NCBI GenBank assembly: GCA_029706075.1
Contig: JAINUG010000137.1
Location: 1,058,501-1,122,500, forward strand
Reading direction: 5' to 3'
Source of the DNA: Aldrovandia affinis
Taxonomy: Eukaryota; Chordata; Actinopteri; Notacanthiformes; Halosauridae
Length of the DNA: 64,000 bases
Shown here: positions 1 to 64,000 of the stretch, one piece after another
Numbering within the stretch: position 1 is the first letter of the stretch
How the letters are laid out: each line of letters begins with the position of its first letter
Position numbers and translations under genes: made by a program
The notes under the pieces: model-generated
What the model saw: the letters and a program-made list of their open reading frames with translations, nothing else
What the model was told of the DNA's origin: nothing
Databases searched by the model: none

Positions 1-60
1 AAAGTATTGAACAAGTAGGCAGTGGTGATGACAATTGGCTAGATGTACAGATGTACAGTG
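1..60 (-). mobile_element. LINE 3'-UTR fragment cut by the window edge
   Basis: The first 50 bases match the distal part of the LINE 3' region seen at 54,390-54,440 (minus) and in reverse at 27,210-27,260 (plus). The rest of the element lies outside the window. Confidence 0.7.
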
Positions 61-569
61 TTAATAAGGAAGTGTGAATGAAAACAGGCTGAGACCAATG
101 ATCAGATTAAAAGTAGCATGTCTGCCTCCTCTATCTCAAGCTCAGCAGCTGCTCGCTACTGGTACCTCCAGCTAAATAACGCAGACAGAAACTAAACACC
201 GTCGGCAATAACGTGTCCAAAGAGCAATAGGGCCCAGACGCCATACTGCTCCAATTACCGAAATTGTATGTCTGTTCCAGACCTATTTAATGACATGACA
301 GTTTTCCCAGTGTGAGCGCTCGTGCATCAGCTTCGTCAGCCTGCTCAGTGCTGCCACTGCTGACGTGTTTTGCTCAGCTCATGCTACCTTGCGCCCATGC
401 ACAGGAAATGGGTGTACCTCTCGGAAAACGTAAAAATAATATGGACAGACTAACTAACACGATGCAGCCAGGCGCTTTTACCAGGACAATGTGTATAAAG
501 CTGTAAATTGGCGTATGGAATGTCACAACACGCACGATTCACTAATTTACAGTCTAGTCACTTTATGTA

Positions 570-796
570 GGCAGCAGTGTAGTGTAATGGTTAGGGAGCT
601 GGACTTATAACTCAGAGGTTGCTGGTTCAATTCCCAGGTGGGACACTGCTGTTGTACCCTTGAGCTAAAGGTACTTAACCTGAATTGCTTCAGTAAATAT
701 CCAGCTGTATAAATGTATTGTATGTAAAATAAATCTAAACTGTGTAAGTCGCTCTGGATAAGAGCGTCCGCTAAATACCTAAAATGTAAATGTAAT
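570..796 (+). mobile_element. V-SINE-like tRNA-derived SINE, full length
   Basis: The element has three parts in order. The tRNA-like head has an A-box-like agtgtaatggttagg and a B-box-like ggttcaattcc. The core contains ttaacctgaattgcttcag and tatccagctgtataaatg, the conserved central block typical of V-SINEs. The tail is gtcgctctggataagagcg followed by aaatgtaaatgtaa. Other copies in the window share the same order. I saw no clear target-site duplication. Confidence 0.88.
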
Positions 797-1403
797 GTTG
801 GTACTGCTCAACATGTGGAATTTTACAAAATGGAAGTTCATTTTGTGCTTTACACATTTTATTGACAGTGTTTTGATCGATATTTGTCAATACTTCTGTG
901 GACTAAAGTACATCCGCAGTGTCGCACAGCAGACTTTTTGTTGGGCAAGCAAGTTTATTTTTCTTTGTATTTTTGCTTGGTACAGGGGCTCCCACTTTAA
1001 TGAAAGTACTTCTGTTCATTAAACACAAAAACTGAGACGGGTGACAAAGAAGTCAGTCTTCCAAACATGTGAGGCAAATTGTTCTGTCTACAGTGTATGC
1101 TGTGTTTGCGTGTTCAGTGAAAATACTGCACTTGTTCACGGTTAGCTCTCTAGAGACGAACACTCTCTATACAAAGTCTGTGGGCATCACCCAGTGGAAC
1201 TCAAAAATCACAGTGCCCATCCTCTAATCTTAACCAGACTGAGGCTATCGCTTTCAAACTAATAAAAACTGAGGTCTGACGTGACTGAAGATTAGTCCAC
1301 CTGGCTGCTATCAGGGACTTGCTGCCAAGGCCATTTTCATAGCTTTCTCAGAGCGCTGTGACATCACATCAGAGCTACTGTCTCCAGCATGGCTTTACAT
1401 CTG

Positions 1404-1680
1404 AAAGGCCAACACTTTGCCATCCTTCAAGAAAGCCCTCAAAACCCACCTTTTCACTATTGCTTTTGACACCTAACCTTCTACCCCTGCCCTCTCCCCC
1501 TTCCCTCCCTCCCTCCCTTTGCTCCACGCCTCACATTTTATATTTCCCTTCTTTTACTCATTTACTTTTATCTTTTTATATACATATCTCATAAAGCTTT
1601 TTTGTTTGTTTGTAAAGCATCTTTTAGTATTTAGAAAAGAGCTATAGAAATGTGATGTATTATTATTATTATTTGTTAGA
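1404..1680 (+). mobile_element. L2-like LINE 3' end fragment
   Basis: The frame around 1425-1470 reads KKALKTHLFTIAFDT before a stop, which resembles the last residues of L2-type reverse transcriptase ORFs. It is followed by a pyrimidine-rich 3' UTR and a terminal ATT microsatellite. It is short and diverged, so the clade is uncertain. Confidence 0.55.
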
Positions 1681-3118
1681 TATTTTGAGCACTCAATTTG
1701 AGCTGGTGCTGTTACATTCAGCAAAATATAAAGGTTTGTCAGAAAAAAGAGCATTTGAGCGTGCATCAAGTAAACCAGATACAGCTTAAGAGGCTGATTC
1801 AACACTCTTCATTTGAGAAATCACAATATGCTCACTTCTGTGTTAAAAAAGTACAATATGTTACAGAACAGATGTAGAATGAATAAATGTCAAACTGCCA
1901 GTTGGCTAAAATGTTAAAACCTATCAGTGTTTGTTTTTTAAAGATCTTAAAAAATGTATATATGAAAACCATGTAAACCTCCGTTAGCTGGCAGATGGAA
2001 GCTAAGGGTCATTCTTATTGGCCTCTTAATTGATTCACTGAAGTCGTTATTTTGACAGGGAGTCACTTCCCCTCGTGTTCCAGTTGTAAATCAGTCACTG
2101 ACTAAAAGGTCACTCTTAGCACCTGAGTGTTCTGGTCCCAGAACCAGAATTGATCATTGCAGTGCATCATTTCTCCCGGGCATTTTCAGTTCCGTCGCAT
2201 TTAATGAACATTGGCAGGAAGAGGTCTCTAGTTCCGAAGACCTTCCCATGTCTGGATGAGCAGATCCATGTATCAAAGATGCTTTTGCACAGCAATCACG
2301 CAAACCTGACAATAATGCCAAACTCTATATAATACTCTTTGAATAATAGCCTCCCAATAATCAAAGTGAGGCTAAAATAAAACATGGCGGTTGTGTCAGA
2401 GCCGGTCTGAGATTTAGCATGACGATTCTTTGACGATTGCTCTTGACCAATCAATGGTCTCCAGTATTGCTAGCTCCACCCTTAGGTCACTGTTCAGCTC
2501 AGTAGTACCTAAACAGAGCAGTATCTAAATTCAGCAGGGGTACTTAGGTTCGGTACAGGTCGCTTGGCCATGGAAAAAGTGACAAAACGAGGGAGCATGG
2601 ATTGGTAACCGTACCGTGCCGTACCGTCCGGTGGAAAAACGCCACAGATCACCCACTTGTTCACACACATCACTGTGGGCAGTGTATTCTCCTGTATTAG
2701 AAACACTCAACAAATAACACTGGCAATGAATACACATTCCTCAAAAATGAATAAAAAACTAAAAAAAAATGTCCTATTACAGCAGCAGTGACTTCCATTA
2801 ACTCGTCTATTGTGTGTGTGTCTGATTCAAGTCCAGTCTTTCCTTTACTGGTTCATTATGTTTCACTGTAACTCTCCATTCTTGACAGGGCAGATTCACA
2901 GAGCCTGCTGTACATCAATCCACTGTCCCTGGGTCTCTTAGATCTAGCCATTAACCCCCTCAGGCACACATAGTACAATAACATTATAACTATTGTTTAA
3001 AAACTATCTTTAAGGCATGTTTTAGTGTGCGGTTAATTAAATTACCCATCCGTACAGTGATACTACATGTTCCTCTTTTCCAACATTTCAATTATTTTCC
3101 AACATTTCAATGAAAGAT

Positions 3119-3336
3119 AGGGGTGTCCAAACTTTTTCCACTGAGGGCCAAATACAGATACGAAAAAACCATTGCGCCCCTCGGATTTAGCCAGCTGAGA
3201 GCATACAAAGTGTTCAATGAAAGCACTAGTGGTGAAACTAAGAATTACAACTCAGTCAGTGCAAGTTTCACTGCCATATTCCATTATATTGGAAGCCTGG
3301 GCCAATTAAAAATGGAAGTTTGGACACCCCTGCTCT
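3119..3336. mobile_element. hAT-type foldback element (non-autonomous)
   Basis: The left end aggggtgtccaaacttttt is the near-exact inverse complement of the right end ggaagtttggacacccctg. The CAGGGGTG-type terminus is typical of short non-autonomous hAT elements. The element is about 218 bases and has no clear 8-base target duplication. Confidence 0.6.
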
Positions 3337-4245
3337 AAGGGGTGGGGTAGTAAATGTGACTCAATGTGACTGGAATTTATCCATACATAAGTGTGTACAG
3401 TGTACAAGAGGGAGTTAAATGGTACTCTTTATTGACACAGTCATCTCAATGGAAGCAGAGACACCCCCGAGCCTGTTCAGTCAGGAAGCTATATCCCTGT
3501 CAACTTCACACCTCCACTCCATTAACAGAGTTGTGGAATTTACCACATTGTGATTGGGACAGACCCCACCGAGGAGAGGAAATGCCCCCTTTATGACATC
3601 ACAACCGAGGAGGAGATGACTCACAATGCCGCCCACAATGTCAGGTTGTTGAGACATCTCTACGCTAGAAACTGTCTCTGTTGCCCAAGGGGGGCGGGGA
3701 CCCCAGCTGCTTCTTACATTTGATGGTGATGACGCCAGATGCCACTTCCCCATGCAGCAAAGCCAGGGCTGCTAGTTTTGGATCATGTCCAGATAACAAG
3801 CTGCCTGCAATGAGAGGCCAGACCAGACACACAACAGCCAGCCAGAAGATCATCTACAGTAGAAAGACCTGTGAATTCTGGCTGAAGGACACCTTGGTCT
3901 TTTCACTGAAAAAGTGTCACCTGCAATTATCATTTAGCATGAATATTTAATAAGGGGTTGAAATCCAATACCTTTGCAGACAGTGTTTAAAAATATATAA
4001 TAAACATACTCGGAATCTAGTATATGTACTAGTAACTGTAAGTTGTAATTGTATATTGAAAAACTGTATATTGTAAACTGTATGTGCTATATTATATTGA
4101 AAAACTGTATATTGTAAACTGTATGTGCTATAAATGTTTTACTTTCTTTTGATCCAGACAATGAGACAAAAGTTTTGGATAACCTGACAGTGAGCAGATT
4201 AGTGGTAGGAACTGCAGTCTTCCTCAGAATGGTGTTCACCTCCCC

Positions 4246-4280
4246 CTTATGTTATGTTATGTTATGTTATGTTATGTTAT
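4246..4280. repeat. TTATG microsatellite
   Basis: A run of about six to seven perfect ttatg units. Confidence 0.9.
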
Positions 4281-5093
4281 AGTTGTGCCAAGCACATGCC
4301 ATGTCTCTGGCCCCATATGGCCTGGGCACCCTCTGCTTGTAAGACACTGAAGTAAAAACGAATCAATCAAAATCAAAAACAATATACATGCCATGTCTAT
4401 GGCCGCACACAGGGCTGATGTGTGACTTATCTGCACGTCCCACAGAACGCCCCCCCCAACACTGTCACCCCCAGGGCCTGTGTAAGCAGGGCCAGGACAC
4501 GAGTCTGTGCTCGTAGACACAGCGGCTCTGCCTGCAGCTGTGACAGCACAATGGCAAAGCCCTGGGGACCAGACTGCACTTCAAAGCCAAACCACATCCG
4601 CAGCATTAAAGAGACGACGGAACAGCGCGGGTCCCTGCGTCCTCTCAGGATCCAGCCTCTGCTCTCTTTCTCCTGCCACGATGGCGACGGTCGCTGACCG
4701 AATGGCTGACTGAGGCCCAATGAGGTCAGCTGCAGTACCTTTCAGAGTCTATTCATGTCGGGGTGACATAAGAGCCTGAGAAAGGCCGTGGTCGAGGCAG
4801 TGGTGTGAGCGTTTGGTTAGACACCACAAGACTTTATGCAGCAGTCTTATCGGGGCTTATCAGGGTTCATTTTCAAGCAGTTGCTGGCTTTTCCCACGAA
4901 ACGTAAAATTAGCCAAAGCTTCAGCGCTCGCACGTTAAATTATAACTGTAACGTTAAATACTGAAGAGCCTCTTCTCAGCCACAGAGTTTTTTAGCAGCT
5001 TCCATGTGAGGCAGGATTACTGTTGGAAAAAATTAGCCCAGCAGCCAAACTTGCAGCAACCAACTATGTTAATACTTTGTACTATAACAATTC

Positions 5094-5134
5094 AGTGTGT
5101 GTGTGTGTGTGTGTGTGTGTGTCTGTGTGTGTGT
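5094..5134. repeat. GT microsatellite
   Basis: An almost uninterrupted run of GT dinucleotides in slc6a15 intron 4. Confidence 0.9.
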
Positions 5135-5276
5135 AAAACACAATGACCATAATGAAATTTGCTAATCACCCACTGGAGGGGAGGCCCCCTCATAAGAAAC
5201 AATACTAAATTTAGTTATAGTGCAAGGCGGCAGAAAACTCCATCACGCACAGGAAACTTCACAAGCCGACTATAGT

Positions 5277-5601
5277 CAGGGGTGCACACAAGTGGTACAC
5301 CAGTACGCAGTTCGCGTCCTCAAACTTTAATCACGTACCGAGCAAGACAACAAACTTTTGAAACATACGTGACTTTAAGTTTGATCAGTCAGTAATGAAC
5401 TTAGTTAGTTAGTTAGTTAACTTACCAGTGATGGACTGATCAAACTTAAAGTCGCGTATGTTTCAAAAGTCCAAAAATGTTAATCACGTCCTCAAACGTT
5501 AATTGCATACCAAGCAAGACAAAGTTTGTCGTCTCGCTTGGTATGCAATTAACATTTGAGGACGCAAATGCATACTGGCGTACCACTTATGTGCACCCCT
5601 G
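5277..5601. mobile_element. hAT-type foldback element, about 325 bases
   Basis: The ends caggggtgcacacaagtgg and gtgcacccctg are inverse complements, flanked by actatagt on the left and actatgag on the right (5 of 8 bases, a weak target duplication). Two further inverted pairs lie inside: one around tgatcagtc/gactgatca with long flanking arms, and one around ttaattgcataccaagcaag. The whole element can fold into a complex cruciform. No ORF. Confidence 0.75.
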
Positions 5602-5636
5602 ACTATGAGCTCAGACATCTCAACCTAGGTAACATT

Positions 5637-5866
5637 TACATTTACATTTTTAGGCATTTAGCAGACGCTCTTATCCAGAGCGACTTACACAGTTTACATT
5701 TCTTTACATACAATCCATTTATACAGCTGGATATTTTTACTGAAGCAATTCAGGTTAAGTACCTTTAGCTCAAGGGTACAACTGCAGTGCTCCACCTGGG
5801 CATTGAACCTGCAACCTCTGAGTTACAAGCCCAACTCGCTAACCATTACACCACACTGCCACTCGC
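5637..5866 (-). mobile_element. V-SINE-like SINE with target-site duplication
   Basis: A complete minus-strand copy (tail, core, head when read on the plus strand). It is flanked by a perfect 10-base direct repeat aggtaacatt at 5627-5636 and 5867-5876, which marks it as an intact retrotransposition event. Confidence 0.92.
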
Positions 5867-8413
5867 AGGTAACATTGCGGTGGTTGAGCGTGGAGACATT
5901 TGAAAACCAGAAGGACTGCACCAATTAGCTGCACCTTAACTGTGACCTCACAAAGACCAGCTAAGGCTTATCACATGAGAGCCTACTGCAGGAACCTGAA
6001 ATAAGTGCTCATGACATTGACTTACTGGAAGCTCAGGTAGCGAGAGCTATCATTGGCCTATGGAATAACGTATCTCGGCATTAGGCATCAAAATGTTGGC
6101 TAAGCTCAGTCAAGCGCAAAATCACATGTGGTAGACCTACTCATAATCCAAATGCTTAACTTGTTTTTTAGTTTTTTTTTGCAAATATAGATTAAAGAAA
6201 CCTCTCGTGAAAATAAAGTAGAGGATAAGAGGTGCAGCGGATATGTGAAGGTCAGATTAACCAGTAATATTTAAAATAAACACAATTTCAAAATGTCAAT
6301 ATTTATATATACTGCCATATGGCTCATAGTTTTGATGGTGAGTTACAATATATGAGAATGTATTTTTATCTTTGGCCCAAGTTTTGTTACTGTACTTTTC
6401 CCTATCCTGAACGGAGATACCTTCTCTTGTCACGCCCTTCTCCAAAAGAGAAATAATTTCAAAAATGTTTCTCAATGGAGAGCACAATTCGCTCTTTTTT
6501 AAAAAGTTTTAAACCTCAAGAGCGCTGCGTGTCAGATAATGGCTAAATGATTGTTTTGTCTACACAACGTTTGCTCTGCTTTATCTAGTTTTTGCTAGAC
6601 ACAAAAAGTAAAGTATTACAAAGACAACGGCAAAATTAGGTTGCAAACTAGTAAATGTACAGCACTACCATAAAAGTTGGGACTTCGCCAGACTAGACAT
6701 TGACAACTAAATGAGGCTGGTAATCCAGTCGCATGTGCGGGAGTTGGTTTGGCGGAAAACTGCATTAATTTCAAATCGTGAATGGTTGTAACTGTGTTTA
6801 ACTGTGTGTCACTTCCCAGACCATTTCCGCCTTTCCTTCGACTGAAGACCTGAATGTGCCTTTCTGTGAAGCACATTTTCTGTCAAACTACTTTTGGCAA
6901 TCTAATTCTGAGAGCTAAACAGATTCCCACATCCTTGGCAAAGAGAGAAACATTCACAATCCTTGTCCATCTCTCTTCAGCATCCAGGTCAGTGAATTAA
7001 GAATTCAATAATCTCTCTCACTCACCCAAAAAAGCAGCGGGAAAACGAATCACATCCGATATCATTAACAGGACAATCCTGCTTGATGTGCTATGGCTTG
7101 TTTGCATTGGCACACTAGAGTATGCTGATATGAGCTACGTACCTGCCCTGAGCTAGCTCTTGGGCTACATGGAGATGGGTAGTTTGTGATCCTGTGCTTT
7201 GAGTGACAAGCAGGCTGCAGACATGAAAGAAGTCTGATCAGCATTCATAATTTGGCGACTTTTGGAGCTTCTGAACGAGACTTTTTGCGAAGCTGCACAA
7301 GTCACTGCACATGTGACTCTCCAGACATCTCAGGCTCAGGACACATGGAGACATTGAGCTCTAGAAAGCCCCCGGCCCTCTCCCTAACTTACACGATGTG
7401 GAGGCGGCTGTGGGGTAGGGGCTAATGTGCGCTGTTTGTCTGCAGGTTCCATCGGTTCAATCAAGTTCATTTTGTCTATCAAGATCTGTCAGGCTGGCCA
7501 CGCCTGCTAAACATCAGCTGACGACGCAACACAACTGTCAGGTGACGCTTCTGAGGAAGACTGCAGATGTCAGTCGAAACTGTCAGGTAATTACAATCTT
7601 TTATCTCATTGTCTGAACAAAAGAAAGTAAAACATTTATAGGTTCCATCGGTGTTTGGGTCACTCTCATGCCCCTGAGTGAGGTGTTTGACTGGGCCTCG
7701 GTACATATCTACCAACACTCTCAAACATAAAGGCACAATTAGGGACCACTTGTGTTCCTCAGGGTACAAATGTGTTAACTGTGCCTTCAGAAGGTGCACG
7801 TAAGATCCTTCATGATACGGTTTTGAAGAAATTGAAGAAAGGTACAGATATGTACCAAAGTAGGGTAATGAATTCTGATTCACACTGGCAGCCATTTTGG
7901 AATGTAAATGAGGCTTGAAGAAACATTCTTTTTATAGCAATGGTACAATTATGTTCTTCTGACTAAGGGTACAATTCAGTACCGTGTAGGGTACTGCCAC
8001 AGTGACAGACATTTCTACTTTAATGGGTACAACATGGTAACTTTCTTTCTGATAGTGTGTATTAATATACAAAATGCAACATGCAAGCCATCTGTCAGAC
8101 AAATAATGAGTGATATAAAGATTTGAGTGGGCAATCCCTCTGGCTCTGTAGACTTAAGGCGTCTACATGCTTCTGCGTAACTTGTGCGCGGTTCGCGCAA
8201 TGCAACAATGTCGCAAGCACTCTGCAATATATACGTCTGCAAAAGCTATGCGCAGACTATGCAACTTGGTGTCCTTACACTTCTGTACACTAGTAGGTGT
8301 CAATGTATTGAACAAGGTCAATAAAGTTTTCATGAAAGCAGGGAAACTCCTGTACCTTCAAACTTCTTAAGCCAATCTTTCCTGAAGCTGGTTCATTTTA
8401 CACCGCGTCGAAC

Positions 8414-8783
8414 AAATGATGCTAGCTATCTATATCGTTAGCTACTAGCTCGATGAACTGTGACCTATGAACTAGTGTTACAGGTATGGTATGCAGCTGC
8501 CTACAACGATGTCTATCACTGTATTACTGCACTGATCTCGTGCGCAAACTATGATTGTTCTTACCATGTATTAATGCACATCTTGTAAGTCGTTCTGGAT
8601 AAGAGCGTCTGCTAAATGCTTAAAATGTCAAATGTAACTATGATTGACAGCTCCGCCTCCATTCGCTAACCAACCAATGATGCTAGCTATCTATATCTAC
8701 TACTAGCTTGATGAACTGGGACCTATGAACTATGACTATGACAGCTTCGCCCTCCATTTGCTAACCAACCAACCAATCAATGA
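8414..8783 (+). repeat. Tandem duplication with a LINE 3' end inserted in its first copy
   Basis: A unit of about 105 bases beginning atgatgctagctatctatat and ending near gctaaccaaccaat occurs twice. The second copy is continuous (about 8678-8783). The first is split by a LINE 3' fragment at about 8475-8637, whose tail is the usual taagtcgttctggataagag block. The bases aacta occur on both sides of the insert. Confidence 0.75.
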
Positions 8784-8986
8784 TGCGCAACATCTACGTG
8801 AACGGTTGCGCTCCGGTCGCGGAGTCAGATTTTTGTGCTAGGCACGCGACCCCCTCTGAAACCCCCTCTGCATAGGTCTCAAAGGCTGCGTTGATGTCGC
8901 AGAGCCCTGGTTGTGTTGCTGTCGTGTTGCTGTCCCTCAAGCGGGCAGAGGCCTCTAGTCACGGCCAGGTGGAAGGCAGCTCTCAC

Positions 8987-9168
8987 CTTCCCGGAGGACT
9001 GGATGCCCTTGATCATGGCCAGGCACACCATGGTCCAGGCGGCCAGCAGGCAGAGGGTCATCTTCCAGTTGAGCCCCCCGCTGTCTGAGATGCTGTCGGA
9101 GATGTTCAGCGCCACGCGGTACCAGTAGTATGTGGTGGCCGAGCTCTTCTCACATTCGGGCTCCACGT
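8987..9168 (-). CDS. slc6a15: slc6a15 coding exon 4 (last exon inside the window)
   Basis: This 182-base exon follows a TTCTTTGCAG acceptor and ends at a GTGAGA donor (8986-8981), in phase 0. It encodes the rest of extracellular loop 2 ([20 protein letters not shown], then [15 protein letters not shown]) and TM4 with its cytoplasmic end ([25 protein letters not shown]). The cysteine in PECEK would pair with the one in exon 3, and NIS is a possible N-glycosylation site. Coding bases so far total 759, or 253 residues, about one third of the roughly 730 residues usual for the family. No following exon was found between 8986 and 1, so the gene is cut by the left window edge. Confidence 0.95.
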
Positions 9169-9189
9169 CTGCAAAGAAGACAGGCAGGC

Positions 9190-9420
9190 AGGCAGTGTAG
9201 TGTAATGGTTAGGGAACTGGGCTTGTAACGTCAAGGTTGCAGGTTCAATCCCCAGGTGGGGGGCATTGCCGTTGTACCCTTGAGCTAAAGGTACTTAACC
9301 TGAATTGCTTCAGTAAAATATCCAGCTGTATAAATGGATTGTATGTAAAGAAATGTAAACTGTGTAAGTCGCTCTGGATAAGAGCATCTGCTAAATGCCT
9401 AAAATGTAATGTAATGTAAT
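9190..9420 (+). mobile_element. V-SINE-like SINE filling slc6a15 intron 3
   Basis: A complete plus-strand copy with head (ggcagtgtagtgtaatgg), core and tail, antisense to the gene. It occupies about 230 of the 282 intron bases. Its head begins about 20 bases from the exon 4 acceptor, and its tail ends about 30 bases from the exon 3 donor. Confidence 0.92.
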
Positions 9421-9450
9421 AAGAATAAGAATAAGGCAGCAGTGTCTTAC

Positions 9451-9577
9451 ATGTGAGTGTTTTGTTCTTGACCAGTGGGCACTCATGCCAGGGCAGGGGC
9501 TGCTGGAAGGACTGTGAGAAGTAGAACAGACTCCAGCCGATGATGACGTTGTAGTACAGCGCCACGAAGAAGCACAC
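9451..9577 (-). CDS. slc6a15: slc6a15 coding exon 3
   Basis: This 127-base exon follows a CTCTGCAG acceptor and ends at a GTAAGA donor (9450-9445), leaving phase 1. It encodes TM3 ([20 protein letters not shown]) and the start of the large extracellular loop 2 ([20 protein letters not shown]). The cysteine in HECPL is the expected first half of the loop disulfide of SLC6 proteins. Intron 2 on its 5' side is 2,327 bases and full of CA-rich repeats. Intron 3 on its 3' side is only 282 bases and is mostly a V-SINE-like element. Confidence 0.95.
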
Positions 9578-9639
9578 CTGCAGAGACAACGCAACGCACC
9601 ATGAGAACTACAGTACCCACACACCAACACCATGAGAAC

Positions 9640-10059
9640 TACAGTACCCACACACACACCAGCGCCATGAGCACCACAGTACATACACACACACACCAAC
9701 ACCATGAGCACCAGTGTCCACACACACAGAGAGAGGTACCCACACACACACACACACCAACACCATGAGCACCACAGTGTACCCACACACAGAGAGGTAT
9801 CCACACACACACACACTCACACACACACACAGAGAGGTACCCACACACACACACACACACACACTCACACACACACACAGAGAGGTATCCACACACAGAG
9901 AGGTACCCCCACACACACACACACAGAACAGTACCACACACAGAGAGGTATCCACACATACACTAACACACAGACACACACGTTCACACACAAAGACACA
10001 CACACATATACATACACAAACACACACAGACACTCAGAAACATGCAGTCACAATCACAG

Positions 10060-10115
<56 letters not shown>
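9640..10115. repeat. CA-rich microsatellite with embedded GAGAGGTACCC motifs
   Basis: CA repeats are interrupted by agagaggtaccca/agagaggtatcca words and by accatgagcaccac words. They end in a pure CA run at about 10059-10113. Open frames here only encode HTHT or VCVC repeats and are not genes. Confidence 0.9.
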
Positions 10116-10118
<3 letters not shown>

Positions 10119-10839
10119 GGTCTTCAATATATGCAATTCAGTCATGAGCTGACAAACAAGACAGGAGATGGCTATTTCAGTGTAGAGCAGGGAAGGTGAA
10201 ATCTGAGAGAAATGAATCCTAACATGAAAGAGCAAACGCACACAAAACAGAGAAGTGCACATCGCATACTTCCAGTGCCTCAGAGATACACACACTCATG
10301 TGAGAACAAAGGGCTGTCTATCTGACCAGACAGTGAACGACCTTACTTCTTTAATCGCCCTTCTCTGTATGTATGCGAGCTGTTATGTACTTTGTCTCTC
10401 CTTCACCTATACTGTGTTAACAGCTACAGCTACAGTACACAACTAGTGCAGAACCATTTCCGAGGCATTAGATATACCATTACTGTAACACTCAGACAGA
10501 AAAAAGAAAACATTTTCAAGTGATGGATTGTATATTTTTTTTATACATAATTTGCTGATACTGAGCACCTGCCGCTGAATAGTTACTTACATCTCCCCTC
10601 CATATCCTGTTTTTTTGCAATACTATCCTGACTTCGAGCAATGTAAAATTGATGCCGGTTGCAACTGGAGGAAGCTGGCACCAGTGACAGTTTCCCTCAC
10701 TCTCAGACAGACTGGCTCAGTGGCTAACTGAGTGGACAGCTCCTCAAGCCAACACAGTCCCCGCTGATGACCAGAGGCGGCTCACTTCTTGTTTCTTGAT
10801 TATAGATTATTATGATCATTATGCCATTATCACATTTGG

Positions 10840-11079
10840 TACCCACACACACAGTGACTCGTCTAACAGGGCCCCTCACACACAGACAGGGCCCCACACA
10901 CACACTGACTCCTCTAACAGGGCCCCTCACACACAGACAGGGCCCCTCACACACACACTGACTCCTCTAACAGGGCCCCTCTCACACACAGGGCCTCTCA
11001 GACACACACACACACAGACAGGGCCCCTCTCAGACACACACACACACACACACACACAGTGACTCCTGTAACAGGGCCT

Positions 11080-11140
<61 letters not shown>

Positions 11141-11570
11141 ACTCTTCTAACAGGGCCCCTCTCACACACACACACACACTGACTCCTCTAACAGTGCCCC
11201 TCACACACACACACACACACTGACTCCTCTAACAGGGCCCCTTTCTCTCTCACACACACACACTGACTCCTCTAACAGGGCCTCACACACACACAGGGCC
11301 TCACACACACACACACACTGACTCCTCTAACAGGGCCTAATATATATATATGCCATTTAGCAGACGCTTTTATCCAAAGCGACTTACAGTAGTGAATGCA
11401 TACATTTTCAGTATATGTGGCCCCCCAACAACGCTGTGCTCTACCAACTGAGCCACAGACACACACACACACACACACACTGACTCCTCTAGCAGGGCCC
11501 TCACACACACACTGACTCCTCTAACAGGGCCCCTCACACACACACACACACAGTGACTCCTCTAACAGGG

Positions 11571-11601
<31 letters not shown>

Positions 11602-11806
11602 GTGACTCCTCTAGCAGGGCCCCTCTCTCTCTCACACACACACAGTGACTCCTCTAGCAGGGCCCCTCACACACACACACACACACACACAGTGACTCCT
11701 AAGGCAGGGCCCCTCACACACACACACACACACACACAGTGACTCCTAAGGCAGGGCCGCTCACACACACACACACACACACTGACTCCTCTAACAGGGC
11801 CTCTCA

Positions 11807-11877
<71 letters not shown>

Positions 11878-11898
11878 ACTCCTCTCACAGGGCCGCTC
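10840..11898. repeat. Minisatellite of slc6a15 intron 2 (GACTCCTCTAACAGGGCC core plus CA spacers)
   Basis: About 18 copies of the core gactcctctaacagggcc, with variants ctagcaggg and ctaaggcaggg, are separated by CA runs of variable length. The last unit at about 11874-11900 runs directly into the splice donor of exon 2. On the coding strand each unit reads GTGAGGGGCCCTGTTAGAGG, which resembles the real donor region GTGAGAGAGCGGCCCTGTGA. A SINE interrupts the array at 11338-11458. Confidence 0.9.
11338..11458 (-). mobile_element. tRNA-derived SINE (ggctcag-head family) inside the minisatellite
   Basis: On the minus strand the head carries ggctcagttggtagagcac, followed by a shortened B-box region, the body actgaaaatgtatgcattca and the tail cgctttggataaaagcgtc. 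It lies between two units of the intron 2 minisatellite, so it inserted after at least part of that array had formed. Confidence 0.85.
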
Positions 11899-11904
11899 TC
11901 TCAC

Positions 11905-12062
11905 CACGCAGCTGGCGAAGCCGATCCCGCCCAGACGAGGGCTGATGTAGTTCCACACCCCGATGCTGCCCCGTCGGATCCGCTGCCCCACGGCCAGCTC
12001 CAGGAAGAACAGCGGGATCCCAATCACCACCAGCAGGATTAAGTAGGGCACTAGGTAAGCTC
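11905..12062 (-). CDS. slc6a15: slc6a15 coding exon 2
   Basis: This 158-base exon has acceptor CCTGGCAG ending at 12063 and a GTGAGA donor at 11904-11899. It joins exon 1 in phase 1, completing a glycine codon, and ends on a codon boundary. It encodes TM2 and the loop after it: [19 protein letters not shown], the family-typical [20 protein letters not shown], then [13 protein letters not shown]. The match to vertebrate SLC6A15 is close to residue for residue. The exon is an island between two minisatellites: a GGGCC-core/CA array begins at its donor, and a CCAAT-containing array begins about 30 bases beyond its acceptor. Confidence 0.96.
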
Positions 12063-12087
12063 CTGCCAGGGGGGAGAGAGTCACATG

Positions 12088-12487
12088 ACATCACATCACA
12101 ACACCCACTCAATCACATCACACCACCCACCCAATCACATCACACCACCCACCCAATCACATCACACCACCCACCCAATCACATCACATCACACCACCCA
12201 CCCAATCACATCACACCACCCACCCAATCACATCACACCACCCACCCAATCACATCACATCACACCACCCACCCAATCACATCACACCACCCACCCAATC
12301 ACATCACACCACCCACCCAATCACATCACACCACCCACCCAATCACATCACACCACCCACCCAATCACATCACATCACACCACCCACCCAATCACATCAC
12401 ACCACCCACCCAATCACATCACACCACCCACCCACCCACCCAATCACATCACACCACCCACCCAATCACATCACACCACCCACCCAA
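12088..12487. repeat. 22-base minisatellite with CCAATCACATCACAC units (slc6a15 intron 1)
   Basis: Tandem units of about 22 bases built from cccaatcacatcacacca plus ccca, some with an extra atcac, give roughly 18 units. The array starts within about 30 bases of the exon 2 acceptor side. Each unit holds a CCAAT pentamer on the plus strand. The open frame across it is a repeat artefact. Confidence 0.92.
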
Positions 12488-13611
12488 CAGCACAGGCTGT
12501 TTCACACAACACAAGGTCTGCCTCTATGTAGGCCGAAAACCTACACACCAGTCTATACTGTTCAACAGTAAGTGTGATGGTATAAGAGACTCAAGATTTT
12601 GTATGACATTTGAACAGTCAAATGTCATACAAAGGTCTTCATTTTATTATATTATATATTAAATATTGTTATATATTCACTTCCAACACTTCACATTTAT
12701 GAATGCAATGCATACATTTCTGTTTTATTTTTAAGAAGATAAATCATTTGGGCTGTGATCATGAAAAGGGCAACTCTCCTGCAGTGGACCTGTAATATTT
12801 GTCCTGAAGCCAAATACATGCGTTTGGGGTAATGCCCCCAATGAAATTCCCCCCTACAGTGTGGCCAAAATATATCCTTGCCCACTGAATACTGCCCAAG
12901 AAGACCATGCCATGGTGATGTTCGAGTGCAGTGTGGAGCACATAGACATTTATTTCGGGTCAGACTGCAGAACCTTCACCTGGGACTTCCCTCTTACCAT
13001 TCGTTCCATTGTGTTCGTTACATTTACAGCAAAATTGAGTATCTCTCTTTGCCTATGTTTTCCATTACTTGTCTAATTGCCCACAATAGCTCATGGCAAG
13101 AAACTGTCAAGTGTGTAACTTGATTTTACTGTCAAGTAAAATGTAAAAGTTAACAAAAAGAACAAAGCCATCTGTGTGCCATTTTAATCCTGCCCTCCCA
13201 AATCGCCCAATTCTGCCGGAAAACCAACACGTCGCCGGCTGACGTGCGAAGCGTATTAAGCGTTTATCACATAATCGTTTGTGCTGACGCCTTCACAAAG
13301 CAAAGACCACTTGCGGTGTGGATGTAATGAAGCACCACACTGCCTCTGACCGGGCCTTCTTCCAGAAGGCTTTTGTGTAAAGTTGGCCAAGCAGTGAACG
13401 GTCTCCTTGGGGGTTGCCAACGGCCCTCTAACTGCCCGGCGCTCTCTGACTGGACCAAACCTGACTCTTCACATCAACGGCCTTTTCGACGAGCTGCTGA
13501 TAGTATCGCTTGACACACTGCTGTAGCTTTCCTGAAAATGCGAAGTGTGTTTTGGCCACTCGTGCACGATTGACTCTGCGTGTATCAGCCATATCCATGC
13601 GTGTCTGTCGC

Positions 13612-14017
13612 GGCCGAACGGCCGAAGCTAAGCAGGCGCGGGATTGGGTAGCGCTTGGATGGGAGACCTCCTGGGAAAGGCTATGATGCTGCTGAAAGGG
13701 GTGTTGGGTGAGCCAGTTTGGGGGCAGTCTTCCCTCTGGCCAAATGACAAATAAAACCCAGGCGGCCCAGCGCAGTGCAGTGATGGGGACGCGTTGAGAC
13801 GGTAAACCGAGGTCCTGACTCACTGTGGTCGTTAAAGATCCCGTGGCACTTGTCGGAAACAGTAGAGGTTTAATTCAATAATTCAATAATCGCAGAAATG
13901 GCTGCCGTACACCACCCAGTCGGGATGCTACACGTTGGTGGTTGAGGTGAGTTTCCCTCCTTCACCGTGAAGCACTTCTGGTTCCTTTATAAAGGTGCTT
14001 TATAAATACAATGTTAC
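13612..14017 (+). mobile_element. 5S rRNA-derived SINE (SINE3-like)
   Basis: The head holds the internal promoter region of 5S rRNA: gaagctaagcagg at 13624-13636 and cttggatgggagacc (C box) at 13654-13668, then ctcctgggaa. The 5' half of 5S is eroded. The body ends in ggtggttgaggtgag and a tail of the type ttataaaggtgctttataaa, as in fish 5S-SINEs. It is not a functional 5S gene. Confidence 0.85.
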
Positions 14018-15902
14018 CTCACATCAGTGCCAAACAAAACCCTGTATTAACTTTGCATATGAATGAGATGAATGAGATGCTAACGGATGCTAAAAGCAGA
14101 GATGCTATGTAAACCCTTTCAACAAAAGCATACGTCGACTGACTCCAGCTCGAGTATGAGTACTATCAAACGTGAATTAGGCATTATAGCCTTGCTAAGC
14201 TGTAGCTGTAATGTCGGAGCGCAAAACTACATGATTATTATTATTATTTTGAAACACGGTGTGGTCTGAGGTAACAGGAATTACACAGCACGACTTCTTT
14301 CAACATCAAGAAAACCCGCCACCTTTTAAAAGGCTTTGGGGGAAATGAGCAACAAAGCTCAAATTGCTAAAGCCACCCACTCTCCTTTTGAGGTACCACT
14401 CCCTACATCCTCCGATTATTTGACAATGTTTTCTTAAAAAGGAGACTATTGTGTAAACTTTGTAGGATTAAAAAAGGGCGTTTTGTCGTGGTTTTGCTTG
14501 TTGCATCCATTGCGCTGAAAAGCTCACCGGACTGCAAGACGAAACTCGTTTAATCACCGACGCAGGGACAGCGTGGAGAGCAGCAGGTGATTATTTGCTT
14601 GCTTAAACAGATTGAGTCATCCCTCTGCGGACTGGAAAGATGATTCTCATTTGTAGTCATCTCCCACGGCCAGCGCTGACATGAAACATGGGCCGCGGAC
14701 AACCCACCACACGCAAAGCGGACGTTACTTATTACAAGGGTACAGTAGCCTGGGTTCATAAGCGATGCTCGTATCGTGGTTTAACCATAGATCACCGGGA
14801 GAAACGACGCAGGGGGGCAGGTAAACACAGGAAACGCACACACACAGTATGTGCACTTCTTCTGAAGATAACATTTCAGCCTGTTCGAGAGAGCGTTTCA
14901 ATCCCCGGAAACCTGACCTGACCTTGCCGAACGGAGAGCGCAGTCTGTTTGAAATGAAGCCATGGTAAGGTGCAGTGCCCTTTCCAGAAGCGGCGAGTGT
15001 CGGAGAGCGCTGCCGTAGGTCAAGCGAGGGTGCTGTGGCATTCTAATCTGAAATTCGCCGCTTTTTGTATTCATCGGCGACTCTTACTGTCACTTCAAAC
15101 GTAGTTTTTTTGTCTGAAGTAACCATAAAGGTATCGCAGGCGCTCGGTGAGAAGGCCGATGAATGAAACAGAGACAGGTGTGTGTGACGCACGACTCGCG
15201 TTGCTCGTGGTGTTCGGGATATCATTGTAAAATGAAGTGTGTGCCAACATTCCTCAAGAACTTGCACAACTTGATTGCCTCTGAATGCACGAGGGGCAGA
15301 GTGCCATAATGAGAACGCGCAGTACTCATGAAATACCACCTTTTGTTATCCTACTTTGCATTTTTTAATAAGTTGGCATTGTTGGGTATTTTTAGGCCAA
15401 CATTAGCCATAATATCTCCCCCCCATGGCATTATCTTTAATCAGTGTTCCAAATGAGAAAGGTCTTTCCTCTCTATTTCATTACCCGAGAACGTTAACTC
15501 GTTCATTGACAGTTTATTTCCCGTCTTGTAATTAATGCCATGGGCCAAAAAGCCCTTCTTTATACGGACAGTAGTCCTCCTCGTCCAGTATACCAGGTTA
15601 AATGGATTGTGCGTCAAATACGGTCAAAGAGAAAAGAAAAGATGCGGCGTGCCTTGATAGCGTCAGCTGGCTCACAACGTGCGCCTGATAGCATGTGGCA
15701 GGTCTGTGTTGTGACTGGAGCCTTGGGCTGAGCGGGGAGCAGACACAACAGAGCCAGGCACATGCGAGAGCTGGCCCTAATTCAATTAAGCACAACCCAA
15801 TAGGCAGCAGGTGTCACTTAAACCCGCCTGGAAAAAGTGACAGGCACCATTGTGTAAGCGTGGCTACAGCTGTGGTTACAGAAGCCTGGTCCTATGTTTC
15901 AG

Positions 15903-15975
15903 AGACACACACACACACACACACACACATCCCACACACACACACATCCCCACACACACACGCGCACACACACAT

Positions 15976-16013
<38 letters not shown>

Positions 16014-16067
16014 CCCACACACACACACACACACACATCCCACACACACACACACACGCACACACAT

Positions 16068-16103
<36 letters not shown>

Positions 16104-16314
16104 CCCACACACACACACACACACACGCACACACACACCCCACGCATGCTCACACATACACATGCTCTCACACACACACATCCATATGCATACATACATA
16201 CACACACACACAAACACACACATAAACACACACACCCCACACATACACACCTGCTCACACACCCACATGCTCACACACACACACACCCCACACATGCTCA
16301 CACATACACATGCT

Positions 16315-16353
<39 letters not shown>

Positions 16354-16361
16354 CACACATG

Positions 16362-16416
<55 letters not shown>
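15903..16416. repeat. Large CA microsatellite with CATCCCA/CATGCTCA interruptions
   Basis: About 510 bases of CA dinucleotides broken by cacatccca, acatgctc and catacat words. It lies in slc6a15 intron 1. Open frames across it encode only HTHT or VCVC. Confidence 0.93.
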
Positions 16417-16417
<1 letters not shown>

Positions 16418-17615
16418 ACACGGAGCTGTGTAAGCAGAGCCATTTGTATCAATAAAATTGGGGAAGGCCAGGAAATGCTTTGCAGTCAGATTTCATTGAA
16501 CATCGAGAGCACTAAAAGCCTTTTGCAATCTCCTGGTAGAAATATTATGCTACCTTTTTTGTGAGACTTCCTAGTTTGTTTAAATATATCAATTTCTTTC
16601 ATAATGAATAGGCTATTATGAATACATATTGAACAAGCCACCCAGACGCAAGATGAAGCTTTCTACACAATACCACAACACCACACAAATCACACATTGA
16701 GACAGTTACATTACACCTTCTCCCAAGCTCACCTCACATCACTTCACACATGACAACAAGGGATCCCCATACTGGAGGAAATGAGAGAAACCCTACAGGA
16801 GGCCCAGTACCAGTCAAATGTGTGTTCAAAACCAGCACAGCCTTGCCTGTGTAAATCTGTTTAAGGATCAAAGGCCTTTTTGGAGACACTGCCCTGAACA
16901 TTTTCAGCACTCCACGCGTTCTCTTGAAAAGGTCTGCGTTTGACGGCTGTCTAAAGGAGGAAAAGTGCTCTGCCTTTCATAGAAACCAGGTGGCCTGTGG
17001 CTCGCTACCACTAACCTTGGACTGGTCACTTCAAGTAGGCCCTGACACACAGCAAAGAGGCCCAATGATCAGTGCCAGAATTTGCGCTGCAATGCAGAAC
17101 AAGCAGACTAAAGTAACATCGTCCATCGATAGTCACAGAAGCTAATCAATCAAAACACTCGGGTTCGGAGAGACCGGCGTAAAACACACAGAATTCAGCA
17201 AAATACTCTCAAACTGCAGAGTTTCGAAATCAACGTCTCCTTGTCTCCATTTCGGCCTTTCGTGAAACAAGCGTGACTTCTGTCCCGTGGGCCTCACACA
17301 TTGTCTCGACTTATTGTCTGACGTGAACGATAGATATGCCTTCGCCATATAGTACCTGACAGAGCCAGTGCAAGAATTTTAATCTTTCACAAAGCGAGCC
17401 TCTAAATCTTTTTCCCGTCGCCTCACTGGGGCATTATTAAAATACCGGACGCCGTTTAGTATCGAATTCTGTTCAAATACAAGTTAATCCACTCGTTAAT
17501 CCTGCCCCCGGTACCACGAAATCAACACGGCGCCATGGGAACGTTAGGAACGTTCTACGTGACCTGGTTTGACCTCCCGGACCTTGAGACTAGGGACAAA
17601 ACGTTTGAGGACAGG

Positions 17616-17759
17616 CTCTGTGGCTCAGTTGGTAGAGCACGGCGTTGGCAACGCTTAGGTTGTGGGTTCAATCCCCACTGGGGCCACATATACTGAAAAT
17701 GTATGCATTCACTACTGTAAGGCGCTTTGGATAAAAGCGTCTGCTAAATGGTGTATATT
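17616..17759 (+). mobile_element. tRNA-derived SINE with target duplication beside the slc6a15 exon 1 donor
   Basis: A complete short SINE. The head has an A-box-like tggctcagttggtagagc and B-box gggttcaatcccc, followed by body atactgaaaatgtatgcatt and tail gcgctttggataaaagcgtc. It is flanked by aggacagg at 17608-17615 and 17760-17767. The right duplication ends nine bases from the donor boundary at 17776, so the insertion begins about ten nucleotides into intron 1. Confidence 0.93.
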
Positions 17760-17776
17760 AGGACAGGTGGACTCAC

Positions 17777-18068
17777 CCCCGCCGTTCTTCTGGCAGAGGT
17801 AGGGGAACCTCCAGACGTTGCCCAGGCCTACGGAGAAGCCGACCTGGGCCAGGATGTACTGGAGCTTGCTGTTCCAGGCGGGCCGCTCCTCCTCAGCGTC
17901 GGAGGCCTCCTCCGCGTCCCGGTCCTTGTCGTCCTGCCCATCGCTGACGATCAGCGAGCTCTTCTTGAACGAGTCGTCGCACGTATCCTCGTTGGAAAGC
18001 AGATCTTTGACAGACTCTGTGACCTCATCGTCAAGCTCTTTCTTGACGACCTTGCCGTTTTTGGGCAT
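17777..18068 (-). CDS. slc6a15: slc6a15 coding exon 1 (sodium-dependent neutral amino acid transporter, N-terminus)
   Basis: This exon starts with ATG at 18068 and ends at a GTGAGT donor (17776-17771) after 97 codons plus one base. It encodes the acidic cytoplasmic N-terminus, starting [20 protein letters not shown], followed by TM1 with the SLC6-family signature [18 protein letters not shown] at about residues 80-97. In SLC6 transporters this unwound TM1 segment binds sodium and substrate. SLC6A15 (B0AT2) is a plasma-membrane, sodium-coupled importer of branched-chain amino acids and proline, mainly in neurons. The N-terminus resembles remembered SLC6A15 more than its paralogue SLC6A17, and the neighbouring tetraspanin supports this. 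A 5' untranslated exon is expected upstream but I could not place it. A SINE is inserted just inside the following intron. Confidence 0.96.
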
Positions 18069-19010
18069 TGGATTAGTAAACCGTGGCGAGGTGCGAAAAT
18101 GTCTTCTTGGTTTTTTTGGGTTAGGGGAGGAGGGGAAGAGGACGGGAGAGTTTGCGTTCAGCCCAGTTGGGTCCGTACGGCCAGCACGTGACGCAGACAG
18201 ACGCCGACACAGTTCAGAGTCAATCGAGCGCGTGAAGTGGACAGCTACGACGAAGGGGTTATTGCTTCATCATTACAAAACACCTGCAAAGAAAGGAAAA
18301 TAGCATAAGCACATCTTCTTATATAAGCATAAAATGTCCAGAATTTTCTGGACACACAATTCCAGAAATTCCTTTATGGATCTCAGACAATGGTGAAGCT
18401 GCAATGAGCATCGTCTGTAGTACAGATATAGACACCCAGGAATATTATATAAATGCACATTATGTGTGGCGGGCGACGGCTAAAACCTCAAGCAGCTTTT
18501 ACTCTGTTTCCGTGGAACTAAGTTGTCAAGAAAAATGTACTGGTGCAGGGTGATGAAAATATGTGCAGTGCACTACTGCTGTTTGCAGCACTGACTGATG
18601 CCACAGTGTCATCGACGCTAAGCAAACCCAGAAATCTTCGACCAGAATGTCTCAACAAGCCAGGCTCAGCACATGAGAGGAAGAAGATCAGGAGGCCTTC
18701 CTGTGACCAGAGAGATATAATCTCCTCTACAGCTGCCCCAATCTCACAGTCAAGGAGCGCTGCTGGTCTATTCATGGGAACACTACATTGAAAAAAGACA
18801 CCCAGTTTCTTTACAATTTAAAACATAATAACAAATGTAATTTGTGTCTCTTTTTCAAACAGTTCAGTCTGTGGGAAAGCATACATTCCCCTGACTGTGC
18901 AACATTAAACAGAAGCCGCAGAATATATAGCCTAATGCCTGTACATACATATGCACACACACATTTTTCACCACCTTAAATCACAGAATACAAAATACAT
19001 GTATACAGAT

Positions 19011-19052
19011 GTGTGTGTGTGTGTGTGTGAGTGTGTTGTGTGTGTGTGTGTG
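19011..19052. repeat. GT microsatellite
   Basis: GT dinucleotide run with two short interruptions; a second shorter run lies at about 19281-19299. Confidence 0.85.
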
Positions 19053-22000
19053 TAGTATTTATATACATGAATTATACATTAGTTAAGTTAAGATTTATTT
19101 GATTTTAAATGTGCTGTAAGATGTTTTAAAGGTATGGTTCTGTGAATATAATGGACAGGAGCAGAGGTAGTCGGAAATTAGTAACTGTAGTTGCTACATG
19201 TGCCATGAGTGGACAGCCTTGCTATGGAGATCTTTAATGGTTTTAGATTTTTAAATTTAGCACACACAGTGGGAAATCACGTGTGTGTGTGTGTGTGTGC
19301 CAGCTAAGTGAGTAACTGCCAACTAATGATTCTAAAGCCCCACCCCGATGTGTGACATTGGACCATATTTAGCATCCTCGTGGGAGACTCCGCCACAGCT
19401 GCAAGGTGCACGGTGTAGCTCGAGCCAAACGAGTGGTCCATGGACACGGGTGCTGGGAATACACGGCCAGTATTTCCGTGCAATACTCATTGTCTTGTAG
19501 AATGGCAAAGCTGTATGCCCACTCAACCACAGTCTGGCAGCCAATGGTGTGCAAGGCTACTGTGTGTATCATAACCAAAGAAAATAACCCCTCACATTCT
19601 CGCGGCTACGGAAACTGGAATGCACCACAACCATTCCAACCACTGTTTCCCGTAACTGTACGTTTCATTAGGTTACGGGGGAGTCGCTTTGAAAGCATTT
19701 GTACAGATAGGATGCGAACGCCTACGTTCAGTCTCGTGTCTTAATTTTTAAAGCCGACGTTTAAAACCACGGGTTTGTTAAAGAACCCGCTTCCGGTCTG
19801 CAGTTAAGCGACAGGGTATACATTACCACTCAGTCACATGCTACGCCAGCACAGGGTCGTCTGTTTTATTCATAAGACGAGTACGTCCAGTTTCCACAAC
19901 AATGATTTTGCGGTACAGCGGCTGCGACGCTATCTCCCCTACTCCCAGCTACATTTATTTATTCATTAATTATCCTTACGTGGAACGAAAGCGTCCATCG
20001 GCTCAATGTTGTATTAAAGCTACACTGTATTAACCAGGTTGTAAAAAGTATATTTGTTCGAGTTTTTGTGCTTAGGGTGACTTAAGACTTAACGCACAGG
20101 CTGTTCGCCTTTTTTTTAACCAACCTGGAGACATCTAAGACATCTTTCAATTTAAGGAATCAGGAAAGTGGACAGTGTTCATCATACCGTATCTCAATGC
20201 GCGAGCCGAGGCGAAGTTAATTTATATGCGAACCCAAACCGTTCGGTTCGATCACAGCTGACACAGTTCAGAACATTGAAAAGGCCGAATATAAATTTAA
20301 GCCGCGACCCGCACAATGTCATAAATTGTGAGTGTGCCAACATCTGAGTGAAGCAGATAAAACAAATAGGCCACATTCTGAATTAACTGTTACGTTTCCA
20401 CAACAAAAAAGGACAATGTTTCGATGAAGCGTAATAATGCAGGCGACCTCCTTTCACCTATGAGGATTATGCGATTATTAGATTTATATTTTACACCAAC
20501 AAGATTAGCCTGATTTAAAATGCGCTTGCCGCTGGACAAATGCGCATTCAGGAGTGGAAAGCACTGTAAACATACAATTACAATTACAATTACGCCTATA
20601 CCGACTAGTCAATGTCACTATGGGAAATAGGACCAACGCACGTATAATCAAAAGCCACTGTTTTAGAAATGAGAAATGCACGGCTGGATATGATAACCCC
20701 CCGTGTAACACAATCAAACACCTGATGTTTTCTTCCCCCAAAATACAGGCTGCATGTATGCATATGTGCATATGTGCATGTATATATCCGCTACCTTAAA
20801 TGTAATCTTCACTTGGTACCATCCCTTAAAATGGATGAATACTTTTTTTTTTTTAAACCATAGATTAATACATATGTACGCATTGCTACTGAAATAAGTG
20901 CGTAATTTTAAACCCGTAGAATGAATATAAAAGAATCTCCCCGCCCTGCCGTCCTCCTCACACATGTGCGGTATTTCATCATGCAGTTGTACATCCTTTC
21001 TGTAGCGTCACCAAATGGACACAAAAAATACATTTGAACACATATCACTTACCTGCAGCCAGGATACGCACGAATCTTAAGAGGTTTTACATAAAAAAAC
21101 GTGTCCTTTTTTTCAAAATAAAGTCTTTAAATGGTCAAAATGCGACAAAAGCACATGTAGAAGTGATGCTTTCATTTGAACCACTGAATCATTTTGGCCG
21201 GTAAGACGCCAGACGGCGGCAACGTCGCGTTTGCCAACACAGAGATTGAGTTGGATCATAGTAGGGGAGTGCATCATTTAATACTGTGCAACCCATTATG
21301 AAATCGACATTTAAAAACACATATTCTACATGTTTGTAGTTCTGTACACCGGAGTACTGAGTGAAATACACATTACTTCCAAAATAAATCTTATTTCATA
21401 TTTCGGTTTGACTTTGCGGTCCTTACAACACCCCTATGTATACATTGGTTTAACCCACTACAACAAACGCCCAAGAATGTAAGGTACAGTTGTGATGATG
21501 TGAAGTCGTCAGTGAACTCCCAAAATCCGTTCCCAAAATCCGTTCCCAAAATCAAAATGATCGCGTAGGTGTGTAGTTGTGTAAAGGACATCGGACGCCT
21601 TCATATTCAGACGTTTTAAAGGCAATCAGATGATGTTAATATGAATTAAAATCGTTAAATAATTACCCTTCATTATTGTCTAATTCATATAGAGATAGCG
21701 CTATATTCAACAAGCAGCTAGCTATACGAATACATGAATAGTCTTAAAATAAAAGGACAACTTCACGTTAATTCTTTGCCGTTATATGATATATATCATC
21801 AGAAATTGTAACATTTTAAGGCTATATATATATATATATACATACCTGGTATTTGACCTGGAGTTACACAGGTATATCGTAAATATACCTTAAAATATGC
21901 TATATAATTTCAACCGTTTTTCATCCAAGGCCTACCTCATGTTCAAATTATGTAACACCAAAAGTCACCTGCTGGGCAGTCTGTGAACCGGAGCTCCATC

Positions 22001-22212
22001 AGTGTTTTCACGAAGCACGTGATGCTTAAATTATGCCCCGCCATGTATAGCTGTGTCAATGCATAATTAATTTCACGTCTTTGACTTGCCAGTTGTCCCG
22101 TCATGTTCCATGCAGAGCCATTGTTCTCATATTCCCAATATCAAGTTACAAAACAAGCCAGCGCTTTGGTAACATCTTTCACCATTTGAATGCGCTGTTC
22201 AGGCCCCACCTG

Positions 22213-22435
22213 TTTACATTTACATTTACATTTTAGGCATTTAGCAGACGCTCTTATCCAGAGCGACTTACACAGTTTACATACAATCCATTTATACAGC
22301 TGGATATTTTACTGAAGCAATTCAGGTTAAGTGCCTTTAGCTCAAGGGTACAACAGCAGTGCTCCCACCTGGGAATTGAACCAGCAACCTCTGAGTCACA
22401 AGCCCAGCTTCCTAACCATTACACTACACTGCCAG
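22213..22435 (-). mobile_element. V-SINE-like SINE
   Basis: Complete minus-strand copy: tail tttaggcatttagcagacgc, core with tatacagctggatatttta, and a head with the A-box-like aaccattacactacactgcc. Confidence 0.9.
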
Positions 22436-22744
22436 CCACTGTTTTGTGAAAGCCATGTGTATTTTGTGTCTGATTTTAAGATCAGTAAAATCAGTTGTCA
22501 AAGACAGTGTGTTATTGGTGTACAGACATATCAGACCTTTGTTGGGCACGCATATAGATGTTATATTTCATGTAGATCAGGTGCATATGAAATGAAGTGA
22601 ATGACACTTTGGACTGCCACTGAAAGGCTAATGGTGAGCAGAGGTGAGTCGTCTAGACTGCATCCTCCCAGTGTCAGAAAAACCCCAGAAACGCAACTGC
22701 AAGTTGAACAGACTTCCTCTTCCTGTGCAACTAAAAACCTTTAA

Positions 22745-22850
22745 CATTACATTTACATTACATTTTAAGCATTTAGCAGACGCTCTTATCCAACATTTTA
22801 AGCATTTAGCAGACGCTCTTATTCAGAGCGACTTACAAGATGTGCATAAA
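22745..22850 (-). mobile_element. LINE/SINE tail fragment with an internal tail duplication
   Basis: The tail block acattttaagcatttagcag plus acgctcttat is present twice in direct succession, about 34 bases apart, followed by cagagcgacttacaagatgt as in the LINE 3' ends. Confidence 0.8.
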
Positions 22851-23679
22851 GTAAACAACAAAAGTAACAATTGCAGTCTCGTGTATCCTTTGGGTTTTGA
22901 CTGTTCAATAACAGGCTACTTTCAAGATCCGCAGGGCAAGGATTGTAAGGGTAAAGAATAAAAAGTGTGAAGATGCTTTGCTGAATAGTTGAGCGTGAAC
23001 AGACAACTGACTCATGACTGCCCCCTAAGGACCAACTAACTCATGACTGCCCCTTCAGGACCAAAGCGCAATCGGCTCTTGACTGATGCAATACCTTTGC
23101 AAACTGGACAAAGCGTCACATCTAGCCCCCACTGCTTTCATGGTTTCATGAATCTTTAACTTGAGGGCTATGTGGGGTTGTTCTCCGGGACAAAAAACAC
23201 CTGTATTTCAAAATAGTCTTCTGTCAAGCACCATTTCTAACTGGAGTTGGAAAAGAAATGCATTATTTTTAGAGAGAGAGAGAAAAATAAGTAAAACACA
23301 GCCCAGGAAAGTGTATACCGAAGAACAAGCAGTCCATAAATTGTCCAACCAAACAGTTTCTGTGGGTTTAAATTTTTTCCACACTGAACCCTGGTGTCTT
23401 TTCTTTAAACATAAACGCAAGTTGGTTGTTGATTTCCATGACGATTTCAAAATAGTTTCTTGCAACTGATAGATATACAGGTAGTGTTTACGTCACACAC
23501 ACAGGAAGATTTCTGGATTTTCCACCACACCTACACTGTACAGCTGGCCAAAATTACCCGGCACAATATTGAAACCTATTAAATTATGAACGTATGAATG
23601 CACAAAAATGATTGCAGCCCATGCCAACTGTAGGCATACGCAACTTGTTAGATGTCGGCAGGAGAGGTGTCAGTATATG

Positions 23680-23877
23680 AGGCACTGTAGTGTAATGGTT
23701 AGGGAACTGAGCTTGTAACTCAGAGGTTGCTGGTTTGATTCCCAGGTGGGGGCACTGCCGTTGTACCCTTGAGCTAAAGGTACTTAACCTAAATTGCTTC
23801 AGTAAAATATCCAAATGGATTGTATGTAAAGAAATGTGAACTGTGTAAGTCACGTCTGATAAATGCCTAAAATGTGT
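23680..23877 (+). mobile_element. V-SINE-like SINE with deletions
   Basis: Head (cactgtagtgtaatggttag) and core are recognisable. The core lacks cagctgtata, and the tail is shortened to gtaagtcacgtctgataaat. An old copy. Confidence 0.85.
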
Positions 23878-24270
23878 CAGCTGACACCAGGGCAATTCTT
23901 CCCCAATGTGGGAAATGCTAGCCCTCGATTTGCGCCTCAGTTTGTGGATAACAGTGCTGCTATTGGCTGCTCCCGTCACCCAGGGCAACACTGCCAGGGT
24001 ACCCCATGTGATGTCCACACAGTGTCAGACAGCTCGCGCACGTGGCACTGTCCCCCGGGTTGTCATGTGATAAGTGTCACATGAAGAAATGAAGCGATGT
24101 AAACATATTTGCAGAAATCAACAATCGATCCCCTGCTTGATGGCTGCGGTGTTATGAGTCATTTTATATCGTTATTGAATATGTTTGAGAATGCCATGGC
24201 CTTCCCTTTAAAGGGGCGCCAGAGCGATGCCTATATGACAAATAGTACATATTACCACTTCCTGTCTTTT

Positions 24271-24422
24271 ATATATGCCATTCAGCAGACGCTTTTATCC
24301 AAGGCGACTTACAGTAGTGAATGCATACATTTTTCAGTATATGTGGTCCCAGTGGGAGACGAACCCACAACCTAGGCACTGTCAACGCCGTGCTCTACCT
24401 ACTGAGCCACACAGAACCACAG
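24271..24422 (-). mobile_element. tRNA-derived SINE (ggctcag-head family), array-progenitor type
   Basis: Complete minus-strand copy. Its 5' end on the minus strand starts gtggttctgtgtggctcag followed by taggtagagcacggcgttg, so it carries one copy of what is the 29-base minisatellite unit elsewhere in the window. Confidence 0.88.
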
Positions 24423-24816
24423 TCCACAGAACTATCTGAAACACAATTGCATTTGAGTTCACAGTCATGTATCAACAACATCAAAAATACACACACAAAA
24501 TAAAATAGTTAAACATGGAATAACCATCCAACTTCATAACCACAGTTTTGATGGTTTATCAAGTGTATACAGGTCACAGTGTATGACATCAGGATATAAA
24601 TAAAGATATGAGCCATAGTGGAGAGTCAGCCTGATCTTAGCTCATCAGCCTTGACTGGACATAGATGATGTCACTGGAATAAAGAATTAGCTTTGCTTGC
24701 GTCTGACTCAACCATTAGATCACTCTGGAAAAGGTATACAGCTTGTTTCTGAAAAACAAACTTTGAAGCAATGTTTTCTGCTTGGTCCGTGAATCTTCTT
24801 TTACTTGTTCCCCTTC

Positions 24817-24817
<1 letters not shown>

Positions 24818-24870
<53 letters not shown>
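24818..24870. repeat. ATT microsatellite
   Basis: About 17 consecutive tta/att triplets; a shorter interrupted ATT run lies at about 28289-28340. Confidence 0.92.
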
Positions 24871-26049
24871 GGCTATTGCTGTTTAGTTATCAGTTGTTGC
24901 CTTGCCCAGGGAAACAGGATGATTACATACAATAGTGAACAAAATCTGTAATCAAACACACTTGAATACATCAAGAATGTGAAACATATATAAAAAAGTA
25001 TAGTATTAATTTATAAGGATCTTAATATGGTTTCACAAAGATACAATCACAATATAGAGTATAGATTATTATCGTCATGGTGGTTCATAATGGCTTTGTT
25101 TTCATTCTGGAGCTGTCCTGGTATGGCCAGCACATGATAACTGTGGCCTGGTCTACCTGCTAAATACTTCATGGGCTAATTCTGACTCAGGTAACCTGAG
25201 GCCACAGAAGGTGTGTCACGAGTCTTAGGGAGAGTAGGTATCACATGTCAAAGGAAAGCACTGGCATTTGCTTTACCTCACGTCACTGTCTAAAGGTGCG
25301 ACTAGATAATCTCCATTTGTTTTAAAGAGGCATGGCCAGACCTTCTGTGGCCATTGTGTATCATTAAAACAATGCATGGGATGTTTTCATTTAAATGTGT
25401 AGTTTCTTCAGCGTAGAAAGAAATGATTACAAGAAATCCAAACAGACACCAAATGTAAGCCTATTGTGTATCACTGTGTAAACAATGCATTGCTATTTGA
25501 CTTTTGTCTTTGTTAAAAAAAAAAAAACCCATAGAGGTAACTGCCAAGATAAAGGGCGAGTGGGGTCTCGTTGGAAAGGGGAGGGCCTTTATTTGGGCCG
25601 TTACCTGTGTGTAGGGCTCTTTTAAGGTCCTAGGACAGGATATCCTAGGCCTCATAAGGGCTGTTTACTTTGTGTGTCTGAACAATCATTTTCCCAAGGG
25701 TTTATTTTCGAACACTTCCAAATTAAATTCAAGCTCCAATTTGAAGCGCATTGTGATTTCTCAAAGGGAAGGCCGACCACGCTCTGTCTTTATTCACGGA
25801 AAATAAAACACGTTCAGATTTGGGGGTCAATTCCAGAGTTAATTCGGGAGATGAATTGACAGTTGCTTCATGAATTGAAAAATTCCCAGGACTCTAGTTT
25901 GGGGGGGGGGGGTGCGGCTGCCCAACCCACGTCGACGCAAACGGCTTTACCGCCAACCACAAAACTACTGAACGGGGGCGAGGGTGAAAAATATTTTCTG
26001 TTCACGGCGGCCGAAGCTGGGAATTACCATACCGTTCAGGTGGTTTTTT

Positions 26050-26625
26050 GTGCTTCAACCAACCCTCTTCTACAACCGCACCCACAGGTGTCTCTTGTCC
26101 CAAAACTCTGCAGCTAGATTATTAACCAAAACTAAAAGGAGAGAACACATTAGTCCTGTCCTAGCTGCTCTACACTGGCTTCCTGTAACCTTTAGAATAG
26201 ACTTTAAGGTCCTCCTTCTCACTTACAAAGCTCTAAATGGACAAGGACCTAACTACATAGCTAAATCTCTTACAAATTACACACCAGCTAGAACACTGAG
26301 ATCATCAGATGCAGGTCTATTAGAGATCACCAGAAACTGTCATAAGAAGGTTGGTGATGCGGCCTTGTCAACTACGCCCCAAAATTATGGAACACATTAC
26401 CCATAAATATCAGGGAAGCCAACACACTAGACATTTTCAAAAGACAACTTAAAACCTATCTTTTTACCAAAGCTTTTGATTAACTCTGACTTGCACTACT
26501 AAATTGATCTTGCACTATATATATTTTAATCTTCTCTGATTATGCATTCTGTGTAAAGCACTTTGAACTGCAATTCTTGTATGAAAGGTGCTATATAAAT
26601 AAAGTCTTACTTACTTACTGGAATA
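26050..26625 (+). mobile_element. L2/CR1-like LINE, 3' end of the reverse transcriptase ORF plus tail
   Basis: The plus-strand frame reads AARLLTKTKRREHISPVLAA then LHWLPVTFRIDFKVLLLTYK then ALNGQGPNYI and ARTLRSSDAGLL. This is the characteristic C-terminal region of L2-type non-LTR retrotransposon ORF2. A frameshift near 26340 breaks the frame, and the ORF continues degraded to about 26480. The 3' end has tgtaaagcactttgaactgc, a tatataaataaagt block and short tta repeats, again L2-like. It is 5'-truncated and inactive. Confidence 0.85.
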
Positions 26626-27164
26626 GGCAGACCGTGCTTCCATGCGCCTTTGTCTAAGATTAGCACGACTGAAATGAAACTAGAGCCCCCAGAATGTTTT
26701 GGGGGATTTTTCAACAAATTCACTGAATTTCAATTCAATTCCTGAAATGAATGAACTGAAATGGAATTGACCCCCAAACCTGATACAGATACTGTGTGTC
26801 CGATTGATCATCTGAACTGATGCTCTTTTTGCCCGGCCTGTTCACATGTTCGATCGGTTGCTTTCCGGCCTTCACACTAATGACTGACAGGTTATGTGAT
26901 TGGCCCACTTAGTTGGCAATAATGTGTCCAAGGTCAATAGATAAGAGATAATAGCAAGGTCAATAGATAAGAGACAGCAGTAAAGTAAATGGAATACATC
27001 TGGAACCCAGATGGAAAATTTAAACTTTTCAATCAATTCCTTCAGCAGTTACTTAGGTGTTTACAACCTATTTTCTCTCCGTTTGTTAATATTTTTTAAT
27101 TCATATTCAATAAGTAGCGTTATAAATGTAAATTTATAACGGAATTTAAAACAGAATCACAACC

Positions 27165-27478
27165 CACTCAAAACACACCTTTTCAGACTCCACTACCACT
27201 GAATTCTGTACATCTAGACAATTGTCATCACCACTGCCTACTTGTTCAATACCTCTTGTATATGTATCCTTTCTTACTCCTCAAAAAAATAATCATTTTA
27301 CTAACCTTTTCCTTCCCAGTGTTACAGGTATGGTATGCAGCTGCCAACAATGATGTCTATTGCTGTATTACTGCACTGATCTCTTGCGCGAACAATGATT
27401 GTTCATATCATGTATTAATGCACATCTTGTAAGTCGCTCTGGATAGGAGCGTCTGCTAAATGCTTAAAATGTAAAAGT
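27165..27478 (+). mobile_element. LINE 3'-UTR fragment with SINE-shared tail
   Basis: It begins in the end of the LINE ORF (actcaaaacacaccttttca), runs through gttacaggtatggtatgcag and ends in gtaagtcgctctggatagga. It is collinear with the copies at 38.8-39.2 kb (plus) and 54.2-54.5 kb (minus). Confidence 0.85.
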
Positions 27479-28439
27479 AAATTGTTTTCTGACTGTACAC
27501 ACCGTCCCTCAATGTAGTGTGATCAAAGGGTAACCAGTGAACATGAACACTGCAACTGCTCATTTGTATGGGCGCCATGTTGACTTTGAGAGGAGAAAGT
27601 TGGGTGCCTAATATATCCACCATGATGTCACACAAATGAGTCATCACCTAATCAGATATGACAGCTAAAGTCCCCCGGACAGAAGACAGCTTTGCCAATG
27701 GCCCATGCTACTGTAACCTCACCAACAAGTGAAATGTGAAAGAATTATGGGCTTTTTCCCCCCTCTCTGGTTCTCTCAAGATTGAACCCCCCCCCCCCCC
27801 CACCTCCACCCCCTTAGTTGATGTCAAAAGATAATGGAGCTAATATGGAGTTTAGGGTCCAATCTCAGCTCCCTTCTCAAATTCCTTGCACTGAAAGAGG
27901 ATTAATTTCTGTGTAGAGCTTAAACCCTTTCATTGGAAATCGACTGTGTCACGCGGTTCTGGGTGAACCATGAGACCGGGAGAACACAGGAGTATGTGGC
28001 TTGTTTGTTGTTGTTGAAGGATTCGCATGTTTATTTACGATTGTAAAGGGGGCAGATTGGTAAGGAAATCTGGGGGGCTGAACGAAAGAAGGGGGGAGAA
28101 TTGAGAATGGAGTTAATATTATGACCCCGGATGTCAGGAGATAATGTTAATTTTTTTACGGTTACAACACAACTACTGTCTTGGAGCGGGACCCAATGGG
28201 ACTGCAGGGATTCAGGTGTTTTGGTTTAGTTTAGTTTAGTTTATCCATTCCAAAATTATGATGATTTTTTTTATATCTTCCTGACTATTCTATATGATGA
28301 TTATTATTATTATTATTATTATTATCATTATTATTATTATTGTTATCATTGACCATTACCATCATCAAAAGTTTTTAACCTCAACCAGAAAATGTGCTTG
28401 ACAATGTGTCTTTACAATGTACACCCGCAAACAAAAACT

Positions 28440-28476
28440 AAATATATATATATACTGTATATATATATATATATAC
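28440..28476. repeat. AT microsatellite
   Basis: TA/AT dinucleotides interrupted once by ctg; a similar run lies at about 21822-21841. Confidence 0.85.
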
Positions 28477-30725
28477 ATAATTCTTTCCACCAACCTCAAA
28501 TGTAAGTCACAACAAAATGCATTTCCTTCATGAAAATAAATTCCCTAAAGCCATGCTTATTAGCGCAGAATTTCTGGACCAGTATAATCCCACAGTAATT
28601 GAAAACGGGTTTAGATAATGTACTGTAGTCAGAGACTTGAGCCCTCTACTTTTTTCACAAGGAATTTTCCCACCTGGGGATTTGTGTTTTATTAATGAAT
28701 ATAAAGTTATTATATGAACCAGCCCGCCTTGAGCTTTGGGGAAATTCTACTAATTTCATCTTGTTTCGTCAGCAAAGAGGGGGATTGACCCAGATATTAC
28801 AAGAGATCCATTGAAATAAGAACAGAATACATGAACTAAAGAATCCAACCTCGGTAAGTACGGTTATGTTTTTTGGTGAGAGTTTTCATTCTTCGTTTTT
28901 TTTTTTTTACGTTCTGTGGGAAATGCCTTGTTTTTTGATTGAGGATTAATGTGGAAAATAATTAATGAACCTCAGAGGAGCACCATTCAAAACTATGAAT
29001 GAGTTATGTGTGAGATTACACATTTGGTGTCATCAGTTATCTGCACTACATTTGGCACAGCAATTTTTCATACGTCCATTTTAGAAAGAAAAAAACCCAA
29101 TCTTCATTAACTTTGCCATTTTTTGCCAAGTTTTAAAGAAGCATAATAAATACACTGAAGACCTGAAGGTTACCAATATAACAGAAAGCCAACTTCCTGT
29201 TGTGTCACGTAAGAGAGTTTCCCCATTTGCGCTACCAAGACATTTCTTCTCAAACTCCAAGCGCAAAACCAAGCCCTTCTCGTAGAATAATTGCTACAGG
29301 AGCAGTTACAGAAAAACCCTCCACTGTTTCAACACAGGCGCTCTTCAAATGCAAACGCCATCTAGAGCGGAGCCGCCATTTGACGCTGTGATCTTTTGTG
29401 TGAATGTGCAGCCTAGGGGCTGTCTGGCCCTCGTCTGAGTGCAGTTTGCCTGGAACAAAGGAGCCGAACACCTTGGCCACTGACAAAGGGACAGAGCCAC
29501 TGTGATGCTAATAGGAGCGGACATGCTTGGCTGATGTCTGCAATTTCACTTCATAATGCTACATACAAATTCAAGCAAATGGGCCTTTTCCACTTAACTT
29601 CATTAACAGACACCCACCCCCGTGACTGAAGCTGTTTGATGATACAGAATGACCTGGGCTTATACATGTAGCTTTGAGTATGTATGTTTTACCCCCCACC
29701 CCCACCATGTATTTCACAGAATTTCATGTTGGTGAAAGTCAATCGTATGGCAAAATACTTTGGGCCTCTAGAGAAAAGTCAATAACGGGACGAAGTGGGA
29801 AAATAACTACAGAACTGTGATGGTCAGGCTATCTGCAGCATTTCCACCACATCTGTGTAAGCAGCCAGGTCATCAGTAAAGCTGAGTGGACTGCCTTTAT
29901 GTCACCCTGACTGACTACGTCTCTCTCAGGCCTTGTTTCACCCAAGACAGTGATGGCCACCAATCTTTGCCAGGGAGCCACATTAGCATAACTCAATCAT
30001 CACTAGAGCTGGACTGACACGATATACTCAAATAATATTTGATATGCGATGCATTTGTAAATGTATGTATCTGGAAAATAGAAAAATTATCGCGAGCCAC
30101 CAATTGAGGCTCTGTGGCTCGCGAGCCGTGCAGTGACTGCCCCTGACCTAAGGGGAGCGCCACTGAGACGCTGTTTGCCTTGTAATAAACAACACGTCAG
30201 CATCTGAGCATACCATGGCATACTCTTTTTGTTTTATTGTTGATTATATTCTGTTACGGTGAGACTTGGAGCAATCCGTGGACATGTGTATTCTCAAGGG
30301 CCATGGACGAGCAAAGTGGCAGGGTTTCCTTGGAATTGAACAACACTGAACAATGTTTTGTTCTTGTGTTGACCGCTCGTTTTGGGCAAGGCACACGGTG
30401 GCCATGACTGCGTTTGAACTGAAATGACTGATCTCTGTCTCGATTCATCCCGAGCGGTATCAAGAGGCTCTGGAGAAACGTGGAAGTGACTAAGTGAAAT
30501 TCAATTAAGCCTGTCTAGCTTTCTCTTAATGGCGTACTCACACTGTCTTCTGTACATCGGAAATGAGCCACCTAATTATAAGAGATTATCAGTTTCCATT
30601 CACATAAGAAATGGCCAGTTTCGATTCTCAGAACCATGCGTTATTTGAAACATGCACTTATTTGAATGCTACTTTCAGAACCGGTTTATAAAAATAAAAA
30701 AAACTGGAGAACGAGAACTGATTCT

Positions 30726-30850
30726 TAATATATGCCATTTAGCAGATGCTTTTATCCAAAGCGACTTACAGTAGTGAAAGCATACATTTTTCAGTATGTG
30801 TGGTCCCAGTGGAAATCGAACCCACAACCTAAGCGTTGTCAGCGCCATAC
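30726..30850 (-). mobile_element. tRNA-derived SINE (ggctcag-head family), 5'-truncated
   Basis: Tail (tatgccatttagcagatgct), body and B-box region (gaaatcgaacccacaac) are present. The A-box head is missing beyond ttgtcagcgccatac. Confidence 0.85.
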
Positions 30851-31592
30851 TAAAAGGGATAAAAGGTTCTTCAAGGGATGAAAGGTGTGATGGAAAGTCA
30901 TGCAGTTAGAAGCGAAGGTTTGTCTGATAGGTTCCTTTAATGTTCACCAAACTGTGCTGAGCAGCAGCAAGGTTAGGGCTTACCTGGCCTGTACCTTAGT
31001 GCAGCACTGTAAATTTAAAATGCTGCTGTTGTCGGAGATCTTGTGTCAGGGGGCCACAAACCAAAAGTGCTGCCCATGCAAGTCAGAAGCATGAAACTTT
31101 GCCATTGTCATGTAAAAAGCACACATATGTTTAATTTCAACCATTTCATTTTGTCCACACGATTTCCATTTTTGGTAACCCTGTTGATAAATAAGAGCAC
31201 TTTTCTGTATTGCCTCCAATATCCACAAGAGGGCGATAGTACCCTTCACCCCAGTTTTATTTGGTTTGTGAATTTATCTGCGCACGACAGCATTGACCTC
31301 CAGCACCTGCTGGGAAACACGAAGATATGCTCCGTTTTTATTTCCTTCCAGTTAATCCAAGTGAAGTCCCATGTGTATCACCACAGACATATGGATGGAG
31401 ACTGAACAATATTTAGGAAATTGATCAAGTAATGCAATTTACATCAGCAGATACATTTTATACAAAAATCAAGATCATAATCATACCGACGCTCATCATA
31501 ATTTCCCCACCAGTAACCTTATCATGTGTGAACACAACTCCCAAGGTGAAAATCCCCCCTCCCCCAGAAAACGTATTTCCACGCTCTGATAA

Positions 31593-31598
31593 TTTATT
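31593..31598 (-). terminator. Candidate polyadenylation signal of tspan19
   Basis: AATAAA on the minus strand, about 333 bases after the tspan19 stop codon. It is the first canonical hexamer I noticed downstream. No transcript evidence is available. Confidence 0.35.
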
Positions 31599-31930
31599 GT
31601 AGTATTCTATATAATATCTTATAAACTCAATATTGGATTTAATATCTAATTATCTATTGGTGGCAATACATGTCTTTGGGAAAAACATAAGAAAAATACA
31701 TTGGGGATTAATTTCTTCATTTCACTTATTAGCTGATATTGTTGGTATGTTTTGGCTCCATTTTAGTAGCATGTTCTGAATTATGATTCAGCTGATATGC
31801 TTTCCTGCACAATATAACGGACTGCCTACATTATGAATAATGTTCCTCTTGTAGGCTACATGTTATTCCAGCAGAAAAATGACAACAAAAACAAAATGGA
31901 TTAGACAAACAGATCACACGCTGGCCTTCA

Positions 31931-32056
31931 TCAGTCGATGTGTTGGTATCCGTCATTGGTGGCTGAAAACTCCTGTGAAGCACTGAGCAGTCTCTTTTGT
32001 TTGACTTTCTTCTTGATACTCCGCACCAAGTACAAGCTGAGAACAAACTGGATGAC
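31931..32056 (-). CDS. tspan19: tspan19 coding exon 8 (C-terminus and stop)
   Basis: Acceptor CTTTTCCAG, then 41 codons and a TGA stop at 31933-31931 followed at once by a second TGA. It encodes the end of TM4 (VIQFVLSLYLVRSIKKKVKQ) and a cytoplasmic tail ending NDGYQHID. The cluster of lysines after TM4 fits the usual inside-positive boundary. It joins exon 7 in phase 0. Confidence 0.93.
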   Translation of the reverse strand, partial: VIQFVLSLYLVRSIKKKVKQKRLLSASQEFSATNDGYQHID

Positions 32057-32586
32057 CTGGAAAAGAAGTGACCACTCTCATGTTACATTTTCAAATAATT
32101 ACCCACTCCTGCGTCCACTTTATGCAGAAAGGTCATTAAAAGGCGCTGCATGTACTATTGTTGATGGGATTTAAATTACGGCCTTTCCATTACGGCTGTG
32201 TCAACCCAGTACAGGCATCGCCATTGGTTGGTCGCTTCCAAATGTTTGGTGATTGTCGATTGCGATTTCCTCTGACAGCTGGCAGTTCCTGTGCAATCCC
32301 GTGAGAATTCTCATTGCCCAGACACAGAGAGAGTAAGGCCAGATTCCCATCCTGGCTCTTTGCTTTTCCCCAAGTCTACCTTTACATGATTGGTTGTTGA
32401 ATCTCACAAGTGAAGTCTTCACCCATCCCCCCCCCCCACGAAGATATTGAGATGTTTACAACCTTTAAGTGCTCCTCTTAGGCAGTGGTCTACCCTCGCA
32501 TGCCTCTCTCAGTTTCTTTGCCAAGGCTACAGGACAGATCACCAATCTGGCTCTTCTAGTCTGGCCATGTTATCCTGGTTCACTTT

Positions 32587-32939
32587 TTTAAATTTTTTAC
32601 ATTTTATTTCACATTTTTTCCCTTTTTTTTCCCCAATTTGGTTGCCAATTCCCCCTCCCCCACGAGTCTGCCGCCCGTCCTCTGGGTCGAGACACTCTTT
32701 CCGGGCCGATAGATCCGCCTCTTCCGAGACGGAACTGTACCACGGACGCCTTTTTCCTGCTCCTCGACGGACTCGTGCCGGCTCACCCTCCCTCCTCCCG
32801 GAGGCGGACAGCCAAATACCACCTCCAATCGGGGCTGATGACCAGGGCTTCCAACCATGTCCCTGACAGGCAGCTCACACCACACCGGACCAGCCAGTCT
32901 AAGTGTGGTGCGTTAGACCACTAAGCTATCCGCCACCCC
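32587..32939 (-). mobile_element. tRNA-derived SINE (cgcagcggt-head family) with perfect target duplication
   Basis: About 353 bases in tspan19 intron 7. On the minus strand the tRNA-like head reads gtggcggatagcttagtggt. The body is GC-rich with an aggcggaca-type block, and the 3' end is caaccaaattggggaaaaaa. It is flanked by the perfect 15-base direct repeat atcctggttcacttt at 32572-32586 and 32940-32954. Confidence 0.93.
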
Positions 32940-33009
32940 ATCCTGGTTCACTTTCAATCAGTTTACCAACTCCCTCCCTCTCCAGCCCCACCAGCCCCGT
33001 TCTTGCGCA

Positions 33010-33165
33010 AAATGGCTGTCAGGCATCACGCAAGCGGTGGCAATGCTTTAGTGGTGGTTGAGGTCAAGTCCACCCCCCACACCCTCACTGTAAATAACTT
33101 TTGAGATCCTGAGAGGAGAAGTGCCATGTAAAAGACACTTAATATTATTATTATTATTACTTTAA
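33010..33165 (+). mobile_element. 5S-SINE 3' fragment
   Basis: In tspan19 intron 7. The gtggtggttgaggtcaagtc block and a terminal ATT microsatellite match the 3' part of the 5S-derived SINE at 13.6-14.0 kb. The 5S head is absent. Confidence 0.55.
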
Positions 33166-33227
33166 CTCACGATCTCTGACTTTATCTTAACGCACTGCTA
33201 ATAAGCAAGTCTCTTTTGCAACATTAC

Positions 33228-33311
33228 CTGAATGAGAACCAGGCCAGCATTCATGCCCAGTATTGTGAGGCCATTCTGTCGGAGCCAGTCGCTTATACGT
33301 CCCTCACAGCC
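33228..33311 (-). CDS. tspan19: tspan19 coding exon 7
   Basis: 84 bases, phase 0 at both ends, with acceptor TCTGACACAG and donor GTAATG. It encodes GCEGRISDWLRQNGLTILGM then NAGLVLIQ: the last cysteine of the large extracellular loop followed by the first part of TM4. The GCE motif before TM4 is typical of tetraspanins. An alternative upstream acceptor (TATACAG) would not keep frame with exon 6. The upstream intron holds a hAT-type foldback element that begins about 40 bases from this acceptor. Confidence 0.92.
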
Positions 33312-33351
33312 CTGTGTCAGAAAGTCGTTCAAAAACAGAGCTGTATAAGAT

Positions 33352-33765
33352 GGGGGTGTAAAACTCGTTCCATGAAGGGCCGAGCATGCAAGATTTGGTT
33401 GCAACCAGTGCACCACACTGGGTAATTTCACCTGTTACATTTTACATTTACATTTTAAGCATTTAGCAGATGCTCTTATCCAGAGCGACTTACAAGATGT
33501 GCATTAATACATGGTAAGAACAATCATAGTTCGCGCAAGAGATCAGTGCAGTAATACAGCGATAGACATCGTTGTAGGCAGCTGCGTTTTTTTTTTTTGA
33601 GGAGTAAGAAAGGATATATATACAAAAGGTATTGAACAAGTAGGCAGTGGTGATGACAATTGGCTACAGTTCCCCCTCCTTGGTTGAAGAAGGGACCTAA
33701 TTAGTGAAATCACCTGGTGTAGTGCACTGATTGCAACAACAAACACCCCCAGTTTGACAGCCCTG
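33352..33765. mobile_element. hAT-type foldback element split by a LINE 3' end (nested insertion)
   Basis: The left half 33352-33431 (ggggtgtaaaactcgttcca to gggtaatttcacctg) and the right half 33668-33765 (agttccccctccttggttga to tttgacagccctg) are the two arms of the family found intact at 43023-43223. Between them lies a minus-strand LINE 3' end (33432-33667) with the usual tail. The composite fills most of tspan19 intron 6. Confidence 0.85.
33432..33667 (-). mobile_element. LINE 3' end nested in a foldback element
   Basis: Minus-strand copy with tail (tttagcagatgctcttatcc), gcgcaagagatcagtgcagt, a T-run and the distal part ggcagtggtgatgacaattg. Confidence 0.88.
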
Positions 33766-33872
33766 ATATAAAGTGAAATAAAGGGCAGAAGCAATATTGA
33801 AAAGTAGCTTCAGTAGTTTAACCGTGCACACGACCTTTAATTGCATTTCAGTGCAAGACTCTGCCCTCCTAC

Positions 33873-34043
33873 CTGCTGGTGCACAGCTGAGCCCCTGCCA
33901 AACCTCTGTGAGGCGTCACTGCTGAGGAACGGGCAGCTGGAGTTGAAACACGAGCAAGGATACACGCTTTCCTTGTCGAGAAGTGTTTGAATGAAAACAT
34001 TATTGTCCCACTGGGTGTAGTTGAATCTTCCACAGCACTCGCT
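33873..34043 (-). CDS. tspan19: tspan19 coding exon 6 (large extracellular loop)
   Basis: 171 bases, phase 0 at both ends, with acceptor TTATCCAG and donor GTAGGA. It begins SECCGRFNYTQWDNNVF, containing the CCG signature that defines tetraspanins, and continues through SVYPCSCFNSSCPFLSSD. With GCE in the next exon the loop has six cysteines, as in human TSPAN19. NYT and NSS are potential N-glycosylation sites. Confidence 0.95.
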
Positions 34044-34154
34044 CTGGATAAGACAATAAAAGAATATTTTTTTGGTTCTGGCACAACTCTGAAATACGTA
34101 TTTGATGAATTATGATATGCAGTCACAGCTGGTGGAATGTTTCTTTATACTCAC

Positions 34155-34265
34155 ATAATGCTGGACAGTGTCGAGCAGGCGCCACATTTCGGCTGAGCTG
34201 TTTGCGCTCGCTGTCCCATAGGTCAGAATGATCTCATCCACCTCATCTATCAACGCCTGTTTGAT
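34155..34265 (-). CDS. tspan19: tspan19 coding exon 5
   Basis: 111 bases, phase 0 at both ends, with acceptor CTGTCACAG and donor GTGAGT. It encodes IKQALIDEVDEIILTYGTAS then ANSSAEMWRLLDTVQHY, the helical first part of the large extracellular loop before the CCG motif. Intron 5, separating it from exon 6, is only 111 bases. Confidence 0.92.
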
Positions 34266-34482
34266 CTGTGACAGGACACCAATCAAACTGCGCATTAACA
34301 TCGTCTGCTCTCGGGAAACGTTTCAGCCATATCCCTACACCGAATACAAAAAAGACATGACTCTTTTAAGGTTGCATTTTCCAAACGTTCCCACGGACCA
34401 AGAATGGATCATTTCATTTAATTTCATACAAATTGAATAGCTAGTAATGATGCACAGTGCTGGTAGCACTATAATGTAATAT

Positions 34483-34620
34483 TATATATGCCATTTAGCA
34501 GACGCTTTTATCCAAAGCGACTTACAGTCGTGAATGCATACATTTTCAGTATATGTGGCCCCAGTGGGAATCAACCCCACAACCTAAGTGGCCAACGCCA
34601 TGCTGTACCTACTGAGCCAC
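34483..34620 (-). mobile_element. tRNA-derived SINE whose head grades into the 29-base array
   Basis: Tail, body and B-box region (gtgggaatcaaccccacaac) are intact. The A-box end (tacctactgagccacacaga) is continuous with the tandem array that follows on the plus strand. Confidence 0.88.
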
Positions 34621-35593
34621 ACAGAACCACGCTCTACCTACTGAGACACACAGAACCACACTCTACCTACTGAGCCACACAGAACCACACTCTACCTACT
34701 GAGCCACACAGAACCACGCTCTACCTACTGAGACACACAGAACCACGCTCTACCTACTGAACCACACAGAACCATGCTCTACCTACTGAGCCACACAGAA
34801 CCACACTCTACCTACTGAGCCACACAGAACCATGCTCTACCTACTGAGCCACACAGAACCACACTCTACCTACTGAGCCACACAGAACCACTCTCTACCT
34901 ACTGAGTCAAACAGAACCATGCTCTACCTACTGAGACACACAGAACCACGCTCTATCTACTGAGCCACACAGAACCACGCTCTACCTACTGAACCACACA
35001 GAACCACGCTCTACCTACTGAACCACACAGAACCACGCTCTACCTACTGAGCCACACAGAACCACGCTCTACCTACTGAACCCACACAGAACCACGCTCT
35101 ACCTACTGAGCCACACAGAACCACGCTCTACCTACTGAGCCACACAGAACCACGCTCTACCTACTGAGACACACAGAACCATGCTCTACTTACTGAGCCA
35201 CACAGAACCACGCTCTACCTACTGAGACACACACACAGAACCACGCTCTACCTACTGAACCACACAGAACCACAGCTCTACCTACTGAGCCACACAGAAC
35301 CACGCTCTACCTACTGAGCCACACAGAACCACGCTCTACCTACTGAGCCACACAGAACCACGCTCTACCTACTAAGACACACAGAACCACGCTCTACTTA
35401 CTGAGCCACACAGAACCACGCTCTACCTACTGAGACACACAGAACCACGCTCTACCTACTGAGCCACACAGAACCACGCTCTACCTACTGAGACACACAG
35501 AACCATGCTCTACTTACTGAGCCGCACAGAACCACGCTCTACCTACTGAGCCACACAGAACCACGCTCTACCTACTGAGCCACACAGAACCAG
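34606..35593 (-). repeat. 29-base minisatellite derived from a SINE head (tspan19 intron 4)
   Basis: About 34 tandem units of 29 bases. On the minus strand the unit contains gtggttctgtgtggctcag followed by taggtagagc. Two main variants differ at ggctcag versus gtctcag, and there are a few one- to four-base indels. No spacers and no ORF. Confidence 0.97.
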
Positions 35594-36097
35594 TGGTAAA
35601 TGGCACATGTTATATGAATAGGGTTGTAGAGTGGGTAATGATGTGCAGTGCTGGTAGCACTAGTGAGCCCTGAACAACAGAAGGACACAAGGGCTGTCCT
35701 CCCGAAAAATAATTTATAAATAATGTTGGTAAATAATGTTATAAATACAGGGCAGTGACAATAAATCTATGAATCGGGTCTATTTCTGTGCTTGAAGTTG
35801 TTTTCTGTGCTTGGAGTTGATGCGGCATGTTCGGTTGTTCTTTATCAATGTTCTGTTCTGTTCAATCTAAAAGCTGAATGCACTTTCTGTAAGATCACTT
35901 TACATAAAAGTGGCTGGCAAATGACTGAAATGTAATGATGAATTAACTAATGCCTTAATTACCAGAAAAACTCATCAGATCTTGCTGTTACATTAAATCT
36001 GTATATTTCCGCAGTGTAAACATGCTGGCTATTTCAAATTATCTGGAGAATGTCAATTTCAAAAAAGTAAAACAAGATGTTATAAATCTGTCCTTAC

Positions 36098-36172
36098 CTG
36101 GTCCTTTTGCAACAGTAATATGAATGTGACGAAAAGCTGGCCAAGGAATATAACTATTAATAAGCCCATATA
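36098..36172 (-). CDS. tspan19: tspan19 coding exon 4 (TM3)
   Basis: 75 bases, phase 0 at both ends, with acceptor CTTTTTCAG and donor GTAAGG. It encodes YMGLLIVIFLGQLFVTFILL then LQKDQ, the third membrane helix. It matches the 75-base TM3 exon common in tetraspanin genes. Confidence 0.93.
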
Positions 36173-36304
36173 CTGAAAAAGAAGAAGAAATACAAATGAA
36201 ATTAATATTTTCGTTACAAATGTGTTTATAATTGTTTATAGTATATATGGATATGGATGGAACAGGGGGGCAGAAGGATGATGTGTAGGCAAGCAGTTCA
36301 TTTT

Positions 36305-36660
36305 TATATGTTTTTATTTGTTTTAGATTTTTTCCCATTGTTCTCCCAATTTGCTAGCCAATTGCACCGTCTATTTATTTCTATTTACCCTCCCCACACG
36401 AGTCCGCCACTCGTCTCTACGAGGCAAGCTAATTCTCCGCGGGCAGCTCGACTTTCTTCGAGACGGAATTCGCCCACCCACGTTCTGGAGACTCCCTTAC
36501 GTGCTTCACGGTGGACCCGAGCCGGCTCACCCTTCCCCCTCCCCCTGGGGCGGACAGCCCAACGCTGCCCCCGATTGGGGCTGATGATCAGGGCCGGTTT
36601 GGTAGGGACGGGTTTCGAACCGCGTCCCTGACAGGTAGCGCACCCCATATCAGACCAGCC
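36305..36660 (-). mobile_element. tRNA-derived SINE (cgcagcggt-head family) in tspan19 intron 3
   Basis: Minus-strand copy. The B-box-like gacgggtttcgaaccgcgtc and the GC-rich body match the copies at 32.6 and 47.7 kb, as does the 3' end caatttgctagccaattgca read on the plus strand. Target duplication not clear. Confidence 0.85.
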
Positions 36661-36883
36661 AAGATAGTATTGAGCTGAGAAATGGCCTTGGACATGTACA
36701 CAGAAGGAAAGAAAACTAACAAAAAACAAATAATGGGTCATCTTTGGGAGAATAATTGCTCATATTTGTATGTATGCTTGCATAATCCCTCAAGGTAAAC
36801 ACAGATCAGAACACTTGCACATTCACATGTTTTGTACCGTGCCTTTCTTGTCCTCTAATTTTGGCGGTTTGTGTAATACTTAC

Positions 36884-36996
36884 TAGCATGATAAGAAATT
36901 GTACTTCCTTAGCCGCGCCTACATATCCCAGGCCAGTAACCCCGACCACGACCAAGCCGATCACGAAAAGGCAGCCGGCGACAAGCTCCATTTGAC
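36884..36996 (-). CDS. tspan19: tspan19 coding exon 3 (TM2)
   Basis: 113 bases with acceptor CGCCTACAG and donor GTAAGT. It takes one base from exon 2 to complete a glycine codon and ends on a codon boundary. It encodes QMELVAGCLFVIGLVVVGVT then GLGYVGAAKEVQFLIML, the second membrane helix and the small inner loop with the typical GxxGAxKE pattern. Confidence 0.95.
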
Positions 36997-37228
36997 CTGT
37001 AGGCGAAACCGCGTCCATACACGATGGCGAATTTCTTTTTTAAATTAAGCAAGACATTAGCAATAAGGGGTACCCCTCACTGCTGTTTCTAAAGCCACAT
37101 TCTGCATCCTGCAGTGTGAAATTCACAGCACAACTGACACAACAGCTGAACAGATTTATATTTCTGCTTTTTAAATCATTTTCACACTCTCATAGGAGAC
37201 AAACCACAGATATCACAGGCATACTCAC

Positions 37229-37307
37229 CTCCACTAATGGTCATAACAAAGCTGCTTTTGTCAAACAGAATCCATATTCCACACCCAAACACAGCCAGTC
37301 CAATTAT
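37229..37307 (-). CDS. tspan19: tspan19 coding exon 2 (end of TM1, small extracellular loop)
   Basis: 79 bases, entered in phase 0 and left in phase 1, with acceptor CCATCTCTAG and donor GTGAGT. It encodes IIGLAVFGCGIWILFDKSSF then VMTISG. The GxGIW/LFD pattern is that of tetraspanin TM1 and the small extracellular loop. Confidence 0.94.
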
Positions 37308-37631
37308 CTAGAGATGGGAGAATATTAGTTTGTGCCAAGGAGGAAAAACATGAGACTTTTGTTTTTTCATTTTCAAATCCATTTGTTTTTCGTTTGCACA
37401 ACATCGTTAATATTATGCTATGACAACCGAATTGGTAAACACTCGCCTGAGGTCACTGATATTTATTGGGTTAAACCAATTGGGATTATCACATTTCACA
37501 CTGTGGCAGAGCAGGAAAACGCACACTAAGAGCTTCATGGCAAAGCATCTGAAACAGTAATCCAAACAAAGGTATGCTCTTGAGGTCTGGTGGAGCGATG
37601 ACAAACAGCTATTTCATGTTTAAAGCCTTAC

Positions 37632-37751
37632 CACAAAGACACCATTGAAAACCATTAAGAAGAATTTGAGAATCTGTATCCTGTCTTCTGCCTTCATTCT
37701 TCCGCCCAAGCCGTTTCCACGACACCTATCATGCAAGTGGCAAACGGCCAT
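37632..37751 (-). CDS. tspan19: tspan19 coding exon 1 (start codon, TM1)
   Basis: Tetraspanins are four-pass membrane proteins that organise other membrane proteins in microdomains; TSPAN19 itself is poorly characterised. I took the ATG at 37751 because an in-frame TAA lies just upstream and its context (A at -3, G at +4) is strong. A second in-frame ATG at 37697 would give a shorter cytoplasmic start, MKAEDRIQILKFFLMVFNGV, which aligns better with family N-termini, so either start is possible. The donor is GTAAGG. The eight exons sum to 879 bases (292 residues from the first ATG, 274 from the second). Naming as tspan19 rests on the six-cysteine loop and position next to slc6a15. Confidence 0.88.
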
Positions 37752-38744
37752 GTTTGAACACTGCAGTACTTTTGTTTAACATCCTGGTTACAAGGCCAAG
37801 TCAAAACAAGGCAAATTACATGACGCACGCTCATTTAACATGCTACTTATACAATGCTATATATGATATAGATACAGGTACATAATGACGAAATGTGTAC
37901 AAAATAAATGGTATGTATATATATATATTATTATATGTTAGCATATATTATTATATACTTGTTAATATAACAAGCAGACAACAAGCACTGCGTACAGACA
38001 CACACAACATACACATAAAGATATAGAGTACCTGTCTGTACAGATAAGGGGGAGAGAGACAGCGAGAGAAAGAGAGAGGGAAATACAGTCTTTCTTACTT
38101 GAAAAACAGTCAGTTGAGATGTGCTCTGGCTAACGTCTGCCTCAGATGTCCCACCACATGGTCTATTCCCTGTAGAAGTAGCTGTTTGCCTGCTGTTTGG
38201 CAAGTTTCTGTTGAAATACTTCACAATTAAATGTGAAGTGCGTCCAGGAAATGCAAATACAAATCCAAAGTCCACAAAGTGTGATTTCAAAGTGCAGTTT
38301 GCGGCTTCCTGATAGTTCTTCAATTGTTAACTAGATGCCATAAAATCTGCCAAGCAATGATTCATAAAAGCTTCCATCTTCTGTCTACCTATGTTTCTAC
38401 CCCTAGGGGGCGTATTACTTGGAGATATTGCATTTTGTAAAAATAACAACAGGAAAACCACAATCGTTTGTGTTAGTCAAACTTTTTCACATTTCCCTTT
38501 TTTCCCTTTTTTGTTCTCCTTTTCGACATTTCTCCCACCCTCTCACTCTTGCACAGATTTGCCATTTTTTAGGCAGATGATGTCATTGATGATGCATGTG
38601 ATGATGTCATTAATAGGAAATTCTTTCATGACTAAAGAGTGACAAAAGACAACAGATTGTGAATCCGCACACACCAATGTCTTCCATCATGTGCAGGGCT
38701 TACAATTTAACATGTAAAGTTATTGCTTTTTTTGAAGAGAGTTT

Positions 38745-39170
38745 GTGGCATCAGGTTTTGCGGGCCCTGTGGGCGCCCAGCAGCCGCTCCTCACGGTCTC
38801 GCCTCTTCTCTGTCTCAACCCCTCGGTGGTGGAACGATCTTCCGCAATCAGTCAGGACCGCGGAATCACTGGCCATCTTCCGCAAGAGACTCAAAACCCA
38901 CCTCTTCAGACTCCATTACCACTAATTATCATCACCACTGCTTTCATGTTCAATACTGCAAAACAAAACAAAATGCATGTACTGTATGTTGATGACTGTC
39001 CAAAAAAAAAAAAAAAAAAAACTCAAACTTTTCCCTCTTTATGTTACAGGTACGGTTTGCAGCTGCCAACAATTATGTCTATTACTGTATCACAACACTG
39101 ATCTCCGGCGTGGGCTATGATTCATCTTACCACGTATTAATGCACATCTTGTAAGTAAATGTAAAATGTA
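38745..39170 (+). mobile_element. LINE 3' end with terminal ORF residues and SINE-shared 3' region
   Basis: The frame at 38790-38925 reads SRLFSVSTPRWWNDLPQSVR then LKTHLFRLHYH and a stop, the C-terminus of a Jockey/L2/CR1-type LINE ORF2. It is followed by the 3' UTR shared with five other fragments in this window (gttacaggtacggtttgcag, tattaatgcacatcttgtaa). The last tail hairpin is deleted here. 5'-truncated and inactive. Confidence 0.85.
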
Positions 39171-39414
39171 AATGTATGGATTCAGGTGCTGTGGTTGAGT
39201 CAGATTAAGAATAGTGTTTGTTCTGTATAGATAGTAATAGAATTGGTGGCGGTGCTCTCACAATACGTGCCATTAGGAACACAAGCATAAGATTACCGTT
39301 TAAAAAGTTTGCCTCACTTTCATTCACATCATCAGGAGGGTTGACTTAAAACCAGACGCTCTTGCCTCCTGCGTGGTTTCAACGTCCGATGCTGGCCATG
39401 GGGACCGGGGTTAA

Positions 39415-39660
39415 ATTCAGGGAGAGGGGAGGGACTCAAGCCGACAAGACGTCACTCGCTGCGCACAGGAGTGGCTCTGGGGTGCCAGTTGGAGTGTGAC
39501 GGTGTTGGTTCTGTCGGCTTAACGAGTGCCGTCTCGGAGGAGATCATACCTCGCCTTTGTCGCCGCCGGTCACAGGGCTACAGCAGTGAACTATGAGGGA
39601 GGGATTGACCTGAAAATAGAGGGTGTAATTGGCTACCAAATTGGGAGAAAAACTATTTGA
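39415..39660 (+). mobile_element. SINE relic (cgcagcggt-head family, variant body)
   Basis: Only body and 3' end are clear: gtgtaattggctaccaaatt then gggagaaaaac, in plus orientation. It resembles the copies at 41.9, 53.2 and 54.9 kb. Confidence 0.65.
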
Positions 39661-40315
39661 ACAAATTGAAAAACAATTTATTTTTATTTTTATAAAAGCC
39701 GACGCTCTTATTGTATCTGAAGCAAACCTAACAGAGCGTGTAGCAAGCTTTGTATGTAAGGAATGTGTCAAATCGGGTTTCAGACAAACCAAGAGCTCTC
39801 ACCCCATGAATGAATGGACTAGCGATATCAACCAATCACCCTGATATTGTTAGTCCACCTATATACAAAAAATGCTTATATACTGATATACTGAACGTTA
39901 TTCATTTTTCCTAAACCTGAGGGAAATTTTAGAAACAAGTCAATGCAAAATCAAGGATCACCAAGTCTAAACTTTAAGATGAGACCAATCAAAGCCCTGA
40001 AAAGTAGCCTACTGTGAGTGTCTCTTTGAAACTGTAGATGGGGGTATTTTATGTCTCCTAAGAAGGTTAGCTGCTTTGAGAATATTTTTGGCCACATGAA
40101 AACAGGTCAACTGTATGTATAACAATTCAAGTAAACCAGCGCTTCCCAAAATAAACATTTACTTGTTGGTTACAGACCTGACCACTAGGTGTCCCCGTTC
40201 TCCACACAAAGATTGTGTCACCTCGCTTGCTGTTCTTTACTCAGCTTTGGCAACAAACGGACTCCAACTTCATTACACCATGTGCTCCAGGATAATGGGT
40301 CCTGGGGGGTATCAT

Positions 40316-40371
40316 TTACATTTACATTTTAAGCATTTAGCAGACGCTCTTATCCAGAGGGACTTACAAGT
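40316..40371 (-). mobile_element. LINE/SINE tail fragment
   Basis: Short tail copy: tttacattttaagcatttag followed by cagacgctcttatccagag. Confidence 0.75.
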
Positions 40372-40529
40372 CGCGGAAGATCGCAAGTGACCACAAGAAC
40401 GGCTGCCGGGCGCCCGGAGGGATGGGACAGTCAGTATCAAGTGCTGTGTACAGCTAAAGCGCTGGTTTCCAGTGCAGTGACACGCCCTACAGTCTGGTTA
40501 TGAATTCTGACTGTGTCAGGGCCTACGGG

Positions 40530-41526
40530 CAGGGGCGGCACCAGAAAATTTTGTTTGGGGGTGCTAAGGGGGTGCTTTATGGTTGTGAGGGGGGTGCTCA
40601 TGAAATGTAGACACCCGTGCAGGTCACGGGCGCGCAGACCACGGCTATGAAGGCTACATTACTATGCAAATGTTTAAACCATCTAGTCAGATATTACAGC
40701 ACGGCGACTACAACAAGCATGCTATGCATTGATTTAGCTTATGCACTGCCATCTCACGTGCTCAAAAATGTATACGATGACCCAGACCCTCAATACCAAT
40801 AGCCAGGGAAACATTGCCACAACATGACAGATAAACACTGCTTAGACCATCTCATTCATTGCAAAATCAACGGGAGCTTGTGTTGGCTCGATATCTTTTT
40901 GTTTTTTAGGAAAAGATCATGATGGACGGACCACGAAAAAAATGTGTACAGCACCTGCATTGATTCAAAGAACTCTGCCGCCGGTTGTATGTTTTTAACG
41001 CAGTCCACCAAAACAAGATTTAGACGATGAGCGTGGCAGTGGATATACAGTGCCTGTGGGACATATTTTCTGAATTTACCTGCTACACCGTTATGACAGC
41101 CTGACATAACGGCTGCGCCGTCATAGCATTGAGCAACGCACGTATTGTGGTCAAAGTTGCATTTATTAAGTGTCAGTTTGATTGTTTTTAAAAGCGAATC
41201 AGCGTCTAATCCATTGGCTGGAGTGAAACGTAGGAATTCTTCCAGTGCAACATCATTGTGCAAATAGTGTGCCACCACAGACACCTGTTCTTTTTTGCTG
41301 ACATCCTTTCGTCGACTATCAATGATGCAAACAGTCCAGCTTCCTCTATTTCACTACTTATTTGCTCCCTAACCATATTTGCCATAATTTCAATTAACTC
41401 GTTCTGTATAGCATGGTGAGTATACTTCGCATTTCTGGGATTGTCTGATATTTTTTGCGCAACAGTTTTGTCGAACTTGCCAATAACGTGTAAAAGTTCA
41501 ATGAAGTTTAATGTTCGAGATGGCAA
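40530..41526 (-). pseudogene. hAT-like transposase relic (ZMYM1-like/DUF4371 type) with one terminus
   Basis: Minus-strand coding pieces at 41526-41206 and 41284-40856 read in two frames. The first has KISDNPRNAKYTHHAIQNEL and GLFASLIVDE; the second has VSVVAHYLHNDVALEEFLRF, CVAQCYDGAAVMSG and the YIHCHAHRLNLVL motif. Together they resemble hAT-superfamily transposases of the kind annotated as zinc finger MYM-type protein 1-like in fish. A frameshift near 41305 separates the pieces. The plus-strand sequence CAGGGGCGGC at 40530 is a plausible element terminus. The opposite end was not found. Not functional. Confidence 0.82.
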
Positions 41527-41914
41527 CGTAACGTACGTAGGCTAGTTATAGGTACTCTCGTCTCGCGAGACCCCCCCACATTGCCCAATAAACTCAAACT
41601 GTGCCATAGTTGTACTGCAGTAGATGTATTTCAATAAGATGAACCCGCGAAGACAGTCCGAGATAGCAACCCAGCCTGAACTGTGCCTGCTGTAAGTATG
41701 CTTTAGAACAGGTACATCTATGTCTGACTTTTGAGGGCTGCGCACATTTCGATGTGATTCATTGGGCAAAGAGTTGTTATCATCGAGCAGCCCTAGTTAA
41801 AGAGCAGACTCACTGTTTACCTGTGGAGCAACATGCAGCTGAAGGTGAAACCAGGTACCAGGATATCTCAACTGTCATTGGTCATTTTTAATTTATCACA
41901 CTGTAGTACTGGTC

Positions 41915-42284
41915 ATATTTTATTTTTTACAGAATTTGTTTCTGATTTTCTCCCATTTTCTCCCAGTTTAGTAGCCCATTACACGATCTCTTTTTCATGT
42001 CAACCCCCCTCGTATTGTGAGTTCGCTGCCGTAGTCCCGTGACCAGCAGTGACACAGGCGAAGTATCGTCTCCTCCGAGCCGGCACTCGCCAGGCCGTCA
42101 ACCGTAACTCTGGTACTCCAGAGCCACTCCTATATGCTCATGTTGGCTCCCCTCCCCCCGCCCCCCTCCCCGGGGCGGACAGCCAATTGCCACCCCCCTA
42201 GTGGCACTCCCAGCCAGAGCCGATACTGGCGCAGCCGGTGGAATCGAACCCCAGTCGCAGTGGCCAGTGTCGAACGTTGTAACT
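41915..42284 (-). mobile_element. SINE (cgcagcggt-head family, variant body) with short target duplication
   Basis: Minus-strand copy with the 3' end tctgattttctcccattttc read on the plus strand, a GC-rich body with ggggcggacagccaattgcc, and a B-box-like ggtggaatcgaacccc. Flanked by tactggtc at 41907-41914 and 42285-42292. Confidence 0.82.
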
Positions 42285-43022
42285 TACTGGTCGTTTTTTT
42301 TCATGCTATACTTGCATGCAGTTTAAAGTAAAGAAATAACAAATGAACTTTATCATAATGGCATTGACTGGTATAAAACATACGCTCGGGTATTTAACTT
42401 TTACATTTTTGATGAATCTGACGCCTAGGTAAGGTATGATGATGACCTAATTCATGGCCTTTTCAAAGATCACTACCAAGGCCATACACTTTCCAAAATC
42501 CTCAGTTTCCTGGTCAAAAACGTGTGTGTGTAACAGAACAATTGAAAGCCATGCGAAATAGAAATAAAGACTCAATTCAACACTGCGCCACAAGGGGGCG
42601 TATGCAAACCATAAACCAGTAGTTTCTAAACGTGGTCCTGGGGACCCACTGTGCATGATGGTTTTCCTTCTAACCATAATTTCAACCTCCAAATTGTAAT
42701 GAGCGGTTAATTGTTCTTAATTAGACACTTAATGTCTACTGAATGATTATTTACCCTCTGAAGGCCATATTGCGTTAGAAATGAGGAATAAATGCCCCAC
42801 ATTCACATCCCAGGACTTATAATCAGTCAGACCAACTTCAAAATCAATTTTCTGCAATGAGCTATATGGCAAATTAATGATTCGATTTTTTAATTGATTA
42901 AATTATAGACTGATAGGTGAAAGCGGATTGCGGAGTGTGGACACCTGGTCACTGAAACTAAACCATTTGTGGAAATTGTAGAGAATTGAACGAACAAATG
43001 GGCACAAGCCAAACCTGTATTG

Positions 43023-43223
43023 CAGGGGTGTCAAACTCATTCCATGGAGGGCCGAGTGTATGCAGGTTTCTGTTGTAACCAATGCACTACACCAGGTGAT
43101 TTCAATTAGTTCCCCTCCTTGGTTGAAGAAGTGAGCTAATTAGTGAAATCACCTGGTGTAGTGCATTGGTTGCAACAAAAACCTGCACACACTCGGCCCT
43201 CGATGGAATGAGTTTGACACCTG
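43023..43223. mobile_element. hAT-type foldback element, long arms
   Basis: The arms are inverse complements over nearly the whole length, from caggggtgtcaaactcattc on the left to gaatgagtttgacacctg on the right, around a centre at ttccccTCCTTGGTTGAAG. Flanks ctgtattg and ctatattg are similar but offset by two bases. Confidence 0.88.
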
Positions 43224-43375
43224 AGCTATATTGTGTTAAAGTACGTTTTAGGGAAAAAATGATGATAGAACTTAAACACATGTTTTTAACAGCCTTGGTT
43301 GATCAATCAAGATATCGGCTGCAACAAAAACCAGCATACACCTAGCCACTGCAATAAACAGGCATCTGTGTATAT

Positions 43376-43582
43376 CAGGGGTATTCAAATCCAGGCCTCG
43401 AGATCCGCAGTGTCTGCAGGTATTTGCTCCAACCACGCACTACACCACCTGATTTCACTAATTAGCTCGCTTCCTGGACCAAGGAGGTAAACTAATTATT
43501 CTAAATCAGGTGGTGTAGTGCGTGGTTGGAGCAAATACCTGCAGACACTGCGGACCTCGAGGCCTGGATTTGAATACCCCCG
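43376..43582. mobile_element. hAT-type foldback element with perfect 8-base target duplication
   Basis: 207 bases with long inverted arms (caggggtattcaaatccagg to cctggatttgaatacccccg). Flanked by gtgtatat at 43368-43375 and 43583-43590. Confidence 0.93.
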
Positions 43583-43599
43583 GTGTATATGAAGACCAA

Positions 43600-43800
43600 T
43601 AGGGGTGATAACGGTACGCGCATTCGTACCGAAGCGTTCGGTACAGGACTTCCGGTTCGTTGCGCGCTGCGAACCGAACGAATGCAATTGTGAGAAAAGA
43701 GCGCTCGCGCTTTTATAACGTCGGTTGTTGTGACGTCATGTTGATCAGCGTGCGCGCTGATTAGCCGTGCGAGACCGTTATGGTTTTATAATCGGGAGTT
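43600..43800. other. CpG-rich stretch with inverted words, possible terminus of a larger hAT-like element
   Basis: A local CpG-rich patch with gtacgcgcattcgtacc and repeated cgaaccgaacg-type words in an otherwise AT-rich region. It is preceded by taggggtgataacgg, which resembles the end of some BED-finger hAT elements. No transposase ORF follows. A CpG-rich promoter is the alternative. Confidence 0.35.
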
Positions 43801-44603
43801 AAGTGGCGGAGAAAGTTAACGATTTAATTCCGTTTGTATTTACCAAATGTGCGTGAATAGATACGATGTAAGTAGGCCTACTTATGTTTGATAAACTGTA
43901 TGTATTGATTACTTATTGTTTAACGATAGATTTGTCCAGAAACTGCAGTTTATAGTACAAGGCCGTATATAAGGGCAGTTTAATCGATTCCTTACGAGGT
44001 CGAATGATGTTCGCTAGTTTCACGCATCAGCTAATTCTCCTTTAGTTGGCTGTATCCCTACAGTTATCTGTATCCAAATGTGGTTGCTGATTAGTCTGTC
44101 TGTATTTAATTGCCAAACATTATTATTTGTAATTGAATAACGGAAAGAGCTTTACATATGCACACTATTATTGTATACTCTGTTGGTGTGTGCCTTATTA
44201 GGTGTACACAAGTTAACAGGTCTTTCCATGTTGAAGCTACAGCCAATGCTAGCATGTGATGTCAATAGGTATTACTGTCCTGGGGCTTTCATTCCAGACA
44301 CATGCGGTGCTTTACATTAGAACCTTTACACATTTCTTGACATCGCTAGCTAATAATCTTACATTCAGCTGGCCGCAAGGGCCTCTGGGACATGTTACAG
44401 TTTCCTAGGTTACTGTTAGCCACCTAGCATGCTATTCCCTTCGTACAATGGAGGTCAGCTAGCATTTCCGTAGCTAGGCTAGCTGACCCCGTTACAGTGT
44501 ATATATATATATGGTAATATGTGTTATCACTATAGTTACTGTTAGTTAATATTATTTGGGAAATTTGTAATGATTTATTATTTCCCTTTATTATTTCCTT
44601 TTC

Positions 44604-44671
44604 AGACCACACACGCACACACACACAACCACAGACACACACACACATACACACACACACACACACATACT
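44604..44671. repeat. CA microsatellite
   Basis: CA dinucleotides with a few interruptions. Confidence 0.85.
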
Positions 44672-45217
44672 TATACAGATTAGAAAATGAAACTACGTCT
44701 TCCCAAGAAACCTGCTGGAATGCATCGTCCCTTTCACTGATTCTCTGACCGGAATAAAGTCCATATCTGCCGACTAAACCAGTGAATTTCCAGAGACCTC
44801 TGTCTCTGTTGTTTAGCAATCTCGCTTTAACCACTAATGCATGTGAAGAACGTTTTCTGTATGCGGTTGCAGCAGTATTGACAGACTTTTTAATTTTTAT
44901 TTAAGAAAGAAAGATATGTGCCTTACTTTATTCAGTAAATTAGGGCCAGTTAGCCACTGCTCAACTTCTGCTCTTAATGATTTAATTAGCCCACCAATCA
45001 TTTACGTGATCTGACATTTCAGCTGTTCTTGTGTTCCTGTATGAAACATGTTACTGTGGTCTAATAATCTACAAGTGAACCAGCATTGGCATATCCAACT
45101 AATTAGCTAATTGAGCCAGGGTAATTGGTAGAAACAAAAACCTGCACACACACCGGCCCTCCAGGACCGGAATTGCCCACCCCTGTTCTATGCACTTGTA
45201 TGGACCTCTGTCTAGTC

Positions 45218-45424
45218 CAGGGGTGGCCAACCCTGGTCCTGGAGGGCTACAGGGTCTGCTGGTTTTCGTTGTCATTCAGCGCTTAAGTGATCAATTAAAG
45301 AGGTTGATTACACAGTTAACTCACCTCACCTGGCTTCCTGGGTCTGAACTGGCTGTTGATTTTAAGGTGAAAACAAAAACCAGCAGACCCTGTAGCCCTC
45401 CAGGACCAGGGTTGGGGACCCCTG
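45218..45424. mobile_element. hAT-type foldback element
   Basis: 207 bases with inverted arms caggggtggccaaccctggt and gaccagggttggggacccctg read as inverse complements. The target duplication is unclear (gtctagtc on the left, ctctagtc displaced on the right). Confidence 0.85.
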
Positions 45425-45585
45425 GCCGACTCTAGTCTTATAGGCACCGCAACCCCAACTCATATACACTTGGCCAGATTATTGCGCTCATCTGTTAAAA
45501 ATAGTTTTGTGAGCACCAATCTGTCCCCACCTTCATTCGTGTGGCCACACCTTTTGCAGGTGCCATGCTAAATATACCTAGACCA

Positions 45586-45658
45586 CAGGTGTCAAACTCA
45601 TTCCATCGAGGGCCGAGTGTATGACTCGGCCCTCGGTGGAATGAGTTTGACACCCCTG
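45586..45658. mobile_element. 73-base near-perfect hairpin element
   Basis: It consists only of the two termini of the foldback family at 43023-43223, joined head to head around gagtgtatgactc. The stem is about 33 base pairs with few mismatches. Confidence 0.9.
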
Positions 45659-47721
45659 CATTAGACCTTCTCAACAGTGTTTAGTTTTGGATTGCGGCTT
45701 CATGCTGAATATGAGTGTGTGGAAAACATCTATGTCTCATTCGTGTGCCTCCATCCCAATACTCCATTATACTGAATTTGAGTCAGAAAATGATCTGAAA
45801 GACATCCCTTCACAAACGCACAAATCGTGTACAGATTATTCCTGTACATGTTCTGCAGACAGCAAAGAGTGTGAAAGAGGAAAAGAAACGGTACAAGGAC
45901 GAATGCTTCCCTATATACCTTTGTTCTGTAATTTAAACTTATATTCTATATAAGGTGACATCCTACAGGTGACAGGTTCCAGTTTTGCAATTATTCAACT
46001 TGGAATTTTCATTGGAAAAAGGGGCTAGAGGCCAACTGCGAAAGAAAATGTACAAAATAAATTGTCCAGCTAACCTTATTGTACAGTTTACTGTCGAGCC
46101 AGATCCTGGTCTAAATCTCAGGCATTGTTAGCGATGGACACATCGATTATCGTTCAGCTTGAGGGTATAAGAAGCCTGTCATCACTATAGCGTTAGCCAG
46201 TCCCCAGAACACTGTGTGGACGAGAAGGCACAGAAACCACAAACAGAAGGTTTCCGCAGCGTGCTTTGACCTTGTAAGGCTATTAAGGAGTTTTCTTAAT
46301 TTCAGGGAGTACCAAACACAAAGATTTGTGTGAGAAACAAAATATTCTCACGGGTAAGGTCAGAGCACATTCTGGTTGGACTGAATAGAAGCCTTTTTAT
46401 CTTTTGTTCCAGACAATTAAAACTTAATTTTCACACCTGCTATTAGGTTCTGTATCTCATTTTTAGTTGATAACATTTTCGGCGTTAACAGTAAAGTCAA
46501 AGATTCATGTCAAGGGTTGAGTAAGTAACAAGAGCAATATTATTCACTCCCTCCTTCACCGTGTTGTTCATTTGTGCTGATTTTCACATTCCAGACATTC
46601 TAGGAGTGACTCAAGGTTGCCGTGTGTGCTTACCACTTTCACTGATAACGTCTGTCCGGTTAATGATTGCACTAATTTAGGCTTTGAACACTTGCCCCCT
46701 AATCCAGCAGATAAACGTTCAGCTTTTCACATTTTGTAATAAGAGCTGTGCCGTGTAACTGCTTTAAATTTAAATTCTAAACTGTCAATATATCATTGGG
46801 CACAGTACAGCCTGTTCCTATTGGTGGCCTGGGACTGTTCTTTTGTTTCCCAGATTATCTAGTGCCTACAGAGTGTAAGCATTAAACAGGGAGATTTCTG
46901 TATAAAGTATCAAAATAGACCATGTTTAGATTTGCCCTTTAACAGTATTCGTGGCTCAAACCTGCTGCACCTGCCTCCAGAGTGTTAACCTTGTCTGTTC
47001 AGAGGTATTATGGGATGTAGACTCACCTGATCACACTGCCTCTCTGCCACATACATTCCCTTTACCAAAGAACAAAGTGAAGTCCCCCCCACTATCCCGA
47101 CTGCCTTGCTGCCAAGTTTGGTTGTCAGGCTTACCGGAGGAAACATTGATCAGAAACCCAATTTCTAAAAGGAAAAAAGAGAAATCTTTTAATCTGGGTT
47201 ATCTTCTGGTGAATGGATTGTGTGGTTTTTTGGGGCTTTCTTTTGCTTGAAATCAAGCAAGTGAGTTAGGCCAGATCACATGGGGGTCCGACAAATCAGA
47301 GAATAAATTATGCATGTCAGATTTCGCATTAAACGGTTTACGTCACCCCAAACAAAACAGTTTTGTTGTTATTCTAGCCCCACTGTAAATCCTTCAGTAA
47401 GTTGACCTAATTCTGTTGCCATCTTGAATGTCTTATAGAATTTTCTTCCTGAAAGTAGGTTAAAATCCGAAGGGGGGCTGGGGGGTGGGGTTGGGTCTAT
47501 GGGTCAGTGTGCTTCAAAGTTACGCAGAACAACTTCATCTCTCGCTGTGCCTGAGCTGCTGTCACTGTGTTCAAAACCACGCCTGTCAGCCAGCAAACAT
47601 GAACATGCTGCAGAAGGTACGCCGCTATACAAAGACACAACATAGGAAGTGACAGTGATCATGAAGGTCAAGATGGAAAGCAGTTCTCTTTTTTTGTATT
47701 CCCCATCAAAAAGATTTCTCA

Positions 47722-48099
47722 AGCCTGGCGGATGGCGCAGCGGTCTAGCGCACCACGCTTCGGAGTGGTGTGCGCTGCCCATCGGGGACGCGGATCGAAA
47801 CCCGCGTCTCTACCAGACCGGCCCTGGTCGTCAGCCCCGATCGGAGGCGGCATTTGGCTGTCCGCCTCCGGGGGAGGGGGGAGGGAGAGCCGGCACGAGT
47901 CCGTCGAGGAGAAGGTTAAGGAGTCCGTGGAAGATTTCCCGTCTCGAAAGAGGCGGGAACGCTCAACCAGGAGTGTGTGTCTCGATCCTGGAGGACGGGC
48001 GACGGACTCGTGAGGGTGGGGAATTGAAGTAAATAGAGGGGTTAATTGGCAACCAAATTGGGAGAAAAACAGGGAAAAAAATCAGAAATAAATGTATAG
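47722..48099 (+). mobile_element. Full-length tRNA-derived SINE (cgcagcggt-head family) with 14-base target duplication
   Basis: The head has A-box-like tggcgcagcggtctagcgca and B-box-like ggatcgaaacccg. The body is GC-rich and the tail reads aattggcaaccaaattggga plus gaaaaac. Flanked by aaaaagatttctca at 47708-47721 and 48100-48113, a perfect direct repeat. The best-preserved copy of its family in the window. Confidence 0.94.
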
Positions 48100-49059
48100 A
48101 AAAAGATTTCTCAGAACAGGCGTGTGAAAGGAACAGGGGTGTAGGTGTCACGTTTTTATGCACGCACTGTGGCTCGCCTGCGTTTCTGCCAGCCTCGGCA
48201 AAAAGTGCTCAGAGTTTTGACGTTTTTAAGGCTTCGTCGACGATCGCCTGCTGAGGGATTTATAGAGCGTCTTTTAAAAAATAATTGTTAGCTGAGCTCT
48301 GAAGCCCCCGGTGGAAAATGAACTCAGGTGTGGCCTTCGTTCCGTTTGCTGCGATTGGGGAAGACTCCACCGTCGATACAATGTTTTAATCCTGGCAGCT
48401 GGCAAGTAAAAACAAAGAAGTCTCTTACCAACATCTGCCAGCAAGTTATAAACTCCCAAGTTCCAGTCCCAAATTAACTAAGAGACCAATAACTACAAGA
48501 AAATAATTAAATTAAATTAGTATTAATACCGTCATGGGCATAGTTATACTCCTCAACAGCTGCTGTGGAAACCGAAAACAGCTTGTTTAGGATATGAATG
48601 TGCCCAGCGTAAAACATATGGCAACGAAAGCACTGAAGTCATAGCACGGTGTGGGCCTCTTTAGGGAGATGTGTGACACATGAGTCCTCTTAAAGCAAGA
48701 GTACTGCCCTGGGGACTTGCACTGGGAGGTGAGGAATCTTTTTCAGCCAATCATATGTGTACACCTGTCCCATCACTGCAGCGTCCTCCATTATTTAGGG
48801 AGAGTGGGGGTGCGAGTGCTCGCTGCCGGCTGGAGAAATCATATTTTATGGAAGATGAAGATATTCCAGGCCGCACACCGCACTGGAGTGTTTTAAAGTT
48901 GGCTGGGCAGAGAGGGGGGAAGGGAAGACACGGGGCTGTGTCAGAATTTGTTCCCTCCTTTCCTCCCTCATGCCCTACATAGATTATGCTACACTGTATG
49001 AGGGGTCGGAACGTGAAAAGACGATTTCGGACACTATATCATTATCATTGTTTAATAAT

Positions 49060-49245
49060 AAAAAATTACTAACCTTTTCCTTCCCAGTGTTACAGGTATG
49101 GTACGCAGCTGCCAACAACGATGTCTATCGCTGTATTACTGCACTGATCTCGTGCGCAAACTATGATTGTTCTTGCCATGTATTTATACACATCTTGTAA
49201 GTCGCTCTGGATAAGAGTGTCTGCTAAATGTTTAAATGTAAATGT
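49060..49245 (+). mobile_element. LINE 3' end with SINE-shared tail
   Basis: Runs from ttcccagtgttacaggtatg through tgcactgatctcgtgcgcaa to gtaagtcgctctggataaga, then aaatgtaaatgtaatg. Confidence 0.85.
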
Positions 49246-49715
49246 AATGTCATCGTTTGAACGCCATTCGCTAGTTGAAAATCATGGTGCATAAACTCCA
49301 CAGTGTGAACTGCAATGACGTTTGATGCATTATGGTACTTTTTTTAGCCATAGAGGGTACATGGCTTCACCATCACAGTTGGCAGTGAATTGTGGGATAT
49401 TTCTAGTGGACTATAAAGTAGGTCAGATGAATATTTGAGGGTTTTACACACCATTACAAAATGTCTGATGATTCCTGAAATGGTGGACTACATGACATAT
49501 AGGGGGTGATTTCACACACGGCCCAAGTCTGTTGTCTATTTGTCATGACGCACAAGGCTCAGCGATGAAAGAGTGACATTGCACATGACACCTCGATCTG
49601 CGACTGACGTCGTCCAGGGACCAGGTCAGCTGACCCCCTGCTGCAATCACCGAGATACAGGAAGCCCAGCTCGAAAGCATCTACTGTGAGGGGAAAACAC
49701 AGCCAAGATGAAAGG

Positions 49716-49721
<6 letters not shown>

Positions 49722-49746
<25 letters not shown>

Positions 49747-49756
49747 GCTCTCTCTA
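49722..49756. repeat. CT microsatellite
   Basis: CT dinucleotide run with one interruption; a CTCTCC-type run lies at 49964-49995. Confidence 0.9.
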
Positions 49757-50574
49757 AGTCAAATTGCTTTCTTGCCATGACAAGAGGAATCTTATACTGC
49801 CAAAGCACAGATACATTTACAGACAACCCACAATCATAAGATAAAGAATCACAGCAATGAGCTTATGATTCAATAAAATAACGGTAATTAACTAATGGTA
49901 CAATGTAAAATAGCAGTAATGAATGAATGATTAATACAAATGACATATTGTGCTGCCAGTGCTGCTCTCTCTCCCTCTCTCCCTCTCTCTCTCAGAGCAT
50001 GCTCTTTGTTGTTGATGAGGCGGGCTAGTGACCACAAAAGAGAGAGATTCAGAGCCATTTGATTGGCAGCTGATCCTTGGTTGGCTTGTGAGCAAAAGCT
50101 ACACAATTGACAACAACAAAATACTACTTGTGAAAGCTGACACACCCTGTCTGACTGAGGCTATATCAGTGGTCAGTAGTCAGTGGTCAGTAAAATCCTG
50201 CCTGCTTTCAGTTGTTCTTCTCATGCAGTGAGGAGAGTCACAATTAAGGCATGCTTCAGTACATCAGACGGAATACTTAATTGACCTAATTTACAAAATC
50301 TCCACCCTTTTTTTAGTGCGTTCACCCCAGGTATACATGTGCATGACCAGATGTAACTATTCACCTAAAGGAAAGTCACAAAACTGCGTTACCCCCACAG
50401 ATTACATCCTGATATCGTTTTGACCCATTGCAACCGTTTAGTATATCAAACATATATTGAGGCTGTGATGCCACATAAATAGGGGAAATGAAATAGTGTG
50501 TAAAGTTTTTTTAAATGTATTTACACCTTAAATAATGCCTTTAATGTATTCCATCTGATGATGTGGCAGGCTCT

Positions 50575-50667
50575 GTTACTCCATTTGCATAATCTGAATT
50601 GTGGCCAGGCTCATTTGCATAATCTGAATTGTGGTCAGGCTCATTTGCATAATCTGAATTGTTGTCA
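50575..50667. repeat. 30-base tandem triplication carrying three octamer motifs
   Basis: Three near-identical 30-base units each contain atttgcataatctgaattgt. The octamer ATTTGCAT lies at 50583-50590, 50613-50620 and 50643-50650. Confidence 0.92.
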
Positions 50668-51803
50668 ATAACTGCTCATAAACAGTGCTCTACTCTGCAA
50701 TTGGCAAAACAAACAAAGTTCTCAAGACTTAAATCAATTAAGTCATGCACTGACATAAGATTTTAAGATCAAATTAAGATAAGATACATTTTAAGCATAA
50801 GATTTATTTTTTCTCTTTTAAGGCACAGAAATCACTGGGAAGCTGTAGATCATGTACATTTATTCTGAGGACCCCCCCAGACCTCCCCCTCTTGCATCAT
50901 CCCTCCCAATGTTCACCACAAAGTGACGCCCCTGGATTCATCAACATCAGCACATGGCAGTGAATGAAATTGACCGACGCGCTGTTTTAAGAATCCGATG
51001 ATACTTTTGCATGAGAAACTTTCTACGCACAAAATGCGCACTTTTCCACTGACATATTAGTGAATGAGAACCAGTGACTCCAGGGGATAATGCAGGTGAC
51101 AAAAGACACTCCCTTTGTGTAGAAAAAACAACATCTAAAAGGATAACGTTACAGACTTGCCTTTAAAGTATCATGCCTATAAAAGTGGATTAAACTTGAT
51201 ATTAGACATATTATCACCCCCTATGGCGGGGTTACTCATTACGCGGCTCGCTTTAAGATTAAATTTGTGGCTCGCAGCCAATAGCCTACATGTCATTCAT
51301 AAAAATACTCGCTATTCGCATTAACACTGCGGCCGCCAGGATATATAATAGCCTATATATATATATAAAATAAAAACGTCAGATAGGCCTACAAACCTTT
51401 GGTGTTAGAACGTTTTAAAGACATGCCTAAACAAAGTCAATGTTTTTTTTACGATAACATCATTAAACCGTTATGCGCCCAAAAACGCGTAGGCTATTGA
51501 GGGAATGCACTGCGGCTCACGGTTAGGTTGAAAAGACAATAAATATCACAACACATCTGGGATGGTGAACGGAGCAGGTTTATCCTCTTTTACTGGTCAC
51601 AGCAGGTAGCCATTAATTATGTTTGTGATTTACCCAAAACGTCAAACGCCAATTGCAAACATCGCCAACGCTAGTCATCCACTGATAAGTGTAGCCATGC
51701 AGGATTCTGTAACTGGACAGCCTCGGAAAAATTAGGCATGTGTGTGCCAACATATTTGTTATGATATTTACTATGTTGCAGGCTATTTTATTGGAAAATG
51801 CAG

Positions 51804-52256
51804 CTATCCTCTGCACAGAGCAGACCAAAAATTAGCGGTGCTTGTGGTGCGTCTTAAGTTTGTGAACGCTTTGGCAATAACGCATGAACATGCAATAACC
51901 AGCAAGGGATAATGCCATACAGCGATGTATCGCCAATAACACTGGCAATCCGTGCGTCCAAAGGGTCGACTTTGTCCTCCCCGAGTCGCACCAATGTCCC
52001 TCTTGTACTCAATCACTCGCTTTTTGGCTGACAGTTTGACATCAAACCATTTTTTCTTCACTTCTGATACAGATCTCTGTTCAGAAGATACCGAATTAAC
52101 AGAATCCGTCACTTGCTCCCATGCAGCAGTTTTTCTTTTATTTGTTATCCCTACACTGAGTGAACCAAACAATATATCTTGTTTAGATTCTACCTCCGTG
52201 ACGAGAACATCGATCTCGCTTTCAGTGAAGTTTCTTTTTTTAGCTCTCTTCGCCAT
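51804..52256 (-). CDS. Myb/SANT-like DNA-binding protein, Harbinger-transposon type (probably a relic)
   Basis: A 150-residue intronless ORF beginning MAKRAKKRNFTESEIDVLVT, followed by TAAWEQVTDSVNSVSSEQRS and EVKKKWFDVKLSAKKRVIEY. This is the Myb/SANT-like trihelix fold seen in NAIF1-like proteins and in the second ORF of PIF/Harbinger transposons, which helps the transposase bind DNA and enter the nucleus. The first 95 residues look intact. The remainder does not look like the family and may be read-through of degraded sequence. No DDE transposase ORF was seen nearby. It could also be one exon of a host gene, which I consider less likely. Confidence 0.65.
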   Translation of the reverse strand: MAKRAKKRNFTESEIDVLVTEVESKQDILFGSLSVGITNKRKTAAWEQVTDSVNSVSSEQRSVSEVKKKWFDVKLSAKKRVIEYKRDIGATRGGQSRPFGRTDCQCYWRYIAVWHYPLLVIACSCVIAKAFTNLRRTTSTANFWSALCRG

Positions 52257-53234
52257 TATTCCAGTGAGATAACGGGCATGTTTTCATGCGGCCTTTAAAA
52301 GGATGTTTTCTTACAAATATGGTTAATTGGGGGCGGTCCTGTAAGCAAATACTTAGAATCGTGCACGAGCAAAGAGGGCAGAACAATTGGTATTTATCAA
52401 CACGGAGTGCGCGTACGACCTGTGTGCGCATGTTTGATAAATCCGGATTTTTCTGTGCGTAGAGACATTCTAAATTTCGTTCGTACGATAGAAATTATAG
52501 CTTTTTCTACGCAACGTTTATTGAACCCCGGTCTCCGTGGCCAGCGTCGCAACTGCTGTTTTCTAACAACACAGGCAATGCCTTGCAAGCAAGCTGCTAA
52601 AAAGTGGCTTTTACCTCTACAAAGATGTGTACATGGTGGTTTTAAAACTTAGAATAAACACCCTTGCCAATTACAGTACCACAGTCCAGCCAGCAATTGA
52701 TTTACGTGGCCTTTTCGACCTTAATGCTAAGGCTGTGTTTGTTTTGTTCTGGTCACATGGGATGTGCATGTAGACAGTACAGTAGGTTAAAAGGACGCAT
52801 TTTATTATTCACTGGTAGTTTATAAAAAGATGATGATGATGAAAAATCATTTAAAGAGTCCTGATTATGTAACAGATCAGCTAAGATGCTAAATGCTAAA
52901 ATGCTGTACATCTCACAGCGTTGTGGAGCGTCAAAGAACATTTGTCTTACGGATGGAAGAACAATTAATTTTTAGGTCAACAGACCTTGAGCCAAAAAGC
53001 GCCTGGACAGACATATTGTGGGCACATTTATAGGTCTCCATTCAGTGCCTTGGGCTAAATAAATTTTGAACTTAGACCACCAACCAAACATATATTACAA
53101 AGCCATTGCCTGTGGCACTTGCTCACCTCCATCACCTGACCTCACAATGAGCTAATAACAGGGTGGTCAAAGTAATGGGCTTCTTCTGTGAGCTCTGCCC
53201 ACATGTGAGATGTCATTTCCACACTTAAAAAAAA

Positions 53235-53490
53235 AAGCTTTTAAATTGTTTCTGATTTTCTCCCATTTTTCTCCCAATTTTGGTAGCCAATTACACCCGC
53301 TATTTCCAGGTCAATCCCTCCCTCATAGTTCGCTGCCGTAGCAGATGAAGGCGAAGTATCGTCTCCTCCAAAACGGCACTCGCCAAGACAATGACTCCTC
53401 CCCCCTCCCTGGGGCGGGCAGCCAGTTGCCGCGCCCGGTGGCACTCCCGGCCAGAGCCGACTCTGGCGCGTAATTTCAACACTTTGATTC
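53235..53490 (-). mobile_element. SINE relic (cgcagcggt-head family, variant body)
   Basis: Minus-strand 3' end and body (tctgattttctcccattttt, ctggggcgggcagccagttg). The head is missing beyond gactctggcgcg. Confidence 0.78.
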
Positions 53491-53571
53491 AGAAACATAA
53501 ACCCGCCCTGCCACACCCCCCAGGGCCCACAGCAGTGAGTTGAGTGAGTGAGAACCTGGCAAGGGATATGC

Positions 53572-53719
53572 CCTGTATTCATAAAGTGTCTCCGAGTAGA
53601 ATTGCTGATCTGGGATCAGGTTTCCCCTGTCTGTATCTTTGTCTTCCATTCATGAGCTAAAAGGCCAAACTGATCCTAGATCAGCACTCCTGCACTGAGA
53701 CGCTCTATGAATACGGGCC
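53572..53719. mobile_element. Foldback element with tgctgatct/agatcagca arms
   Basis: The left part gtattcataaagtgtctccg with gctgatctgggatcagg is the inverse complement of the right part, which holds ctgatcctagatcagcac and gagacgctctatgaatac. About 148 bases, no ORF, a dispersed fish MITE type. Confidence 0.8.
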
Positions 53720-54154
53720 CGATCTCCTTCAAAATATTTTTTGGTTTTGTTTCCCACAGTGCCTCACTCAGCCCTCTGCAGAATTGTACACTGTTAGGAG
53801 ATTATGAACAGAAAGGTACGGTTTTGCGCTTCTGATTGGATTACTCGAGTCACATGTTGATGGGGGGTCATGAGTCATACCTCTGGAGCCAATCAGGGCC
53901 CTCCTGTACCAGCTACGCCCCCTGCTGCACGGAAAGCAGCCGTGCGTTTTATCGCACGCATTTAATGAGTGCACTTCATCCAGATGGCTCGTTGTCTTCT
54001 CCAAGCAACGTGAGTTGAGCCGATCAGCGTTCACGTCGTTCCGATTCCACTTCTTGTGTGACAGTAATTGTTTTGTTCGGGGGAAAAAATGTCTATGATG
54101 AGCTATCTACTCTGGATACTAATGTATACTGCCAACCTGGCAGAGACATTGCAT

Positions 54155-54470
54155 TTGACATTTTAAACATTTAACAGACGCTCTTATCCAAAGCGACTTA
54201 CAGGATGTGCATTAATACATGGTAAGATCAATCATAGTTAGCGCAAGAGATCAGTGCAGTAATACAGTGATAGACATCGTTCTAGGCAGCTGAATACCAT
54301 ACCTGTAACACTGGGAAGGAAAAGGTTAGTACATTTTTATAAACTTTTTTTTTTTTTTTGAGGAGTAAACAAGTATACATATACAAAAAGTATTGAACAA
54401 GTAGGCAGTGGTGATGACAGTTGGCTAGATGTACAGAATTCAGTGGTAGTGGAGTCTGAACAAGCCTTAG
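54155..54470 (-). mobile_element. LINE 3' end, longest minus-strand copy
   Basis: Tail cagacgctcttatccaaagc, then the full 3' UTR with catacctgtaacactgggaa, a T-run and the distal part extending to gtggtagtggagtctgaaca. Confidence 0.88.
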
Positions 54471-54934
54471 TGAACACATTTTTGACTGTCCTGCATGATG
54501 GAGAAGCCGTGCAGATTTACATAATCCCAGCCACCAGTGTCTGTTTCTTTCTTACATGCCTGCATCTAATGCGCTTGTGCCTGTCATGTTAAACCATGTC
54601 AGTTATAATGAGAACACAAATCAGATTTCTTGTCCTCAGCCAGGTCCCATCCCACTGTAGATTAAGTGGCCCTAACTCCCATGTAATTACACAGTAGGGG
54701 TACTGCATGGTTAGGTATAGCATAACTAATGTGTGCCACACACATCTTTACATTGTACATGGAATTGTAAAAGCTGTATTTCAATATCTGCATGTTGAGC
54801 TATGAATGTTGGGAAAAAGTAGAAGGGATTAGTTAAGCAGCTTATCACCGTCGCTGCAGTCAAACTGGGTGGAAAACAAAACCTGAAATACAGACACAAA
54901 CTGGTTTTAGATTTTTAAGTACCATCTTACAGAA

Positions 54935-55145
54935 TTTGTTTCTGATTTTATCCCGCTCTCTCCCAATTTAGTAGCCAATTACACCTCTCTTTAGCCATGT
55001 CACTGGCAGTGACCCCTGGTATTTTGAGTCCGCACTCGCCAGGAGACCGTAACTCCGGTACTCAAGAGCCACTCCTGTGCGCAGCAAACTTCCTGTCGGC
55101 TTCCCTCCCCCCTCCCTGGGGCGGACATCCAATCGCCGCCCCCCT
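54935..55145 (-). mobile_element. SINE relic (cgcagcggt-head family, variant body), truncated at a SINE-SINE junction
   Basis: The 3' end (tctgattttatcccgctctc) and body up to ggggcggacatccaatcgcc are present, then it stops abruptly at ccccctac, where a different SINE begins. Confidence 0.8.
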
Positions 55146-55146
55146 A

Positions 55147-55243
55147 CATTTTTCAGTATATGTGGTCCCAGTGGAATTTGAACCCACAACCTAAGCGTTG
55201 TCAACGCCACGCTCTACCTACTGAGCCACACAGAACCACTGTC
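55147..55243 (-). mobile_element. tRNA-derived SINE head (ggctcag family), 3'-truncated
   Basis: Minus-strand head with gtggttctgtgtggctcag, A-box and B-box (gtgggttcaaattccactg). It ends in the body at actgaaaaatg, directly joined to the other SINE relic. GTGG occurs at 55239-55236 and again exactly 29 bases on at 55210-55207. Confidence 0.9.
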
Positions 55244-56002
55244 AAATTCAGTCATACACAGATGGCGTTTGCATATGGTTGTTTGGTTCACAAGTGCCCC
55301 CCCCCATTCCACCTTGGAACGTCTTGTCCTCCACCGTTGCACATTCCTACTGTTTACTGTTTTGTGTTGTTTGATATCTTGCCTTAACCGTGATGTTCAG
55401 ACACAGACTACAGCAGTGTGGCAGCCTGTTCCTGCTGCCCACGGTCTCTTTGTAATCTTCTCTGCACATCCGCAAACATATGTTACACTAGTCCATGTTC
55501 TGCAGTTTCAGAGCTTCAGATATATATTTTTAGATGCAACCACATTTTCACCCATTTTTTTATGGCATAGCAGACACCTGTATTTTTATTATTATTATTA
55601 TGTTTTGTATCCCCATTTTCTCCTGCCTTTGGAGGGCCACATTTCAAATTGTGAACTGTAAGCCTGTCCCATCATTACGTTATATTTATATAGCAGACAC
55701 TCTTATTCTGCCAGAGTGACGTACAATGCAGGGGAACACAAGTGCGTCCTCAAGAGTGATATGATCACAGGGACATAGTCCAGGCTGAACAGCACTCCCA
55801 GACCAGTGAGTGTACACACATCATCACTAAAGTGCTACCGTGGGCTAACTGTGTCAAATGCAAACTTCTGGTTAGACGGCCAGTTGCCAAAATGCTACTA
55901 ACCAAATATGAGGTTTTCTGTCTATGTGCCCATAATGCCTAGCCACTCAAATCAGTGTGTTTAATGGCTAACAATTAACTTTGTGTTTCAATAACTATCA
56001 AT

Positions 56003-56170
56003 CTCAATCAATCAATCTTTATTTTTGTATAGCGCCATTTACAAACAGGTTGTCACACAGCGCTTCACAATTGGCATTTTCCAGAGGGAATAAAAAAAAC
56101 AGAAAACCATTGGAACCAATGTGGGAGACTGGAAAATTATTCCCTGAGCCCCTTAAAAGGCGGTCGAGAT
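56003..56170 (-). mobile_element. L2-like LINE 3' end
   Basis: Minus-strand tail: caatcaatcaatctttattt followed by gtatagcgccatttacaaac and cacacagcgcttcacaattg, a typical L2/Maui-like 3' end read on the opposite strand. Confidence 0.75.
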
Positions 56171-56376
56171 GAACTCCTGGAAAATTGTGCATATTGTGCA
56201 AAATTGTGCAACTAGTTGCATAATACAACTGGTTGCACTTTTAAGGTTTTGCAATATTGTGTGGAAGCTACAGCACATCAGGAATAATCTTATATAAACC
56301 TGGATACAGAGACGCCATAGCAGTCTGAGCTACTACGACTCGCCTTATAGTTTTCAAGTCTTCAAATCTTATATGG

Positions 56377-56493
56377 CAGGGGTGCTCAAGTTCGGTCCTG
56401 GAGATCTACTGGCCGTGCAGGCTTTTGTTCCAGCCCAGCACTAACACACCTGCATGCCCAGTAGATCACCAGGACCGAACTTGGGCACCCCTG
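56377..56493. mobile_element. hAT-type foldback element with perfect 8-base target duplication
   Basis: 117 bases with ends caggggtgctcaagttcggt and accgaacttgggcacccctg. Flanked by ttatatgg at 56369-56376 and 56494-56501. Confidence 0.94.
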
Positions 56494-56993
56494 TTATATG
56501 GCAAGCCAATACTTCTCTTAGCATGACAGGTGACTCCTGAAATTGACCCGTGATGTCACTTCCTACAAAGGAATGAGGGCATTTAGTCAGGGAACAAGGC
56601 TCCTAACATGTGGATTGACAGGTTTAACCTTAGCAGCGGGGTTAATATCTCTCAATCAGCAAGCATTCATGCACTCTCTATTTGTCAGCCATAAAACAAC
56701 AAGCGTAATTCAATCTTGTCTTTGCTTGTTCAAGGTCTCTGTTATTACCCATAAGCAGGGACATTAAGTCCCTAAAGGGCAAATACAAGCATTGGGAATT
56801 CTGGGAGGCAAAGATATCAGATGCACCTGTTTAGAATGAAAGGAGACTCAAGAGACACCAGATCCCAACACAAAGGGTTGTGCTGTAAAATTATATTCTA
56901 CACAAATGGTAATTAGATTGGCCTTTTAATGGGGAGTTTCTTTTGTGTTTTTATCTTGGTTCTAGTCCTGTGTTTTTAATAGTCATGCAGCAT

Positions 56994-57196
56994 TTTACAT
57001 TTTAGGCATTTAGCAGACGCTCTTATGCAGAGCGACTTACACAATTGACATTTCTTTACATACAATCCATTTATACGGCTGGATATTTTACTGAAGCAGT
57101 TCAGGTGAAGTACCTTGCTTAAGGGTACAGCAGCAGTGCCCCCACCTGGGAATTGAACCAGCAACCTCTGAGTTGCAAGCCCAGTTCCCTAACCAT
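56994..57196 (-). mobile_element. V-SINE-like SINE
   Basis: Complete tail, core (tatacggctggatatttta) and most of the head (attgaaccagcaacctctga). It ends at the A-box (ccctaaccat). Confidence 0.88.
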
Positions 57197-57251
57197 ATGT
57201 ACGTTAAAGCAAAACATTAGACCAACCATCCAAATACAAACATGCACATTC

Positions 57252-57358
57252 ACACAAACACACACACACACAAAAAACAACAAAAAAAACAACACACAAA
57301 ACACGCGCACACACACATACGGACACACACACATAAACACACACACACACACACACAG
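57252..57358. repeat. CA-rich microsatellite
   Basis: CA dinucleotides mixed with A-rich interruptions. Confidence 0.85.
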
Positions 57359-58913
57359 CTACACTGATACAGTAGTCATCTTGCTCCAGGCTCCAACAGC
57401 AATAGGCATAATCACATAAAATGCCACCTTATGTTTTAAGTGCAAGCTGGTTATTACACGCACGAGAGAGAATTCGGACAAATGCGAAAACATTTGTAGT
57501 TGAAGGAATACTCAGATCCGACATAAACACACGATAAGCCTCCTCAATGTTTAATTAGATTTAATGGATTGTCAGTTTCGTTAAAGATTGTATTCCATTG
57601 TAGGACTCAACCCTTGGCATTACTGCTTAATGAAAAATGGCTTCACGAAGAAGGATAAGAGACATTTAAAAGGATTATAGCTAAAACCAAGAACAATGAA
57701 ACCATTTAAAAACTGTCAATCTAGTGGTTTGCACAATTATAAGTGAACATGCTTACACACGTGTTTTCTGTATTTTAGCATTAAGAATCTAAGAATGAGT
57801 TTATGTTTAAAACTAAGTGATCATGCAGGGAGGTGAACCAAGAGAAGAAAGCGTACGATACAAGCACAGTCGTGTGAACACAGTGGCTGATGCACCGCCT
57901 GTTGCCTAGCAGTCTAGCTGTTAGTATTTGTTTACTCTTACTGTTTATGAATCCAATTCAACACAAATAAATCCATCAAACACTGGCACAGATTCAATCA
58001 ATGTCTTTTCACAAATTTAATTTTATTCCCAAATAGTTTGGCGAGTTGTCCATGCAAATGCAAGAACGTTACATTTATTTGAAAGTTGAAAGACAAACTT
58101 ATGACTAATTACAGGCCATTGTCACTATTACACACGCATGAAAAAATGTTTTAATGGCTACATACAGTGCGCACACAAGCAAGGACAAAGACACTGAAAA
58201 CACACAATAATTAGCTATGGTAAACGAGTGATACTATGTAACTACAGCAAGCACCTTACAACAGCTATGTAAGTATACACTTGGTATGTAATTACATAAA
58301 GGGTTAAGTAAGGGTGGGTGTTGGATTGTGGTTTAAGGCTGCAGCTGAGGTTCACGCTCGAACTCTGAGTGGTAGCAGAGCTATGGGTAATTACAGAAAC
58401 TGCAAACCAAAACCATTTGAAAAGTTGTTTTCTTTTCCGCAAGTAATCTGATGCGCATTAGATTAGTCCTCAGAATGCCCACATATAAAAATAAAGAGCT
58501 TCTTCAAAGGAGGCAGACAGGAGTGGTTGGAAACCTGCCTGGTGGTGTAATGGAAGCACATGAAAGGCCCAGATCAAGCTATGCTCGCTGCCTGTGCGCG
58601 GTTGAGGAAGAAAAAAAGGGTAACACGCGAGAGAAATAGCAGCGATAAACAAGGAGGAAAGTCGGGCTTTCTACACGCTGTCAAAACATTCCCTTCCGAT
58701 CCCGCTCTCTCAGGCATGAAAACCTTGACACGGATCCCAGAGACAGCACGGTTAGTGAGAGATTAGAAGTGGCCCACAGAATCCACCCCAGACATAACAG
58801 CGATAAATGGCTGTTCTGTGTGCCACTAAAATTCACATCCTGTTCCATGCTGTTTGGCTTGCTGTGTGGTAACCTGAGACGCATGGTGATTCCAGGGTTT
58901 GTTAGAAATGCAG

Positions 58914-58916
<3 letters not shown>

Positions 58917-58950
<34 letters not shown>
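58917..58950. repeat. CA microsatellite
   Basis: Uninterrupted CA dinucleotide run. Confidence 0.9.
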
Positions 58951-58954
<4 letters not shown>

Positions 58955-59106
58955 TCCTGGGAATTTTGTACTGTAACATTTGACCATTTGTGTTTCTCTT
59001 GTGTCTTTACATTGGTACCAAGCCAGTTCAGTGATTGGGGAAAGCTTAAATAAAATTTAAAGTCACACTGGGATTTAATCCTGCAGAAAGATGCCTGTCA
59101 CACTGG

Positions 59107-59245
59107 TTTCTGAAAGAAACCTAAATGCTAATTTTTGTGAGGGCAAGGAATGTAATGATATTGCATTTCTCTGCTGGAATCCCTGTTGGGTTTTCTGAAA
59201 GAAACCTAAATGCTAATTTTTGTGAGGGCAAGGAATGTAATGATA
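59107..59245. repeat. Direct duplication of a 54-base segment
   Basis: The segment beginning tttctgaaagaaacctaaat and ending gaatgtaatgata occurs at 59107-59160 and, identically, at 59192-59245. Confidence 0.95.
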
Positions 59246-60421
59246 CATTTTGATTCTGGTTCAGTGGCATATTGAATAATGATGGATAAGTACACAATCT
59301 GTGCACATCAGCGATCAGTGAAAGAATCACCAATTTGTTGAGACGGATGACAGTGGGATATAAATGATTACACACGAACAAGACTCATTGATTCTCACAG
59401 CACACGTTTGGCATAATGCGGAGGATCATTTATCCACAAGACAAGGAGGGAAAACTTCCCATGCGTAGTGAATCAGAAAGAACATTAATCCCCTTCTACC
59501 CCTGTGTCTGGCTGCGCACGAGACACAATGAGATCTTAAAGGTAGATTGAGTGAGGTGTTTGGAATGAATAAGACTGCTCACTATTCAGAGTGCACATAG
59601 CAGTGTGATCAAGCGCTTGAGATTGGAATTACGGATAAGAGTGGTTTGGTTAAAATAACAGTCGCAATGCATATTTATATTTATATTTATATATAAAATA
59701 TATATTTTGTTCAAATAAAAAGCATCTGTGGTTCCATTTATTTGTATATTCTATAAGTGCATCTGGTATAGTTTAATGATGCTGTTTAAGGATATGTGGG
59801 GTGTACTGTAGTATAGGAACCCTTTTCTAGCTTCTGTAGTCTTTGCTTCAGTCATTACTGAGCTGAAGTTGGACTGACGTTGTATATTGAGGGTGAGGTC
59901 TGTGCTAGTTTCCCCCCCTAACCCAAGTATTTCACACATTGCCATGATGTCATTTGTACAAGTAAAGGAATGTATACATGACCCACATAATATCAGACAT
60001 TGTTTGTGCAAGTCGAGTGTTCGCTATTTATTTACTTGTGGTTTAGGCCCAAAGAAATTAATTCATGAATTCTGTCACCAAAAAGATTTTTTCCCTTGTG
60101 TGGGAATTTATGAACCTGACATGATGGCCGTTTCTGGTTTCAGAAGGATGAATAAAATGTAATAACACCTTTTTTTGTCTAGCTTTGTTATGAATGCAGG
60201 GTGGAATACTGTCCTGGGGAGCCGGTCCATCAGTGCTCCTGAGCGGGGCAGACTTCCTGTAGGAAGGGAAGCAGCGAGCGCTGAACCCAATCAAAGCCGC
60301 GCTGCTATTGGTGTTAAAACCTCGCCGGAGGGTAGGGGCTAACGAGTGGGAACAATGAAGGGCGTTTCCTGTTGAAATCGAAGCTGCCAGACTCCCAGCT
60401 AATTTATTTAACCGTCGAGGC

Positions 60422-60424
<3 letters not shown>

Positions 60425-60452
<28 letters not shown>

Positions 60453-60469
60453 ACATGTGTGTGTGTGTG

Positions 60470-60505
<36 letters not shown>

Positions 60506-60578
60506 TGTGTGTGTGCGTGTGCTTGTGTGTGCGTGTGTGTGTGTGTGTGTGTACGTGTGTATGTGTGCGGGCGTGTGG

Positions 60579-60652
<74 letters not shown>

Positions 60653-60664
60653 CTGTGTGTGTGG
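60425..60664. repeat. GT microsatellite
   Basis: About 240 bases of GT dinucleotides with tacatgtg, tacgtgtg and gcgggcg interruptions. Open frames here are repeat artefacts. Confidence 0.93.
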
Positions 60665-61026
60665 GCATAGGTGTTGGTTTAGGCAGGGGGGTCCCGTCCC
60701 CAATGTTCAGAGAGTGTTAGATTGTCCCTGACAATAATTCCTGTCCGTTCCTAAAAGGTTATGCACTTGTGTCTGCACAATAAAAGGTTAAGGTCACGTA
60801 AAGAGTTAAAGGTTAAGCAGCAAAAAAAGGCCAACAGGATGCAGGGATATATAACAAAAAGAATACAATTGCTTGGGCAGATATTTAGGAGGTTGCTTGT
60901 TAGATTAGCTATAGCTCGCAAGGCTAAATGCAAACCGATGTATCTACACAAGGCTTTGAGCATTGGGGGATAGCAACAGTGTGCCCCCCTTCCCAATGTT
61001 CTAATGAAACTTACGCCCTTGCATAC

Positions 61027-61548
61027 AGTAGTTCTCTGTGGTTCAGTAGGTAGAGCGTGGTTCTGTGTGGTCAGAGCGTGGTTCTGTGTGTCTCAGTAGA
61101 GCGTGGTTCTGTGTGGTAGGAGCGTGGTTCTGTGTGTCTCAGTAGGTAGAGTGTGGTTCTGTGTGGCTCAGTAGGTAGAGTGTTCTGGTTATAGGTGTGG
61201 TTCTGTGTGTCTCAGTAGGTAGAGCATGGTTCTGTGTGGTCTCAGTAGGTAGAGCGTGGTTCTGTGTGGCTCAGTAGGTAGAGCGTGGTTCTGTGGCAGA
61301 GCGTGGTTCTGTGTGGCTCAGTAGGTAGAGTGTGGTTCTGTGTGGCTCAGTAGGTAGAGCATGGTTCTGTGTATTGGCAACTCTTAGGTTGTGGGTCTCA
61401 GTAGGTAGAGTGTGGTTCTGTGTTCCATTGGGACCACATATCGTGGTTCTGTGTGGCTCAGAAGAATGTATGCATTCACTAGACTGTACTCTTAGGTTGT
61501 GGGTTCTTTGGATAAAAACGTATCATTCACTACTAAATGGCTAAATGG
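61027..61548 (+). repeat. Irregular 29-base SINE-head array ending in scrambled SINE body
   Basis: About ten units of the ggctcagtaggtagagc repeat with frequent deletions run from 61027 to about 61365. After that, pieces of the SINE body (ggcaactcttaggttgtggg, ccattgggaccacatatc, gaatgtatgcattcactag, ggataaaaacgt, aaatggcatatatta) alternate with further repeat units up to the SINE tail. Confidence 0.9.
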
Positions 61549-62239
61549 CATATATTATATTATTATATTGTAAGGGCAGCGGCCCAACCCAGCGCTACTC
61601 CCCACACACGGGCGCACACTTCCTCAGCCCACATCCCACCAAGGAGAGGTCCTGACCCCCAGCCGCTCCCCATCCCCCCGTGCGTCAGTCAGCAGGTGCT
61701 CCCAGGGTTCCGAATGATGTCATCTCCTGGTGCAGAGAACCACGCCGCGCTCGGCCGCGGCCAAAGAAAGCAGATCAGGTGGGACATTTCCAGCAGCCCA
61801 TCCGTGTTTATCACGGGATGGGAACATTGGCGTAACCTTATTTCTTCAACTATTTTTGGTTGTTGTTGCATGAAATGAACAATGCAGGACTTGGGGGCTA
61901 AAGGCATGGGCCAAGCTGACGTCACACGGTCTGTTGTGAGGAAAGATGAGAAGCCCTAGTCATAACAAGACGTACTTACTCTACTGTATGGTAATGTAAC
62001 GCTTCCATATTCCATACAGAATGCCTTGGGGATTGAAACCTGTGTTGTAAACAAATTGTGTTGGAATTCTGTTGGTGGGACCATGTCAGGGGAAAGTTAT
62101 TTCAGAAAATGATGCAAGGCATTCAGTCGTATCACACAGGATAGGCTTGTCCAGACTTGCAACATCCAATGCGGCCAATGGCTCCTCTTTTGGTAGATAT
62201 GTCGACAAAGTGATCTTGCTGGAAAAATGTATAAAATTG

Positions 62240-63216
62240 TGGTTCTGTGTGACTCAGTAGGTAGAGTGTGGTTCTGTGTGGCTCAGTAGGTAGAGCCTGG
62301 TTCTGTGTGTCTCAGTAGGTAGAGTGTGGTTCTGTGTGTCTCAGTAGGTAGAGCGTGGTTCTGTGTGTCTCAGTAGGTAGGGCGTGGTTCTGTGTGGCTC
62401 AGTAGGTAGAGCGTGGTTCTGTGTGTCTCAGTAGGTAGAGCGTGATTCTGTGTGTCTCAGTAGGTAGAGCGTGGTTCTGTGTGTCTCAGTAGGTAGAGCG
62501 TGGTTCTGTGTGTCTCAGTAGGTAGAGCATGGTTCTGTGTGTCTCAGTAGGTAGAGCGTGGTTCTGTGTGTCTCAGTAGGTAGAGTGTGGTTCTGTGTGG
62601 CTCAGTAGGTAGAGCGTGGTTCTGTGTGTCTCAGTAGGTAGAGCGTGGTTCTGTGTGTCTCAGTAGGTAGAGCATGATTCTGTGTGTCTCAGTAGGTAGA
62701 GCGTGGTTCTGTGTGGCTCAGTATGTAGAGTGTGGTTCTGTGTGGCTCAGTAGGTAGAGCATGGTTCTGTGTGTCTCAGTAGGTAGAGCGTGGTTCTGTG
62801 TGGCTCAGTAGGTAGAGCGTGGTTCTGTGTGGCTCAGTAGGTAGAGCGTGGTTCTGTGTGGCTCAGTAGGTAGAGCGTGGTTCTGTGTGTCTCAGTAGGT
62901 AGAGCATGGTTCTGTGTGGCTCAGTAGGTAGAGTGTGGTTCTGTGTGGCTCAGTATGTAGAGCGTGGTTCTGTGTGTCTCAGTAGGTAGAGTGTGGTTCT
63001 GTGTGGCTCAGTAGGTAGAGCGTGGTTCTGTGTGGCTCAGTAGGTAGAGCGTGGTTCTGTGTGGCTCAGTAGGTAGAGCGTGGTTCTGTGTGTCTCAGTA
63101 GGTAGAGTGTGGTTCTGTGTGGCTCAGTATGTAGAGCGTGGTTCTGTGTGGCTCAGTAGGTAGAGCGTGGTTCTGTGTGTCTCAGTAGGTAGAACACAGC
63201 ACTGACAACGCTTAGG
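62240..63216 (+). repeat. 29-base minisatellite derived from a SINE head, plus orientation
   Basis: About 33 units containing gtggttctgtgtggctcag or the tgtctcag variant, followed by taggtagagc. It is the same unit as the array at 34.6-35.6 kb, on the opposite strand. The last unit runs into gacaacgcttaggt, the region that follows the A-box in the intact SINE. Confidence 0.97.
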
Positions 63217-63794
63217 TGACATCCCTGAACAAGCATCGTGGCACACGATGAACTACTGCTGGTGGGAGTCACGAGACGTTACGTTTAGAGAGCGACTCTT
63301 TCCCAAACTGCTCACTCAGCAGTGCTGGCTTTGACAGCAGCCATCAAAGCCAGGGCACAATGAACAACCTTTCGCATTGACGTCTGCTTGTCCTAATATT
63401 TAGTCTGAGATCGTCCCATCTGCGATGGCACAAATATTTCCAAAAGGGGGAGAAAAAAAGTGGCAACACTCATCTAAGTGACACCAGACATATTGGCACA
63501 TTTCCAACAGTGGGTGGTTGCCGTTGGGTACGAGTGACGAGTTGGTTGTCAGGTCGGGTGGAACACGAGGTTATGCGTGTCATAATCTGAGGCATCATGT
63601 GATCTGGGTGAAAACGTATGGAATCATATATACAGAACATTACAGACCATGTGTGAACAGATGACCACATACATCAGATATACTGAAATCTGATTTGTTA
63701 ACTGTATAGGATATGAGTGTAAACAAGGCCTATGCATATCCATTGTCCTCCTGTATAGCACTACTGCACGACTGTAATTTGTATCCTCTATGAA

Positions 63795-63856
63795 AGCACT
63801 TCATTTCGTAAGTAGCTCTGAATAAGGCTGTCTGCTAAATGACTAATGTAATGTGT
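63795..63856 (+). mobile_element. Diverged LINE/SINE tail fragment
   Basis: agtagctctgaataaggctg followed by tctgctaaatgactaatgta resembles the common tail block. Confidence 0.6.
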
Positions 63857-64000
63857 ACCAGTGAGTTTCAGTATGTGACATGCCTGACAAACAGAACCCT
63901 GACCCTCACCAATATTGACTGTGGCTGGTAGTCCTGCAGAGCGACACATACACATAACTGCCAAAATAAAGGAAACTGCAACATAAAGTGTCTTAATAAG

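Follow-up and report, generated by a model that had tools for sequence, protein, structure and literature searches.

We found that the 29-nt tandem repeats scattered through the genome of the fish Aldrovandia affinis do not, where head and units can be distinguished, copy the head of the SINE that they adjoin. On balance we favour the reading that many of these arrays received their units from a shared pool, joined in phase onto SINE heads, and did not grow from the adjoining SINE. Array A1, which lies in the window (the whole 64,000-nt stretch of DNA analysed here), is one instance of a minisatellite that derives from a SINE and occurs genome-wide. We favour a shared pool because units and own heads of the TTGG subtype mismatch, the 14T variant is pooled across arrays, array-bearing SINEs form no lineage, units are less diverged than bodies, arrays are joined in phase, and the SINE beside a second array carries a scar. 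The passage from interspersed elements to satellites is poorly documented; as the parent SINE is abundant here and has distinguishable head subtypes, an origin of units from their own head can be separated, locus by locus, from an origin outside it.

Array A1, its adjoining SINE and its host gene

Tandem Repeats Finder (TRF) gave a period of 29, 34.1 copies, 93% matches and a score of 1712 for A1 (Table 1), confirming the original prediction of a 1-kb array of about 34 units of 29 bases at 34606..35593. The unit, GTGGTTCTGTGTGGCTCAGTAGGTAGAGC, was identical at 29 of 29 positions to the start of two single-head SINEs in the window (matches at 24386 and 55205) and to the first 29 nt of 27 dispersed SINE copies, themselves retrieved via that exact word, which bears out the prediction that the units are copies of a SINE 5' head. 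The 16-base unit core matched the window 80 times at up to 3 mismatches, against 0.3 matches expected, and none of 100 shuffles reached 80. A1 is in phase with the body of its SINE, whose UnaL2 3' element (34485-34538, minus strand) scored 76.6 bits, and beyond the unit the SINE consensus continues as ATGGCGTTG, so that the TGG at nt 31-33 repeats the TGG at nt 2-4. An A-box-like word without a B-box had been expected in every unit; the unit does hold the word and no B-box, but the word is not in every unit, as 7 of the 34 A1 units carry T at nt 14 (14T) and others vary too. The 28-bp direct repeat (26/28) that brackets A1 and its SINE is offset from the array by 42 bp on one side, and a target-site duplication is a possible reading of it. 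ARAGORN reported tRNA-like sequences at 17614, 24343 and 55162 among the SINEs of the window, and the parent element appears to be a tRNA-derived SINE with a UnaL2-type tail.

That the array sits inside a gene was also upheld, in that ORF pieces matching tetraspanins flank A1 on the same strand. Once joined, these pieces matched PF00335 with an E value of 1.1e-4 and a score of 22.4 bits, short of the 32.1 that Pfam sets as its cut-off, and matched CD82 in the PDB with an E value of 3.4e-5; a six-frame Pfam scan of 27001-42000, stops written as X, gave no family. These matches suggest that A1 sits between exons of a minus-strand tetraspanin gene, where it most likely rides along passively in an intron, in the sense orientation. 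Elsewhere, two overlapping minus-strand ORFs at 40856-41541, which gave no match in Pfam scans spanning them, form a pair that we take to resemble a hAT-type transposase-derived protein.

Table 1. Arrays, SINEs, direct repeats and tetraspanin-like ORF pieces in the window.
Feature	Positions	Strand	Basis or remark
SINE of TTGG head subtype, shorter 5' end	17608..17762	plus	
Single-head SINE, unit = head	24262..24422	minus	
ORF piece on one side of A1	33869..34109	minus	weak tetraspanin match (E 0.044)
ORF piece	34110..34322	minus	part of joined tetraspanin query
Direct repeat, 28 bp, left copy	34444..34471	plus	26/28 equal to right copy
SINE body and UnaL2 tail, into which A1 runs	34483..34597	minus	B-box region altered (GGGTTGATTCCC), judged against the B-box consensus
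Array A1, 34 units of 29 nt, unit = SINE nt 1-29	34598..35592	minus	TRF and unit alignment
Direct repeat, 28 bp, right copy	35635..35662	plus	42 bp beyond array A1
ORF piece on the other side of A1	36806..37039	minus	weak tetraspanin match (E 0.015)
Single-head SINE, starts exactly with unit	55146..55239	minus	tail missing
Array A3, irregular units	61028..61372	plus	several units internally shortened
SINE body after A3	61374..61568	plus	interleaved with head and body fragments
Array A2, 32.9 units	62239..63193	plus	TRF and alignment
SINE body remnant after A2	63194..63217	plus	to about SINE nt 51

The window holds three arrays, of which A2 and A3 were absent from the original prediction; both begin at SINE nt 1. 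The SINE body after A3 preserves its order (nt 36-58, 66-82, 86-111, 117-132 and 135-150), its breaks being inserted part copies of head or body after each of which the body resumes a few bases further on. This mosaic would be the expected trace of serial template switching, with assembly error as the alternative.

Other repeats in the window include a second UnaL2-tailed family with a different tRNA-like head (731, 5648, 9351, 22231 and 57000), and, at 9597-12494 and 15905-16421, CA-rich long minisatellites and a 517-bp AC run. The UnaL2 3' element also occurs at 33453 and 49185 with similar upstream sequence, probably as the ends of 5'-truncated LINEs.

Abundance and anatomy of the arrays

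We searched the assembly of the window itself (1.222 Gb in 2,576 contigs, the window lying on contig C413), and controls with reversed patterns gave counts of 0. The genome-wide count with the 29-base unit that accompanied the original prediction as a suggestion did reveal further arrays: the exact 29-mer matched 24,274 times, and unit-unit junctions numbered at least 46,790, from which array DNA was calculated by multiplication to be at least 1.36 Mb, or 0.11% of the assembly. The exact SINE body word occurred 7,293 times, and one exact form of a double head followed by the start of the body matched 166 times. Among the double-head matches listed, 22 were on C180, C413 and C591 (about 8.6 Mb together; C591, 2.58 Mb) and none on C1 (25 Mb), yet C1 has 93 exact body words; the arrays are therefore clustered by contig, as judged from these counts.

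Forty-five loci were aligned to the unit by wraparound alignment: 30 double-head matches (L070-L099), 11 from the first listing of unit-unit junctions, L028 from the search with the exact 29-mer, and the three arrays of the window. Selection biased two of the samples, as L070-L099 had to show exact end units and a body starting with ATGGCG, and the 27 single copies had to show an exact head. The sample free of head selection comprised 20 loci, all on C1, of which a strict filter left 12 with a full head.

Array size ranged from 1.6 to 48.2 units in 44 arrays (L073, at a contig edge, left out). Among the body-attached arrays, counted without L073 and L093 (N gap), 28 of 37 start within nt 27-29 or 1-4 (p = 6e-11 vs 7/29), including 18 at nt 1; L068, in which the array starts at nt 1 and is followed by a SINE body with an internal gap, was counted as solo in this test. 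The terminal unit extends into the SINE in 38 of 43 aligned arrays (L073 and L093 apart), and arrays without a SINE body were found at L059, L060, L061, L065 and L067. Direct repeats around array and SINE together were short and slightly above shuffles (mean 3.84 vs a null of 3.22; 32 loci), and those around single SINEs averaged 4.0 vs a null of 3.37 (25 loci).

Divergence and lineage of units and bodies

The alternative that survives best, although we regard it as unlikely, is that array and body were joined at insertion, with target-primed reverse transcription copying the body and then jumping onto an array-bearing SINE RNA or onto many SINE RNAs. Consistent with this are the end of the arrays at the SINE 5' end, the equally weak direct repeats around array-bearing and single SINEs, and the presence of arrays on bodies of all subtypes. 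Such jumping between templates has been documented for LINE-1 ORF2p in the relevant part of PMC10830420, and a passage of the review PMC2881922 touches on it. The five arrays that lack a SINE body argue against joining at insertion, as does the finding that inner units were less diverged than their own bodies (1.5% vs 3.5% at 28 loci, L074 skipped; Wilcoxon p = 9e-5). Divergence of units and own bodies was uncorrelated (p = 0.32), and unselected single heads were 4.7% diverged (14/300), more than the units (235/15,394; p = 3e-4). Unit divergence between arrays (2.52) was close to that within them (2.39), which speaks for a shared pool.

The array-bearing SINEs are not a lineage, their bodies being mixed in with those that lack an array. 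When 36 array-bearing bodies were compared with 27 single ones, no difference was found at any of ten polymorphic sites (lowest p = 0.19), and a poorly resolved tree of 57 bodies showed 19 changes of array label vs 19.1 when labels were shuffled (286 of 500 shuffles as low). Body divergence was 4.85% for array-bearing and 4.67% for single SINEs, a near-equality that rests on the aberrant L074 and L088; with three aberrant bodies removed the values were 3.2% and 4.4% (p = 0.08), and some difference in age or selection may therefore remain.

A variant shared among arrays

The 14T variant, which falls in the A-box, is frequent in arrays and rare in SINE heads, a further point against joining at insertion. 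It was present in all 30 arrays of at least 8 units and made up 195 of their 680 units; in arrays with a TTGG head, 13 of 43 upstream units had it. Exact heads beside a SINE body had T at nt 14 in 110 cases vs G in 1,668 (110/1,778), and 20 body-adjacent 14T heads from the first 25 listed comprised 13 in arrays and 7 single ones. The 14T share was unequal across arrays (p = 4e-6), so the unit pool is not uniform, and it dropped with rising unit divergence (rho = -0.42, p = 0.04), which disfavours a slow accumulation of 14T. Since nt 14 is the fixed G of the A-box consensus TRGYNNARNNG, units with 14T are predicted to be poor promoters, and their abundance in arrays would fit a spread without Pol III RNA. 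As to the source of the variant, a reverse-transcription error at a modified tRNA position was considered and set aside, since T was present in none of the 12 unselected single heads.

Array units differ from the head of their own SINE

The original prediction was one of local growth, in which the adjoining SINE insertion expanded its own head into an array. We consider this improbable, and less probable than joining at insertion. When units were sought whose next head reads TTGG rather than TAGG, 144 matches came up; of the first 29 listed, 20 were retrieved, with dense clusters and some others left out. Ten TTGG heads were attached to a body (nine identified by script and L128 by eye), and the rest lay within arrays; the set excludes L139 as ambiguous and L133 because a further unit precedes the body there. 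Upstream units were scored only where CAGT[A/T]GGTAGAG was intact, and upstream of the ten heads, TAGG was found in 42 of 44 scorable units. TTGG is an ordinary head subtype of the SINE (3 of 12 unselected full heads) and is scarce inside arrays (3 of 653 interior units). In addition, the own-head variants of A1, L064, L066 and L028 were absent from all other units of their respective arrays, although later mutation of these heads is possible. The claim that a single insertion grew its own array was thus not supported, in view of the uncopied TTGG heads, of variants pooled across arrays (14T in every array tested), and of units less diverged than their own bodies.

The internal order of the arrays bears on local growth in both directions. 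Units that adjoin each other resembled one another no more than shuffled units did (1566 vs 1519, sd 23; 31 arrays), and the simulated power of this test was 1.0 for growth by single units and 0.17-0.55 for growth by blocks. Growth by single units is therefore excluded, because adjacent units are not alike at a power of 1.0; expansion by blocks is compatible with these power values, and the TGG at both unit borders likewise favours local growth. Block repeats were clear in L090, L091, L067 and L069 (p ≤ 0.003) and weak in L086 (p = 0.015), that is, in four or five of the 30 arrays evaluated, and the summed block repeats (265 vs 187 in shuffles) were matched by 0 of 300 shuffles. A few arrays show multi-unit block growth subsequent to joining, and others may have undergone it.

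Proposed origin of the arrays

In the shared-pool reading, the first duplication of the head probably occurred via the TGG at nt 2-4 and nt 31-33. The most likely route by which units then joined SINE heads would be template switching at the DNA level, or gene conversion, with head homology as the anchor, after which some arrays would have undergone block duplications and each unit would have gathered private mutations. Several points count against joining from a pool: blocks of unit order common to different arrays were not clearly found among 24 arrays (p = 0.13), though copying of whole blocks predicts such sharing; the 14T share is uneven among arrays; array-bearing bodies, once aberrant ones are removed, are slightly less diverged than single ones; and the sample L070-L099 is selected.

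A more specific form, which we put forward tentatively and hold to be somewhat short of an even chance, is that the minisatellite spreads by docking, in which resident SINEs receive an in-phase copy of array DNA at their heads. The retrotransposon would then give the addresses and recombination the movement, and the arrays would evolve as one pool. If so, the seeding of a satellite would need no new duplication at each locus, and a kilobase of tandem repeat could enter an intron with such a SINE in one step.

A long-headed master SINE that founded every array locus by retrotransposing as such would explain why 14T is common to arrays, but is very hard to credit given the TTGG own heads and bodies that form no lineage, and this candidate was rejected on the label changes on the tree together with the undifferentiated body sites. 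It is just as implausible that the arrays are an assembly artefact: several array loci are on contigs of about 35 kb, L093 abuts an N gap and A3 is scrambled, but the 45 aligned loci differ in flanks, lengths and unit orders, and many are in contigs of about 2.5-9.7 Mb.

Comparison with known systems

Tandem repeats at the 5' side of retroelements include the 5' monomer arrays of mouse L1 and the VNTR of SVA, which travel with the element. The fish arrays resemble these in position and differ in that the array-bearing SINEs are not a lineage.

The closest parallels are with the squamate SINE-derived satellites (sSats) of Vassetzky et al. 2023 (PMC10702118). As described in the pertinent sections, their units measure about 67-290 nt, the terminal one continuing into the SINE; units are more uniform where loci are longer, and the location is subtelomeric in observed cases. 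The same sections call the restriction of sSats to squamates uncertain. By what defines an sSat, the fish arrays belong with them, as the unit comes from a resident SINE, at least 4 units occur at many loci and the terminal unit runs into the SINE. In both, part of a tRNA-derived SINE is in tandem at many loci with few to many units each, and here too the terminal unit continues into the SINE, to its end. Compared with the sSats as they are presented there, the fish unit is shorter (29 nt), coincides exactly at its start with the SINE 5' end and covers just the A-box part; its units were shown not to copy the head of the host SINE, and the fish loci show no clear homogenisation within a locus (2.39 within vs 2.52 between).

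A fish SINE-head array was not noticed in the open-access literature searched; the portion of PMC6951006 concerned with a fish SINE describes simple repeats upstream of it, not head arrays. Minisatellites from Alu and B1 SINEs are listed in the corresponding sections of PMC6947457 and PMC9659126; they share with the fish arrays short SINE-derived tandem units, for which an origin by slippage between short repeats is proposed there, but come from other SINE families, and those sections do not describe unit sharing among dispersed arrays. The same two sources, in their coverage of amphibians, list tRNA-like tandem repeats (Xenopus satellite 1 and Hydromantes Hy/Pol III), which likewise have tandem units with a tRNA-related region. 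These amphibian repeats are longer and their SINE origin is judged inconclusive in the part of PMC10702118 that treats them, whereas the parent SINE of the fish arrays is abundant in the same genome.
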